Positions 1 to 64,000 of a DNA stretch of 64,000 bases are shown one piece after another. Location of the stretch: assembly GCF_020782115.1 (NCBI RefSeq), contig NZ_JAJGMW010000012.1:62001-126000 (forward strand). The letters are read 5' to 3'. Below the pieces are notes generated by a model. The model saw nothing but the letters and a program-made list of their open reading frames with translations. It made no database searches and was not told the origin of the DNA. A program made the translations under genes and the position numbers. The DNA comes from Leeuwenhoekiella parthenopeia. GTDB lineage: Bacteria > Bacteroidota > Bacteroidia > Flavobacteriales > Flavobacteriaceae. Within the stretch, counting starts at the first letter, position 1. Each line of letters begins with the position of its first letter.

Positions 1-316
1 CATAATCTTTACTGCGCTTGGCAGCATCTGCATATCTAAAGATCACAGCCTTATCCTGATCGGGTTTAAGTTCCCATAACCGGGCATAGGTCTCTACAGC
101 TTTGGCAGCATTTTGAGTATAGTAATACGACTCTGCCAGATTTTTTGTGGCCAGCGTGTCTAGCGGTGTTTGTTCGGCTTCTGCCGTATATGCCTCAATA
201 GCTTCGGTATAGGCTTTATTTGCATAAAGCTTATGAGCCATTTTAAGGTCTTTACTTTGAGAATATCCTAACCGGCAGGCAGCTAGCAGAATAACGAAGA
301 GGGTAATATTTTTCAT
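1..316 (-). CDS. TPR-containing secreted protein, N-terminal fragment (probable OmpA-family partner of PorP/SprF)
   Basis: Only the first ~105 codons are in the window; the gene continues past base 1. The ATG is at 316-314, 17 bp after the PorP/SprF stop, so it is the third gene of a tight operon. The start encodes a signal peptide (about residues 1-20, ending LAACRLGYSQ). It is followed by helical repeats of TPR type (alternating Ala/Tyr pairs such as AIEAYTAEA and AESYYYTQNAAKAVETYA). In Flavobacteriia the gene after a PorP/SprF gene is very often an OmpA-family protein with N-terminal TPR and PD40 repeats that anchors the complex to peptidoglycan. That identity is inferred from context; the OmpA domain itself is outside the window. 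Confidence 0.7.
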   Translation of the reverse strand, partial: MKNITLFVILLAACRLGYSQSKDLKMAHKLYANKAYTEAIEAYTAEAEQTPLDTLATKNLAESYYYTQNAAKAVETYARLWELKPDQDKAVIFRYADAAKRSKDY

Positions 317-333
317 AGTCCTAGTGCTGTAGT

Positions 334-1278
334 TTAAAAGAAACGGGGAGATTTGCGATAAGACGGGATGTCGCTGAAGATATCAAAATCAAAGAGCACC
401 ATCACTTCATGGCTTCCGTTGTTGTACTGTCCCAGATTAGAGGTGGTGTAGTCGTAAGCATAGCCCACGCGTATTCCGGGAGTGACTTCAAAGTTTACCA
501 TTCCGGTAACTGCATCATCAATGCGATAACCTATACCTGCCTCAAAACGCTGATAAAAGCGAACGTTAGTATTTACATCAATGCTAACCGGAGCTCCATT
601 TACCCAGCGAGCCATAAATGACGGCTTGATCTGGAAATCTGCCGAAGGTTCAAAAACGTAACCTCCGGTAAGAAAGTAATGGGTGTTTTCGCTTCCCAGA
701 CGTTGCACGCCATCCTGATCTTCTATGTGTTTTGAAGCAACCAGGTTGGGAGCAGAGAGCCCTACATAGTATTTTTCAGAAAAATAATAGGCACCTATAC
801 CGATGGTAGGATAGGTCTGATTGATATTCTGCTGAAACGAAGGGTCTGTTGCCGGTCCGCCGGTTCCCAGCTGAATGTTGCTAAAATCGGTACTAAAAAA
901 CGATGCACCTGCCTTAAGACCTAAAGAGAGGGTTGCGTTTTCCTGTACTCTGAGCTTATAGGCAAAATCCGCATTAAGGTTGGTTTCCTGCACCACATTG
1001 CCTATTTCATCGTGAACCAGGTTAAGTCCCAGTTCGACGTTATCAGACATCGGTAAATGACCGAAAAAGCTGGCTGTTGTGGGAGCGCCATCTATTCCTA
1101 CCCATTGTGAGCGGTAGAGCGCACCTACTTTGGCTTGGTTTACTGAGGCGTAAGCAGGGTTGATTACGCTCATATTGTACATATACTGTGTGTACTCAGG
1201 ATCTTGCTGTCCATACATGCTACCGCAAAAAAGGACAAGACCTGCAAATACTGTAAATATTGAAGTTGAAATTTTCAT
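334..1278 (-). CDS. PorP/SprF-family type IX secretion outer-membrane protein
   Basis: 314 residues with a signal peptide (about 1-23, ending SMYGQQ), then the family opening QDPEYTQYMYNMSVINPAYA, which is diagnostic of PorP/SprF. The rest alternates short amphipathic strands, as expected for a small outer-membrane beta-barrel, and ends in aromatic-rich strands. PorP/SprF proteins help deliver or anchor type IX cargo with the gliding-motility (type B) C-terminal domain. The gene lies 15 bp after such a cargo gene and 17 bp before a TPR gene, so the three are probably co-transcribed and dedicated to one adhesin-like substrate. It is probably a paralogue rather than the core secretion component. 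Confidence 0.92.
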   Translation of the reverse strand: MKISTSIFTVFAGLVLFCGSMYGQQDPEYTQYMYNMSVINPAYASVNQAKVGALYRSQWVGIDGAPTTASFFGHLPMSDNVELGLNLVHDEIGNVVQETNLNADFAYKLRVQENATLSLGLKAGASFFSTDFSNIQLGTGGPATDPSFQQNINQTYPTIGIGAYYFSEKYYVGLSAPNLVASKHIEDQDGVQRLGSENTHYFLTGGYVFEPSADFQIKPSFMARWVNGAPVSIDVNTNVRFYQRFEAGIGYRIDDAVTGMVNFEVTPGIRVGYAYDYTTSNLGQYNNGSHEVMVLFDFDIFSDIPSYRKSPRFF

Positions 1279-1293
1279 CGAATTAATCCTTTT

Positions 1294-4200
1294 TTATCGG
1301 TTAAGATATACGTTACCTTGTTTTGGAGCGGTCTGGCCGTCGTTGAAGTTTATGATGTAGAAATAAACACCGTTGGGAAGGGTATTGCCTCCCAGGTTAT
1401 TGGTATTGGCCTGGCCATTCCAAAAGCCTGTTGCTGTGTTGCCTTTAAACACGACACTACCATTACGGTTAAATATTTCAATGCTGTAATCGGGATAGAT
1501 GATGTCTATATTTTTCATTTCAAAAACATCATTGATGCCATCTCCGTTAGGTGAGAATCCGTTAGGGATAAATACCGAATCACAACCACTTAGGTCAACC
1601 GTAATGGCAAGACGCTGCGAACTCTCGCAACCACTGGCGGAATTAACGATACCCAGGTAATACGTAGCATTGTCTGCAAGAGCCGTGTTTGCACTAAGAG
1701 CAGCACCACCGGTAGCCGCATTATACGTAACCACGGTAAGCGAACTGTTAACACGCGCTTCAAGATCAGCGATAGTAGGTGAGTCATTAATACAGAATAC
1801 TTCAGCATTTGCAGCCAGAGTAGGAGCAGCAGGATCTTCTGCAACAAACGAGGCAGCAGGAGCACCTACATTTACAGAACTACAGGTTGTTGTGAAATTT
1901 TGTACATCAACAATCGTAAGGGTTGTACTGCCACTGTTAACAATTAATGCCGCATCCAGATCTATGGTAGCCGCTCCTGCGCTAAATGAGAGGGTCTCCG
2001 TGATTTCTCCGCTTGTGTTGGCTCCGCTTAATACGTAGGTTACAAAATAATCAGCATCAGCTAAAAGCGTTGCTCCAGATAAGCTTACGCTAACAGGCTC
2101 ACCAAAACAAACATCTGCTATTGAAACCGAGAGTCCGGCAGCATCAGGTAATGTAAGCACCTCAAAATCATCAGAAACTACTAATGGGTCAGAATCACAA
2201 CCAGCTGAACTGCTCACCAAAGTAAGGGTGAAGGTTGTAATGCCGGTTTCGGTAAGTGAAGTAGCCGGGATTTCGAAGCTTCCGGCACCAGAGGCAATAC
2301 TTAAAGTTGCTATCACATCGGTTGCTTCATTAGCTCCGGAAAGATCGTAGGTTATAGTATAATCGCCATCGGCCAGGCCGGTAGCGTTTGTAAAGCTTAC
2401 AAATCCGTTTTCGTTTAGGCAGATATCTGAAGCCTCCAGTTGTCCATCAGCCACATCAGGAATAGGATTTACAACAAATTCTACGCTTGCCGTAGTTGTA
2501 CTTACACACGACGTAACAGGATTGATTACCTGAGTAATACTAAAAGAAGTTGTACCGGCATTCGCAAGAGTTGCAGCAGCTAAATCAATTGTAGCAGCCC
2601 CATCAGTGAACGTCAGGGTTTCGGTAGCCGAAGCAGTGTTGGCTCCGCTAAGCGAATAGGTCACTTCGTAATCGCCGTCAACCAGATCTGTACCGGTGAT
2701 TTCAACACGGGTTCCTTCTTCCAGACAAATATCGGCTACTGCGAGGTCTTCGCTTTCGATTACAGGCAGCGGATTGATAACAAAATCAGTTGAAATATCC
2801 AGACTTTCTGTAAAGCAGCTGCTGTCGTCATTTGTAACGCTTGTAATACTTAAGGTCACCGCACCTGTGTTTGCCAGAAGTGCTGCATCAATTGCAAATA
2901 CAGCCTCACCACCAACTACAGGAATATTAGCCGCAATGGCACTACTTGTTGATGCGCCACTGGCGTTGTAATTAAATGTATAACTTCCATCACTTAGGTT
3001 AGGTGCGTTTAATGTGGCATTAACAGGTGAATCATTTAAACAAACATCATCAACACTTAAAGTAGCGCCGGTTAAATCTGGAGGAGAAACAATGGTGAAA
3101 TCTTCACTTACGGCGGTATTAGTACTTTCACAAAGAGTGGAAGTATTTACAAACGAAGTTAGATTTACCGTGGTGGTACCTGCATTTGAAATTAAAGCAG
3201 AGTCGATAACCAGAGTACCGGTTCCTGAAGCAATAGTTACCGTAGCAGTCTGAGTCGTTTGCGTGTTAGCACCACTAAGATCGTAAGTTACGGTATACGT
3301 GCCATCAGCTAGAGTACCGGTAGTATCTGATAAAACCAGTGATGCATCGTCTCCCTGACAGGTGCCGGTAATCTGATTGATGCTAAGGTTTGAAAAGTCA
3401 GGGTTTGGATTTATGATGAAATCAATACTCAGTCCGGTTACAGCGGCTTCACATTCATTAGCTGTATTGAGGTCTGTAATTTGAGTAATACTAAGTGTAT
3501 TGTTGCCTGTGTTAACTAAATCTGCTGCTGCGATTGTAAAATCACTTTCGCCTGAAGCAAAAACCAGAGTGGCGGTTTGATCAGTTAGCGTGTTAGCGCC
3601 CGTAAGCTGATACACGATTTCATAGGTTCCGTCTACGACATTAGGGTTAGAAAGGCTAAAACTAACAGCATCACCTTCGCAGGATGCGTCAGTCGTTAAA
3701 ACCGTATCAACCAAACCTGGAAGCGGATTTACCATAAGGTCAACTGAAGCCGGTATTCCTGCACTGGGGCAATCCTGATTTTCGGTTGTAACTGCTGTAA
3801 TAGTGATGGTTGTAGTACCCGGATTTGCAACCGTAGCTGTATCAAGGCTAAAACTTGTCTCACCGTTAGTAAAGGTTACCGGGATTGTAGTTTCAGCAGC
3901 GGTATTGTCACCTGTTAGGGTATAGGTGAGGTTGTAGACACCATCTGCAACCAGTGCAGGATTGGCGCTTATCGCTACACTTGCGTTTTCTCCCTCGCAA
4001 ATCGCTTCTGCGGTAATCAAGCTCTCCGCAAGGTTTGGAGTAGCAACGATGGTAAAGCTTGCGGTGGGATTGGTGAGGTTAGTAGCCGTACACGTAGTTG
4101 TAGTATTAACTACAGAGGTCAGGGTAAGCGTAGTTTCCCCGTTTTGCAATAAAGTTGAAGGAATACTGAATGTCCCTGTTCCATTGGTAATCGCAACGTT

Positions 4201-5991
4201 GGTAGCAGTCTCACCGGTCGCATTGATCGCACCACTGAGGTCATAGGTAAAATCATAGGAGCCATCTGCCAGGTTGGCCGGATTGGAAGTGTCTGTGATC
4301 GTAACGCGTACTTCTTCACTTTCGCAGGCGCTTGCAACACTTACACTAAGGGTTTGAGCATCCGGAAGCGGATCTATAGTAAATGTGCTAGAAATAGCTG
4401 TAGCCGTAACACAAGCAGCTTCATTGGCAACCGAATCTAAAGTAGCCGTGTAATCACCTGCTGCCGGCAATGCACTTGCCATTAAAGTTATAGATGCAGC
4501 GCCATTGGTTACGTTAGCGGTCTGGGTATATTGCTGAGAAGTAGTGCCGGTGGTCAGGGTGTACGTAAAGTTATAATCTCCGTTAATTAATTCAATAGCC
4601 GGAGTAGTACCGCTGTCTGCTATAGAAAGCGTAGCATTTTCACCAAAACAAAGGGGTTGGTTTACACTGATTTGAGTATCTGAAGCGTCAGGTAAAGCGA
4701 CGATTGTAAGTGTATCAACGAGTTCGGCAATTAGCGCCTCACAGTTACCGTTTGTATTGGGATCTAGTATTTGTGTGATGCGCAATTCAGCCATGCCGGC
4801 AGCGGTAAAAAAGGCAGAGTTTACGGGAAAGCTACCTTCACCGTTAGTTATAGTAACGGTAAGGGTTTCGGTGCCGGTATTTGGTGCAGGACTTACGCTA
4901 TACGTGACTTCGTAATCGCCGTCTGCAATGACAGCCGGGTCACCGGTTATGGTAGCAACAGGATTTACAGGTAATTCATTTTCACATATAATGTCTTCAT
5001 CATCGGTTGGAAACGTAAGTTCCAGAGAAGCATTGGTGAAATCTGCAACATCCTCAATTACGATGGTGACGTTAATACGACTTTCATCACATATTTGGTT
5101 TATAGGCTCTACGATATAGGTAAAGATATATGTGCCGCCACCCAGGGTATTGCGTATACGCTCAATGTTAATAAAGCTGTCATTTACGCCACTTATTTCA
5201 TTGGTTGTAATTTCTTCCCAATAGCCTCCGTCGTCTTCATTGATTATGGCGTCGCGTAAATTGTAATTGGTTTGACCCGATAGATCTTCAGTTTCACAAA
5301 AGGTGGTTTGTGCTGCAGGATTGGGATCTCCAGATTCCGGAGCAGGGGTCACTTCTAAAACGACGGTACTGCTCAGCTGGTCAGAGTTAGGAGGAAAGCA
5401 ATCCAAAGCTACCTGATCGGTGATGGTATACGTAAAGGTGTAAGTACCGGTACCGGCCTGAGCAGCATTAAATCTACTTCTTTCAAGAGCTCCGCTTAGC
5501 GATGCAACACTATCTCCATTATCATTATCTACTGCGGTAAGAGACCAGTTTCCGGGTACAGTTGCAGAGGGGTTTCCTCCTGTAAATTGAAAAAGGTTTA
5601 CACTTGGATTGTCATCGCAAGCCACCGCATTCATGTTGTCACCTCCGGGATAACCCGCCAGATTGAGCGTAATGGTAGCACTTTCTCCACAACTTGAATT
5701 GGTATAGGTATAAGTGAAAACACCACCGGTACTTATAACGTAGGTGTCTAAAATACCGGTATTGACATCAAGCCCGCCGGATAAATCGTTATCCGTCCAG
5801 GTTCCTCCGGGTTGTGGAGTTCCGTTAAGACGGGAAAACAGATCAATCTCTTGTTGCGAGCTTTTGTCACATAAATCGATTGTGTTGTCTTCCCCGGCAC
5901 ATTGCGCAAAGGTTTTAGTAGAAAAACCAACAGAAAAAAATAGGAAAAGCACGAAAATTGCTCTTCCAAGAAGCGTAGAGTTCCTAATCAT
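1294..5991 (-). CDS. Giant repeat surface protein with gliding-motility (T9SS type B) C-terminal domain
   Basis: 1565 residues. A signal peptide (1-29, ending STKTFAQ) precedes Cys-rich PKD/Ig-like segments (about 30-320). Ten tandem repeats of roughly 100-115 residues follow (about 320-1390), each built around DGxYxxTYxLSGAN and carrying a conserved pair of Cys. The last ~90 residues begin FIPNGFSPNGDGINDVFE and hold EIFNRNGSVVFKG, the type B sorting domain recognised by the type IX secretion system. The protein is therefore predicted to be exported and held at the cell surface. An adhesin, gliding or matrix role is inference. It heads an operon with the PorP/SprF and TPR genes. The repeats are diverged, so they are not simple recent duplications. 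Confidence 0.93.
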   Translation of the reverse strand: MIRNSTLLGRAIFVLFLFFSVGFSTKTFAQCAGEDNTIDLCDKSSQQEIDLFSRLNGTPQPGGTWTDNDLSGGLDVNTGILDTYVISTGGVFTYTYTNSSCGESATITLNLAGYPGGDNMNAVACDDNPSVNLFQFTGGNPSATVPGNWSLTAVDNDNGDSVASLSGALERSRFNAAQAGTGTYTFTYTITDQVALDCFPPNSDQLSSTVVLEVTPAPESGDPNPAAQTTFCETEDLSGQTNYNLRDAIINEDDGGYWEEITTNEISGVNDSFINIERIRNTLGGGTYIFTYIVEPINQICDESRINVTIVIEDVADFTNASLELTFPTDDEDIICENELPVNPVATITGDPAVIADGDYEVTYSVSPAPNTGTETLTVTITNGEGSFPVNSAFFTAAGMAELRITQILDPNTNGNCEALIAELVDTLTIVALPDASDTQISVNQPLCFGENATLSIADSGTTPAIELINGDYNFTYTLTTGTTSQQYTQTANVTNGAASITLMASALPAAGDYTATLDSVANEAACVTATAISSTFTIDPLPDAQTLSVSVASACESEEVRVTITDTSNPANLADGSYDFTYDLSGAINATGETATNVAITNGTGTFSIPSTLLQNGETTLTLTSVVNTTTTCTATNLTNPTASFTIVATPNLAESLITAEAICEGENASVAISANPALVADGVYNLTYTLTGDNTAAETTIPVTFTNGETSFSLDTATVANPGTTTITITAVTTENQDCPSAGIPASVDLMVNPLPGLVDTVLTTDASCEGDAVSFSLSNPNVVDGTYEIVYQLTGANTLTDQTATLVFASGESDFTIAAADLVNTGNNTLSITQITDLNTANECEAAVTGLSIDFIINPNPDFSNLSINQITGTCQGDDASLVLSDTTGTLADGTYTVTYDLSGANTQTTQTATVTIASGTGTLVIDSALISNAGTTTVNLTSFVNTSTLCESTNTAVSEDFTIVSPPDLTGATLSVDDVCLNDSPVNATLNAPNLSDGSYTFNYNASGASTSSAIAANIPVVGGEAVFAIDAALLANTGAVTLSITSVTNDDSSCFTESLDISTDFVINPLPVIESEDLAVADICLEEGTRVEITGTDLVDGDYEVTYSLSGANTASATETLTFTDGAATIDLAAATLANAGTTSFSITQVINPVTSCVSTTTASVEFVVNPIPDVADGQLEASDICLNENGFVSFTNATGLADGDYTITYDLSGANEATDVIATLSIASGAGSFEIPATSLTETGITTFTLTLVSSSAGCDSDPLVVSDDFEVLTLPDAAGLSVSIADVCFGEPVSVSLSGATLLADADYFVTYVLSGANTSGEITETLSFSAGAATIDLDAALIVNSGSTTLTIVDVQNFTTTCSSVNVGAPAASFVAEDPAAPTLAANAEVFCINDSPTIADLEARVNSSLTVVTYNAATGGAALSANTALADNATYYLGIVNSASGCESSQRLAITVDLSGCDSVFIPNGFSPNGDGINDVFEMKNIDIIYPDYSIEIFNRNGSVVFKGNTATGFWNGQANTNNLGGNTLPNGVYFYIINFNDGQTAPKQGNVYLNR
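1830..5050 (-). repeat. Ten degenerate ~320-bp coding repeats
   Basis: In-frame tandem repeats inside the giant surface protein gene. Each unit encodes about 105 residues with the pattern CxGE/CLN near the start, LADGxYxxTYxLSGAN in the middle and NxxTxC near the end, joined by a short linker (NPLPD or similar). Boundaries are approximate, set by eye from the translated units. Confidence 0.85.
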
Positions 5992-6099
5992 AAGAGTTGG
6001 GTTAGTAAAGTTTTATGCAAGTCAAATCGATAAATTACACATATTGACGATCAAATGTAAAATAATAAATTGAATTTTTAGATTTTTTATCATTTACAA

Positions 6100-7110
6100 T
6101 CATAAATTTTCCACTTTACCGTCCGGATATTTAGCGAAACGCTTCTTTTCGGGTTCATGGGTGTGTTCGTTTGAGGGCCAGGGCCATCCGCCGAAGGAAT
6201 CCTGCTGGAAGCGCATAAAGGCATCTTCTATGTCTTTACGGGAATTGCCTACAAAGGGTCCGTGCTTAACCACCGGCTCCCCGATGGGTTTTCCCTGAAG
6301 GAGTAGTAGATGTGCTTTTGTTGAGCCGTTGTTAAGCGTAAGTTGCTCTGTAGCTTCTGCGCGAATGTGGTGCATAACGGGGATTTCAAAACCTTCGGCC
6401 TCCAGTTGCTCCCCTTCATAAAAGTAGAGGGAACGGTTAGAATCTTCGGCACCTTCAGGAAGAGTAAAACTTGCATTCGGGTCCAGGCTAATCAACCAGA
6501 TTTGAATATCGTTTTCAGGATTTGCCGCCCAGGAATCCGGTGCTGGGTTTAAAGCAGACTGGTTTTTAAAGCTTCCGGCGATGAGTTTTATTTTTATGGA
6601 ATTGCCCTCTGCATCGGTTTGTTCTATCACAGGGATTTTTGAATTCCACATCATTCCAAAATAGGGTTCTACTTTTTTGCTTTTCGCAGGAAGATTCAGC
6701 CATATTTGAAACAGTAAAAGCGGGTTCTCAGCTTCTTCATTCAATAAGGGAAACATTTCGCTGTGCTGAACTCCCTTTCCGGCAGTCATCCACTGCACAT
6801 CACCATTGCCAAAACGTCCTGCAGCTCCCAACGAATCGGAGTGATCAACAAAGCCTTTTTCACAAACGGTAACCGTCTCAAAACCCACGTGCGGATGCGC
6901 AGGAAAACCGGGCACTTTAGAACCATGGTACATCGCCCAGCCGTCTTTTTGTACAAAATCCTGACCTATATAGCGACCGGCTAAAGAAGCATCGGGCCCC
7001 AGTTTGCCATTCCCCTTTGGGTAGTTGTCGTTGTGAAATGCACAAAATAGAAAGGGATCCTGAGTATCCCAGGGCATTTGAAGCCGGGTAATTTTTTGAA
7101 TAGCTGCCAT
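6100..7110 (-). CDS. Pirin family bicupin protein
   Basis: 336 residues. The N-terminal cupin holds the pirin signature FPAHPHVGFETVTV (about residues 71-84), then DHSDSLGA and GVQHSEMFP, which supply the His and Glu metal ligands seen in pirins and YhhW/YhaK quercetinases. A second cupin-like half follows to a short basic tail. Bacterial pirins are cytoplasmic and act as quercetinase-like dioxygenases or redox/stress proteins; the substrate here cannot be read from sequence. The gene stands alone: it is divergent from yjbQ (135 bp between starts) and 108 bp from the upstream surface-protein gene. It is slightly longer than typical 230-300-residue pirins, in the long subgroup common in Bacteroidota. 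Confidence 0.88.
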   Translation of the reverse strand: MAAIQKITRLQMPWDTQDPFLFCAFHNDNYPKGNGKLGPDASLAGRYIGQDFVQKDGWAMYHGSKVPGFPAHPHVGFETVTVCEKGFVDHSDSLGAAGRFGNGDVQWMTAGKGVQHSEMFPLLNEEAENPLLLFQIWLNLPAKSKKVEPYFGMMWNSKIPVIEQTDAEGNSIKIKLIAGSFKNQSALNPAPDSWAANPENDIQIWLISLDPNASFTLPEGAEDSNRSLYFYEGEQLEAEGFEIPVMHHIRAEATEQLTLNNGSTKAHLLLLQGKPIGEPVVKHGPFVGNSRKDIEDAFMRFQQDSFGGWPWPSNEHTHEPEKKRFAKYPDGKVENL

Positions 7111-7245
7111 ATCGTAGATTTTTTGGTTCTAACGAATATAGGCACCGGCCTTCAATTTCTAAAGGGGAGTTATAAACACTTATTCACAGACTGTTTACGC
7201 GGTGTAGTCTGCATTTTGTAATTTTCACTTCCAAAAAAAATATCG

Positions 7246-7668
7246 ATGAAGTTTTTTCAAAAAGAAATAAGCCTGCAGTCCCGTCGTCGCGGGTTTCACC
7301 TGATTACATCAGAAATCACGGGTCAGTTAAACGAGTTGAGCCAGATTAGCACCGGTCAATTGCAGGTGTTTATCAAGCACACTTCGGCATCGCTTACCAT
7401 AAATGAAAATGCAGATCCAACGGTACGGGAAGATTTTGAAAGCCATATCAATAAAATGGTGCCCGAAAATGCACCCTATTACAAACATACCTTTGAAGGT
7501 CCTGACGATATGCCTGCCCACATTAAAGCCAGTCTGATGGGAACTTCGGTAAACATACCGGTCACCAACGGCCGATTGAATCTGGGCACCTGGCAGGGGA
7601 TTTACCTCTGTGAGCACCGCAATCACGGCGGCAGTCGCAAGGTGGTTCTTACCTTATTTGGTGTGTAA
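7246..7668 (+). CDS. Secondary thiamine-phosphate synthase / YjbQ family protein
   Basis: 140 residues, full length for UPF0047/YjbQ. The conserved core is visible: HTSASLTINENAD (about 43-55), DDMPAHIKASLMG (about 88-100), and the C-terminal LGTWQGIYLCEHR followed by RKVVLTLFGV. YjbQ proteins are small cytoplasmic trimers; the E. coli member has weak thiamine-phosphate synthase activity, and the true role is unsettled. The ATG at 7246 is chosen because the family starts at this point. The 3' end overlaps the convergent HAD phosphatase gene by 15 bp. Confidence 0.92.
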   Translation: MKFFQKEISLQSRRRGFHLITSEITGQLNELSQISTGQLQVFIKHTSASLTINENADPTVREDFESHINKMVPENAPYYKHTFEGPDDMPAHIKASLMGTSVNIPVTNGRLNLGTWQGIYLCEHRNHGGSRKVVLTLFGV

Positions 7669-8475
7669 CTGGTTTTTTATAGCGACCAGTTGCTCCAAAA
7701 TGTGTTCTACACCATTTTCAATATTGCTTTTGGTGGAGTAATTAGCAGCTTTCGCAACATTGGGATGTGCGTTTTGCATAGCAAAGCTGAATGCTGCCTG
7801 CTCAATCATTTCCAGATCGTTGTTGTAATCGCCAAAAGCCATCGTTTGGTCTTTAGAAATATTCAGTTTTTGCTGAAGCAATTTTAAGGCGCGACCTTTG
7901 TCGGTATCCAGATGGCTGATATCCAGCCAGTTTTCGCCGCTTACCTTGACTTTTACTTCGTCTTCAATATCTCTTACCCGGGGATACGTGGTTTCCTCAG
8001 AACCGCCAAAGCTGTACACAGCAATTTTGAAGAAGGAGTCTTCGGTAATCGCGGTAAGGTCTTCGACGTTTTTGTATTTGGTATAATACTCTTTAAATAT
8101 TTCGAGAAATTCATCGTGGTTAGACTCCACATAGGCCTGCTCTCTTCCGCAGAGCACAATATGCGCATCTTCAATGTCGCGCATACGCCTGATGAGTTTG
8201 TGAACGGTTTCGGTATCTATGGTGCAGGTGTCCAAAACTTCTTCACCTTTTACGGTAATCCCTCCATTTTCGGCAATGACAAAAATATCATCTTTTATAG
8301 GGGCGAGTTTTGAAACAATGCTGTAATACTGTCTGCCGCTGGCTGCCACAAACGGAATGTCGTGTGCCTGCAACTCTTTAAACAGTTCAAAAAAACGATC
8401 GCTTACCTGGTCTTTGTGATTAAGGAGCGTACCGTCCATATCTGAAATGACCAATTTTACCTGTGATAAATCCAT
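7654..8475 (-). CDS. Cof-type HAD-IIB family phosphatase
   Basis: 273 residues. HAD motif I is at the start (VISDMDGTLLNHKD, nucleophile Asp about 11), motif II is VAASGRQYYS, the Lys of motif III lies in DTDKGRALKLL, and motif IV is FGDYNNDLEMI. The ~100-residue cap between motifs II and III makes it subfamily IIB (Cof). These cytosolic Mg-dependent enzymes hydrolyse small phosphorylated sugars or cofactors; the substrate is not predictable. A -7 box (TATCTTTG, minus strand 8488-8481) lies so close to the ATG that the transcript may have almost no leader. Confidence 0.92.
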   Translation of the reverse strand: MDLSQVKLVISDMDGTLLNHKDQVSDRFFELFKELQAHDIPFVAASGRQYYSIVSKLAPIKDDIFVIAENGGITVKGEEVLDTCTIDTETVHKLIRRMRDIEDAHIVLCGREQAYVESNHDEFLEIFKEYYTKYKNVEDLTAITEDSFFKIAVYSFGGSEETTYPRVRDIEDEVKVKVSGENWLDISHLDTDKGRALKLLQQKLNISKDQTMAFGDYNNDLEMIEQAAFSFAMQNAHPNVAKAANYSTKSNIENGVEHILEQLVAIKNQLHTK

Positions 8476-8480
8476 AGCCG

Positions 8481-8488
8481 CAAAGATA
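8481..8488 (-). promoter_or_regulatory. Bacteroidota -7 box TATCTTTG for the HAD phosphatase
   Basis: The minus strand reads TATCTTTG, a perfect TAnnTTTG match, five bases before the ATG (8475). Transcription would start at or next to the start codon, implying a leaderless or very short-leader mRNA. No clear -33 TTTG is visible; TTTTAAG lies about 16 bp further upstream. Confidence 0.5.
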
Positions 8489-8545
8489 CTTTAAAGCTTC
8501 AGCCTTAAAACCGATTTTATATTAATTCAATCTTAAATCCCAGGT

Positions 8546-10033
8546 CTAGTATTTTGCGCCCTGATCAATTCCCTGTGAAGCTTTTTCGATAAACAAACGC
8601 AGATCTTCATTGGCGGCTTTGAGATCCTCGGCACGCAAATACATCATATGCCCGCTGCGATAGCCTTTAAAATCCATACGATTGTCAAACTTCCCATTGA
8701 TATTGATCTGCCCCATGATGTATTTGGCATTAAAATAGGTGCAGGCGCCGTCGTAGTAACCCGATTGTACCAAAAGGTGCAGATTGGGATTGATCGCCAT
8801 AGCTTCTCGCAGATCTGCACCGGCGTGGTTGTTGGAGCGGTCCCAGGGATGCACATCGCCAAAGAGATCGTAAGTAAGATCGGTCTTAAAGCCCAGTTCT
8901 TCACGCATATAATAATTGATCGCCGGGGTAAAGCTGTGCAGCCACGAGGTGAGTTCGCTGTTGTAATCGGGCGAAGTACCTGCATCGGCAATATCAAGCC
9001 CGCGATAGCGGCTGTCCAGGCGACCTACGGTAAAACCTTTGGAATCGCGAAGCAGATCTTTCCAGAAATAGTTGAAGGGTACGGCAAGGTTGTTTTGTTT
9101 TACAGTCCTGACGGAAAGCCCCGAGTAATACGCTATTTTTTCGGCTACGGCTTCTTTTTCGGCTGCGGAAGCATAACCCCCTTTAGCCAAAACCGGAAGC
9201 AGTTCGTTTACAGCATAGGCTTCAACTTCCGGAAGCATTTCAGTAAGGTCTTTATTCTGAAGGGCAGGAGGCAAGGCCTTGTGATACCAGGCAGTGGCAG
9301 CGAAATAAGGCAGGCGGTTTGCAATCTCAACCGGACCTTCAAACTCAAAACCAATTTCGGTAGGAGAGACCAGAATCACCCCGTTGAGATACATCCAGCG
9401 TTTTTGTTGCAAGGCATTGGCAAGCCCCGAAACCCGCGTGGTACCGTAACTTTCACCGATGAGAAATTTGGGAGAACGCCAGCGGTTATGCCGGGTAACG
9501 AAGGTATTTACCCAGTCTGCCAGATACGAAATGTCTGCATTAACACCGAAAAACTGTTCGCGTTCGGGCATTTTGCCTTCTGCATTAGGTATCATACGGC
9601 TGTAGCCTGTGTTTACCGGATTGACGAAAACCACATCGGCCACATCCAGTACCGAATTGGGATTGTCTTTAATGCCGTAGGGCTGTACCGGATAGCCTTC
9701 GTCTGTAATTTTAAGAATACGCGGCCCGGTGTAGGCAATGTGCATCCACACCGAAGCAGAGCCGGGGCCACCGTTAAAACTGATGAGCAAAGGCCGGGTC
9801 TGGTTATCTGCAACATCTGAGCGCGAGTAATAGGTGTAGTTGAGAGTGGCAACGGGATTTCCGCTTTTATCCCAAACCGGCTGAAAACCCAATTCTGCAG
9901 TATACGGAATCGTTTTTCCTTTTATACTTACCGAATGTTTAGAAATCATTGTCGTATCAACAGGAACCTGTACCTTCTGGGCGAAAGCAGTGGTTAAAAG
10001 CAAAGCGAAAAGAACGAATACTGAATATCTCAT
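8546..10033 (-). CDS. S10-family serine carboxypeptidase-like secreted peptidase
   Basis: 495 residues with a signal peptide (1-18, ending TTAFA), so periplasmic or secreted. The oxyanion-hole segment ISFNGGPGSASVWMH is followed by the nucleophile elbow GESYGTTR (Ser about 195), then the Asp-bearing SGYYDGACTYFN and the His-bearing FKGYRSGHMMYL near the C-terminus. This is the complete Ser-Asp-His set of the S10 carboxypeptidase family. Such enzymes trim C-terminal residues or act on peptide-like amides; specificity is unknown. It is transcribed in the same direction as the HAD gene, 70 bp upstream of it, but the HAD gene seems to have its own promoter. It is 89 bp downstream of the amidohydrolase gene, and the two may share a transcript. 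Confidence 0.9.
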   Translation of the reverse strand: MRYSVFVLFALLLTTAFAQKVQVPVDTTMISKHSVSIKGKTIPYTAELGFQPVWDKSGNPVATLNYTYYSRSDVADNQTRPLLISFNGGPGSASVWMHIAYTGPRILKITDEGYPVQPYGIKDNPNSVLDVADVVFVNPVNTGYSRMIPNAEGKMPEREQFFGVNADISYLADWVNTFVTRHNRWRSPKFLIGESYGTTRVSGLANALQQKRWMYLNGVILVSPTEIGFEFEGPVEIANRLPYFAATAWYHKALPPALQNKDLTEMLPEVEAYAVNELLPVLAKGGYASAAEKEAVAEKIAYYSGLSVRTVKQNNLAVPFNYFWKDLLRDSKGFTVGRLDSRYRGLDIADAGTSPDYNSELTSWLHSFTPAINYYMREELGFKTDLTYDLFGDVHPWDRSNNHAGADLREAMAINPNLHLLVQSGYYDGACTYFNAKYIMGQININGKFDNRMDFKGYRSGHMMYLRAEDLKAANEDLRLFIEKASQGIDQGAKY

Positions 10034-10122
10034 AGGAAGTTTTTAAATGTGGTTTTAAAAATACGATTTATAGGGAATTCGGTTTAAGACCTTAGCGAAA
10101 CCAATTTCCAAAAGTGCAACAT

Positions 10123-11529
10123 TTATTGATTGCTGCCTTTTTTGAGTAAATCCTCCAGATCTTGTTTGGAATATAAGTTGCCGCGTTTGATTACGGCAAA
10201 CAAATCATTAGTATTCTCTATGTTTTCAAGCGGATTTGCATTGAGTAGCACCAAATCGGCTACGGCATCTGCCTGAATTACCGGTTTGTCTTTTTTGAGG
10301 AAATCTGCGCCGTTTAAAGCTGAAGTTTGAAGAGCTTCTAAGGGAGTTAATCCGGCATCCACGAGAGCCTGCAATTCCTGATGTAAGGACTTGCCGGGAT
10401 AGACATAGGAGTTGAAGGCGCCACAGTCTGAACCCGCCAGTAATTTTACTCCGTTACGGTGCAGGTCACCCGCCAGTTTTACAAAGGCCGAATCCAGATT
10501 TTTACGCATCACGACAAACTCAGGTGAGGCGTTTTTAGCGCTGTTGATTCGCCCGGCATAGGTTTTTTGAATTCCGGGACCCATATACTTTAAATAGGAA
10601 TCGTCAGTGTGATTCTCTTCATCCAGATAGCTTAAGGTATGACCTATATGCAACGTGGGCACTACAAAAACATCCTGATCCCTCAGCATTTTAAAGGTGT
10701 TTTGAGCGGTAGTGTCTGAGTAGGTTTGCATCACGCGATCTAAAGACGACCAGAAACCGGCTTCACCGGTTTTCACCGCTTCAGTGATAGACTTTTCTTC
10801 GGCTGAGCAGCCTTTTAACACGTAGTACAAATGCTCCATCGCATCGATACCGGATTTTACCGCATCCTCAACCGTGACGCTGTAGGGCATATGACCGCTG
10901 GTGATCATCCCGCGGGCTTCGGACTTAGCGATAGCCTCCAGGTAGTTTTCCGCAGAAATCGTGCTGTCGTAAATCTTTACAAAGTCTACATTGAGTTGTT
11001 GCAGCGAGTCGAGAGCGGCTTCTATTTCGGCTTCGCCGGAAACTTCAAGCGAACCCGTCCAGGTAGCGCCCGGACCATCAATCTTGGGTCCGGAGGTGTA
11101 GATTTCGGGGCCGGTAAGAGCACCGCTTTCAATTTGGTTTTGCCAATCCTGAACAGAATTTGTCAAATCACCGCCGGCGTCGCGAACGGTGGTGATTCCG
11201 TTTGCGATATACAGATTGAGCAGATTTTTATTTTCGGTAATCAAACTATCACCGCCCCTAAAATGCACATGATTGTCCCAAAGACCGGTCATCAGGTATT
11301 TTCCGGTGGCATCCAGGGTTTCTTTGGCGTCGAGTTGAGCAGCTTCAGCACTGTCTAACACCAAGGTAATGCGGTCTCCTGTGATGTAGATAAATTGATT
11401 GGGATAAACACTCCCGCTCTCGATATCAATTCGGTTTACGTGGGCGATCACCAGATCTGCTTCCGGTTCCCGGGTTTTACAGGAAATAAGGAGCAGCACA
11501 CCCAAAACAGCGGAAAGTATGAATTTCAT
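10123..11529 (-). CDS. Amidohydrolase-family lipoprotein
   Basis: 468 residues. The first 17 residues form a lipoprotein signal (LGVLLLISCK, lipobox Cys17). The metal-dependent amidohydrolase fold is shown by TGLWDNHVHFRGG (HxH), a Lys in VDFVKIYDS that may be the carbamylated bridging residue, His in TSGHMPYS and AMEHLYY, and the final metal-binding Asp in LLAGSDCGAF. The C-terminal NPLENIENTNDLFAVIKRG closes the small beta domain. The group includes imidazolonepropionase-like and Xaa-Pro/prolidase-like enzymes, so a dipeptide or cyclic-amide substrate is possible. It probably acts on the periplasmic face of a membrane. The neighbouring S10 peptidase suggests peptide catabolism, which is inference. 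Confidence 0.88.
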   Translation of the reverse strand: MKFILSAVLGVLLLISCKTREPEADLVIAHVNRIDIESGSVYPNQFIYITGDRITLVLDSAEAAQLDAKETLDATGKYLMTGLWDNHVHFRGGDSLITENKNLLNLYIANGITTVRDAGGDLTNSVQDWQNQIESGALTGPEIYTSGPKIDGPGATWTGSLEVSGEAEIEAALDSLQQLNVDFVKIYDSTISAENYLEAIAKSEARGMITSGHMPYSVTVEDAVKSGIDAMEHLYYVLKGCSAEEKSITEAVKTGEAGFWSSLDRVMQTYSDTTAQNTFKMLRDQDVFVVPTLHIGHTLSYLDEENHTDDSYLKYMGPGIQKTYAGRINSAKNASPEFVVMRKNLDSAFVKLAGDLHRNGVKLLAGSDCGAFNSYVYPGKSLHQELQALVDAGLTPLEALQTSALNGADFLKKDKPVIQADAVADLVLLNANPLENIENTNDLFAVIKRGNLYSKQDLEDLLKKGSNQ

Positions 11530-11618
11530 AGCTTGATTGATTAAGTCTTCAATTTAGCTGATAATCTTCAGGTTTTAAAACCTTCTTTAGGTATTCCATT
11601 TTTCGGCTTTGCCCAAAA

Positions 11619-11649
11619 CAAAAAAAGAGCCTCGTTAAAGGCTCTTTTG
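11619..11649 (-). terminator. Rho-independent terminator of gnd
   Basis: AAAGAGCC ... GGCTCTTT forms a stem around a short loop; read on the minus strand it ends in a run of T. It sits 19 bp beyond the gnd stop codon and before the amidohydrolase start, so it separates the two transcripts. Confidence 0.85.
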
Positions 11650-11667
11650 TAAATGGATATCAAGAAA

Positions 11668-13080
<1,413 letters not shown>

Positions 13081-13155
13081 AATAATTTGTTATTGTTCTT
13101 TTAAATTTGCACGCTAATGTTTTTATAAAGCCTCTGCTTTACGGGCAGGATGCCT

Positions 13156-13184
13156 TATTTTTGTACGCGCGTAAGCCAAAATTA
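13156..13184. promoter_or_regulatory. Divergent -7 boxes between gnd and zwf
   Basis: TATTTTTG (13156-13163, plus strand) could serve zwf with a leader of about 110 bases. CAAAATTA (13177-13184), which is TAATTTTG on the minus strand, could serve gnd. Both fit TAnnTTTG exactly. The -33 elements are weak, so these are candidates only. Confidence 0.4.
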
Positions 13185-13280
13185 AACGATAATAGTGACA
13201 TGGGGTAGTTATAAATTATAAACTCATGTTATTTTGATGCCTGAGCTTATCGCTAAAACTAAAAAAACCAAACTAGTTCT

Positions 13281-14819
13281 ATGAATTCTACATCAAATCA
13301 GCTTCTGGTCATTTTTGGAGCTTCCGGAGATCTTACAGCGCGTAAACTAATTCCTGCGCTTTATAACTTATATTCAGACGGTCATTTTCCCGAAAACTTT
13401 GTGGTTTTGGGCGCCAGTCGAAGCAACCTGAGTGATGAAGATTTTAGAAAGCGCGTGGTGTATGAAAGCGAATTCTTAAAAGAAGAGGTTAAATCTAAAG
13501 ACAAGGAGTTTATTAAGAAGTTCGCAGATACGATGTTCTACACCGATCTGGGAGACGATTACGACTCCGAATACAGCGGTCTTGCCAAGCGTATCAAAGA
13601 ATTGAATACCGAATATAAGACAGATGACAACTTTACGTTTTACCTGTCTACACCGCCCAGTCTGTATGAGCCCATTGCCAAAAACCTTTACGATCAGGGT
13701 TTGACCAAGGGGAGTGGAGGTGCAAAAGGTTTTAGACGCATTGTGGTCGAAAAGCCTTTTGGTTACAGCCTGGAAACGGCTAAAGAGCTTAATGCCGGAC
13801 TACAGAAATACTTCAAAGAGCGTCAGATTTACCGAATAGATCATTATTTAGGAAAAGAAACCGTGCAAAACCTGATGGTTACGCGTTTTTCAAACTCCAT
13901 TTTTGAGCCGCTTTGGAACCGAAATTATATACATCACGTAGAAATCACCAATGCCGAAACGGTAGGGGTAGAAAAGCGCGGTGGCTATTATGATAAATCA
14001 GGAGCCTTGCGTGATATGTTTCAAAGTCACCTTTTGCAGATTGTATCGCTTATCGTGATGGAGCCACCCATTAATGCAACAGCCGAAGAGATTCACAACG
14101 AGAAGGTAAAAGCTCTTAAATCTTTGCGGATTATGCGCGAGGAGCAGGAACTTTTTGATCATACGATGAAAGGGCAGTATATCGCTTCAAGTATTAATGG
14201 CAAACGTGTAAAAGGTTACAGGGAAGAAGAAGGTGTTGATCCCGAATCTAAAACCGAAACCTATGCTGCGGTTAAGTTTTTTGTAGATAACTGGCGCTGG
14301 AAAGATGTTCCGTTTTACGTGCGCACCGCCAAGCGTATGCCAACCAAGGTAACCGAAGTGGTAATTCACTTCAAGACGCCACATCATCAGGTATTTAAAA
14401 ATCAGGACATCAACAATAAAGACAATAAACTCATCATCCGTATTCAGCCCGATGAGGGTATTTTGATCAAGTTTGGGGTAAAAGTGCCGGGGCAGGGCTT
14501 TAAAGTGGAGCGCGCCAACCTGGACTTTTACTACAGCAGCCTGAGCGATAACAATATTATGGATGCCTACGAGCGTCTGTTGCTCGATGCGATGCAGGGT
14601 GACACCACGCTTTACGCACGTGCCGATGAGGTCGAGGCGGCCTGGGCATTTGTAGATCCTATTTTAGAATACTGGGCCAAAGATGTCAATGTAAACACCT
14701 ACGGATATCCCGCAGGAACCTGGGGACCTAAAAACTCAGACGACCTTATTGAAGATGCCAACGGCTGGCGCAATCCCGGTGAGTTGTTAACTGATGAAAC
14801 GGGATACTGCATCATTTAG
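13281..14819 (+). CDS. zwf: Glucose-6-phosphate 1-dehydrogenase
   Basis: 512 residues, full length. The coenzyme motif VIFGASGDLTARKL is at residues 10-23, the phosphate-binding Arg in VVLGASRSNL at about 49, and the active-site RIDHYLGKE with its catalytic His at about 190-198. It converts glucose 6-phosphate to 6-phosphogluconolactone and usually reduces NADP. It is divergent from gnd and upstream of pgl, with a 171-bp AT-rich gap to the pgl ATG that may contain a separate promoter. The ATG at 13281 places the Rossmann motif at the usual distance from the N-terminus. Confidence 0.97.
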   Translation: MNSTSNQLLVIFGASGDLTARKLIPALYNLYSDGHFPENFVVLGASRSNLSDEDFRKRVVYESEFLKEEVKSKDKEFIKKFADTMFYTDLGDDYDSEYSGLAKRIKELNTEYKTDDNFTFYLSTPPSLYEPIAKNLYDQGLTKGSGGAKGFRRIVVEKPFGYSLETAKELNAGLQKYFKERQIYRIDHYLGKETVQNLMVTRFSNSIFEPLWNRNYIHHVEITNAETVGVEKRGGYYDKSGALRDMFQSHLLQIVSLIVMEPPINATAEEIHNEKVKALKSLRIMREEQELFDHTMKGQYIASSINGKRVKGYREEEGVDPESKTETYAAVKFFVDNWRWKDVPFYVRTAKRMPTKVTEVVIHFKTPHHQVFKNQDINNKDNKLIIRIQPDEGILIKFGVKVPGQGFKVERANLDFYYSSLSDNNIMDAYERLLLDAMQGDTTLYARADEVEAAWAFVDPILEYWAKDVNVNTYGYPAGTWGPKNSDDLIEDANGWRNPGELLTDETGYCII

Positions 14820-14959
14820 ATGTTAAGTGTTATTTGTTAATGGTGGTTTGTAGCGGGTAAAAAGTAAGTGGTTAGAGGTAAAAGGTGAAGAGTAAGGAGT
14901 AAGAAGTTTTATTAGGTTATTGAGTTATTTTAAAACCGAAAACTGAAAACCAACCTAAA

Positions 14960-14982
14960 ACATTGAATTTTAAACTTTGAAT
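14960..14982 (-). repeat. 23-bp AT-rich repeat, copy upstream of pgl
   Basis: The minus strand reads ATTCAAAGTTTAAAATTC AATGT. It matches about 20 of 23 positions of the two inverted copies at 61591-61613 and 62292-62314. It ends nine bases before the pgl ATG. The surrounding 14820-14960 gap is low-complexity purine-rich DNA (AGTAAG/AGGAG-like runs) without a recognisable gene. Confidence 0.55.
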
Positions 14983-14990
14983 TGAAAGAA

Positions 14991-15704
14991 ATGGAATTAC
15001 GTATAAAGGAAACAAAGGAGCAGGTAGCTGAGGATTTTTCAGCGTTTTTTAAGGAGTGTTGTGCTTCGGGAGAGCCGGTACATATCGCGCTTTCGGGAGG
15101 CAGTACGCCTAAAATTGTGTTTGATCAGCTTGCATCAGAATTTGGTAAGGATATAGACTGGTCTCAGGTGTATTTATACTGGGGGGATGAGCGTTGCGTA
15201 CCGCCTGCTGATGCCGAGAGCAACTATAAAATGACCGTAGATCATTTGTTATCTAAAATCGAAATACCGAAGACCAATATTTACCGGGTGAAAGGTGAAA
15301 ATGATCCTGAAGAAGAGGCTAAGCGTTATAGCGAGGTGTTGCAGGAAAACATCCCTGCTGCAAACGGAATCCCATGTTTTGATTTGGTTATTCTGGGAAT
15401 GGGTGATGATGGCCATACGGCTTCAATCTTCCCGCACCAGATCGCCTTGTGGGATATGCCCGAAAACTGCCGGGTAGCCACCCATCCCGATAGCGGACAA
15501 AAGCGCGTGACCATCACCGGAAAAGTGATTAATAATGCTAAAACCGTAGCGTTTTTGGTTACCGGTGCTGGCAAAGCCGAAAAAGTAACCGCAATTATCA
15601 ATAAGACCGAAGGTTATAAGCAATACCCGGCTAGCTTGGTGGCGCCAAAAAGCGACGAATTGATCTGGTTTTTAGATCAGGATGCCGCCGCGGGATTGGA
15701 GTAA
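14991..15704 (+). CDS. pgl: 6-phosphogluconolactonase
   Basis: About 237 residues from the ATG at 14991. A TTG three codons earlier (14982) is in frame, but the ATG is preferred because it follows an AAAGAA stretch and fits the family length. Signatures are IALSGGSTPKIVFDQL (phosphate binding), WGDERCVPPADAESNYKM and VILGMGDDGHTASIFPH, typical of the DevB/SOL type. It hydrolyses 6-phosphogluconolactone between the Zwf and Gnd steps, in the cytosol. It is followed by a strong bidirectional terminator. Confidence 0.96.
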   Translation: MELRIKETKEQVAEDFSAFFKECCASGEPVHIALSGGSTPKIVFDQLASEFGKDIDWSQVYLYWGDERCVPPADAESNYKMTVDHLLSKIEIPKTNIYRVKGENDPEEEAKRYSEVLQENIPAANGIPCFDLVILGMGDDGHTASIFPHQIALWDMPENCRVATHPDSGQKRVTITGKVINNAKTVAFLVTGAGKAEKVTAIINKTEGYKQYPASLVAPKSDELIWFLDQDAAAGLE

Positions 15705-15730
15705 GCATAGAAAACATGTACTAAAATTTA

Positions 15731-15767
15731 AAAAGGATGTCAGTTTTTAAACTGACATCCTTTTTTT
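15731..15767. terminator. Bidirectional terminator after pgl and the SDR gene
   Basis: AAAAGGATGTCAGTTT pairs with AAACTGACATCCTTTT around a minimal loop and is followed by seven T. It lies between the convergent ends of pgl (15704) and the reductase gene (15816) and can serve both directions. Confidence 0.92.
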
Positions 15768-15815
15768 ATACATTTCTTTAGTGTTTACTAAATTAATAGG
15801 TTTTTATTCCTCCCA

Positions 15816-16886
15816 TTAAGCCGGAATGATTTTTTGCTCCTTTAATTTGTCAAATAAATCGAAAAATGATTCTCTGGTATCCTGATATTCATTAAATCCC
15901 AGCTTACGGCTTTTCGCCATATTTGTCATGACTTCAATAGGCCTCCTTAGATCGAGGTCTGTATGCCAGGGTGAAGCCAACCGGTCTAATTGGGTTTCAG
16001 CCAATTGATGTTTATCTGCAATTTGTAGCCAAATAGCCTCATCATCGCTCATAAGCTCTTCTAAACTCCTGTTATTTTCAACGTAGCCCTGATAGTTTAT
16101 ACCAAAGTATTCTGCAATTTGTTGCCATAACCAACTCCAGCGAAATACGTCTCCATTTACAATGTTGAAAGCTTCGTTTCCGGCTTCGGGAGTAGTGGCT
16201 GCCCAAACGAATTGTTTGGCTAAAATTTTAGCATCTGTTACGTCTGATATTCCGTTCCATTGAGCTTCTGATCCGGGCCAAATAAAAGGCGTGCCTTTTT
16301 CTTTACAAATACTGGCGTAAACAGCTAAAGTTGTTCCCATATTCATAAGGTTACCCACGGCCTGCCCAATCATAGTATGAGCCCGGTGAATGCTCCAGGT
16401 AAAGCCATCCCGTTTTGCTGCTTCAAAAATCTCATCTTCCTGAGCGTAATAAAAATTGTTCAATTCGAGTCTTGGATGCTCTGTTCTTACTGGTGTTTCA
16501 GGTGTAAAACCCTCACTGGCATATTTTTCAAAAGGGCCTAAATAGTGTTTTAATCCGGTAACCAGAGCAACATGCTTAACCGATTTTTTGGGGGCTAGAA
16601 CGTCCAGCAAATTGCTCACCATTTTACTGTTCACTTCAATATTTTCGGCTTCTGTAGCTTTACGCATCCAGGCAGTAAAAAACACGTGGGTAGGTTTTAG
16701 GTCAACCAGCGCTTTTTCTAAGGATTCTAGATCCAGTAAATCTGCTTTAATATTTTTGAGTCCGTCGAGTTTGACTTCAGAATTTCGGGTAATGCCATAG
16801 GTTGTCCAGCCATTTTTAAGTAATTCCTGGGCCAGGTTGTTACCTGAAATACCACTTGCGCCAACTATCAATGCTATGTTATCCAT
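15816..16886 (-). CDS. PRISE-type short-chain reductase (progesterone 5-beta-reductase/iridoid synthase-like)
   Basis: 356 residues. It has the nucleotide motif LIVGASGISGNNLA (7-20), then VTGLKHYLGPF with Lys113 and NNFYYAQEDEIF with Tyr146/147. These TGxKHYxGPF and NFYYxxED blocks are the marks of the PRISE (SDR75U) group, whose Lys and Tyr replace the classic YxxxK. Such enzymes reduce activated C=C bonds of enones with NADPH; the physiological substrate in bacteria is unknown. The gene is 100 bp downstream of a Crp/Fnr-type regulator on the same strand. The gap holds a perfect FNR-type palindrome and a -7 box, so it is probably a target of that regulator. Confidence 0.85.
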   Translation of the reverse strand: MDNIALIVGASGISGNNLAQELLKNGWTTYGITRNSEVKLDGLKNIKADLLDLESLEKALVDLKPTHVFFTAWMRKATEAENIEVNSKMVSNLLDVLAPKKSVKHVALVTGLKHYLGPFEKYASEGFTPETPVRTEHPRLELNNFYYAQEDEIFEAAKRDGFTWSIHRAHTMIGQAVGNLMNMGTTLAVYASICKEKGTPFIWPGSEAQWNGISDVTDAKILAKQFVWAATTPEAGNEAFNIVNGDVFRWSWLWQQIAEYFGINYQGYVENNRSLEELMSDDEAIWLQIADKHQLAETQLDRLASPWHTDLDLRRPIEVMTNMAKSRKLGFNEYQDTRESFFDLFDKLKEQKIIPA

Positions 16887-16916
16887 AATAATCTGTATTT
16901 GTTTTTAACTATAAAA

Positions 16917-16924
16917 CAAAATTA
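16917..16924 (-). promoter_or_regulatory. -7 box TAATTTTG for the PRISE reductase
   Basis: Exact TAnnTTTG on the minus strand, 31-38 bases upstream of the ATG at 16886. No good TTTG is visible at the expected -33 position, which fits an activator-dependent promoter. Confidence 0.55.
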
Positions 16925-16946
16925 CAGGGAGCTTACCAGCTGTGCA

Positions 16947-16960
16947 TTGATCTGAATCAA
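16947..16960. promoter_or_regulatory. Perfect FNR-type operator TTGATCTGAATCAA
   Basis: TTGAT-N4-ATCAA is the exact FNR consensus palindrome. Its centre (16953.5) lies about 33 bp upstream of the centre of the -7 box, that is roughly -42 from the start site expected from that box, the classic class II activator position. The adjacent regulator has the FNR-like recognition helix needed to read TTGAT half sites. Confidence 0.7.
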
Positions 16961-16986
16961 GAAAAAAGCCGCACTGTAAACAGGTG

Positions 16987-17583
16987 TTATTCTACCAGGT
17001 TTTTCTTTATTCGGCTAATGGTTTCGGGGGTAAGACCCAGGTATGAGGCAATTAGATTTTGTGGAATGCGCTGGGATATAAAGGGGTACATCTTTAACAA
17101 ATGCAGGTATTTCTCTTCGGCGGTATAGGTGTTTGAACTTATCAATCTTCGGTCTTTTGTAACCAGACTATTTTGATATAAAATTCTAAAGTAACGCTCC
17201 ATAGAAGGAATTTCCTCTAAAAGCGCTTCGTAGTTGGAGCGTGATATAAGAAGCACTTCACTATCCTCAATGGCATCAATAGCTAAAATAGCTTTTTCTT
17301 CAGCGATAAAACTTTTAAAGTCAGAAACCCACCATCCTTCCCAGGCCAGTAAACTAATGTGTTCCTGTCCCTTATCATCTAGCGTATACGACTTTAAAGC
17401 ACCTTTTGCTACAAATGCCAGATTTTTACAATAGTCGCCCTGTCGTAATAAATATTGCTTTTTTTCGAGGTTTTTGCTTTCAAAGAATTGAGGAATACGG
17501 GCCTTTTCATCCTCAGTCAGTGCTGTTTTTTCTTCAAGTTGTCGAAAAAGTTCATCATACCCGCTTAGATTTTTGTTCTTCAT
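16987..17583 (-). CDS. Crp/Fnr family transcriptional regulator
   Basis: 198 residues. An N-terminal cyclic-nucleotide-binding-like beta-roll (about 30-120; LRQGDYCKNLAFVAKGALKSY) and dimer helix lead to a winged HTH ending GLTPETISRIKKNLVE. The recognition helix carries Glu187, Ser190 and Arg191, the same E-x-x-S-R pattern FNR uses to read TTGAT. It has a single Cys (52), so it lacks the iron-sulfur cluster ligands of FNR and is unlikely to sense oxygen that way. The cAMP-binding phosphate loop (RxE/S) is not obvious, as usual in this Bacteroidota group, so the ligand is unknown. It lies between an esterase gene (49 bp upstream) and the PRISE reductase it probably controls. Confidence 0.88.
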   Translation of the reverse strand: MKNKNLSGYDELFRQLEEKTALTEDEKARIPQFFESKNLEKKQYLLRQGDYCKNLAFVAKGALKSYTLDDKGQEHISLLAWEGWWVSDFKSFIAEEKAILAIDAIEDSEVLLISRSNYEALLEEIPSMERYFRILYQNSLVTKDRRLISSNTYTAEEKYLHLLKMYPFISQRIPQNLIASYLGLTPETISRIKKNLVE

Positions 17584-17632
17584 GCTCGTTTTCCTGTGTC
17601 TTTCTTTGTGGTCAGGTTTAAGTGCTCCTAAA

Positions 17633-18517
17633 CTAATTTTGTTGCTCCGGGGATTGGTTCTCCGGGTTCAAAAAGATGTTTTTTCGATACAAACCATCTT
17701 CTTCAAAAAGCGTGGTAATCCCATTATAAAATGCGATCACAGAGACTGAACTGTGGGTTTCGTTTTCAAAATATTCAAGTTTTGCGGGTAGGGGGGCTTC
17801 GCATTTTTGATTTAAGGATTCAAGCCATCTTACGTGCCGGTCGCGGTTTTTGATGTTGCGTTTGCCCCAGTTAGCCGTGGCGATGTAGATAAAACGTTGA
17901 AACGAGTTGGGCGTAACCTGTTCAATCTTAGCATCCATTGTTTCTGCGTCCCAGGTGCCAAAGCTGGGATCTACCGCGATAAAACCATTAAATGGGCTTT
18001 CTTCCTGCATATACGCGTGCGCGGCGAGCAGACCGCCCAGAGAGTGACCAAAAAGAATACGGTTAGTATTTGTTCTGAATTTTTGATCCAGTTCGGGGAT
18101 GAGTTCGTTTTCCAAAAAACTTAAAAATGCAGCTCCGCCGCCGGTATCATTAGGTCTTGTGGTGATGACTTTATCGGGCGTAAAGTCTCTGCGGCGGTTT
18201 ACATTTTCAATACCTATTACAATCATTTCAGGGATACGAAGATTGCGGGTAGAAGCTGCGCTTAGATACTGCACTATACCACTTAAAGGCCTAAAATGCG
18301 TGTTTCCGTCCATTATGATGAGCAGGGGATAGGTTTTGTTTTCGGCCTTACCCTCGTAATACGATTCCGGCAGACTTACCGAATAGATGCGGTCTTCGTT
18401 TAAGATTTCGGAATGTAAGGTATAAGAGGTGCCTAAATACAAATCCCGGTTTTCCTGTGCAGAAAAGTCTTGAAGACTGATGTAAGAAATTAATACGATA
18501 AACAGACTTGCTTTCAT
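17633..18517 (-). CDS. Secreted alpha/beta hydrolase, enterochelin esterase-like
   Basis: 294 residues with a signal peptide (about 1-20, ending SLQDFSAQ). The esterase-D/IroE-like fold is seen in YPLLIIMDGNTHFRPLSG, the nucleophile elbow LFGHSLGGLLAAHA (Ser about 156) and a C-terminal ETHSSVSV supplying the His. These enzymes hydrolyse esters of siderophores, feruloyl groups or acyl thioesters; the substrate is not determined here. It is first in a three-gene row with the Crp/Fnr regulator and the PRISE reductase. Confidence 0.85.
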   Translation of the reverse strand: MKASLFIVLISYISLQDFSAQENRDLYLGTSYTLHSEILNEDRIYSVSLPESYYEGKAENKTYPLLIIMDGNTHFRPLSGIVQYLSAASTRNLRIPEMIVIGIENVNRRRDFTPDKVITTRPNDTGGGAAFLSFLENELIPELDQKFRTNTNRILFGHSLGGLLAAHAYMQEESPFNGFIAVDPSFGTWDAETMDAKIEQVTPNSFQRFIYIATANWGKRNIKNRDRHVRWLESLNQKCEAPLPAKLEYFENETHSSVSVIAFYNGITTLFEEDGLYRKNIFLNPENQSPEQQN

Positions 18518-18658
18518 TTAAATCTGGTTTTACGATTGAGAAGGACTTTGACTATCTGTAAAAATGGGATTTCTGATTGGATGTCAGAGTAATTTTGAAG
18601 GGAAACTTTCTAAATGCGAGTGATCTCCTTTTAGTTTTAGATTTTTTTATCCAGCACT

Positions 18659-18672
18659 CCCTTTTAAAAGGG
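18659..18672. other. 14-bp perfect palindrome CCCTTTTAAAAGGG
   Basis: It lies in the 260-bp gap between the esterase start and the end of the small membrane protein gene. No T run follows directly, so it is not a clear terminator. A regulator site is possible but nothing else supports it. Confidence 0.3.
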
Positions 18673-18777
18673 TTTCCCTATTTCCCTCAGGTACTCCTGT
18701 TTTTTTATTGAGGTGTTAATTGACTTTTTTCCCGTGAATGATTTTCAATAATTTTTAAAATTTTGCTGCAGCTCTAT

Positions 18778-19257
18778 TCAACTTGTCATTGCCGATTTTT
18801 TATTTAATATGCTATCAATCCTTCTCTTGTTCTCCTGTTGCAATAAGGAAGGATAAAAATTGAGTAGAACGTTTGGAATCATCATTGCAAATGCGAAAAG
18901 TATTCCGGTGGTTACGCCTTTATAAATAGCAATAAGAGCCACAAATGTGAAGCCAATAAGATGACTTATTTCGGAAAGGGTCATTTCCTTTCGAATTTCG
19001 TTCAAATCTGTATTTCTATTTTGCAGTTTTAGTTTCTGGTTAAAAAATCTGAAGAAGGTATTTTTTACGATCCATTTGAAGTATTGAATTCCGATTTTTC
19101 TATTCAGCCTTTGACTCTTAATAAAATTGAGATTTGATAACTTTTCATAGTATTTCGTTTTCATCAGAATAGCATTAAGTGCCATCCCTACGATCCAGGA
19201 AATAAATGACATCGATATTCCAAAGGTAAACCCCAATACTAGATGTTCAAAAATCAT
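18778..19257 (-). CDS. Small membrane protein, possibly CrtO-like acyltransferase
   Basis: 159 residues. Hydrophobic segments are at about 4-31 and 100-140. Between them is a basic region with WIVKNTFFRFFNQKLKL and EMTLSEISHLIGF. This layout, with SExxH before the second membrane hairpin and an Asn-Pro-rich end followed by a basic RRIDSIL tail, recalls the glycosyl-4,4'-diaponeurosporenoate acyltransferase (CrtO) family. The resemblance is from memory and weak. It follows mscS by 25 bp and is probably co-transcribed with it. Otherwise it is a hypothetical membrane protein. Confidence 0.6.
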   Translation of the reverse strand: MIFEHLVLGFTFGISMSFISWIVGMALNAILMKTKYYEKLSNLNFIKSQRLNRKIGIQYFKWIVKNTFFRFFNQKLKLQNRNTDLNEIRKEMTLSEISHLIGFTFVALIAIYKGVTTGILFAFAMMIPNVLLNFYPSLLQQENKRRIDSILNKKSAMTS

Positions 19258-19282
19258 ATTATTTTGATTTAATCACAAGATC

Positions 19283-20392
19283 TTAATTTTCCTTCTTCAG
19301 TAAATCTGATTTTCCGGGGTCATTTTTCTGTTGAGATGGAATTTTTGATACCGGCTCTGCCTGCATTTCAATACGGGTGCGTGGCAGGCTTTGCGGATAA
19401 TTTTCCTGAATAAAGACCACCAGTTTTTCGCGTACCAAAACCCTTAAATCCCAGGCAGTAGGGGAGTCTTTGGCACTCATCAGGGCTCGTGATTCTACCA
19501 TCTCGTTATTGGTGTCTGTGACCTGTAAGACGTTGACCTCGCCATCCCAAAGTTCGGTGTTTTCCAGTATTCGGGTGAGTTCCTTGCGCAGGGCATCAAA
19601 AGGCACTGTATAATCGGTATAGATAAAAACCGTACCCAGGATGTCTGAAGAGTTGCGCGTCCAGTTCTGAAAAGGTTTTTCAATAAAATAGGTGGTAGGC
19701 AATACGAGCCTGCGCTTGTCCCAGATTTTTACCACGACGTAGGTAAGGTAAATCTCTTCGATACGGCCCCATTCCCCTTCGACCACCACCACATCATCCA
19801 TACGTATAGGCTGGGTAAATGCGATTTGTATACCGGCCATAAGGGTTCCTAAAGCCTTCTGAGCTGCAAAACCAATGATGATCCCGGCAATACCCGCCGA
19901 GGTAAGCATACTTATGCCTATAGAGCGTATGCTGTCAAAACTCATCAAAGCAATGCTTACGGCAAACAACACGATCAGAAATATGATTACCCGCTCCAGT
20001 ACATTAAACTGGGTATAAATTTTACGTGCGTGGATGTTATCTGTTGCGCTCATATCGTACTTGGTGAGTATATGTCTTTTAAAAGCCTTGATAATCACGA
20101 TTAGCGCCCAGGTGATACTTAAAATAAACAGGAGTGTGCTCGAGTGGGAAAGTACACGTTCATCAACTATACTTAAAACTTCGTCATTAGTCTTTATAAT
20201 GCGCAAAATCAAAGCGAGCATAAACAGGGCAAGTGGTATTCTGATTTTACCTGCAAAATTAAGCGGCAGCATGGTTTTAGGGCTTTTGCCCAATTTGCGA
20301 AGTACAAAAAAGAGAACGGTAAAGGCTACCAGTCCGCAAGCAAGGGTAATCAATAAAAAAACCGACGTCTGAGAGTCTATCGTGTTGATCAT
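19283..20392 (-). CDS. Small-conductance mechanosensitive channel, MscS family
   Basis: 369 residues. There are about five membrane segments: residues 12-31, 47-62, 86-105, 133-150, and the pore-lining helix in SMLTSAGIAGIIIGFAAQKALGTL, whose Gly/Ala pattern is typical of MscS TM3. The cytoplasmic beta domain follows (IRMDDVVVVEGEWGRIEEIYLTYVVVKIWD), with a conserved VLPTTYFIEKPFQNW block. Such channels sit in the inner membrane and release solutes on hypo-osmotic shock. The C-terminal 40 residues (Pro/Lys-rich) are extra and probably disordered. Confidence 0.9.
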   Translation of the reverse strand: MINTIDSQTSVFLLITLACGLVAFTVLFFVLRKLGKSPKTMLPLNFAGKIRIPLALFMLALILRIIKTNDEVLSIVDERVLSHSSTLLFILSITWALIVIIKAFKRHILTKYDMSATDNIHARKIYTQFNVLERVIIFLIVLFAVSIALMSFDSIRSIGISMLTSAGIAGIIIGFAAQKALGTLMAGIQIAFTQPIRMDDVVVVEGEWGRIEEIYLTYVVVKIWDKRRLVLPTTYFIEKPFQNWTRNSSDILGTVFIYTDYTVPFDALRKELTRILENTELWDGEVNVLQVTDTNNEMVESRALMSAKDSPTAWDLRVLVREKLVVFIQENYPQSLPRTRIEMQAEPVSKIPSQQKNDPGKSDLLKKEN

Positions 20393-20633
20393 AATCTGGG
20401 TATTTCTTTAAAGCTAAAAGAAGTAACTTGAGTAATCGTTAATAAAACTTAAAACTCTTAAAATGAGCGAACTACAACGTTGGTAAATTTAAAATTGGGA
20501 TTTTATTTTAAGCGTTGAACCTTAATTTTTTGGGCGTAATCAGGCGGAAAAGGCAAAATTTTATTTTAAAATGTAAAAAATACATTTATTTTTAGTTAAT
20601 TTGTTTTTCAGCACATTATTCAAACGCTTTATT

Positions 20634-22820
20634 ATGATTTTCAATTCTTTCAGATTATTTACGCTAAGTTTTCTTCTGGTTCTAACCGGCATTACTTCCT
20701 GCAAAACTTCCGGAATAAATGAGTCGGTCAATGACCAGGTTAAGTCGGCTTACCTTTTTGTTTACTTTACAGGTAATGGCCCCGGTGAAGAGGCTGTGCA
20801 TTATGCCTTAAGTCGCAATGGCCTCGATTATTATGCGCTTAATGATGATAAACCCATTGTAGCTACTGATGCGATAAGCAATACCGGGGGGGTGCGCGAT
20901 CCGCATATTTTGCGTGGTGAGGATGGTATGTTTTATATGGTACTTACCGATCTTAAAACCCAAAATGGATGGAGCAATACCGAAATCATTCTGGCAAAAT
21001 CCAGTGATTTGGTTACCTGGGAATCGAGTAAAATCAATCTGGCAGAGGTCTTTCCTGAATTTTCAGACATCACCCGTGCCTGGGCTCCTCAAACTATTTA
21101 TGATGAAAAGGCCGGAAAATATATGGTTTATTTTTCCATGCTACAGCCGGGTAGCTATGACAAGATTTACTATGCCTATGCCAATGCTGATTTTACGGCT
21201 TTGGAAAGCACTCCCAAACAGCTTTTTTACAGTCCCGACGAAAAATCCTGTATTGATGCTGATATCATCAAAAAAGACGGCCAATTTTATATGTTCTACA
21301 AAACTGAAGGCACAGCGACCAAAGGGATTCGGGTTGCAGTATCAGACAGTCTTACGGGCGGCTATGTGCCTGTTGAGGGCTACGTAGACCAAACCGAAAA
21401 GGCCGTTGAGGGTTCTTCCGTTTTTAAAATGATAGACAGCGATACGTACATTTTGCTTTATGATATGTACATAGACGGCGAGTACCAGTTTGCAGAGAGT
21501 ACAGACCTCAAAAACTTTACGGCTTTGGGCGCAGCCGAAATTTCAATGAATTTTCACCCCCGTCACGGGACCATAATTCCGGTAACTGAAGCAGAAGCCG
21601 CTCGTTTACTCAAGGCTTTTCCGTGTAAAGACTTACCGCTTTTAGTAGGCGCAGCAAATTCAAACGTTCGCAACCAAAATGTTAAAGCCGGTGCAACGGA
21701 TAAGACGATTTACCTTCCGGTGTATCCAGGTACAAGCCTGACTGATTTCGATCCTAAATTATTAGCATTTCCCGGGGTTCAGGTAGAACAGAAGGGCGGT
21801 CAGAATTTTGAAAACGCCCCGGTTTCCTATACGCTCAGCCTTCCCGATGGTACTACAACAACCTATGCAGTGGAAGCTGAAATAGCCGGAAACCCTGTTT
21901 TGGATGGATACTACGCAGATCCCGAAATCATTTATTCTAACAAAGACCAAAAATTTTACCTGTATCCTACCAGCGATGGGTTTGACGGCTGGTCTGGTAA
22001 ATACTTCAAGACTTTTTCATCGACAGATTTAATAAACTGGAAGGATGAAGGCGTAATCCTCGATTTAACCAAAGATGTGAGCTGGGCGAATCGCAATGCC
22101 TGGGCGCCCTGTATCGCAGAGCGAAAGATTGACGGGAAGTATCAGTATCTCTACTATTTTTCTGCAGCTCAACAAATAGGTCTGGCTGTAGCTGATGACC
22201 CAGCAGGCCCCTATACCGATCTGGGAGAGGCTTTTGTTGGGGAGAAACCTGAAGCCATCAAAAGGGGAGGAGGTCAAATTATAGATCCTGATGTTTTTTA
22301 CGATCCGCAAAGCGGAAAAAGCTATTTCTATTGGGGAAATGGGTATATGGCAGGAGCCGAACTGAATGACGATATGCGCTCTATGAAGGAAGAAACCATC
22401 ACCGAAATGACTCCTGACGGCACCTATCGTGAGGGTACCGAAGTATTCTTTAGAAACGGAAAATACTATTTTATGTGGTCTGAAGACGACACCCGAAGCC
22501 CTAATTACCGGGTGCGGTATGCCACTGCCGATAGTCCGTTAGGACCTTTAAATATTCCCGATGACAATCTGGTCATTATGAAAGATGAAGAACAGGAAAT
22601 TTACGGTACCGGGCATAATTCGGTAATCAATGTGCCGGGAACTGACGACTGGTATATTGTGTACCATCGTTTTACGCGTCCTAAGGGGATCGCGATGGGA
22701 AGTCCGGCAGGTTTTAACAGAGAAGTGTCTATTGACAAACTCACCTTTACGGAAGACGGGTCAATAGTTCCTGTAAAGCCAACTCTAAAGGGAATTGAGA
22801 CGGTAAGTCTTCCGAGATAA
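20634..22820 (+). CDS. Lipoprotein with tandem GH43 domains (arabinan/arabinoxylan-type)
   Basis: 728 residues from the ATG at 20634; an in-frame TTG 33 bp upstream is rejected because the lipobox (LTGITSC, Cys about 23) sits correctly after this ATG. The first GH43 propeller has GGVRDPHIL (base Asp), SCIDADII (pKa-modulating Asp) and KAVEGSSVFK (acid Glu), about residues 35-325. An Ig-like linker follows. The second propeller starts at YYADPEIIYS and has QIIDPDVFYD and YREGTEVFFR. Both domains keep the three GH43 acidic residues, so both may be active. The likely role is removal of alpha-L-arabinofuranose or beta-xylose at the cell surface. It converges with the HTCS gene and is not in the main operon. 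Confidence 0.87.
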   Translation: MIFNSFRLFTLSFLLVLTGITSCKTSGINESVNDQVKSAYLFVYFTGNGPGEEAVHYALSRNGLDYYALNDDKPIVATDAISNTGGVRDPHILRGEDGMFYMVLTDLKTQNGWSNTEIILAKSSDLVTWESSKINLAEVFPEFSDITRAWAPQTIYDEKAGKYMVYFSMLQPGSYDKIYYAYANADFTALESTPKQLFYSPDEKSCIDADIIKKDGQFYMFYKTEGTATKGIRVAVSDSLTGGYVPVEGYVDQTEKAVEGSSVFKMIDSDTYILLYDMYIDGEYQFAESTDLKNFTALGAAEISMNFHPRHGTIIPVTEAEAARLLKAFPCKDLPLLVGAANSNVRNQNVKAGATDKTIYLPVYPGTSLTDFDPKLLAFPGVQVEQKGGQNFENAPVSYTLSLPDGTTTTYAVEAEIAGNPVLDGYYADPEIIYSNKDQKFYLYPTSDGFDGWSGKYFKTFSSTDLINWKDEGVILDLTKDVSWANRNAWAPCIAERKIDGKYQYLYYFSAAQQIGLAVADDPAGPYTDLGEAFVGEKPEAIKRGGGQIIDPDVFYDPQSGKSYFYWGNGYMAGAELNDDMRSMKEETITEMTPDGTYREGTEVFFRNGKYYFMWSEDDTRSPNYRVRYATADSPLGPLNIPDDNLVIMKDEEQEIYGTGHNSVINVPGTDDWYIVYHRFTRPKGIAMGSPAGFNREVSIDKLTFTEDGSIVPVKPTLKGIETVSLPR

Positions 22821-22844
22821 CAGAGCATCAAAAATACTTTACTT

Positions 22845-22880
22845 AAAAGCCCTCGTTACTTTGATAACGAGGGCTTTTTT
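22845..22880. terminator. Bidirectional terminator between GH43 and HTCS genes
   Basis: AAAGCCCTCGTTA and TAACGAGGGCTTT form a long stem with a six-base loop and A/T runs on both sides. It lies between convergent stops at 22820 and 22913. Confidence 0.93.
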
Positions 22881-22912
22881 ATCCAGAAATTATACGTGCT
22901 ATTAACAGCACT

Positions 22913-25900
22913 TTAAAGCGGATTCTGTTTAAAGGCGGAAGGTGTTCTGCCAAATTTCTCCTTGAAGATTTTCCGGAAGTATTTGGCATCGCCAAAACCA
23001 ACTTCGTAAGCGGCCTGCGATACGGTAAAATTTTCCTTTTCGATGAGGTAAGCCGCTTTCTCAAGCCTGATGTCTCTGATGTACTCATTGATGCTTTGAC
23101 CGGTAATGGCTTTGACCTTGCGGTATAGGGAAGATCTGCTCATCCCAATATGTTCTGCAATAGTCTCTACGCTCAGATCCCCTTCCTGGGTTTGCTCAAA
23201 AATGAGTTGTTTTAATTCAGCCAGGAATTTCTTTTCGTTTTCGAGAATCTTGGAATCCTCCTGATTATCTGGCACTTGAGATTGGGAGTCCTGAACCTTT
23301 TTAAGCAGAAATTCCCGACTTTCAATCAGGTTTTTAACCCGGGCTCGCAGCACCTGAACATTAAAAGGCTTTACGATGTAATCATCAGCTCCCTCGTCAT
23401 AACCCGTTTCGATGGTTTCGTGGTTACTTTTCGCAGAGAGCAAAATAACCGGAATATGCGAGGTTTCCTTTTTGTTTTTGATGAAATGGCAAAGGTCGAG
23501 TCCGTTTTTGACGGGCATCATTACATCGCTGATGATTAAATCGGGGATATATTTAACCGCCAGGCTAATACCTTCCTCGCCATCTTCCGCCTGAATGAGG
23601 TCGTATTCTGAACCAAGCGCACTTTCTAAAAACTCAAGAATATCCGGGTTGTCGTCTACGAGCAAAACCAGTTTGCGGGAGCTTTCCGCTTTAAGGTAAA
23701 CGCTGTTTGCCTTCGGTTCAAGATTAACAGGCTCTGAATCACTAATGCGTTTTTCAACCTCTTTTTTATTGATTTGAGGCCGCTCTTCGAGCTGAAGATA
23801 GGCATCAAGCAAGGTGTCGTCGTTCGGTATTTTTAGCGTAAAGGTGCTGCCCTGATTGGCTTTGCTTTCCACCTCAAGAAAGCCCTTATGCAGATGTGCA
23901 AATCTTCTGGAAAGCGCAAGGCCTATACCTGTCCCGTCTTTTTTAAACTTGTTCTCAGATTGATAGTACCATTCAAAAATGTGGTTGAGGTCACTGGTTT
24001 TGATTCCACTTCCGGTATCTGATACCACAATATTGACATACGACTCATCAACCTCCAGAATGACATTGATCTTACCACCATCGGGCGTGTATTTTATAGC
24101 ATTTGAAATCAAATTGTTTACGATCACGTGTATTTTCTCAAGATCACAATATACCTTTATGGTTTTCTGAGGCATGGTGACCATCAGGTTGATGTTTTTC
24201 TTCTTTACAACCGGTTCGTATCCCGAGAGCCACTGAGATAGGTTTTTGCTCAGATTGTATTCATTGATTTCCAGTTTACTTAGGCCTTCTTCGCTTTTCC
24301 TGAATTCTAACAGTTTATTTATAAAACTGAGCAGATTATCTGCATTACGGCGTATGAGCTTCAAGCTTTTGCGGTGCCTTTTATGAACAATCTCATCCAG
24401 CAAGGTTTCGAGCGGAGCTAAAATAAGGGTAAGTGGGGTTTTGAGCTCGTGCGAAAACCCGGTGTAAAACCGAATGCGCTCTTCATTGAGTTCGTGCTCA
24501 AGTTTGCGTTGTTTTTGTTCAAAGAGCAGCGAGTTTTTAAGGTGGATGCGTTCGGAGTAGTATTTGAGCCCACTAATAACCAGTATAATAATCACAACTA
24601 AATAGAACAGATACGCGGGTAGTGTGCGCCAGAACGGAGGCAAAATATTAATATCTAGAGTTTTTAAATCTGTGGCATTAGGCAGATTATTCTGTTTAAT
24701 TTTTAAAGTATATTTTCCTGGCGGGATATTACTAAAATTAATCCTATTAGCATTTTTAAGATCAATCCAATTATCGTTAAAGCCTTCAAGAATATAGGAG
24801 TAGGTGATATTTTCTGAAAAAGGAAAGCTAAGGCTTGTAAAATCAATCGAAAATATTGTCTTGTCATATGGAATATTTATTTGCTTTTTATACAGCATAG
24901 AACTGCTCAAAATTCCTTTGTCACCCTCTCCTGATATGGGTACAGACTCATTAAAAATTAATAGGTCTTCCAGAACAATTGCCCCTGCAGAACTAGTTTG
25001 ATCTAAAGCTTCAGGATTAAACTCAAATATCCCTCTATTACTTCCCAGAAAGAGTTTGTTAGAGGATGATTTTAAAATTGCGCCGAGATTGAATTCCGTT
25101 ATTTGAAAACTTTTGGGCAAGTTTATAGTTTCAATAGTATTGGTTTTAACATTGTATTTATTGATTCCCTTATCGGTAGCTAACCAGAGATAATTATCAT
25201 CCCAATTAATTATGCTATTTATAGTATTGTTGCTCAATCCCTGTGTCTCTGTAATACTTATTGCTTTTGTCGAATTAGGACTGAAGCGAATTAGTCCTCC
25301 GTGTTTGGTTCCCGCTACGACTTCTCCGGTTTTTAAAACAGTAATACTGTAAACAACGTTACCACGTAAATTTTCAAGGTTATTGGTGTGATAGGAATAA
25401 GCACTTTGATCTTCCAGATCATAACTTAGAATACCATTACCATAAGTTGCTAACCATAAAGTTCCTTTTGAATCCTCTGTAATATCACGCACATCAATCT
25501 TTCCAAAGGCTTTCTCCAAAGCCTCTTCATTGATAAAGTCTTTTTTACTTTCGGAATATTTAAAAAAGCCATCGCGGTTTGTGCCAACCCAAAGTTGTCC
25601 CTCTTTGTTCTCAAATATTGATCTTATATCACTTCCCTTGCCTATACTTCCTTGCAAATAATAAGACCATTTTTGAGTTTTCAAATTAACACAGGTAATA
25701 CCACCCTTATAAGTGCCGATCCATAATCTATCTTTGCTGTCTTTATAAATAGTATTTATATAGTTTGTAGAAAGTTTGTTGCTCGAGGAGTAAACTCCGT
25801 AGTCAAAATTTCCGCTTTTGAGATCATATAGGTCAATGCCTCCACCGTCAGTACCCAAAATAAGTTTGTTTTCAGATAATTCTTCAATTGCAAATACACG

Positions 25901-27013
25901 GTTATGCGCAATTCGTTCAGAGTTATACAAATCATTGCTTATTAAAGTCAATGCCTCACCGCTTGGATCAACAAAATTTAAACCGGCACTGGTTCCAATC
26001 CACATATTGCCCGAAGAATCCTTATAAAGCGCTGATATTGTTGCGTCAGAGACACTCGAGTTATTTTCTTTAGGTAGATACCATTTAATGGAGGGTTTTT
26101 CAGGATTATCAAAAAGACTTTCACGGTCTAAAATATTTAAGCCACCGTATTGAGTTCCAATCCAGATTTGACCAAAATCATCTTCTTCGAGAGATAGAAC
26201 TACATCGTCACTCAACCCTCTTGTTGTCTTTTGTTGGCCTAAATGAAATTCTTTTCCAGTAGCCGTAAATACTTTAAGTCCCGAGTGCGTTCCTACCCAT
26301 ACATTATTCTTTTGATCAACTAAAACCGCATTTATAATGGCTTCATCTTTGTTTTTATAGGGATAGCGAATAACTTCTTTTCTTTTGATATTAAGTTTAT
26401 TTAAACCGTTATCAAAAGTTCCTATCCAGACTATACTGTCATTTTGATTTGTTAAACATGATATTTTGTTTGATGAAAGCGAATTTAAATGCTCTGACTG
26501 ATGGGAATAAAAACCAACACTTTTATTGTTTTTAAAGATATGTAATCCTTCATCATAGGCTCCAACAAGCAATTTGTGGTCCTTAAGTTGTAATACTGAA
26601 TTAATGCTATTTGATATATAAGCGAGATCGGATTGGAAAAATGAAAATTCTTCGGTACGCGGATTAAAAATATTTAGCCCACCATCTGTTGCAACAAATA
26701 GCGAACCATTTTCACACCTCCTTATTTGTTGAATATAGTTGTTAGTTAGATTAGAAGTTTCCTGTCTGAATACTTTAAATTGATTCCCGTCATATCTGTT
26801 AATGCCGTCTGATGTCCCCACCCATATAAAACCAAGTTTGTCCTCTTCAATAGATTTGACCTGATTGTTTGATAGACCGAGGTCTGTATCAATAGTATAA
26901 AAGGTTAGCTTATTGGATAAACGTTCCTGTTTAGTTGTTTGATTTTGACCAAATAGGATCAAACCAAACAATTGAAATATAAATAATGTCTTAACAGAAT
27001 TTTTAGTTAACAT
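22913..27013 (-). CDS. Hybrid two-component system sensor/regulator (HTCS)
   Basis: 1366 residues in one chain. A signal peptide leads to a periplasmic sensor of about 14 two-component propeller repeats (GTSDGINRYDG-like, 30-690) and a Y_Y_Y domain (about 700-785). Next are a membrane helix (about 795-817), the histidine kinase core with phospho-acceptor His855 in GFSHELKTPLT, and the ATPase domain with NLISNAIKYTPDGG and GTGIGLALSRR. A receiver domain has Asp1163 in LIISDVMMPV, and the AraC-type double HTH covers about 1255-1366. HTCS proteins sense an oligosaccharide from the target glycan and activate the neighbouring susCD operon. It is divergent from the GH43_24-like/susCD transcript, the usual arrangement. 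Base composition drops toward A/T in the sensor half. Confidence 0.96.
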   Translation of the reverse strand: MLTKNSVKTLFIFQLFGLILFGQNQTTKQERLSNKLTFYTIDTDLGLSNNQVKSIEEDKLGFIWVGTSDGINRYDGNQFKVFRQETSNLTNNYIQQIRRCENGSLFVATDGGLNIFNPRTEEFSFFQSDLAYISNSINSVLQLKDHKLLVGAYDEGLHIFKNNKSVGFYSHQSEHLNSLSSNKISCLTNQNDSIVWIGTFDNGLNKLNIKRKEVIRYPYKNKDEAIINAVLVDQKNNVWVGTHSGLKVFTATGKEFHLGQQKTTRGLSDDVVLSLEEDDFGQIWIGTQYGGLNILDRESLFDNPEKPSIKWYLPKENNSSVSDATISALYKDSSGNMWIGTSAGLNFVDPSGEALTLISNDLYNSERIAHNRVFAIEELSENKLILGTDGGGIDLYDLKSGNFDYGVYSSSNKLSTNYINTIYKDSKDRLWIGTYKGGITCVNLKTQKWSYYLQGSIGKGSDIRSIFENKEGQLWVGTNRDGFFKYSESKKDFINEEALEKAFGKIDVRDITEDSKGTLWLATYGNGILSYDLEDQSAYSYHTNNLENLRGNVVYSITVLKTGEVVAGTKHGGLIRFSPNSTKAISITETQGLSNNTINSIINWDDNYLWLATDKGINKYNVKTNTIETINLPKSFQITEFNLGAILKSSSNKLFLGSNRGIFEFNPEALDQTSSAGAIVLEDLLIFNESVPISGEGDKGILSSSMLYKKQINIPYDKTIFSIDFTSLSFPFSENITYSYILEGFNDNWIDLKNANRINFSNIPPGKYTLKIKQNNLPNATDLKTLDINILPPFWRTLPAYLFYLVVIIILVISGLKYYSERIHLKNSLLFEQKQRKLEHELNEERIRFYTGFSHELKTPLTLILAPLETLLDEIVHKRHRKSLKLIRRNADNLLSFINKLLEFRKSEEGLSKLEINEYNLSKNLSQWLSGYEPVVKKKNINLMVTMPQKTIKVYCDLEKIHVIVNNLISNAIKYTPDGGKINVILEVDESYVNIVVSDTGSGIKTSDLNHIFEWYYQSENKFKKDGTGIGLALSRRFAHLHKGFLEVESKANQGSTFTLKIPNDDTLLDAYLQLEERPQINKKEVEKRISDSEPVNLEPKANSVYLKAESSRKLVLLVDDNPDILEFLESALGSEYDLIQAEDGEEGISLAVKYIPDLIISDVMMPVKNGLDLCHFIKNKKETSHIPVILLSAKSNHETIETGYDEGADDYIVKPFNVQVLRARVKNLIESREFLLKKVQDSQSQVPDNQEDSKILENEKKFLAELKQLIFEQTQEGDLSVETIAEHIGMSRSSLYRKVKAITGQSINEYIRDIRLEKAAYLIEKENFTVSQAAYEVGFGDAKYFRKIFKEKFGRTPSAFKQNPL

Positions 27014-27086
27014 CTTAATGACTTCTAAATTGTGAATTGTTATTAAAAATAAGACATTAGTTTGATAAACCGTTGTTATGGTGGGT

Positions 27087-27161
27087 TTTTGAACGGTATA
27101 CCCCCTAAGATTTCCCCAGCCACCCCCGTATCACTTCACATAATATTGGGAAACTTGTAAA
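27087..27161 (+). promoter_or_regulatory. Candidate HTCS operator/promoter of the susCD transcript
   Basis: Within the 228-bp divergent gap: TTTTGA (27087-27092), a C-rich direct repeat CCCCCTAA (27101) and CCCCCGTA (27123) spaced 22 bp, and GGAAACTTGTAAA (27149-27161). The first repeat is preceded by TATA (TATACCCCCTAA). The same elements in the same order lie upstream of the 37819 gene. Spacing of two helical turns is what an AraC-type dimer would need. Confidence 0.65.
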
Positions 27162-27241
27162 TGTAAAATTGCTAAAGATTTATTAAAAAAGCGAAAGTCT
27201 CATGCAAGTCTTAAACAATCATGTTAGAAATAATATCCTAA

Positions 27242-28405
27242 ATGCGTCTTATTAATCTTTATTTCCTATTGGTAGCTTTTGCAATTAGCGCATTGACTAA
27301 TGCCCAGCAAAATATTAGGAATACCTCTTTTCTTCCCGGAAAGGTATGGTATGATATGCAAGGAGATACTATAAATGCTCATGGGGCTGGTTTTTACTAC
27401 GAGAAAGGGGTTTACTACTGGTATGGCGAGCACAAGAGTCGCAATAGTTTGGCTGAAGTAGGTGTTCACGTTTATAGCTCAAAAGATCTCCTCAATTGGA
27501 AAAATGAAGGTGTTGCCCTTGAAGTGAGTAAAGAGGCATCTTCTGAAATTACTAGAGGCTCGGTCATTGAGAGACCTAAAGTTGTTTATAATGAGAAAAC
27601 CGGAAAATATGTGCTGTGGTTTCATCTTGAACTTAAAGGAAAAGGATACGAGGCAGCGAGAACAGGGGTGGCAGTCAGTGATTCACCCGTTGGACCTTTC
27701 AGGTATTTAAAATCGTACAGACCGAATGCAGGTGTGTGGCCACAAAATTTTAATTCTCACCAGAAAAAGACAAACTCTAAAGAATCTTCCTATAAGTGGT
27801 GGACAAAAAAATGGTCAGAAGCTCTTGTAGATGGTCTATACGTTCGCAGAGACTTTGAAGAAGGGCAAATGTCAAGAGATATGACTGTTTTTGTGGATGA
27901 CGACGGGAAAGCGTATCACATACACTCTTCAGAAGAGAATCAAACGCTGCATATATCACTTTTGACAGAAGATTACCTAGACTTTACTGACACCTGGGTT
28001 CGGGTGCAGCCTGGTGGACAAAACGAGGCTCCTGCTGTCTTTAAAAATGGCGATTATTATTATATGATTACTTCGGGCTTGACTGGTTGGGATCCTAACT
28101 CTGCCCGTTCTTTCCGGGCAAGATCAATGCTTGGTCCCTGGCAAAGTCTTGGCAACCCGTCAAAAGGAAAAGGGGCTGAAGTTACATTTAATTCGCAAAG
28201 CACTTATGTGTTGCCTGTAGAAGATAGAAAAGATACTTTCATTTTTATGGCTGATCGCTGGAACCCCAAAAATCATCAGGATGGAAGGTATGTGTGGTTG
28301 CCAGTAATTATAAATAATGAAGGAAACCCTGAAATTAAATGGACTGATGAATGGAATTTTAACGAAAAAAGCTATTCAACTGAAAATGAATTAGGTGGAA
28401 AATAA
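27242..28405 (+). CDS. GH43 glycoside hydrolase, exo-beta-1,3-galactanase-like (GH43_24 type)
   Basis: 387 residues with a signal peptide (1-21, ending LTNAQQ). The start of the domain, VWYDMQGDTINAHGAGFYYE and YYWYGEHK, plus the block QNEAPAVFKNGDYYYMITSG near 258-277, match the GH43_24/_34 group. In this group the usual Asp base is replaced and a Glu in the EAP motif is the acid. Members release galactose from beta-1,3-galactan even next to branch points, as in arabinogalactan proteins. It has no sorting domain and is probably periplasmic. It is the first gene of the presumed susCD operon, under the candidate HTCS operator; its stop is 158 bp from susC, a gap that holds no other gene. The subfamily is from motif memory. 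Confidence 0.8.
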   Translation: MRLINLYFLLVAFAISALTNAQQNIRNTSFLPGKVWYDMQGDTINAHGAGFYYEKGVYYWYGEHKSRNSLAEVGVHVYSSKDLLNWKNEGVALEVSKEASSEITRGSVIERPKVVYNEKTGKYVLWFHLELKGKGYEAARTGVAVSDSPVGPFRYLKSYRPNAGVWPQNFNSHQKKTNSKESSYKWWTKKWSEALVDGLYVRRDFEEGQMSRDMTVFVDDDGKAYHIHSSEENQTLHISLLTEDYLDFTDTWVRVQPGGQNEAPAVFKNGDYYYMITSGLTGWDPNSARSFRARSMLGPWQSLGNPSKGKGAEVTFNSQSTYVLPVEDRKDTFIFMADRWNPKNHQDGRYVWLPVIINNEGNPEIKWTDEWNFNEKSYSTENELGGK

Positions 28406-28563
28406 AATGCGATACCTCAATCGATATCGTAAACCAGTAATCAATAATTAAAACTATTAAACTATGATCAAACCAGACGACTTAAGTCTTTGCCTTTTAA
28501 AGCAACCCAACTGTAAACTATGAAACTATTGATAAAAACTACCTTAAGATTAGAACAATAATT

Positions 28564-31500
28564 ATGAAACATAATATTCTTAATATTAAAAGAGCCTATT
28601 CTTTGATGCTGCTGGTTTTGAGTTGCACATTGAGTCTAAATACATATGCCTTAAGACTTGATAATTCTGAAAACGTGGCGTTGCAGAAAGTGGTTACCGG
28701 TACTGTATATGACGACAGTGATAACAATCAACCTCTTATCGGGGTTACGGTTGTTGAAAAAGGAACTAATAATGGTACTGCTACAGATTTTGATGGAAAT
28801 TATTCTATACGGGTCGCTCCGGGGGCTACCCTGGTTTTTTCATTCGTAGGTTTTGAAACGAAGGAAGTATTGGTTTCAGACCAGGAAAGTATTGATGTAA
28901 CTCTGAGTCTTAGCTCAGAATCATTGGAAGAAACCGTTGTAATAGCCTTTGGAGGTAAGCAGCTTAAAGAAAGTCAGGTAAGTTCTATTGCAACTATCAA
29001 CCCCGCAGAACTAAAAGGACCTACCAATAACCTTACTAATATGATCGCGGGTCGCGTACCGGGAATGATTTCTTTTCAGCGGTCTGGTGAGCCGGGGGCA
29101 GATAACTCTGACTTCTTTATTCGGGGTTTGAGTACTTTTGGGAGTGGTAAGCGTAATCCCCTAATATTAATTGATAATATTGAATCTACGCCCACTGATC
29201 TTGCTCGTTTGCAACCAGACGACATAGACACCTTTTCAGTCTTAAAAGATGCGGCAGCTGCTTCAGTTTATGGAGCGCGTGGTGCAAATGGCGTGATTCT
29301 CATTACCACAAAAAGTGGTAAAGCCGGTAAGGCAAAATTTAGTGCACGTGCAGCATCGCGAATTTCAACTAATACCGATAATTTTCAGTTTGCAGATAAT
29401 ATTACCTACATGAATCTGGCAAATGAGGCTGCGCTTACGCGTGATCCTCTGGCGGCATTGCCTTATTCGCAAATTAAAATTGATCGTACTGCAGCAGGAG
29501 ATAATCCGTATTTGTACCCCAGCAATAATTGGATAGATCAAATCCTAAAAGACTATACCGTTAACCAAAGTTTTAATATTAGTGCCAGTGGAGGTTCAGA
29601 ACGTGCGCGCTATTATGTTTCAGGAACTTACAATGTGGATAATGGAATTTTGGATGTTAATCCCATAAATAATTTTAACAGTAATATTAAACTCCAAAAT
29701 TATTCGCTTAGAAGTAAATTGGATATAGACCTGACACCTACAACTTTTGCAACGGTTAACATCTATGGTCAGTTTGACGACTATAATGGTCCAATCGCTC
29801 AAGGTGGAGACATCATTGCTTCAACGGTAAATGCAAACCCGGTAGCATTTCCGGCAATCTTTCCTTCAGAATTTTATCCTATAGCAGAGCATCCTTTATT
29901 TGGTAATGCTCCCTTGTCATTGTCAAGTAATGCTTTATATAGAAATCCATATGCAGAGATGGTTAGAGGGTATCGTACTACCAAGAACTCAACGGTACAG
30001 GCACAACTTGCAATTGATCAAAAACTTGATTTTATTACTAAAGGGCTTAAACTAGGAACTATGAATTATATAAGACGTTATAATTCCTATTCAATAAGTA
30101 GAGCCTATAATCCTTTTTACTATCAGGCTTCCCGTAATCCGGTTGATAACAGTATAATGTTAAGAGTACTAAATGACGGTACTCAGGCCTCAATAGGCAC
30201 CCCCGGAACTGAATTTTTAAATCTTGCCGGAGGCGGGAATGTTTCAAATTCCAGAATTTACAACCAGTTTACACTTAATTATGATAAAACATTTGCTGAA
30301 AAGCATGTGGTTTCGGGTTTTCTAATCAATGTTTTACAAAGTTATGAGACTACGGAATATGATAACCTTCAGCAATCGTTACAATATCGTAACCATACTT
30401 TTTCTGGAAGGTTTACCTATGCTTTTGATAGAAGGTATATTGCCGAATTTAGCTTTGGGTATAACGGTTCAGAGCGTTTTGATCGCAGCAACAGATATGG
30501 TTTTTTCCCTTCATTTGGTGTGAGCTATGTAGTTTCAAATGAAGCTTTTTTTGAAAAATTGAAAGAAACTGTGACCAATCTCAAATTGCGATTTACCTAC
30601 GGTAAGGCCGGAAATGACGAAATTGGAAATGCAGATGAGGATAGATTCTTTTATTTATCAAGAGTAAATGCTAATAACGGAGGATTTGGAGCTCTGTTCG
30701 GTCAGGATTATAATTACTACCGCCCGGGTATATCGATAGATCGTTATGCAAATCCAAATATTGGTTGGGAGATTTCGGAGCAATACAATTTTGGTATAGA
30801 CATTGGTTTATGGAGAGATTTAAATATTACTGCAGAGATTTATCAACAAAACCGTTCAAATATACTTCAAAGGCGTACAGAAATTGGGGATGTAATAGGT
30901 CTGACCGCGCAGCCTCAAGTAAATTTTGCAGAGCTTGAGTCAAAGGGTATTGATTTATCTTTAGATTATAACAGGCAAATAAATCAGGAGTGGTGGACAC
31001 AGGCAAGAGCTACGTTAACTTTTGCGACTAATGAGGTTAAACAGACTAATGAGCTCAACTATCCCGATGATTTAAGTTACCTCTCTCAGGTAGGTAATAA
31101 TGCATCTCAAATGTACGGGTATCTTGCCGAGCGTTTATTTACAGATCAGGAAGAAGTAAATAATTCACCAGCACAATTTGGTCAATATACCGGTGGAGAT
31201 ATTAAGTATCGTGATGTAAATGGCGATGGCGTGATTACACCTTTAGACCGCGTACCTATTGGTTTACCAACTACACCTGAATTAATCTATGGTTTTGGAG
31301 GCACTGTTGGATATAAAGATTTTGACTTAAGTATTTTCTTTCAGGGATCTGCCCGGTCCTCTTTTCAAATCGATCCCAGAGCTATTTCACCATTTGTTTT
31401 GGGTACGGGTGATAACACTGGTAGACAAAATGGCTTGCTTAAAATCATTGCAGACAGCTACTGGTCTGAAGACAACAGAGACCTATATGCTTTTTGGCCT

Positions 31501-31776
31501 CGCCTAAGCTCAACAGTAATTGAGAATAATGTGCAGAGTTCATCCTGGTGGCTGCAAAACAATGATTTCTTAAGACTTAAGAATCTTGAGTTTGGCTATC
31601 GTGCTTCAGAGCGCCTTACAGAATCCTTAGGCTTACGCTCTTTACGTGTTTATGCGAGTGGAATCAACCTTGCCGTTTGGAGCAGCTTTAAGCTTTGGGA
31701 TCCTGAAATGGGAGGAAATGGTTTAGGATATCCTATTCAATCTACTTACAACTTAGGTGTTCAATTTGACTTTTAA
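28564..31776 (+). CDS. SusC/RagA-type TonB-dependent outer-membrane transporter
   Basis: 1070 residues. Signal peptide to about residue 29, then a carboxypeptidase-regulatory-like barrel-extension domain (GTVYDDSDNNQPLIGVTVVE, about 46-125). The plug domain carries IDNIES, DDIDTFSVLKDAAAASVYG and RGANGVILITTKSG, a strong SusC signature, and a C-terminal 22-strand barrel ends in LGVQFDF. With SusD it imports oligosaccharides across the outer membrane using TonB energy. It is 12 bp before susD. The ligand cannot be read from sequence; PUL context points to arabinogalactan fragments. Confidence 0.97.
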   Translation: MKHNILNIKRAYSLMLLVLSCTLSLNTYALRLDNSENVALQKVVTGTVYDDSDNNQPLIGVTVVEKGTNNGTATDFDGNYSIRVAPGATLVFSFVGFETKEVLVSDQESIDVTLSLSSESLEETVVIAFGGKQLKESQVSSIATINPAELKGPTNNLTNMIAGRVPGMISFQRSGEPGADNSDFFIRGLSTFGSGKRNPLILIDNIESTPTDLARLQPDDIDTFSVLKDAAAASVYGARGANGVILITTKSGKAGKAKFSARAASRISTNTDNFQFADNITYMNLANEAALTRDPLAALPYSQIKIDRTAAGDNPYLYPSNNWIDQILKDYTVNQSFNISASGGSERARYYVSGTYNVDNGILDVNPINNFNSNIKLQNYSLRSKLDIDLTPTTFATVNIYGQFDDYNGPIAQGGDIIASTVNANPVAFPAIFPSEFYPIAEHPLFGNAPLSLSSNALYRNPYAEMVRGYRTTKNSTVQAQLAIDQKLDFITKGLKLGTMNYIRRYNSYSISRAYNPFYYQASRNPVDNSIMLRVLNDGTQASIGTPGTEFLNLAGGGNVSNSRIYNQFTLNYDKTFAEKHVVSGFLINVLQSYETTEYDNLQQSLQYRNHTFSGRFTYAFDRRYIAEFSFGYNGSERFDRSNRYGFFPSFGVSYVVSNEAFFEKLKETVTNLKLRFTYGKAGNDEIGNADEDRFFYLSRVNANNGGFGALFGQDYNYYRPGISIDRYANPNIGWEISEQYNFGIDIGLWRDLNITAEIYQQNRSNILQRRTEIGDVIGLTAQPQVNFAELESKGIDLSLDYNRQINQEWWTQARATLTFATNEVKQTNELNYPDDLSYLSQVGNNASQMYGYLAERLFTDQEEVNNSPAQFGQYTGGDIKYRDVNGDGVITPLDRVPIGLPTTPELIYGFGGTVGYKDFDLSIFFQGSARSSFQIDPRAISPFVLGTGDNTGRQNGLLKIIADSYWSEDNRDLYAFWPRLSSTVIENNVQSSSWWLQNNDFLRLKNLEFGYRASERLTESLGLRSLRVYASGINLAVWSSFKLWDPEMGGNGLGYPIQSTYNLGVQFDF

Positions 31777-31788
31777 AAAAACTTAAAT

Positions 31789-33756
31789 ATGAAAAATATA
31801 CTATTTAAAAAATCTTTTAAGCGAAAGTTAGTGCTGGTACTGGCACTACCCTTTGTGATGATTTATAATGCCTGCCAGGATGATTATCTGGATGTAGTTC
31901 CTGATGGTCTGGCTACTGTTGATAAAATTTTTAATTTGAGACAGGAAGCTGAAAAGTATCTGTTTACGTGTTACTCATATATGCCAAGGTTAGGAGATTT
32001 GCGTAGAAACGCGGCCTTTCTTGCCGGCGATGAAATGTGGGTGCCAGACAACCGTGAAAACGGGGATTACTTTGCATTAGAGATTGCTTTAGGAAGGCAA
32101 CGTGTTGCAAACCCATATTATAATGTATGGCAGGGAGAGTATCAGGGAGGTTTGCCATTTGACGGCTCTGAAATCTGGGATGGCATCAGACACTGTAATA
32201 TTTTTATTGAGAATATGTCTGATCCTAACAACGTACCTGATATTACAGATACTGAGCGGGAACGCTGGATTGCAGAAGCTAAGTTTTTAAAGGCCTATTA
32301 TCATTTTTATTTAATGCGCCATTACGGGGCAATACCTATTATTAAAGAAAACGTTTCTGTAGATGCTCCAACACCTGCATTTGATTTGCCGCGTGATCCT
32401 TATGATGAGGGAATTGATTATATAGTTGAACTTCTGGATGAGGCCGCTGCAGTATTACCACCGGTTATAGCAGATATCAATACAGAATATGGTCGCATTA
32501 CTTCGGTTATTGCCAGATCATTAAAAGCACGGGTTTTAGTAACTGCCGCAAGTCCGTTATACAATGGTAACCCAGATCTTTCGGTAGTAATCAATAACGA
32601 TGGTACACCATTATATAATACCACTTTTGAAGCCAATAAATGGCAAATTGCGGCTGATGCGGCAAAAGAGGCCATTGATGCAGCTGAAGCTGCAGGACTA
32701 AGATTGTATGAGTTCAATGAGGCTTTAACGGGATTTGATCTTACAGATACTACTGTTACCAAGTTGAGCATTCGTAATGCAATCACAGACCCTGAAAGCC
32801 TGGAAATTATTTGGCCTAATACCCAAAGTCTTACAAATGGAGCAGACGGTCTTCAGGCCAGTGCAATGGCACCTCTTGAGGTTGGTCATAATACCCGGGT
32901 GGCACGTAAAGTAATTTCACCTACAATTACGATGGCAAAATTATTTTATACTGATAATGGAGTGCCAATCACGGAAGATAAAGCTTACGATTTTAACGAT
33001 ATCCTTGAGTTGAGAGAAGCTCAACCTGATGAGCGTTATAATATAGAAGAAGGATATCGCACTTCAAGATTAAATTTTGACCGGGAACCTCGTTTTTACG
33101 CAGACCTTGGTTTTGATGGAAGTATGTGGTATAAGCGTGATGCTTTGGGAGATGAAACCAAATGGCACATAGAAGGTAAATTCGGGGACTATTCAGGAAG
33201 TGATCATCCATTCTTTTTTAACGAGACCGGGTATTACTGTAAAAAACTGGTGAATTGGAGAATGACATTTAGTAATGATGGTGGAACCTTTGAGACCTAT
33301 GCCTGGCCCGAAATGCGTCTTGCAGATTTATATTTGCTCTATGCAGAAGCTCTTAATGAAGTGTCAGGACCTTCACAAGAGGTTTATTCCTACTTAGATC
33401 AGATACGAGAACGTGCTGGTTTAGATGGTGTTGTAGAGTCCTGGGCAGCACATTCCAACAATCCAAATAAGCCAACAACTAAAGAAGGCTTGAGAAGTAT
33501 TATACAACAGGAGCGTATGATAGAATTGGCTTTTGAAGGACAGCGCTATTGGGATCTTCTTCGCTGGAAACGCGCGGTTCAGGAATTTAATGATAATGTG
33601 CAGGGTTGGAATGTTAAAGGTGATGATGAAGCATCTTACTATCAAATACGCACCATTCATCTACAAAATTTTATTTCACCTCGTGATTATTTCTGGCCAC
33701 TCAGTGAAACGTCTTTAATCCGTAACACAAATCTGGTTCAAAACCCAGGTTGGTAA
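31789..33756 (+). CDS. SusD/RagB-family glycan-binding lipoprotein
   Basis: 655 residues. The lipobox Cys29 (FVMIYNACQDDY) is followed by the N-terminal helical TPR-like region of SusD (EAEKYLFTCYSYMPRLGD; WIAEAKFLKAYYHFYLMRHYG). The C-terminal family blocks are PEMRLADLYLLYAEALNEV, IIQQERMIELAFEGQRYWD and LLRWKRAVQEFND. It forms the lid over the SusC pore on the cell surface and captures the glycan. It is 12 bp after susC and 16 bp before the next lipoprotein gene. Confidence 0.97.
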   Translation: MKNILFKKSFKRKLVLVLALPFVMIYNACQDDYLDVVPDGLATVDKIFNLRQEAEKYLFTCYSYMPRLGDLRRNAAFLAGDEMWVPDNRENGDYFALEIALGRQRVANPYYNVWQGEYQGGLPFDGSEIWDGIRHCNIFIENMSDPNNVPDITDTERERWIAEAKFLKAYYHFYLMRHYGAIPIIKENVSVDAPTPAFDLPRDPYDEGIDYIVELLDEAAAVLPPVIADINTEYGRITSVIARSLKARVLVTAASPLYNGNPDLSVVINNDGTPLYNTTFEANKWQIAADAAKEAIDAAEAAGLRLYEFNEALTGFDLTDTTVTKLSIRNAITDPESLEIIWPNTQSLTNGADGLQASAMAPLEVGHNTRVARKVISPTITMAKLFYTDNGVPITEDKAYDFNDILELREAQPDERYNIEEGYRTSRLNFDREPRFYADLGFDGSMWYKRDALGDETKWHIEGKFGDYSGSDHPFFFNETGYYCKKLVNWRMTFSNDGGTFETYAWPEMRLADLYLLYAEALNEVSGPSQEVYSYLDQIRERAGLDGVVESWAAHSNNPNKPTTKEGLRSIIQQERMIELAFEGQRYWDLLRWKRAVQEFNDNVQGWNVKGDDEASYYQIRTIHLQNFISPRDYFWPLSETSLIRNTNLVQNPGW

Positions 33757-33772
33757 TTTAAAAATTGAAACT

Positions 33773-34990
33773 ATGAGAACACTAATTTTAAAACCAGTAG
33801 TCCTATTTATACTTTTATCTATAGGTCTAAGCTGCTCCGAAGAAGTCGAGCAGGTTCCTTTGGAATCTAATAGCACTGCACCGGCGCCCGTATCCAATGT
33901 TAATATTGAAAATCTACCAGGTGAAGTTAAATTGACTTTTACACTTCCCAAAGATCCGGATCTTTTGTACGTAAAAGCTAATTATACGCTTCCCACAGGA
34001 AGAGAAATGGAGGTAAAATCATCTTTGTATTCTAATTCTATGATTTTACAGGGGTTTAGCGGTAATGATGAAGTAGATGTAGAGGTCGTTGCTGTAAACC
34101 GTAGCGAGGTTGAATCAGAACCCGTATTGCTTAGCGTGAAGCCGTTACAGTCTCCAATATTCGACGTCTATGAAAGTTTAAGTGTAGGGAGTGCGTTTGG
34201 AGGTATTTTTGTGAACGCTGATAATCCGGTACGGGAGGATCTGGCAATTTTAATACTTACCAAAAATGAAGAAGGTGACTATGTAGCTGATCCTAATAGC
34301 ATCTATACTTCTACTGATGATATTAGACGCGTAGTGAGAGGGTATGATACTATACCAAGAGAGTTTGCCTTTACCATTCGTGACAGATGGCTCAATTATA
34401 CTGACACACTGGTAACCTCAATTACTCCATTATTTGAGCAGGCAATACCTAAGTCAAGCTATGGAGATTTACGTTTGCCCAATGATGCTCCCGGGCATAA
34501 TTCCACTCCAAAGAGCGGAATGTGGGATAATGATTTTATTAACTGGCCTCGCTGTTATTTAACTCAGGGTAATTTTATTGCTGATACGCACATAACAAGT
34601 TTTGATATTGGCGTTCTAGCCAAGCTAAGTCGAATAGTTATATGGGACTACCCGGAATATTACAATAGCGGTAATGGTACTGGAAGGGCTTATTATTACA
34701 ACGTTTGTATGAAAGAATTTAAAATTTACGGTTCTGCAGAATTAGAAACTACTGGGGATCTTGACAAGTGGACTCTTTTAGGTACATACAAACAAGTAAA
34801 ACCATCAGGATTGCCCTATGGACAGAGTACAGGAGAAGATTTTGCAACGGCTAATGCCGGTTTTAGTTGGGATATTGACCCCAGTGCTGGTCCTATGCGT
34901 TACATCCGTATAGAGATGATTGATAACTGGGCAGGTACATACTCAATGGGTATATCTGAGCTTCAGGTATACGGTAACACAAAATTTTAA
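33773..34990 (+). CDS. DUF4959/DUF5126/DUF5000 surface lipoprotein (putative SGBP)
   Basis: 405 residues. Lipobox LLSIGLSCSEE (Cys about 21). The first domain (PVSNVNIENLPGEVKLTFTL) is DUF4959-like, the middle (SPIFDVYESLSVGSAFGGI) DUF5126-like, and the C-terminal ~150 residues are a discoidin-type beta sandwich (DUF5000), ending RYIRIEMIDNWAG...ISELQVYG. Proteins with this order are usually encoded right after susD and are believed to be surface glycan-binding proteins. A non-catalytic binding role here is inferred from fold and position. Confidence 0.85.
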   Translation: MRTLILKPVVLFILLSIGLSCSEEVEQVPLESNSTAPAPVSNVNIENLPGEVKLTFTLPKDPDLLYVKANYTLPTGREMEVKSSLYSNSMILQGFSGNDEVDVEVVAVNRSEVESEPVLLSVKPLQSPIFDVYESLSVGSAFGGIFVNADNPVREDLAILILTKNEEGDYVADPNSIYTSTDDIRRVVRGYDTIPREFAFTIRDRWLNYTDTLVTSITPLFEQAIPKSSYGDLRLPNDAPGHNSTPKSGMWDNDFINWPRCYLTQGNFIADTHITSFDIGVLAKLSRIVIWDYPEYYNSGNGTGRAYYYNVCMKEFKIYGSAELETTGDLDKWTLLGTYKQVKPSGLPYGQSTGEDFATANAGFSWDIDPSAGPMRYIRIEMIDNWAGTYSMGISELQVYGNTKF

Positions 34991-35009
34991 TCTTAAATAG
35001 AATAGCAAG

Positions 35010-36224
35010 ATGAAAAATTTACATTTATATATATACGTAGCGGTCGTAAGCTGTTTTATGATTCTTTGGTCGTGTTCAGATCAGGAATATGACGATTACA
35101 AGAAATTTGCTGATGGAGGTGAAATAAATTATACTGAAAAAGTAGATTCGTTAAAATCCTTTTCTGGGAAAAACAGAATTATGCTTCAGGGGATAATTAA
35201 TGCTGACCCAAAAATCACTGAATTTCGTGTCTTTTGGAACGACGGAAGAGATTCTGTTTCAGTACCGATAACACGCAGTGGTGGTGTTGATACACTTGAG
35301 GTCACGATTGCTGATATTCCGGAGAACATCTACAACTTTCAGATCCGTACGTATGACGCAGCAGGTAATAAATCTTTAGTATCTAATGTAACTGGTGCGG
35401 TATATGGAGAACGGTATCAAAATACATTATACAACAGACCGGTGCTAGCAAACGATCTGGTTAATGGTACATTAACTATTTCTTACGCAAGTATGGATCT
35501 AACAACAGGCGTGATTGGAACAGAAGTTTTAATTGATGGGGCTTCGGAGTCAATTTTCATTCCAATAGATTCAGAGGAGTATAATATTTCAGATTATGTA
35601 GCTGGAGAAAGTTATAAATATCGAACACTCTTTTTACCTGAAGAGACGGCCATAGATACTTTTACAACAGATTATGTTTCCTACACTCCAATAGCCAAGC
35701 CTATACTTGTTAATGCCGCGATTCCTTTTAAAGCTTCTTCTCGTTCTGGTAGATGGGGTATTTTGGAAGATTGGACAACAACGCAACCTGTTTTGGTACA
35801 TGGTGGTTATGGTGGCTGGGATGAATGGAATGGTAATATTTTTAATATAGAATCCGGTTGGGGTGCAGCAGCAGTTAATAACGGTAAAATCTACCAAACC
35901 TTAAACGAAGTACAGCCCGCTACTTATGTATTGAATGTCTTGATAAGAGATACAAACCATAAGTTGACAGACGCGGGTGGGTCGTATTTTGTAGTTGCCA
36001 AAGGAAATACGCTTCCAGACGTTTCAGATGTTACAAGTGCAGAGGAGGTCCTTGCTTACAAAAGGATAAATGTAGAATTGGGCTCAGAGTATACCTATAG
36101 ATTAGAGTTTACAATTGAGGATGAATCTACAGATATCACTGTTGGTCAAATTACCACTCAGGCTTCTGGTGATCCAGGACGTTTTTGCAACGTAAGATCT
36201 TGGGATATTGTCGTACAGAACTAA
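35010..36224 (+). CDS. DUF4998/DUF5013 surface lipoprotein (putative SGBP)
   Basis: 404 residues with lipobox Cys22 (MILWSCSDQ). The N-terminal part has the DUF4998 opening YDDYKKFADGGEINYTEKVD, followed by SGKNRIMLQGII, and reads as two FN3-like domains. The C-terminal ~170 residues (ASSRSGRWGILEDWTT to RSWDIVVQN) form a beta-sandwich of DUF5013 type with many Trp and Gly, as in carbohydrate-binding modules. It is the last gene before a clear terminator, closing the susCD transcript. Probably a second glycan-binding protein; no catalytic residues are apparent. Confidence 0.85.
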   Translation: MKNLHLYIYVAVVSCFMILWSCSDQEYDDYKKFADGGEINYTEKVDSLKSFSGKNRIMLQGIINADPKITEFRVFWNDGRDSVSVPITRSGGVDTLEVTIADIPENIYNFQIRTYDAAGNKSLVSNVTGAVYGERYQNTLYNRPVLANDLVNGTLTISYASMDLTTGVIGTEVLIDGASESIFIPIDSEEYNISDYVAGESYKYRTLFLPEETAIDTFTTDYVSYTPIAKPILVNAAIPFKASSRSGRWGILEDWTTTQPVLVHGGYGGWDEWNGNIFNIESGWGAAAVNNGKIYQTLNEVQPATYVLNVLIRDTNHKLTDAGGSYFVVAKGNTLPDVSDVTSAEEVLAYKRINVELGSEYTYRLEFTIEDESTDITVGQITTQASGDPGRFCNVRSWDIVVQN

Positions 36225-36235
36225 AAACATTATTT

Positions 36236-36266
36236 AAAAGGGAAGAGGTCTTAATCTTCCCTTTTT
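36236..36266 (+). terminator. Terminator closing the susCD transcript
   Basis: AAAAGGGAAGA pairs with TCTTCCCTTTT, followed by further T. It is 11 bp after the DUF4998 gene stop and 86 bp before the next ATG. Confidence 0.88.
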
Positions 36267-36351
36267 ATTTGATGAAATATTCAGTTTATAAAATCATATT
36301 TCCAAAGCACGAGATACCTTAAAACTGAGGATAAATACAATACATACTATA

Positions 36352-37557
36352 ATGAAATATTTAAAATATATATTTTTTTCAACTAGCATTCTGTTGTGGA
36401 GTCTTAGTTGCTCACCGGAAGATGCTAAAGAAGAACCTAAAGAGGATCCTGTCGTTGAGCTAAATTTAGCTACAGTTAAAACTAATGAGGTTTCAGATGT
36501 AGATGCTTATAAGGCTACAATATCAGCCAGGGTTGAAGATGATGGAGGCAGTACAATTAAGGAGCGTGGAATATGTTATGCTCTGGCACCTAATCCAGAT
36601 TATTCAGATAATAGGGCTACACCTAATTCATTTAAAGGATCTGGTGAGTATGAAATTAACCTTTCTGATCTTGAAGATAACACAACCTACTTTATCCGTG
36701 CATTTGCAACAAATTCTAAGGGAATAGCCTACGGTAATGAATTGTCATTTAAAACCCTTAATGCTGATGTACCTAAGTTTGCTATTAGTGAAACTAAGGT
36801 AAGCGGGGTTCATGATATTTGGGTAGAAACCACTCTGATTGAGACGGGTGACGCGAACATTAAAGAGATAGGTATAGTTTACGGTACGACAGCTGATTTA
36901 AATGTTGAAAGTAATCAGGTCGTTGTTCAGGAGGAGGTGAAGGCTAAATATTTAAGCAGAATGACCAAACTCGAAGAAAAAACAACGTATTATTTTAAAG
37001 CTTATGCTATTACAGAAAATAATGACGTTTTTTATAGTGAACCTGAATCGTTTGAGACAATTAATTCCGGTGATTTTACATTTACAATAAATGGATATGA
37101 TGAAAATAGTCCTGTTTTTACCAGGTTAAAAAATGCTATCGAAAAGGTTCAGTATTATTACAATAATTTTACGTCCATTAAAAAACACGTTTGGGTAAAT
37201 TATGTACCCGGAGTGCCTACTGCTGATGCTAATTTTGAAGGATGGATTCGTTTTGGTTCTAATCAATCCTATCAACAAACTGGAACGGCCCTGCACGAGG
37301 TGGCTCATACGGTAGGAGTAGGTACACATTCTAAATGGAATGAACTTCTAAAAGGCGGAATCTATCAGGGCTCAAGAGCAAATCAAATTTTAAAGCTTTT
37401 AACTCAGGATGAGGATACAGCAATAAAAGGAGACGGTTTACATTTTTGGCCGTTTGGAATAAACGGAGCGCACGAAGATGATGGTCAGGATATGACATAT
37501 ATTATAAATACTTTAATTATTCAAGGAATGCGTGCTGATGGTTTACCCATCAACTAA
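36352..37557 (+). CDS. Lipoprotein with FN3-like repeats and an HExxH motif, function unknown
   Basis: 401 residues. Lipobox LLWSLSCSPE (Cys about 20) and an acidic linker precede two FN3-like domains (about 35-135 and 136-235), each with a TYFIRAFATN/TYYFKAYAIT strand. The C-terminal ~165 residues hold LHEVAHTVGVGTHSKW (His315, Glu316, His319, His326), a zinc-protease-like HExxH with Gly322 placed as in metzincins. The third His is one residue later than in HExxHxxGxxH. A further conserved-looking block is GDGLHFWPFGINGAHEDD. The gene is between two terminated transcripts of the PUL. It could be a surface glycoprotease attacking the protein core of a proteoglycan, or a non-peptidase metal site. 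I do not recognise the family with certainty. Confidence 0.75.
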   Translation: MKYLKYIFFSTSILLWSLSCSPEDAKEEPKEDPVVELNLATVKTNEVSDVDAYKATISARVEDDGGSTIKERGICYALAPNPDYSDNRATPNSFKGSGEYEINLSDLEDNTTYFIRAFATNSKGIAYGNELSFKTLNADVPKFAISETKVSGVHDIWVETTLIETGDANIKEIGIVYGTTADLNVESNQVVVQEEVKAKYLSRMTKLEEKTTYYFKAYAITENNDVFYSEPESFETINSGDFTFTINGYDENSPVFTRLKNAIEKVQYYYNNFTSIKKHVWVNYVPGVPTADANFEGWIRFGSNQSYQQTGTALHEVAHTVGVGTHSKWNELLKGGIYQGSRANQILKLLTQDEDTAIKGDGLHFWPFGINGAHEDDGQDMTYIINTLIIQGMRADGLPIN

Positions 37558-37632
37558 GGCTATTTATATAGCTGGGTTTACTTATAGCAAGCTTTAAGAG
37601 CAAATGGTTAGCTTGTATTGAATAATTGTAGG

Positions 37633-37707
37633 TTTTGACCACCCCGTCCCCCCTAATTTGTCAATTTATACCCTCTAAAAATACCTGTTTTTCAGGAAAC
37701 TTGTAAA
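37633..37707 (+). promoter_or_regulatory. Candidate HTCS operator/promoter of the enzyme transcript
   Basis: The 261-bp gap before 37819 repeats the layout seen at 27087: TTTTGA (37633-37638), CCCCCTAA (37649) and CCCTCTAA (37671) spaced 22 bp, and GGAAACTTGTAAA (37695-37707). TGA-to-GGAAAC distance is 59 bp in both regions. The second repeat reads TATACCCTCTAA, close to TATACCCCCTAA of the other site. TACGTTTT about 21 bp further downstream is a near -7 match. Confidence 0.65.
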
Positions 37708-37818
37708 CCAATTATAAATGCTATTACGTTTTCGAAAAACAAACTTGGTGTTATAATCAAAGATAGATATGTAGGTAACTCAAATTATAAATGTTTTATT
37801 TACATTTATAAAATTATT

Positions 37819-39135
37819 ATGAATTTCAGATTACTCATTTCATCAATTCTTGTGCTTGCCATTTGTGGCAGCTGTGCTGGTCTTCGTTTAGCCCAAGCTG
37901 CTAAAGAAAGTGTTGTAGGTGAGGGCTGGTCTTCCAATTCGGTAAATACAGTAATCTTCAGGCAAAATGCGGTTACGACCTATGCCGATATGCAATTTAC
38001 AGCCTATTATGATGCCGAAGCACGGGTAATTCTAGCCAAACGTAAACTGCCCCGTGGCGAATGGGAGGTTTATAAAACGCAATATACAGGCAATGCAAAA
38101 GATGCCCACAATGCTATTAGTATTGCTATTGATGGGAAAGGTTATTTGCATGTAAGCTGGGATCATCACGACAATGCCTTGCGTTATGCTAAGAGTTTAG
38201 AACCTTTTGGTCTTGAACTTGCTGAAATACAACCCATGACCGGTATCGATGAAAATAAAGTCTCTTATCCGCAATTCTACAATTTGCCCTCAGGAGATTT
38301 AATCTTTATGTACCGCTCCGGGCAATCGGGTAGAGGCAGTTTAGTTATCAACCACTATGATATCGCTGAGGCAAAGTGGTTTGCGTTGTACAGCAACCTT
38401 ATAGATGGTGAAGAAAAGCGTAATGCCTATTGGCAGGCCTATGTAGATCAGGAGGGTACCATTCACCTTTCCTGGGTATGGCGCGAAAGCTGGGACGTGT
38501 CTACCAATCACGATATCGCTTACGCGCAGTCAAAAGATGGCGGTAAAACCTGGCAACAATCAGACGGGAGCTTTTATGAATTACCCATTACACAGCGTAG
38601 CGCGGAGTATGCAGCGATCATTCCGCAAAAGAGTTCGCTGATCAATCAGACGGCGATGACTACTGACAGCCAGGGCAATCCCTACATTGCTAATTATTGG
38701 AATGTGGGAGATGCAACCCAATTTCACGTTGTTTATCTCAAAGAAGGTCAATGGCAAACCGAAAATACCGCATTCAGAACAACGGGTTTTCAGTTGGGCG
38801 GTGGCGGAACAAAAAAAATACCCATCTCGCGACCTGAGATTTTTATCGATGAATCTCATGGCAAGAGGCTTTACCTGCTCTTTCGGGATGCAGAACGCGG
38901 ATCAAAAATAGTCCTCGCTTCGCGGGATTTAAATAAAGAAGAATCCTGGAAGTTTACTGATATGACTACAGCATCTGTTGGCGATTGGGAACCCAATTTT
39001 GACAAAGAATTATTTAAAAAAACAGGAAAGCTTCACCTATTTGTGCAACAGGTGAATCAGGTGGATGGCGAAGGGCTTCAAAACAATGAGCCTACACCTG
39101 TTAAGATTTTAGAGTATAATACATTACCAGAATAA
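37819..39135 (+). CDS. BNR_4 seven-bladed propeller protein, PL42 (former GH145)-like lyase candidate
   Basis: 438 residues. Lipobox-like signal (ICGSCAGL, Cys about 19). The propeller opens with the BNR_4 blocks TAYYDAEARVILAKRKL, KDAHNAISIAIDGKGYLHVS and WDHHDNALRYAKS, then repeats of GNPYIANYW type. The central His pairs (about 96-118) are the metal/catalytic region in relatives. BNR_4 proteins include ulvan lyases (PL24, PL25, PL40) and PL42, which removes L-rhamnose from alpha-1,4-linked glucuronic acid of arabinogalactan protein and leaves an unsaturated uronic acid. With a GH105 in the same transcript, a PL42-type role is the best guess. The exact family needs a profile search. Confidence 0.7.
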   Translation: MNFRLLISSILVLAICGSCAGLRLAQAAKESVVGEGWSSNSVNTVIFRQNAVTTYADMQFTAYYDAEARVILAKRKLPRGEWEVYKTQYTGNAKDAHNAISIAIDGKGYLHVSWDHHDNALRYAKSLEPFGLELAEIQPMTGIDENKVSYPQFYNLPSGDLIFMYRSGQSGRGSLVINHYDIAEAKWFALYSNLIDGEEKRNAYWQAYVDQEGTIHLSWVWRESWDVSTNHDIAYAQSKDGGKTWQQSDGSFYELPITQRSAEYAAIIPQKSSLINQTAMTTDSQGNPYIANYWNVGDATQFHVVYLKEGQWQTENTAFRTTGFQLGGGGTKKIPISRPEIFIDESHGKRLYLLFRDAERGSKIVLASRDLNKEESWKFTDMTTASVGDWEPNFDKELFKKTGKLHLFVQQVNQVDGEGLQNNEPTPVKILEYNTLPE

Positions 39136-42267
<3,132 letters not shown>

Positions 42268-42275
42268 GAATTTCT

Positions 42276-44234
42276 ATGAGGAAGGGTTTTTCATTTTTTT
42301 TACCAATCATTTTTGGTCTGTTTGCTGTAAATGCAGGCCTGGCGCAAACTCCTGTAAAGGTGAGTTCGCCGGACGGTCACATTTCGGTTACGGTCAGGTT
42401 AGAAAATGGAAAACCCTTTTACAGCGTTGCTCACGATTCTGATATTTTCCTGGAGGATTCGCCTTTAGGTCTAATAACTTCAATAGGTGATTTTAGCGAA
42501 GGACTCACCTTTGAGAGTTCAGCCTCAAAGACTATTGCGGAGTCCTACGAATTGAATCGAGCTAAAGTCAGTAAGGTTGAATACCGGGCAAATGAACTGG
42601 TCGCTGCGTTTACAAATTCAAATGAAGATACCCTCAAAGTAATTTTTAGGGTAAGCGATCGTGACGTAGCCTTTTCCTATCATTTAATTGGGAAAGATCT
42701 CAATACCAAGGTGAAAATTCTGAACGAAGTTACTGCGTTTAACCTGCCCGATCAGGCAACCGCATTTTTAAGCGCTCAGGCTTTGCCAATGACCGGTTGG
42801 GAGCAGACCAAGCCTTCCTACGAAGAGGGCTATACCTTTGATGCGCCTCTGGGAGAAGCTTCGCAGTATGGGGTGGGATATACGTTTCCAGCACTTTTTA
42901 AAAATGAAAAAAAAGGCTGGTTACTCATTTCAGAAACAGGCGTAGATGGTACCTATCCCGGTTCGCGATTGGGTGAATCAGCTACTGACGGGCTGTTTCC
43001 ATTATTGTTTCCGCAGGAAGGAGAGAATAATAGCATTGGCGCTACGTATGCGGCGCTGGCGATGCCGGCTCAAACGCCCTGGCGTACCATTACCCTGGGT
43101 AAAACCTTGAAGCCTATCGTAGAATCGACCGTAGCTTTTGATTTGGTAAAACCAAAATACGAAGCCTCGACAGACTACCAAACCGGAAGGGCAACCTGGA
43201 GCTGGATTGTTTGGCAGGATGGCAGCATCAACTACGAAGATCAAATTAAGTTTATTGATCTTTCGGCTGCTTTGAATTTTGAATACGTGCTCATCGATAA
43301 CTGGTGGGATGCCAATATTGGCCGGGATAAAATGAAAGAACTGGTAGATTATGCCCGCTCTAAAAATGTTTCAGTCTTGCTTTGGTACAATTCAAACGGC
43401 TACTGGAGCAATGCGCCCCAAACCCCGCAGGATTTTATGAACACCGCTTACAAGCGTCAGCGCGAGATGGCCTGGATGCAGGAAATAGGGGTTAAGGGAA
43501 TTAAGGTTGATTTCTTTGGAGGTGATAAGCAAACCACCATGCAGCTGTATGAAGACATTCTTAACGATGCCAATAATTACGGTTTGGGTGTGGTTTTTCA
43601 CGGCTGTACTTTACCGCGTGGCTGGGAGCGTATTTACCCCAATTATATGTCTTCAGAAGCGGTGCTGGCTTCCGAAAACCTCATTTTTACTCAGGAAGCT
43701 TCAGACCGGCACGCGTATAAAAGCACCCTGCATCCATTTATTCGGAATACCGTGGGAGCGATGGATTTTGGTCCCGTTTTTCTCAATAAACGTTTAACCA
43801 AAGATCAACAGGGCGGTTCCATTCGTAGAACCACTGAAGCTTTTGAACTGGCTACCGGTGTCCTGTATTTTTCACCCATTCAGCATTTTGGCCTCACGCC
43901 AAATAATCTGGACGAACAGCCAAAGTTTGTACTCGATTTTTTAAAAGGTGTTCCCGCAACCTGGGATGAGACGGTTTATATAGGCGGTGAACCCGGTGAT
44001 TATGCAGCTATCGCACGACGAAACGGAGAGCAATGGTATGTGGCGGTAACAAACGGCAAAAAAGAAGAGCGAAGCCTCGAGCTCGACCTGCCCATGCTTA
44101 AAAATGCGGAAATCACACTTATTTATGATAAATTAGACAGAACAGCCGGTCTTAAACTAATGAAAATCAATAAAAATGGTAAATTGAAGCTCAAATTACT
44201 GGGAGAAGGCGGTGCTGTGATTAGTAGCAACTAA
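42276..44234 (+). CDS. GH97 glycosidase, retaining alpha-galactosidase-type
   Basis: 652 residues with a signal peptide (about 1-23, ending NAGLAQ). The N-terminal super-sandwich (SSPDGHISVTVRLENGKPFYSV) and central TIM barrel are typical of GH97. GIKVDFFGGDKQ carries Asp412, matching the nucleophile region of the retaining GH97 group; the inverting SusB-type group has Glu bases instead. Glu461 in MSSEAVLASE is a possible acid/base. Retaining members act on alpha-galactosides, and some on the stereochemically similar beta-L-arabinopyranosides found in arabinogalactans. Probably periplasmic. Family certain, substrate inferred. Confidence 0.9.
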   Translation: MRKGFSFFLPIIFGLFAVNAGLAQTPVKVSSPDGHISVTVRLENGKPFYSVAHDSDIFLEDSPLGLITSIGDFSEGLTFESSASKTIAESYELNRAKVSKVEYRANELVAAFTNSNEDTLKVIFRVSDRDVAFSYHLIGKDLNTKVKILNEVTAFNLPDQATAFLSAQALPMTGWEQTKPSYEEGYTFDAPLGEASQYGVGYTFPALFKNEKKGWLLISETGVDGTYPGSRLGESATDGLFPLLFPQEGENNSIGATYAALAMPAQTPWRTITLGKTLKPIVESTVAFDLVKPKYEASTDYQTGRATWSWIVWQDGSINYEDQIKFIDLSAALNFEYVLIDNWWDANIGRDKMKELVDYARSKNVSVLLWYNSNGYWSNAPQTPQDFMNTAYKRQREMAWMQEIGVKGIKVDFFGGDKQTTMQLYEDILNDANNYGLGVVFHGCTLPRGWERIYPNYMSSEAVLASENLIFTQEASDRHAYKSTLHPFIRNTVGAMDFGPVFLNKRLTKDQQGGSIRRTTEAFELATGVLYFSPIQHFGLTPNNLDEQPKFVLDFLKGVPATWDETVYIGGEPGDYAAIARRNGEQWYVAVTNGKKEERSLELDLPMLKNAEITLIYDKLDRTAGLKLMKINKNGKLKLKLLGEGGAVISSN

Positions 44235-44288
44235 GCCTTTTTGCATGAAGCATCCCGGTAATAGATTGTATTCATTTAAAAGCATTTT

Positions 44289-47200
44289 ATGAAATCTATC
44301 CCTACTCTGTTTTCTGTTTTAACTATTTTAATTTTGACCTCCTGCGGCAAAGAGGAGAAGACCGTTGCAGCAGATTCCAATACCATGTTCAGGCTTTTGG
44401 ATGCTTCAAAAACCGGAATTGACTTTGAAAACACACTGGTTGAAACCGAAGAAAGTAACATCATCACCTACGAATACATTTACAACGGTGGCGGTGTTGC
44501 AGTGGGAGACGTTAATAATGACGGACTTTCAGACGTTTATCTTTCGGGCAATCAGGTTCAAAATAAACTCTACCTGAATAAAGGAGGTTTAAGCTTTGAA
44601 GATATCACCGCCAAATCGCAAATTCAGCAAAAAGAGGGCTGGAAAACCGGTACCGCAATGGCCGACGTTAATGGCGATGGCTTACTCGATATTTATGTTT
44701 GCTACTCGGGCAATGCCCCGCAGGAAGGGGTGACTGAACCGGTGGTGCGCGAGTATAAACCCCGCTCAAACCAGCTGTTTATCAATCAGGGGCTTGACGC
44801 TAATGGGGTTCCCACTTTTAAGGATGAGGCTAAAGAATATGGGGTTGATGCCATTGGCACCTTCACCACGCAGGTCTATTTCCTGGACTACGATCTCGAT
44901 GGCGATCTTGATCTGTTTTTGCTCAATCACGCCAACAAGTTTTACAACATTTTCTACAACGTAACCCTGTTACGCAGCAAGCGGCATCCGTATTACGGGA
45001 ATCAACTCTACGAAAACCGCGATAATCAATTTGTGGAAGTTTCAGAAGAAGCGGGTATTGACGGTACGGGTATCAATTTTGGGCTGAGTGCCGCAATCAG
45101 TGATTTTAATAAAGATGGGTATCCTGATATTTTTGTGACTAACGACTATTCCGAACAGGATTTTTGCTATCTCAATAACGGCGACGGCACCTTTACCGAA
45201 ACCTCAAAAGCTTCGTTCGCCCATTTCTCAAAATACTCCATGGGTTCTGATGCTGCAGACATTAACAACGATATGAATCCTGATTTGTTTGTGGTTGATA
45301 TGCTTCCGGAAGGTAATTACCGCCAAAAAGTGCTCAAAGGACCGGATGAATACAATAAGGTCAAACGACTTATTGATAGTGGTTACCACCCGCAGTATAT
45401 GCACAACAATTTACAGTTGAGCAAGGGCTTAGATCCCAATGCAAATTTACGTTTTACGGAGGTGGCGCAGCTCGCCGGAATTTCAAATACCGACTGGAGT
45501 TGGGCGCCCTTACTTGCTGATTACGATAACGACGGGCTTAAAGACGTTTTTATCACAAATGGCTATCTGCGCGATTATAGCAATCTCGATTTTAATAACT
45601 ACACGGTGCACGAGGCCAGAGATCGTGCTCAGGCAACGGGCGAAAGACTTGATCTGGGCTTACTCATCAGTAAAATTCCTTCTACAAAAGTTTCTAATTA
45701 CATCTATAAAAATGTAGACGGATTACTTTTTGAAAACAAAACTCAGGCCTGGGGACTTGACCAAAAAACGGTATCTAATGCGGCCGCGTATGCCGATTTT
45801 GATAACGACGGAGATTTAGACCTGATCATCAACAACCTCAATGACCCGGTTTTGGTTTATGAAAACAGGGAAAATGAGCAGTTGGATAACAACTTTTTGT
45901 CTCTGACGCTTAATGGCGAAGGGAAAAACACTCAGGCACTGGGTGCCAAAGTAATGCTTCAGCTTGAAGATGGTAAGCAAATCTATCAGGAAGCCTATTA
46001 CATTCGGGGGTATCAGTCTTCGGTCGAGCCCAAAATGACTATTGGTTTAGGCAAAGCCGAAACTATCCGGAGTCTTGAAATAATTTGGCCTTCTAAAAAA
46101 TGGACCCGTCTTGAAAATGTTCAGGCCAATCAAGTTTTGGTTTTGAAGGAGGCTGAAGCGACTGAAACCTATGATTATAAGATCACAGCACCTGAAACCT
46201 TCTTCACCGATATCACTGCAAATTCGAATATCAATTTCATTCATCAGGAGAATGATTATGTAGACTATAATTACGAAAGTCTTATCCCGTATCAGGTCTC
46301 AAAAACCAGTGGAAAAGCCGCAGTTGGAGACCTTAACAACGATGGTAACGACGATATTTTCTTCCTCGGCGCTAGTGGTCAGGCTTCGCAATTGTATTTG
46401 GGAACTGATACCGGTAAGTTCAAATTAAACAATACAGGTCAACCCTGGACTTTAGCCGAAGAGGTGGTTCACGAAGACTACGACGCCCTGTTTTTTGACG
46501 CTGATGATGACGGCGATCTGGACCTCTATGTGGTAAGCGGCGGTAATGAAGAGTTTAATGGCGATGCCTATTATCAGGACCGTTTATATCTCAATACAGG
46601 TAACGGTAAATTCAGCAAAGCTGAAAACGCGCTGCCCGATATGAAATTCAGCGGGGGAGTGGTTAAAGCTGCAGATTACGACAAGGACGGCGATCTGGAT
46701 TTATTCGTAGGCGGAAGGATTTCGGGAGGAAATTACCCGATGGCTCCCCGAAGCGTGTTACTTACCAATGAAACTTCCGGCTCTGATGTGAAGTTTAGCG
46801 TCACCCGAAATTACGATCTGGAGCAGGTGGGTATGGTAACCGATGCAGATTGGGTAGATATTGACAACGACTCCTGGCCTGATTTGGTTTTAGCAGGAGA
46901 GTGGATGCCCATTAGTCTGTTTAAAAACAATGCGGGTACTTTAAAAAATGAAACAGAAGCAGCAGGCCTTGCGAATACAAACGGCTGGTGGTTTAGCCTG
47001 CAGGCCGGGGACTTTGACGGCGACGGGGATGTTGATTTTCTGGCCGGTAATCTGGGCGAAAACAACCAGTTTAAAGCTTCGGTTGAAGAGCCTATGCGCT
47101 ATTACATTCAGGATATTGATAACAACGGGCGTATAGATCCTATTTTGACGTACTATATTGACGGGGTTAGCTATCCGTGGCCTACTCGCGACGAACTCAT

Positions 47201-47681
47201 GGGGCAGGTTTCCGCCTTAAAAAAACAGTATCAATCTTATGAGAGTTATGCTAAAACCAATACCGAAGAGTTTTTAAAAACCAATAAAATTGAGCCGCGT
47301 TTTACCCTGGAGATCAAAATGCTTGCTTCGGCTTTTATAGAGAATAAAGGTGATGGTACGTTTAGTATAAAGGCTTTGCCCAAAGCGGTTCAGGATGCAC
47401 CCATTCAGGATTTTGTAGTTGCAGACTTTGATGATGACGGCAATTCAGATATTCTTACTGCCGGAAACCTGTATCCGTTTCGCGTGAGTCAGGGGCCGCT
47501 TGATGCTTCTTTCGGTTCGTTGCTTAGCTTTAATCAGGGTGATTTTCGCCTTATGCCTCAATCCGCTAATCTGTGGTTAGATGGTGATATAAAATCTCTA
47601 AACATTTTAAACACAAAATCCGGTCAAAAACACCTACTGGTCACCCGCAACAACGCAGGGCCCGGTCTGTACACCTATTAA
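44289..47681 (+). CDS. FG-GAP/VCBS-repeat lipoprotein of CRTAC1/ASPIC-UnbV type
   Basis: 1130 residues. Lipobox LILTSCGKEE (Cys about 19). Many calcium-loop propeller repeats are visible, such as VGDVNNDGLSDVYLSGN, DVNGDGLLDIYV, DYDLDGDLDLFL and DFDNDGDLDLII, arranged as two propeller blocks. An ASPIC/UnbV-like segment lies between them (GAKVMLQLEDGKQIYQEAYYIRGYQSSVEPKMTIGLG). Proteins like this recur in Bacteroidota PULs, often near susCD, with no known biochemical role. They may bind glycans or proteins at the surface in a calcium-dependent way. Here it sits inside the enzyme operon, 54 bp after GH97 and 9 bp before GH16. Confidence 0.85.
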   Translation: MKSIPTLFSVLTILILTSCGKEEKTVAADSNTMFRLLDASKTGIDFENTLVETEESNIITYEYIYNGGGVAVGDVNNDGLSDVYLSGNQVQNKLYLNKGGLSFEDITAKSQIQQKEGWKTGTAMADVNGDGLLDIYVCYSGNAPQEGVTEPVVREYKPRSNQLFINQGLDANGVPTFKDEAKEYGVDAIGTFTTQVYFLDYDLDGDLDLFLLNHANKFYNIFYNVTLLRSKRHPYYGNQLYENRDNQFVEVSEEAGIDGTGINFGLSAAISDFNKDGYPDIFVTNDYSEQDFCYLNNGDGTFTETSKASFAHFSKYSMGSDAADINNDMNPDLFVVDMLPEGNYRQKVLKGPDEYNKVKRLIDSGYHPQYMHNNLQLSKGLDPNANLRFTEVAQLAGISNTDWSWAPLLADYDNDGLKDVFITNGYLRDYSNLDFNNYTVHEARDRAQATGERLDLGLLISKIPSTKVSNYIYKNVDGLLFENKTQAWGLDQKTVSNAAAYADFDNDGDLDLIINNLNDPVLVYENRENEQLDNNFLSLTLNGEGKNTQALGAKVMLQLEDGKQIYQEAYYIRGYQSSVEPKMTIGLGKAETIRSLEIIWPSKKWTRLENVQANQVLVLKEAEATETYDYKITAPETFFTDITANSNINFIHQENDYVDYNYESLIPYQVSKTSGKAAVGDLNNDGNDDIFFLGASGQASQLYLGTDTGKFKLNNTGQPWTLAEEVVHEDYDALFFDADDDGDLDLYVVSGGNEEFNGDAYYQDRLYLNTGNGKFSKAENALPDMKFSGGVVKAADYDKDGDLDLFVGGRISGGNYPMAPRSVLLTNETSGSDVKFSVTRNYDLEQVGMVTDADWVDIDNDSWPDLVLAGEWMPISLFKNNAGTLKNETEAAGLANTNGWWFSLQAGDFDGDGDVDFLAGNLGENNQFKASVEEPMRYYIQDIDNNGRIDPILTYYIDGVSYPWPTRDELMGQVSALKKQYQSYESYAKTNTEEFLKTNKIEPRFTLEIKMLASAFIENKGDGTFSIKALPKAVQDAPIQDFVVADFDDDGNSDILTAGNLYPFRVSQGPLDASFGSLLSFNQGDFRLMPQSANLWLDGDIKSLNILNTKSGQKHLLVTRNNAGPGLYTY

Positions 47682-47690
47682 ATACAAATT

Positions 47691-48566
47691 ATGAGAATCC
47701 TGTTCCTGCTGCTTAGTTATGCTTTTGTGATTTCGTGTAAATCTTCAAAATCCGGGCAGGTGGGGGATTCTGCTATTCAAACTCCAAAAGGCTACGAGCT
47801 TATCTGGCACGATGAGTTTGACACCGGTACTAAGCCCGATCGGGATTCATGGAACTATGAGTACGGTTTTGTACGCAACAACGAGCTGCAGTGGTATCAG
47901 GAAGACAATGCCACTATTGCTAACGGAAATCTGGTCATCACAGGTAAACGCGAAGAGCTTGTAAATCCCGGTTATGAACCGGGTAGTACCAATTGGAGTA
48001 AAAGCCGAGAAACAGCGCAGTATACGTCTTCAAGTATCAATACCCGGAATCGCTTTGAGTTTATGTACGGTATTGTAGAAGTACGGGCTAAAATTGATAC
48101 CGCAAGCGGAATTTGGCCGGCAATCTGGACGCTGGGAGTGGAAAAAGGCTGGCCTTCTAACGGCGAGATCGATATGATGGAATACTATCAGATTGACGGA
48201 AAACCCCACATTCTGGCTAATGCCGCCTGGGGAGCAAACTGGCAGGATGTGTCTTGGGACAGTGCTAAAATTCCCTTTACTGAGTTCTTAAAGAAAGACC
48301 CGCAATGGCCTGAAAAATTCCACATCTGGAAAATGGAGTGGACTCCGCAGTTTATCAAACTTTATCTGGACGACGCGTTAATCAACGAGATTGATTTAGC
48401 CGAAACCAAAAATCCCGACGGGTTTAGCGGCTTTCACCAACTGCATTATATTTTACTCAATCTGGCGATTGGTTCCAACGGTGGTGATCCTTCAAATACG
48501 CAATTTCCTAAAGAATACCTGGTAGATTATGTACGGGTGTATCAGAAAACAGATCCTCAATTATGA
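47691..48566 (+). CDS. GH16 endo-beta-glycanase lipoprotein
   Basis: 291 residues. Lipobox FVISCKSS (Cys about 16). The catalytic block GEIDMMEYYQ gives nucleophile Glu159, Asp161 and acid/base Glu164. Upstream are YELIWHDEFDTGTKPDRDSW and ELQWYQEDNA, typical of the laminarinase/galactanase branch (GH16_3). The lipid anchor suggests surface endo-cleavage. In an arabinogalactan PUL this would be the endo-beta-1,3- (or 1,6-) galactanase; laminarinase activity is the main alternative. It overlaps the GH105 gene by four bases (ATGA). Confidence 0.88.
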   Translation: MRILFLLLSYAFVISCKSSKSGQVGDSAIQTPKGYELIWHDEFDTGTKPDRDSWNYEYGFVRNNELQWYQEDNATIANGNLVITGKREELVNPGYEPGSTNWSKSRETAQYTSSSINTRNRFEFMYGIVEVRAKIDTASGIWPAIWTLGVEKGWPSNGEIDMMEYYQIDGKPHILANAAWGANWQDVSWDSAKIPFTEFLKKDPQWPEKFHIWKMEWTPQFIKLYLDDALINEIDLAETKNPDGFSGFHQLHYILLNLAIGSNGGDPSNTQFPKEYLVDYVRVYQKTDPQL

Positions 48567-49744
48567 AACAAAATTTAAAATACAAATCCTTGAAAACACA
48601 GCTCATTTACTTTTCAATTTTGGCAGGAATATTCACTTCCTGCGGAGGAGCAAAACCGACTGATTCGGCCTTAAACGAAGCTTCACTTCCCAAACCCGAT
48701 CGGGTTTTGGCCATTATAGAAAACGTGAATACCCACTGGCAAGAGACGCATCCCGAGCCCGCATCGGCATTCTGGCATCCTGCGGCCTATCAGACCGGGA
48801 ATATCGAAGCTTATAAAGTGACGGGAAATCAAGATTTTCTGAACTATGCCACGGCCTGGGCCGAGCATAATGAGTGGAAAGGTGCAAAATCTGATGATCA
48901 ATCGGCATGGAAATACAATTATGGTGAGACTGACGATCATGTGCTTTTTGGCGACTGGCAGATTGCTTTTCAAACCTATATCGATTTGTATACGCTTGAT
49001 GGATCAAAAGATCCTTCAAAAATTGCCCGCGCCCGTGAGGTGATGGAATACCAGATGAGCACGCCACAAAACGACCATTGGTGGTGGGCTGATGGCCTGT
49101 ATATGGTGATGCCGGTGATGACCAAACTCTATCAGGTGACCGGCAACGAGCAGTATATAGATAAACTAAACGAATACCTGAAGTATTCAGATAGTATAAT
49201 GCTTGATGAAGAGACGGGGCTTTATTATCGCGATGCGAAATACGTATATCCCAAACACAAAAGCCTAAACGGAAAAAAGGATTTCTGGGCACGCGGCGAC
49301 GGCTGGGTTTTTGCCGGTTTGGCTAAAGTTTTACAGGATCTTCCCAAAGATTCCAAATACCGAAACGCATTTGAAGCCCGCTACAGGCGTATGGCCGAAG
49401 CTTTAAAAGGAGCCCAACAGCCCGAAGGCTACTGGACGCGTAGTATGCTTGATCCCGAGCACGCTCCCGGGCCTGAAACCAGCGGTACGGCTTTCTTTAC
49501 CTACGGCTATCTATGGGGTATCAACAACGGTATTCTGGATGCAAAAATCTATTTGCCTGTGGTAGAAAAAAGCTGGAAGTACCTGACGGAAGTGGCTTTA
49601 CAGGAAAACGGAGCCGTGGGTTATGTACAGCCTATCGGCGAAAGGGCCATTCCCGGGCAGGTAGTTGATGTCAATTCTACTGCCGACTTTGGAGTGGGAG
49701 CTTATTTACTTGCTGCTTCTGAAATGTACCGAATGGTCAAATAA
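48563..49744 (+). CDS. GH105 unsaturated uronyl hydrolase
   Basis: 393 residues. Lipobox-type signal (GIFTSCGGA, Cys about 27). The (alpha/alpha)6-barrel blocks are WWWADGLYMVMPVMTKLY with the likely catalytic Asp177, WARGDGWVFAGLAKVL and ETSGTAFFTYGYLWGINNG. GH105 enzymes hydrate and release the 4,5-unsaturated uronic acid left at a chain end by a lyase. In this operon the only lyase candidate is the BNR_4 protein, so the pair would convert Rha-GlcA caps to rhamnose and unsaturated GlcA. Start overlaps the GH16 stop, showing translational coupling. Confidence 0.9.
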   Translation: MKQNLKYKSLKTQLIYFSILAGIFTSCGGAKPTDSALNEASLPKPDRVLAIIENVNTHWQETHPEPASAFWHPAAYQTGNIEAYKVTGNQDFLNYATAWAEHNEWKGAKSDDQSAWKYNYGETDDHVLFGDWQIAFQTYIDLYTLDGSKDPSKIARAREVMEYQMSTPQNDHWWWADGLYMVMPVMTKLYQVTGNEQYIDKLNEYLKYSDSIMLDEETGLYYRDAKYVYPKHKSLNGKKDFWARGDGWVFAGLAKVLQDLPKDSKYRNAFEARYRRMAEALKGAQQPEGYWTRSMLDPEHAPGPETSGTAFFTYGYLWGINNGILDAKIYLPVVEKSWKYLTEVALQENGAVGYVQPIGERAIPGQVVDVNSTADFGVGAYLLAASEMYRMVK

Positions 49745-49758
49745 ACTAAACTCAAAAG

Positions 49759-51789
49759 ATGATTTTTAGAAAACCTATTCTCTTTTCAATAGTATTAATT
49801 ACTTCAGCGCTAACTGCTCAGGAAATCAAACCTGCAAAACAGGTGAATGGCGAAATGCCGTTGTTTGAGGTAGAAAATCCCGATTTTCAAACGAGTCCGT
49901 ATACCGGAATGACCAAAAAACACTGGGAAGATGCCGCCAGGTATTTACTGGCAGGAGCTTTTAGTTATATCGACGATCTGGATGACCCGATGAAGTTTCC
50001 TAAGCTTCCCGGTAAAAGTTATCCGCAGGACATCAGCCGGGTACCTACCGAAAAACTGGAAGGTCTGGTACGTACCCTTTTCGTCGCTGCACCCCTTTTA
50101 AAAAAAGAACCCGATCTTACCTTAAACGGAATTAAAGTTGCTGAATACTATCAACATCAAATCCCAAAATTGACCGATCCCGATAGCCCCGCATACATCA
50201 AGCCTCGTGGCAACGGCGGTCCCAGTCAGAATTTGGTAGAGTACGGGGCATTGGCGATTTCCTTATTCATTTCGCCCGAAACGCTTTGGGATCCCTTAAG
50301 TCAGAAAGATAAAGACGCGCTGGCAGCCTCTATGCTGAGTTACGGTGATGGGCCTACCGTGCCTTCCAACTGGAAATTCTTCAACATTTTTGTACTTAGT
50401 TTTTTTGATGCTCAGGGTTATGAAGTCAACAAGCCTTTGCTTGAAGAATACCTGCAAAAATCCCTCGACCATTACCGCGGGCAGGGCTGGTATAATGACA
50501 ACCCGGCTTATGATTATTACAGTATGTGGGCGTTTCAGGTCTACGGGCCTATGTGGGCGTCGGTCTATGGAGATACGCATTATCCCGATCTAGCCAAAGC
50601 CTTTAAAACCAATTTTCAGGATTTGGTGTATCATTATCCCTATATGTTTTCGGAAGATGGCGAGATGATTATGTGGGGTCGCAGCATCAGTTACCGCATC
50701 GGGTCTATCAGTCCGTTTCCCTTTACCGGAACGCTGCAGGATGACACGATTAATTTCGGCTGGTTGCGCCGCATCTCTTCAGGCACCTTACTTCAGTTTT
50801 TACAGAACCCAGACTTTTTACTGGACCGGATTCCCACTTTAGGTTTTTACGGACATTTTGAACCTGCCGTACAGGTGTACAGCGCCCGCGGTAGTGTATT
50901 CTGGATGGGAAAGGCTTTTTTAGGATTGTTGGTGCCTGATGATAATCCGTTTTGGACGGCGACTGAAAATTTGGGCCCGTGGGATACTACTTTTGAAAAG
51001 GATAAGGTGTACAATAAGTTTCAGGCTGCTTCCAATATTTTGATTACCGATTATCCAAATATTGGCGCTTCTGAAATACGGGCATGGTGCCACGAGAAAA
51101 AGGCAGACGACTGGCAGGGCTTTCGCAGCAGCGAAAACTACAACAAGCTGTCGTATAATTCCGCTTTTCCATGGCAGGCAGACGGAGAGCAGGGTGAAAT
51201 CTCGATGAATTATGTCTTTAAAAATGCCAAAAACGAATGGGAACCCTGGCGGTTGTACACCTTCAAAAGCTATGAAAATGGCGTGTACCGCCGGGATGCG
51301 GTATTAGAAACCAACGAGCAGGTGACGATGCAACTGGCAGACATCCCGTTACCTAACGGAATTTTACGTGTTGATAAACAGACCAGTAAAGTTCCTGTTG
51401 AAATGCGCCTGGGACATTATGCGTTGCCAAAAATCGAAGGCAAGGAAGTCAAGCATTATATCCAGAAAAGTGGTAGTACTGCTGCTCTTGTTTTAGATAA
51501 TGGAGAGTATCAACTGGCGATGCTCCCGCTTCAGGGTTGGGAAAATGCAGAGTTTGTATCTGCCAGCGGACTCAATCCGATTTCTGAAGAAAGTACAACC
51601 ATCAATGTCTCAGCCACCTTTTCGCCGCAGGCTGAAACAAACATTTACGCCACCCTGATGCTCTGGAAAAAATCGGGCGAGGATTTTACTGAAGCCGAAT
51701 TGATGCCGGTGACAAAGCTGAGTGCCAAAAATGGCAAAATAGAGGTTTTGATGAGCGATTCTGAGTTATATACTATCAATTTTGATTAA
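49759..51789 (+). CDS. DUF2264 family protein, putative glycosidase
   Basis: 676 residues with a signal peptide (about 1-20, ending SALTAQE). DUF2264 blocks are TGMTKKHWEDAARYLLAGAF near the start, PRGNGGPSQNLVEYGALAIS, YNDNPAYDYYSMWAFQVYGP and MIMWGRSISYRIGSISPF. The family has an (alpha/alpha)6 barrel. From memory, the exo-beta-glucuronidase family GH154, found in arabinogalactan loci, is related, which would fit this operon. I could not verify that link. No sorting domain; probably periplasmic. The gene is 14 bp after GH105. Confidence 0.8.
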   Translation: MIFRKPILFSIVLITSALTAQEIKPAKQVNGEMPLFEVENPDFQTSPYTGMTKKHWEDAARYLLAGAFSYIDDLDDPMKFPKLPGKSYPQDISRVPTEKLEGLVRTLFVAAPLLKKEPDLTLNGIKVAEYYQHQIPKLTDPDSPAYIKPRGNGGPSQNLVEYGALAISLFISPETLWDPLSQKDKDALAASMLSYGDGPTVPSNWKFFNIFVLSFFDAQGYEVNKPLLEEYLQKSLDHYRGQGWYNDNPAYDYYSMWAFQVYGPMWASVYGDTHYPDLAKAFKTNFQDLVYHYPYMFSEDGEMIMWGRSISYRIGSISPFPFTGTLQDDTINFGWLRRISSGTLLQFLQNPDFLLDRIPTLGFYGHFEPAVQVYSARGSVFWMGKAFLGLLVPDDNPFWTATENLGPWDTTFEKDKVYNKFQAASNILITDYPNIGASEIRAWCHEKKADDWQGFRSSENYNKLSYNSAFPWQADGEQGEISMNYVFKNAKNEWEPWRLYTFKSYENGVYRRDAVLETNEQVTMQLADIPLPNGILRVDKQTSKVPVEMRLGHYALPKIEGKEVKHYIQKSGSTAALVLDNGEYQLAMLPLQGWENAEFVSASGLNPISEESTTINVSATFSPQAETNIYATLMLWKKSGEDFTEAELMPVTKLSAKNGKIEVLMSDSELYTINFD

Positions 51790-51828
51790 TTCCTGTTCAG
51801 TTTAGTTTATAATTTTTAAATAGTTTAA

Positions 51829-54981
<3,153 letters not shown>

Positions 54982-54987
54982 AAGACT

Positions 54988-57711
54988 ATGCACCATGTAA
55001 AAGTATCGAAGAGCCCCCTACCAAATTTCTTCATCAAATTTAAAACGGGCCTTTGTGCTTTTATAATTTTAATAACTGCTTCCAGGCTTACCGCTCAGCA
55101 GGACATCAGCGCTCAGGAAGCCCTGGCCGAAAAGATTTACCTGCAAACCGATCGTAAAGCCTATACGCCGGGAGAGACCATTTGGTTTAAAGCTATTGTT
55201 GCCCAGGCAAAAGACAATGTGCCTTCAGGCTTAAGCGGAGTTTTGCATGTAGAACTGATAGACCCGTTTGAAACGCTTGTGGGCGAAAAAATGATCAAAC
55301 TCAATGACGGGATTGGTAGCAATTTTTTCAGTGTTGAAGATTTTTATGCCCCGGGCACCTATCAGTTACGGGCCTACACACAATGGAATCAAAATTTTGA
55401 TGCCGACTTTATCTTTAAAACCTATCTCAACATTGCCGAAGCCAAAAGCCCGGAACCTGTTGTTGAAAAAATGGGGATTGAAAGTAAGGATGCTATCCGT
55501 TTCGTATTCAAACCCGAACTTATAGACAGCACTGCCGGGAATAAATTTGATCTGGAACTCGCTTATGGCGATCAGGTAAAAAAGCGCATCATTCGTAAGA
55601 ATGGCGCGGGCTATTTTGTTCTGGAAGAAAATTTTGCCGAAGATACAGACTGGGTGCATTTTAAAATCCTTACCGAATCGGGTAAGCAATACAGTGAGAG
55701 TATACCACTTTCCAAACCTGCGATAGATATTCAGTTTTTACCCGAGGGTGGTAGTTTATTGAGCGGAATCAACAACCTTATAGGTTTTAAGGCGATTGAC
55801 GAGACCGGAAAAGGCGTTGCGGTTTCCGGGACTGTTTATGACGATCAGGGAATTCAGGTCACTTCGTTTAAAAGCAATGAGCTGGGGATGGGACGGGTAT
55901 ATCTTTTTCCAAAAGCATCAACAACTTATAGGGTTGAATTAACAGAGTCAAACAGGGATATTCAGTTCACTTATTCATTTCCTAAGGTTATTGAGAAAGG
56001 CAGTACACTTTCGGTAAATCCCGTAGGTACTAATCTCGCGGTACAGGTACGTTCCACCCAATTTGTGAATGATTCGGTCTATGTAGCAGTGAGCAGCAGA
56101 GGTTTGGCACTTGGTGAAGTGGGGCGAAAACTTGAAAGCGGAAAGCAAAACCTGGTTTTTTCAAAGGAATCGTTACCCGCAGGAATTTTGGTATTTACGC
56201 TTAAAGACCAAAACAAAAATCCGTTAGCCGAACGCCTATACTTTAATCATTTAGAAACCGAAGCCCTTAAGCTGGATATAGAACTGAACAAACCTTCTTT
56301 TAAAACGGAAGAAGAGGTGAGCTTGACGCTTTCTGCAACGGGGCTTGCCCGGGATGCCAGCGCTTCGGTTTTGGTCATCCCCAACGAATTGAAAAATGAG
56401 CAAAATATCTGGACTTATTTTATGCTCAGTTCAGAACTAAGAGGAACTATTGAAAAGTCAGCATATTATTTTGAAGGTACACAGCTTGTAAAACCCGATG
56501 AACTGGATAATTTGCTGCTCACTCAGGGCTGGCGGGGCTACACCTTCAATTCTTCTCCGGATGAACAGGAAATGCCTTTTCTTCCTGAATTTACCTTAGG
56601 GGTTCAGGGAGAGATAGCAGCACTTTTTGATAAGGATAAAATGAAAGAGGGTGTAGACGTGAGCCTGATGGTTTTTGGTGAAGAACAACAGTTTTACGAT
56701 CAGAAAACCGATAGTCTGGGACGCTTCAATTTTCTGTTGCCTCCGCTCGAGGGCAGACGGGTGCGGGCGGTTTTACAAACCAAAAACGATGCAGGTAAAA
56801 ACCGGGATTATAACCTAAGTCTGGATGAGGCCATTAAACCGCAAATAACATACGACCGCAACCGAGCCTTCTTCAAAAAGAAAGAGCCGCAACCTGAGGT
56901 TTTGCAAAAATCAGAGCAGAAGCAAACAGCAGATACGTTTTTTGACTACGATCCCAGTATCAACAAGTTGGATGAAGTACTCATAAGCGATTATAAGCTT
57001 ACCCCACAGCGTAAAAAAGTGATGGACACCTATGGCAAGCCCGATGTGGTGATCGATGGTCGGGAGATTGAAACGAAAGCAAATGAGTACAGTCATGGCC
57101 TTTATGGTGTGCTAAGGCAGTCTTTTGGAGATAAAATCAGTTTTCAACTCTATCAGGACAGCACAGGCGTACGTTATCAAAAAGCGGTGGTCACCGGTGG
57201 GATGGAAACTCTTGTGCTGGTTGATGGGATACCGGTTTTGGCCGACGCCTATCAGTTTTTGCCCAATCTGCCGCCCAGCGAAGTGAAAAGTGTTGAAATT
57301 TTAGATGGCACCACTCAAAATTTTATGCCGCTTTACCGCAGGGTTTATCCTTTCCGAAGTATGCTTTCGACACCAACACAGGGAAGCATTTTGGCTATTT
57401 ATACCTACAGCGGTAACGGTTTTTACACGGCCACAAAATCAAAAGGCATTCTCAAGACCAGCATTCCGTTATTTGCGCCTACCAAAGCATTTTATATCCC
57501 GAAATACGAGAGTGGAGCAATGGCTTTAGGCCCCGGCGATAATGCAGTAACGCTTTATTGGGATCCCAACATAAGTCTGCAAAATGGAGAACCTGTTAAC
57601 GTGAAATACCCAAACAATACCATCCCGGGAACTAAAACGGTTCTTGTAGAAGTCATCTCCCCGGATGGTAAAATAGGCTATAAGACTCTTGATTATGAGG
57701 TAGAAGAATAG
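54988..57711 (+). CDS. MG2-domain protein with a barrel-less TonB plug-like domain
   Basis: 907 residues. Signal peptide to about residue 37 (ITASRLTAQQ). The MG2-like domain follows (EKIYLQTDRKAYTPGETIWFKA, about 48-150), then further Ig-like strands and a linker domain (GRFNFLLPPLEGRRVRAVL). Near 690-800 is a TonB-receptor plug-like segment (VIDGREIETKANE, LVLVDGIPVL, PSEVKSVEILDG), but no barrel follows. Such proteins are common in Bacteroidota and poorly understood; a surface or periplasmic accessory role is likely. It is the last gene of the enzyme transcript, 6 bp after GH2, and its stop is 3 bp from the stop of the convergent aldo/keto reductase. Confidence 0.85.
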   Translation: MHHVKVSKSPLPNFFIKFKTGLCAFIILITASRLTAQQDISAQEALAEKIYLQTDRKAYTPGETIWFKAIVAQAKDNVPSGLSGVLHVELIDPFETLVGEKMIKLNDGIGSNFFSVEDFYAPGTYQLRAYTQWNQNFDADFIFKTYLNIAEAKSPEPVVEKMGIESKDAIRFVFKPELIDSTAGNKFDLELAYGDQVKKRIIRKNGAGYFVLEENFAEDTDWVHFKILTESGKQYSESIPLSKPAIDIQFLPEGGSLLSGINNLIGFKAIDETGKGVAVSGTVYDDQGIQVTSFKSNELGMGRVYLFPKASTTYRVELTESNRDIQFTYSFPKVIEKGSTLSVNPVGTNLAVQVRSTQFVNDSVYVAVSSRGLALGEVGRKLESGKQNLVFSKESLPAGILVFTLKDQNKNPLAERLYFNHLETEALKLDIELNKPSFKTEEEVSLTLSATGLARDASASVLVIPNELKNEQNIWTYFMLSSELRGTIEKSAYYFEGTQLVKPDELDNLLLTQGWRGYTFNSSPDEQEMPFLPEFTLGVQGEIAALFDKDKMKEGVDVSLMVFGEEQQFYDQKTDSLGRFNFLLPPLEGRRVRAVLQTKNDAGKNRDYNLSLDEAIKPQITYDRNRAFFKKKEPQPEVLQKSEQKQTADTFFDYDPSINKLDEVLISDYKLTPQRKKVMDTYGKPDVVIDGREIETKANEYSHGLYGVLRQSFGDKISFQLYQDSTGVRYQKAVVTGGMETLVLVDGIPVLADAYQFLPNLPPSEVKSVEILDGTTQNFMPLYRRVYPFRSMLSTPTQGSILAIYTYSGNGFYTATKSKGILKTSIPLFAPTKAFYIPKYESGAMALGPGDNAVTLYWDPNISLQNGEPVNVKYPNNTIPGTKTVLVEVISPDGKIGYKTLDYEVEE

Positions 57712-57714
57712 CTT

Positions 57715-58620
57715 TTAAGGCAAATCTTCTCCCTTAGAAGCAATCCAGATTTTATACCACTGCTGCAGGCTTAAATCAATTTCGAGCGCGTCTACGGCAC
57801 TTTTAATGCGATCGATGTGTTGGGAGCCTACAATGGGCAATGCGCCCACAGGATGCTTTAATAACCACGCATACATCACCTGATCAATAGCTTCAATACC
57901 CAGTTCGGCAGCTACTTCTTTCAATACCGAATGCAGGCGGTGTTCGCGCTGGGTTTCGGGTTTAAATAGCTTACCGCCGGCAAGGGGAGACCAGGCCATG
58001 GGTTTGATTTTATGCTTTTGGAAAAATTCAATATTCTCATTCTCCCAATGCTCCAGGCAAGCAACTGAAAGTTCCACCTGATTGGTCGCCAACGGCATAT
58101 CGAGATACGCCTGAAGGCTGTCAAACTGCATGGGTGTAAAGTTTGAAACCCCAAAGTTGAGGACTTTTCCACTTTGCTTTAAATGGTCAAAAGCTTTTGC
58201 GACTTCTTCAGGCTCAAAAAACGGAGCCGGGCGGTGCAGAAGCAACAAATCCAGACGGTCTGTTCCCAGATTTTTAAGCGAAGCTTCAGCCTGCTTGATG
58301 ATATACGCGGTGCTGTACTCGTAAATTTTTACGTCCAGTTCCGGATTGAAATCTGTAGCCAGTCTGATACCGCATTTGCTAATCAGCTGCATCTGCTCGC
58401 GCAATTCCGGTTTTAAGGCTAACGCACGGCCAAAGAATTCTTCACAGGTGTAATTTCCGTAAATGTCGGCGTGGTCAAACGAGGTGATCCCCAGTTCGAG
58501 CACCTGCTCCATGAGTTTTAAAAGTTCAGCATCGCTGAGGTTCCAGTCGCGTAGGCGCCAGTATCCGTGAATGATGCGTGAGAGGCTGAGGTTTTCGTTT
58601 AGGGCTAGTGTATTTTTCAT
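57715..58620 (-). CDS. Aldo/keto reductase (YdhF-like)
   Basis: 301 residues. Catalytic tetrad positions are visible: Asp and Tyr in SFDHADIYGNY, Lys in ISKCGIRLA, His in LLLHRPAPF. The NADP-binding end is LPIVGSQHIDRIKSAV. It belongs to the YdhF-type oxidoreductases and acts in the cytosol on aldehydes or ketones, possibly sugars. It starts 8 bp after the CBM9-like gene stop, so the two form an operon. A sugar substrate is suggested by that neighbour and by the PUL next door. Confidence 0.92.
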   Translation of the reverse strand: MKNTLALNENLSLSRIIHGYWRLRDWNLSDAELLKLMEQVLELGITSFDHADIYGNYTCEEFFGRALALKPELREQMQLISKCGIRLATDFNPELDVKIYEYSTAYIIKQAEASLKNLGTDRLDLLLLHRPAPFFEPEEVAKAFDHLKQSGKVLNFGVSNFTPMQFDSLQAYLDMPLATNQVELSVACLEHWENENIEFFQKHKIKPMAWSPLAGGKLFKPETQREHRLHSVLKEVAAELGIEAIDQVMYAWLLKHPVGALPIVGSQHIDRIKSAVDALEIDLSLQQWYKIWIASKGEDLP

Positions 58621-58628
58621 AACAGATT

Positions 58629-59369
58629 TTATTCAACAAGTTGTAATGTAGCAAAAAGTCCCGAATCCAGATTGATGCGGTTTTTATAATCTTCGGGAAT
58701 CGCTACAGATCCCATAATGGTATTGGAATCTTTTTCTTCGGAAGCCATACTAACGTAAGCCATCGCAAAACCCAGTTCTTTGTTGGGCGAAAGCGATACG
58801 GCCATGTTGGGTGATCCCGGTTTAAAATTTTGGTCAAAAACAGCAATGCGTAATTCGTGATAGGCTTCCTGCTTAGTTCGGAAAATTTTGTGATTAATGT
58901 GATTGTTATAGGTTTTCGGAAGCTTTTCGGCATCATAACCCACTATAAAACCATTGGGCAGCACATTATAGGTAAAAACCTCGAAGCCGGAATCGTAAAG
59001 TCCGCCGCTGTTGTTTTCGTCCAGATAAATCACAAGCCGGTCCTGCCGGTCATAATCTTCAAGCGGATTTCCCGTATTTGGTTGCGGATTTAAATTTTTA
59101 AAATGTACCAAAACATAAAGCGCATCGGGCGTCCAGGTAAGTTTGTATTGGATATTTTGATCAGATTTTTGGCCTTGCCAGAGTTGGTCGAGCTTAAGCC
59201 AATCGGTTTTTTGCCAGGCTGGGTCATCGGGCTTGCCGTCAATCCGGGGCGCTATTGTGGCTTTAGAAACCTCCAGTTGTGGAGCTTCAGCTTTGGGAAA
59301 GGGTGGCGGATCTTCTTTTTTTCCGCAGGAAAAAGCAAGCAAAGCGAAAACTAAAAAGAGGTATTTCAT
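58629..59369 (-). CDS. CBM9-like carbohydrate-binding lipoprotein
   Basis: 246 residues. Lipobox LLAFSCGKK (Cys15). The domain starts IAPRIDGKPDDPAWQKTDWL and continues KLTWTPDALYVLVHFKN, the characteristic opening of the CBM9-like (DOMON-related) sandwich in Bacteroidota. DRQDRLVIYLDENNSGG follows. The module probably binds sugar ends at a membrane surface; it has no catalytic residues of its own. It forms an operon with the aldo/keto reductase. Confidence 0.87.
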   Translation of the reverse strand: MKYLFLVFALLAFSCGKKEDPPPFPKAEAPQLEVSKATIAPRIDGKPDDPAWQKTDWLKLDQLWQGQKSDQNIQYKLTWTPDALYVLVHFKNLNPQPNTGNPLEDYDRQDRLVIYLDENNSGGLYDSGFEVFTYNVLPNGFIVGYDAEKLPKTYNNHINHKIFRTKQEAYHELRIAVFDQNFKPGSPNMAVSLSPNKELGFAMAYVSMASEEKDSNTIMGSVAIPEDYKNRINLDSGLFATLQLVE

Positions 59370-59458
59370 CTGTTTAAAATATACAAAAATCTGTTTTTCA
59401 GCATTTTAATTATATAGGTGGGAATGCACTTTGTTTGCCAATTGCCCATTATAGGCTT

Positions 59459-60622
59459 TCATGAGCGTGTTTTGCCCAAACTAAGAACGCCAAAGATAGG
59501 CCCAGGCGCCAAAATCCAAAAGAGATAGGGCATTTCAAAATGCAGAATAACATATCCCAGCGCCTGAATGCTCACAATCGTAATCGCAAAACCTACACAA
59601 TTTACCAGTGTTAGCGCAGTACCGCGGTATTCAGGCAGGGCGTTTGAGGCAACGAGCGTTGAAAATTGCGGACTGTCTGCCACCACCATAGCACCCCAAA
59701 ACAGGAGAAAGGAGGCAAAAAGCCAAACCGGCAGTTGCAGCGCAACCGGTGAAAGTAAACAGCAAATACCTGAGGTTATAAGTGCGAAACGCGCCACAGA
59801 TTTACTTGTAAAGCGGGCGACTAAACTTCCGCCCACGGCACAGGCGATGGCACCTACGCCAATCACGGCAAATGACCAAAGCGGAATGTTAAGCAGCAGA
59901 ACGTGTTTTTGCGCGTAATAGGTTATAAACAGCGGGACAAACCCCCAGAAGGCATAGAGTTCCCACATATGACCCCAGTAGCCAAAAGCTGCTGCTCTAA
60001 ACTTAGGCTCTTTAAAAAGCCGTGGAATCGCCTTGATTTGTAGCTTCTGCTGCGCCTTGCGAAAGGAGCCGTCGGGTACTCCAAAACCGATAAGTATTCC
60101 CCCCAACGCGGCCAGAGCACTGGTGATGAGTGTGATGTTTTTGTAGTTAAGCGAAAGTCCAAAACTGTTTAAAAAGTGGGGCAGGGCAGTGCCCAGAACG
60201 AGTGCTCCTACCAGAAAACCCAAAGCTTTGCCCAGACCCTGCTCAAAATAATCCGCTGCGATTTTCATGCCTACGGGATAAATCCCCGCAAGAAAAAAAC
60301 CGGTACTGAAACGCGAGACCAGTACGGTTGAATACGTAACACCGGGCAGCAGCAGCGCCAGATTGGTAAGGGCTCCCACCAGGGAGCAAATTAAAAAAAC
60401 TTTGGAAGGTGAAAAGCGGTCTGCAAAAGCCAAAAGCGCAAAGACCAGCGTACCGCTAATAAAACCAAATTGTACCGAAGCCAGAATATTGCTCACGCCA
60501 GTGGCGGTATCTAAACGCGCCAGCGGCAACTGCGGCACCACGATATTGCCCACAAACCACAGCGAAGTCCCCAAAAACTGGGCGAGTACGATGAGGAAGA
60601 TGATGCGGTTCTTTTGCGGCAC
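59459..60622 (-). CDS. Major facilitator superfamily transporter
   Basis: 387 residues with about 11-12 hydrophobic helices. The N-terminal half has FVFALLAFADRFSPSKVFL, where the cytoplasmic loop after helix 2 holds an RFSPSK variant of the MFS loop motif. Helix 4-5 reads RFSTGFFLAGIYPVGMKIAA. It starts with GTG at 60622, since no other in-frame start is available before the membrane helices, and is 9 bp after the propeller-protein stop. The substrate is not predictable; the family resembles sugar or drug efflux carriers. Inner membrane. Confidence 0.88.
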   Translation of the reverse strand: MPQKNRIIFLIVLAQFLGTSLWFVGNIVVPQLPLARLDTATGVSNILASVQFGFISGTLVFALLAFADRFSPSKVFLICSLVGALTNLALLLPGVTYSTVLVSRFSTGFFLAGIYPVGMKIAADYFEQGLGKALGFLVGALVLGTALPHFLNSFGLSLNYKNITLITSALAALGGILIGFGVPDGSFRKAQQKLQIKAIPRLFKEPKFRAAAFGYWGHMWELYAFWGFVPLFITYYAQKHVLLLNIPLWSFAVIGVGAIACAVGGSLVARFTSKSVARFALITSGICCLLSPVALQLPVWLFASFLLFWGAMVVADSPQFSTLVASNALPEYRGTALTLVNCVGFAITIVSIQALGYVILHFEMPYLFWILAPGPIFGVLSLGKTRS

Positions 60623-60631
60623 GTCTTAAAG

Positions 60632-61510
60632 TTATTCTACCGGTTCTGCTGCCAGAGCGAGGTGTTTTCCATCGGGGCTTACCGCGATTCGGGAGATGTT
60701 GGTGAGCTTGTAGCTGTTTAGACTCACAGCAAAAACCCAGGCGGGTTCACCAAACAAATCGTACACAAACAAACTGTCGCCGCTGCCCACCAAAATGCGG
60801 TTTTCATCAAGCCAGGCGTAATCCTGCCGCCCGATAGGGAGTTCGCATACAAAATAGCTGGTAGGGCTTTCGCCGGAAAGATCAAGCATATACAAGTCCA
60901 TATTCTGATCGTCGTTTTCTACCAAATAACTCATCGAGTCGCTGTTGGGCACTTTATGAAGGGAGCGACCTGCGTTGGCCACTATTCTTTGCAGGCTATC
61001 TTTTTTAGGAGTTGAAAGGAATAAATCCATTTGATTGGGCACTAAAACCGAAGCGATAAAAGTTTCTTTATCGTAAAACGAAAAGTAACCCACCTGACTG
61101 CTGTCCAGCAATTTTTGAAAGCCTTTGCTCTTAAAGTCGTAGGTAGCAAGGCGCTGTCTGCCTTCCGGGTCCTGGCGAACCGCAGCCACAAGATCGGTTT
61201 GCGGGATGCGCTGGGGCGAAAAGAATCCGCTGTTGGGTTCGTTTGTTAAAACTGAATTTTCTCTGGTAACCAGATCGTAAACGCCAATTGCTGTAAGGCT
61301 GTCTTTTGTGCGGCTGTAAAGCAGGGTGCTGGCATCGTAAAACGAGGGCTGGTTGTCGTAACCCGGGTTTTGGGATATGTTTTGTCCGTCCTTAACCCCC
61401 AGAGTCGTGGGCGTGGTATGGATTTCAAAAAGGTAAACTTCGGGAGCGGTTTGCGCGTAAAGGCTGAAGCCTAAAAGTCCGAGGAAGAAAAAAAGTGATG
61501 ATTTAAGCAT
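60632..61510 (-). CDS. TolB/PD40-like beta-propeller secreted protein
   Basis: 292 residues with a signal peptide (about 1-19, ending FSLYAQ). Repeats of PD40 type are seen (NQPSFYDASTLLYSRTKD, RQDYAWLDENRILVGSGD, ISRIAVSPDGKHLALAAE). Such propellers occur as protein-binding modules in the periplasm. No enzyme residues are visible. It is co-transcribed with the MFS transporter, but no functional link is evident. Confidence 0.8.
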   Translation of the reverse strand: MLKSSLFFFLGLLGFSLYAQTAPEVYLFEIHTTPTTLGVKDGQNISQNPGYDNQPSFYDASTLLYSRTKDSLTAIGVYDLVTRENSVLTNEPNSGFFSPQRIPQTDLVAAVRQDPEGRQRLATYDFKSKGFQKLLDSSQVGYFSFYDKETFIASVLVPNQMDLFLSTPKKDSLQRIVANAGRSLHKVPNSDSMSYLVENDDQNMDLYMLDLSGESPTSYFVCELPIGRQDYAWLDENRILVGSGDSLFVYDLFGEPAWVFAVSLNSYKLTNISRIAVSPDGKHLALAAEPVE

Positions 61511-61590
61511 AGTCGTGATTCAGATTTTAAAGATACAGATGTTTGTGTAAAGAGTCTTGCAAGGATTGAGCCGTTTTGGGGCAATTTAAA

Positions 61591-61613
61591 ATTCAAGGTC
61601 TAAAATTTAAGGT
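61591..61613 (+). repeat. Left AT-rich 23-mer flanking the hairpin array
   Basis: ATTCAAGGTCTAAAATTTA AGGT on the plus strand. It matches the reverse complement of 62292-62314 at 21 of 23 positions. Confidence 0.75.
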
Positions 61614-61671
61614 TGTGGATTTCTAAAGGAAATAGAGTGGTAAAAAAGTAGAAATACGAAATATAAGTATC

Positions 61672-62280
61672 GTCATTTTGAGTGATAGAGAGAAATCGCA
61701 TCAGTCCTTCACAGGAGCTTGTTTTTTTTGCCAAGTAGGATGTGACGGCTCCTGTCGTCGAGGTGACATTTATAGTCATTTCGACCGGTAGGGAGAAATT
61801 GCATTAGTCTTTCACGGGAGCTTGTTTTTTTTTGCCAAGTAGGATGTGACGGCTCCTGTCGTCGAGGTGACTTTCGTAGTCATTTCGACCGGTAGGGAGA
61901 AATCGCATCATTCTTTCACGAGAGCTTGTTTTTTTTTGCCAAGTAGGATGTGACCTCTCCTTTCGTCGAGGTGACATTTGTAGTCATTCCGACCGATAGG
62001 GAGAAATCGCATTAGTCTTTCACGAGAGCTTTTTTTTTTGCCAAGTAGGATGTGACGGCTCCTGTCGTCGAGGTGACATTTGTAATCATTTCGACTGGTA
62101 GGGAGAAATCGCATTAGTCTTTCACGAGAGCTTTTTTTTTGCTAAGTAGGATGTGACGGCTCTTGTTGTCGAGGTGACATTTGTAGTCATTTCGACCAGT
62201 AGGGAGAAATCGCAGCAGTCCTTCACGGGAGCTTGTTTTTTTGCCAAGTAGGATGTGACGGCTCCTGCCGTCGAGGTGAC
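61672..62280 (+). repeat. Six tandem ~102-bp imperfect-palindrome repeats
   Basis: Units begin at about 61672, 61775, 61879, 61983, 62085 and 62186, all in the same orientation (period 101-104). Each starts GTCATTTCGACCGGTAGGGA and ends GTCGTCGAGGTGAC. The two ends are roughly inverted (GTCAnnTCGAC against GTCGAnnTGAC), as are inner pairs CTTG/CAAG around a T8-T9 run. Each unit can thus fold as a long imperfect hairpin. Differences between copies are mostly single bases and T-run length. No spacers, so not CRISPR. It resembles clustered REP/MITE-like intergenic repeats. Confidence 0.85.
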
Positions 62281-62291
62281 AATTGACGTAG

Positions 62292-62314
62292 ACTTTAAAT
62301 TTTAAACCTTGAAT
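62292..62314 (-). repeat. Right AT-rich 23-mer flanking the hairpin array
   Basis: The minus strand reads ATTCAAGGTTTAAAATTTAA AGT, inverted relative to 61591-61613. A third, related copy is at 14960-14982. Confidence 0.75.
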
Positions 62315-62320
62315 CAAATC

Positions 62321-62404
62321 CGCGTGAGGGATAGTAGTGGAAATCCTTTAGGAGCGGGAGCGACTAAAGATTGCAACGTATAGCCTGGCCCGAAGGGCAC
62401 GCCC
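62321..62404. ncRNA. Candidate structured RNA element (possibly Flavo-1-like)
   Basis: Outer pairing GCGTG (62322-62326) with CACGC (62398-62402). An inner stem CTTTAG/CTAAAG closes a GAGCGGGAGCGA loop, and a tight GCCC-GAA-GGGC hairpin occupies 62388-62398. I recall similar sequences recurring between genes in flavobacterial genomes, and the Flavo-1 motif is the named RNA that may correspond, but I cannot confirm it. Strand is uncertain because the element is largely self-complementary. Confidence 0.5.
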
Positions 62405-62411
62405 AAAAACA

Positions 62412-62444
62412 AAACAACCTGCAACTTAAAGCTACAGGTTGTTT
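62412..62444 (-). terminator. Terminator of the acyl-CoA dehydrogenase gene
   Basis: AAACAACCTG and CAGGTTGTTT form the stem; on the minus strand it is followed by TTTTGTTTTT. It lies 33 bp beyond the stop codon at 62477. Confidence 0.88.
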
Positions 62445-62476
62445 GATTTTAGAATTTCGGTTTTAGGGGTGAAAAT

Positions 62477-64000
62477 CTAAAAGGGGTAGGTGTTTTCAGC
62501 TGTGATTTTCTCTGCGATGGTATTGCGCAAAGCCACCACGTTAGGCTGATTTTGATATTTGGTAAAACGCTTAAGACCCATAAGCATCATACGCTGCTCA
62601 TCACCTTCGGCAAAGGAGACTATGCCTTCTTTAGCTTTTTGGTTGATGGTGTCTACGGCGTGATACAGGTACAACTGTGCCATCGCGATCTGCTCTTTCT
62701 GAGCTTCTTCACCAAAACGCTTCACGTTTTTCTCGGTACGCAAAATGGTACTTTCGGCCATATAAATCTCGATCAGAATGTCTGAAGCGGCCAGCAATAA
62801 CTGCTGATGCTCCTCAAGCTCAGGACCGTATTTTTGGATCGCACTACCGGCTACCATTAAGAATACCTTTTTCAGTTTGGCGATCATCGCTTTTTCTTCC
62901 GAAAGCACTTCGGAATAGTCTGGCGTGTCAAAAGAAGGAATTCCGGTAAGTTCTTCGCCCACTGCCATTGCAGGATTGAGCAAATCTACGTGACCTTTCA
63001 TCGCTTTTTTGACCAGCATACCTACCGCAAGCATACGGTTGATCTCGTTTGTACCTTCATAAATACGCGAAATACGGGCGTCCCTCCAGGCTGCTTCCAT
63101 CGGCGCATCGGCACTAAAGCCCATACCGCCATAAATCTGGATACCTTCATCGGCGCAATTCTGCATATCTTCTGAAGCGGCTACTTTTAGGATCGAACAT
63201 TCAATCGCATATTCTTCAACACCTTTAAGTTCGGCTTCTGAGTGGCTTGCACCTTCCTCAAGACGGATTGAAATTCGGTCTTCAATATTTTTTGCAGCGC
63301 GGTAAGAAGCACTCTCACTGGCATAGGCATTGGTCGCCATTTCAGCCAATTTCGATTTGATCGCACCAAACTTGGCGATAGGCGTGTTAAATTGCACCCG
63401 TTCGTTAGCGTATTTAACACCCATATCGATCACGCGGCGTTGTGCGTCAAGACAGGCAGCAGCGAGTTTGATACGGCCTACGTTAAGTGCATTCATTGCA
63501 ATTTTAAAGCCTTCACCACGACCGGCAAGCATATTTTCTACAGGAACCACGCAGTCATTGAAAAATACCTGACGGGTAGAAGAGGAGTGAATACCCAGTT
63601 TCTTTTCTTCTTCACCTAATGAGATCCCGTTAGATTGATCGTTCTCAACGATGAAGCCGGTAATGTTTTTATCGTCTTCAATTCGGGCGAAAACAATAAA
63701 GACATTACAGAATCCCGCGTTGGAAATCCACATCTTTTGACCGTTGATCTTGTACGATTTCCCATCTGCTGAAAGTTCTGCTTTGGTTTTTCCGCTGTTG
63801 GCGTCAGAACCGGCACCCGGCTCGGTCAAACAATAGGCTCCAAACCACTCGCCGGTAGCGAGTTTAGGCACGTATTTTTTCTTCTGTTCTTCGGTCCCGT
63901 AAAGGGTGATTGGCATCGTACCAATACCGGTATGGGCACCAAAAGCGGTCGCGATAGACCCGGTTGCTCCTGAAATGTAGTCACAAACTAGCATCGTAGA
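62477..64000 (-). CDS. Acyl-CoA dehydrogenase, C-terminal part (N-terminus outside window)
   Basis: About 507 residues are in the window; the frame stays open to base 64000, and the Met at 63994 is internal because full-length members of this long (about 590-600 residue) subfamily have an N-terminal helical domain first. Visible signatures are YCLTEPGAGSDANSGKTKA (FAD/substrate site), KMWISNAGFCNVF and the C-terminal RISRIYEGTNEINRMLAVG. After that domain comes an extra ~200-residue C-terminal extension typical of very-long-chain-type or PF12806-type enzymes in Bacteroidota. It catalyses FAD-dependent alpha,beta-desaturation of acyl-CoA in beta-oxidation. Confidence 0.93.
   Translation of the reverse strand, partial: STMLVCDYISGATGSIATAFGAHTGIGTMPITLYGTEEQKKKYVPKLATGEWFGAYCLTEPGAGSDANSGKTKAELSADGKSYKINGQKMWISNAGFCNVFIVFARIEDDKNITGFIVENDQSNGISLGEEEKKLGIHSSSTRQVFFNDCVVPVENMLAGRGEGFKIAMNALNVGRIKLAAACLDAQRRVIDMGVKYANERVQFNTPIAKFGAIKSKLAEMATNAYASESASYRAAKNIEDRISIRLEEGASHSEAELKGVEEYAIECSILKVAASEDMQNCADEGIQIYGGMGFSADAPMEAAWRDARISRIYEGTNEINRMLAVGMLVKKAMKGHVDLLNPAMAVGEELTGIPSFDTPDYSEVLSEEKAMIAKLKKVFLMVAGSAIQKYGPELEEHQQLLLAASDILIEIYMAESTILRTEKNVKRFGEEAQKEQIAMAQLYLYHAVDTINQKAKEGIVSFAEGDEQRMMLMGLKRFTKYQNQPNVVALRNTIAEKITAENTYPF

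Follow-up and report, generated by a model that had tools for sequence, protein, structure and literature searches.

Two promoters of a polysaccharide utilization locus (PUL) in the window, by which we mean the whole 64-kb stretch of DNA analysed, from a marine Leeuwenhoekiella near L. nanhaiensis, share a pattern that is very probably, judging from the sequence, the landing site of a sensor (hybrid two-component regulator, HTCS) which would switch on plant-gum-degrading genes. The anatomy, spacing, specificity and conservation of this operator, and its link with a single clade of DNA-binding domains (DBDs) of HTCSs, are established here at the level of sequence. From these we infer binding, dimer stoichiometry, activation and a role of a conserved box as polymerase-contact element. 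HTCSs govern much of the glycan breakdown in Bacteroidota, and their targets are mostly guessed from gene neighbourhood. An operator class defined by base columns, with strict spacing and near-zero background in a 4.4-Mb genome, would make regulons callable by sequence. Unlinked targets would be callable too, such as a PF11790 enzyme gene on contig C26 and those of the Flavobacterium genomes L050 and L053. The pattern may therefore allow the genes under the control of the sensor to be recognised by sequence, and the operators would be compact DNA targets for a structure of the HTCS DBD on its operator.

Gene context and the two sites

Site 1 is located in the gap between the HTCS gene and a GH43 gene (27242), and site 2 is upstream of a BNR_4 gene (37819). 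According to the ORF list these gaps (228 and 261 bp) are the largest between 27013 and 57711, the next being 158 bp, which agrees with two transcripts. The earlier note had placed the sites before both putative transcripts of the locus, the first in the divergent gap of the HTCS; the gene context agrees with this for transcripts as predicted from the ORFs. Both sites are upstream of PUL operons that adjoin an HTCS gene. The encoded chain combines a periplasmic propeller sensor, a histidine kinase, a receiver and an AraC-type HTH, the combination by which the class is recognised, and it is the presumed DNA-binding protein of the sites.

The first transcript would contain the genes of GH43 (1,3-galactanase-like), SusC, SusD, a DUF4959/DUF5126/DUF5000 protein, a DUF4998/DUF5013 protein and a 401-aa protein with weak PF16656/fn3 matches. 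The second would contain those of BNR_4 (BT3686-type rhamnosidase-like), GH2, GH97, an FG-GAP/ASPIC protein, GH16, GH88, DUF2264, GH2 and an MG2 protein. A GH43 galactanase and a BT3686-type rhamnosidase are marks of an arabinogalactan PUL, and arabinogalactan is the putative substrate of the locus. The top match of GH43 was PDB 6eug, named beta-glucanase by its depositors (E 8e-134), and the next matches were chains named 1,3-beta-galactosidase and exo-beta-1,3-galactanase. BNR_4 scored 602.9 bits against NCBIfam AlphRhmnaseBT3686, which is under the cut-off of 700, and also matched PDB 5mum BACINT_00347.

Table 1. Coordinates of the HTCS gene, the predicted operator sites and the putative target transcripts in the window.
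Feature	Position	Strand	Remarks
HTCS	22913..27013	-	Pfam: Reg_prop propellers, Y_Y_Y, HisKA, HATPase_c, receiver (Response_reg), AraC-type HTH_18
Predicted operator site 1, half-site 1 (TTGAACGGTATACCCCCTAAGA)	27089..27110	+	18.0 bits alone
Predicted operator site 1, half-site 2 (TTTCCCCAGCCACCCCCGTA)	27111..27130	+	-4.6 bits, class model; C-rich copy 22 bp on
Box GGAAACTTGTAAA, site 1	27149..27161	+	60 bp from half-site 1 start
First putative target transcript	27242..37557	+	predicted co-transcription
Predicted operator site 2, half-site 1 (TTGACCACCCCGTCCCCCCTAA)	37635..37656	+	7.6 bits
Predicted operator site 2, half-site 2 (TTTGTCAATTTATACCCTCT)	37657..37676	+	22.5 bits; strong class-consensus match
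Box GGAAACTTGTAAA, site 2	37695..37707	+	60 bp from half-site 1 start
Second putative target transcript	37819..57711	+	predicted co-transcription

We compared the two sites base by base. The earlier note had reported TTTTGA, a C-rich copy, a second copy 22 bp later and a shared 13-mer in the same order, and every base was confirmed at both sites. TTTTGA is at 27087 and 37633, the first C-rich copy (CCCCCTAA) at 27101 and 37649, the second copy at 27123 (CCCCCGTA) and 37671 (CCCTCTAA), in both sites 22 bp after the first, and the identical 13-mer GGAAACTTGTAAA at 27149 and 37695. The distance from TGA to GGAAAC is 59 bp in both sites, as had been claimed. The positions of the four elements stood but their independence did not, since TTTTGA belongs to half-site 1, as its 5' part, and is not an element of its own. 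Half-site 2 of site 1 is degenerate; it keeps the conserved C and CCC and lacks the G. The start codons of GH43 and BNR_4 are 93 and 124 bp, respectively, past the start of the box. The C-runs of site 2 are shifted 2 bp to the right relative to TTTTGA and GGAAAC, so that an ungapped alignment of the two sites matches the outer elements alone. We rejected an altered geometry as the meaning of this shift, as half-site and box spacing are equal in both sites.

Operator class and its spacing

The operator consists of two bipartite half-sites, approximately TTGAMCA-TTTnTACCC, with a repeat distance of 22 bp. In a set of 36 sites the half-site columns are G..C and, about 10 bp further, CCC. From the start of half-site 2 to that of the box GAAAATTGTA (here GGAAACTTGTA) is 38 bp, which together with the 22-bp repeat gives 60 bp from TTGA to box.

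We searched the window with a rigid model, the matrices of which came from 13 other HTCS gaps, with the window left out; the training-site positions were set by a model that had taken in the window, and the seeds were written after viewing sequences of the same class. Position 37635 scored first (40.5 bits) and 27089 second (23.8 bits), and no other position on either strand of the window exceeded 9 bits.

Further, we performed a leave-one-out test with a flat spacing prior over 520 spacings, in which gaps of DBD-similar HTCSs were compared with shuffles and with gaps of other HTCSs. Scores of at least 20.5 were obtained in 17 of the 22 listed gaps of HTCSs with a similar DBD, while none of 550 shuffles exceeded 19.6 and none of the 38 gaps from other HTCSs exceeded 17.3. 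The 22 are the listed rows of at least 230 bits, and the six best candidates per genome were scored. The controls were the next rows in the same listing, picked by hand; 39 regions were fetched, one (L218, wrong place) was unused, L214 and L232 were cut by contig ends yet scored, and 38 remained. The spacing (22,38) was picked from the 520 by 14 of the 22 listed similar gaps, and the 22-bp repeat was freely chosen in 16 of them, including L195, which scores within the shuffle range. The direct repeat at two helical turns suggested in the earlier note is consistent with these sequences, being 22 bp at both window sites and in most similar HTCS gaps. Site 1 as a whole scored 25.1 at spacing (22,38), and the best of 25 shuffles of its gap 14.1. 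Five listed similar gaps remained below 20.5 (L187, L193, L195, L199, L200). The HTCS frame of L187 is broken and its gap is probably misplaced, and the HTCS of L200 falls outside the tree clade described below. Six gaps were fetched once the model was fixed: three scored 39.5-46.3, one scored 10.1 at the correct spacing, and the remaining two (12.8 and -3.8, other spacings) held nothing convincing.

In 80 named loci (1.75 Mb) the rigid model gave 20 matches above 18, several of them from near relatives, and all 20 were intergenic, at an ORF coverage of 88%. The reversed-sequence control on the same loci gave 0 matches, and 13 alternative spacings gave 0-6. Matches were found before SusC and BNR_4 in Zunongwangia, and before BNR_4 and GH2 in Aestuariibaculum.

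Occurrence in the genome and a third, unlinked site

The 13-mer has two exact copies in the 4.42-Mb genome, namely those at the window sites, and the backwards pattern has one. When up to 3 mismatches were allowed, a 71-bp pattern had three matches in the genome, the two window sites and one on C26, and none when read backwards; the pattern was written from these three sites, so its informative part is the lack of further matches alone. Frequent occurrence in unrelated promoters, named in the earlier note as a finding that would speak against its reading, was thus looked for genome-wide and was not observed. In eight other stretches of the same genome (150,459 bases) the C26 site alone exceeded 14 bits with the rigid model. 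This site, found genome-wide and unlinked to the window, precedes the gene for a secreted PF11790 glycosidase. It carries GGAAACTTGTA like both window sites, and its half-site 2 is degenerate (-2.5 bits). Sites of the same type precede the orthologous gene in 2/2 other Leeuwenhoekiella genomes found with that gene (30.0 bits, protein identity 96%; 42.3 bits, 58%).

Association with one clade of DNA-binding domains

In the DBD tree the operator was present in 21/24 rows of one clade and 0/33 rows outside it, with 4 changes of the trait against a shuffled mean of 17. Rows labelled as having the operator include L105 and L161, whose sites are elsewhere in the locus or genome, outside the HTCS gap. 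Rows labelled as lacking it had no rigid match above 18 in named loci, or above 14 for rows of the same genome as the window. The tree covered rows with examined gaps, which excluded L166, L175, L176, L178 and, of L046, the second HTCS. That the motif follows the DBD clade supports the reading as an HTCS operator put forward in the earlier note.

For 24 hand-chosen genomes, with 25 of the 80 loci as input, we also compared the presence of a clade HTCS with that of a site. It was present in 5/7 genomes with a site in the locus and in 1/17 without (Fisher p = 0.0027); when the two genomes in which that very locus had already shown the HTCS were set aside, the values were 3/5 and 1/17 (p = 0.024). 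The two site-bearing genomes with no clade HTCS were L056 (a MAG, site just 18.0) and L093. In Flavobacterium L050 and L053 the site and the clade HTCS are on different contigs. The DBD of the C17 HTCS paralogue falls in the same clade (49% identity), and the gap of this paralogue holds an operator of the same class with spacing (20,39) and box AGAAAATTGTA, which the rigid model misses at 14 bits.

Proposed mechanism and alternative explanations

We consider it highly likely that the HTCS of the locus binds each site as a dimer, acting as follows. Sensing of a glycan fragment in the periplasm would be followed by phosphoryl transfer to the receiver. Two HTCS molecules would then occupy, with their AraC-type domains, the tandem bipartite half-sites, both of which would be on one DNA face, as 22 bp is two helical turns. 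In each half-site one helix-turn-helix would read G/C of TTGAMCA or TTTGWCA, and the second would read CCC, one turn onward. The dimer would recruit RNA polymerase, with the box, 60 bp from the operator start, as upstream element of the promoter. Three promoters would be driven in this way: those of GH43-susC-susD, of BNR_4-GH2-GH97 and of the PF11790 glycosidase gene on C26.

The sites might be read by another regulator, of AraC type, of LacI type or the C17 paralogue, but we regard this as improbable. The paralogue shares the DBD clade and the operator class, so cross-binding is possible; however, its operator has a different box and spacing, whereas the C26 site has the same box as the window sites. 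A LacI-like palindrome, CGAAAWCGWTTTCG with up to 3 mismatches, was seen no further than 121 bp from the start of the box in 14 of 38 sites, where the overall rate predicts about 1, but it lies downstream of the box as an element of its own. Operator presence moreover tracks the HTCS DBD clade and, less strictly, the presence of a clade HTCS in the genome. A recent local duplication of promoter DNA, functionless, would also give two like sites within one locus with an identical 13-mer. This was rejected as extremely unlikely, because the same geometry recurs in 14/22 of the listed HTCS gaps, with diverged spacers and in other genomes too, and at the unlinked third site, and because flanks and spacers fail to align between the window sites.

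A further alternative concerns the reading of the box and leaves that of the operator untouched. Here GGAAACTTGTAAA would serve as -33 element in a housekeeping promoter of the ordinary kind, with no tie to the HTCS beyond activation by it; the chance of this appears considerable, if somewhat short of even. The TTG of the box is almost invariant (T 36, T 36, G 34 of 36 sites), in column counts biased towards the model because sites behind the 13 training gaps are within the 36; L188 and L197 were anchored manually at the box, and L044 and L045, as near copies, were excluded. In this it resembles the -33 TTTG of B. fragilis, as given in the available text of PMC7366714. Words like TAnnTTTG (-7 consensus) are weakly enriched 15-21 bp downstream of the box (0.71 vs 0.16-0.27 per offset). 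On the other hand, conservation covers GAAAATTGTA, wider than TTG, in a site set partly selected by the box. The box was also not enriched in gaps of the other HTCSs (above 10 bits, 1 match in 38 gaps vs 2.7 in shuffles), and in this it seems unlike a generic promoter element.

More tentatively, the box may be a third recognition element of the HTCS clade, with operator and box forming one rigid 71-bp module. Two forms are conceivable, a dedicated promoter element and an inverted partial half-site; as regards the latter, the reverse complement of the box, TACAATTTTC, looks by eye like the 5' module of the half-site, TGACAATTTT. Many Flavobacteriaceae and one Echinicola genome would have retained the rigid module (22 + 38 bp) as the intervening sequence drifted, and this module by itself would suffice to locate unlinked target genes.

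Leader hairpins as a shared RNA element were also considered and rejected, as the folding of 6 leaders gave z-scores of -0.95 to 0.05. In an Rfam search of the window at the gathering threshold the single match was an unrelated Flavo-1 RNA.

Relation to known systems

The available text of Ravcheev et al. 2013 (PMC3878776) describes HTCS motifs of Bacteroides thetaiotaomicron as direct repeats with a non-conserved spacer and a mean distance of 21 bp, upstream of susC/susD operons and sometimes of distant genes. A dimer on one DNA side was proposed there, and similar motifs generally accompany related HTCSs. The operators described here are likewise tandem direct repeats before PUL operons and a distant gene; they differ in that the distance is mostly 22 bp, the lineage is another one and the half-sites are bipartite. 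In addition, half-site 2 is followed, 38 bp from its start, by a clade-specific box, a feature compared here with the text of PMC3878776. In B. thetaiotaomicron, BT0366 and BT1754 bind PUL DNA in ChIP-seq (PMC3404733) and BT4124 and BT4663 were studied by EMSA (PMC11253607); in the available parts of these papers binding is mapped to loci or promoter fragments, with half-sites not resolved. The receiver of the window HTCS contains the motif SHIP, the part compared here of the S/CHIP-DK signature of HTCSs in which binding is withheld until phosphorylation (PMC3404733, PMC11253607). In a limited literature search, covering available text and including PMC10766802 and PMC12125979 (another regulator), we found no HTCS operator outside Bacteroides.

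Direct-repeat HTCS motifs are thus already known from Bacteroides; what is added here is a sequence class, a third box at rigid distance and an unlinked target. In araI1-araI2 of E. coli AraC, too, tandem half-sites lie about 21 bp apart and two helix-turn-helix units read each of them; there araI2 abuts the -35. Here, in contrast, the 20-bp half-site 2 ends 18 bp upstream of the conserved box.

Putative operator sites of a presumed arabinogalactan locus

We compared two sites of the window, both upstream of genes of a glycan-use locus (PUL). Each element listed in the earlier note was found at its position in the sequence, with TTTTGA, which had been taken as an element of its own, being the beginning of half-site 1. 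The source of the window is close to L. nanhaiensis G18 (L044; SusC 100%, HTCS 98% identity). The hybrid two-component regulator (HTCS) carries Reg_prop, Y_Y_Y, HisKA, HATPase_c, receiver and AraC-type HTH_18 domains. The locus encodes GH43, BNR_4, GH2, GH16, GH88, GH97 and DUF2264 proteins; its GH43 is kin to 1,3-galactanases in PDB and its BNR_4 protein is closest to BT3686-type rhamnosidases. This gene set fits arabinogalactan as the presumed substrate, in line with the assumption of the earlier note. The PUL also encodes an 1130-aa FG-GAP/ASPIC-UnbV protein, relatives of which are encoded downstream of the SusC operon of L046 (60%) and of L057 (47%). An A-T-rich inverted repeat lies directly ahead of the BNR_4 start codon; judged by eye, similar repeats occur in leaders of some relatives, and the leader folding energy around them was nothing unusual.

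Coordinates of the sites and of associated features
Feature	Position	Remarks
Site 1	window 27089	between HTCS gene (22913-27013, -) and GH43 gene (27242, +)
Site 2	window 37635	upstream of BNR_4 gene (37819)
Third operator site	C26:1578-1648	end 66 bp upstream of the 1566-aa protein gene
1566-aa protein gene	L134:1715-6415 (contig C26)	PF11790 (Glyco_hydro_cc), fn3, laminin-G-like, T9SS sorting domains
HTCS paralogue operator	L125 (contig C17), gap 6004-6226	same class, spacing (20,39), box AGAAAATTGTA
LacI-type palindrome (examples)	window 37721-37734; L134:1685-1698
A-T-rich inverted repeat	window 37785-37811
FG-GAP/ASPIC-UnbV protein	window 44289-47681
Rfam Flavo-1 RNA	window 62314-62394 +	46.7 bits (gathering score 42); no relation to the operator finding

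Footprinting across HTCS gene gaps

By eye, the same word order was seen in the HTCS gene gaps of relatives. We describe a class of two bipartite half-sites 22 bp apart, followed by a box 38 bp after the start of half-site 2, written (22,38). HTCSs were picked by similarity of the receiver and DNA-binding domain (DBD) to those of the window HTCS from 397 family genomes, with 22 rows of at least 230 bits among the matches listed; 39 regions of lower-scoring HTCSs, 38 of them usable, served as controls. The model of two half-sites and box was trained leave-one-out over gaps, and its spacing was left free (13 by 40 possibilities). Scores of at least 20.5 were reached by 17 of the 22 DBD-similar gaps (all except L187, L193, L195, L199 and L200), the window gap scoring 25.1, while the maximum was 19.6 in 550 dinucleotide shuffles and 17.3 in the 38 control gaps, to which the model built on all 22 was applied. 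Of the 22, 14 settled on precisely (22,38). Because the model seeds had been written after such sequences had been viewed, we fetched six additional gaps (HTCS >230 bits) once the model had been frozen. At (22,38), three of them reached 39.5, 46.3 and 43.4 and a fourth 10.1; the remaining two had no convincing site (12.8 and -3.8, both with a different spacing).

Counted across 36 sites, half-site 1 had the conserved columns G (29), C (33) and CCC (30, 36, 30), and half-site 2 the columns G (26), C (32) and CCC (31, 33, 29). Between the halves the single C and CCC were 22 bp apart and G 23 bp; within one half-site C and CCC were about 10 bp apart. This anatomy would suit an AraC-type domain whose two reading helices enter consecutive major grooves. 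Half-site 2 was degenerate in site 1 and in the third site on contig C26, which may mean that these sites are weaker or that they are variants specific to the lineage. The box columns were A 34, T 36, T 36 and G 34 of 36, with a selection bias, the box being part of the model. Matches to the box above 10 bits numbered 16 in the 22 DBD-similar gaps, 13 of which belonged to the training set (shuffles 1.45), and the control HTCS gaps showed no enrichment (1 match, shuffles 2.7); the box therefore looks specific to the promoters of this HTCS clade. A -7 box was weakly visible.

Rarity and specificity

In the L. parthenopeia genome, the resemblance of the two sites exceeded what chance would give. 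GGAAACTTGTAAA was found exactly twice in 4,418,806 bases (pattern read backwards, once). The looser ACCCN{14,22}CCCN{18,32}GAAANTTGTA gave three places, namely site 1, the gap of the HTCS paralogue on contig C17 and an unexpected one on C26 (backwards control, 1). Among 13 genus genomes, CCCCN{14,22}CCCN{18,32}GGAAACTTGTA matched three times in this genome, twice in G303, once in G307 and never in the other ten (controls 0). The earlier note had named frequency in unrelated promoters as evidence against its reading; a 71-bp pattern with at most 3 mismatches matched site 1, site 2 and C26 alone in this genome, and as it was composed from those three sites, the informative part is the absence of further matches.

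Further, we used rigid matrices from 13 other HTCS gaps at fixed spacing; the window was not among them, and their site positions had been set by a model that included it. Site 2 scored 40.5 bits and site 1 23.8, with the rest of the window at 9 or below. In eight other stretches of the genome (150,459 bases) C26 alone exceeded 14 bits; the C17 operator, whose spacing is shorter, was undetected. Matches above 18 numbered 20 in the 80 named loci around relatives of the window SusC (1.75 Mb), in genera including Zunongwangia, Aestuariibaculum, Flavobacterium and Christiangramia; the near copies L044 and L045 account for four. None of the 20 lay inside ORFs of at least 150 aa, though such ORFs span 88%; the reversed-sequence control gave no matches and 13 altered spacings 0-6 each. 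Downstream genes were GH43 (four Leeuwenhoekiella loci, L044-L047), SusC (L048-L050, L056, L059, L077, L093), BNR_4 (L044, L045, L049, L051, L105) and GH2 (L051, L105). The L053 match stood ahead of another gene, itself upstream of SusC, and L077:21780 had no subsequent ORF within the fetched locus.

Association with the HTCS DNA-binding domain

A tree built from 57 receiver-DBD sequences has one well-supported clade (SH-aLRT 98) of 24 rows, of which 21 carry the operator; none of the 33 others does. Explaining the label takes 4 changes on this tree and, after shuffling, 17 on average. A genome-wide DBD search covered 25 hand-picked loci of the 80 (24 genomes). Among genomes whose fetched locus has a site, 5 of 7 encode an HTCS above 230 bits; among those lacking a site there, 1 of 17 does (Fisher p = 0.0027). 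Leaving out L051 and L059, whose HTCS was already known from the same locus, changes the first figure to 3 of 5 (p = 0.024). In the Flavobacterium genomes L050 and L053 HTCS and site were on different contigs, and the HTCS's own gap had no convincing site. The one of 17 was an Echinicola genome (L080/L100), in which the gap of such an HTCS held a 39.5-bit operator; therefore the operator class extends beyond Flavobacteriaceae. Such DBD scores occurred in two of 395 sampled phylum genomes, both of the family.

We regard the sites as putative HTCS operators, with binding and induction predicted from sequence. Like the motifs that Ravcheev et al. (PMC3878776) predicted for 16 B. thetaiotaomicron HTCSs, in which the mean distance is 21 bp, the window operators are direct repeats. 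Binding of HTCSs at PULs has been demonstrated through ChIP-seq (PMC3404733) and EMSA (PMC11253607). Relative to these studies, what would be new is the box, together with the sequence class and an unlinked target gene; Bacteroides may have a similar box.

Possible further targets and regulators

The PF11790 protein on C26, which we take to be GH128-like, is encoded in 3 of 13 genus genomes, this one included (E <= 1e-50). An operator preceded the gene in both others, G303 (30.0 bits, 96% protein identity) and G305 (42.3 bits, 58%), and in G305 the half-site bases differ. This conservation is the strongest argument for a mark of a regulon, beyond that of a locus, and makes the unlinked glycosidase a candidate for an additional enzyme of this regulon.

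The HTCS paralogue on C17 adjoins susC, susD and a GH2 gene. It shares the operator class, and therefore cross-talk with the window HTCS is possible. A LacI-type palindrome, approximately CGAAATCGATTTCG, with up to 3 mismatches, was present within 121 bp of the box start at 14 of 38 operator sites, a count inflated by related sequences; about 1 was expected by the overall rate and about 1.6 when the control HTCS gaps set the rate (8 in 22,800 bases). This suggests that a second regulator acts on these promoters.
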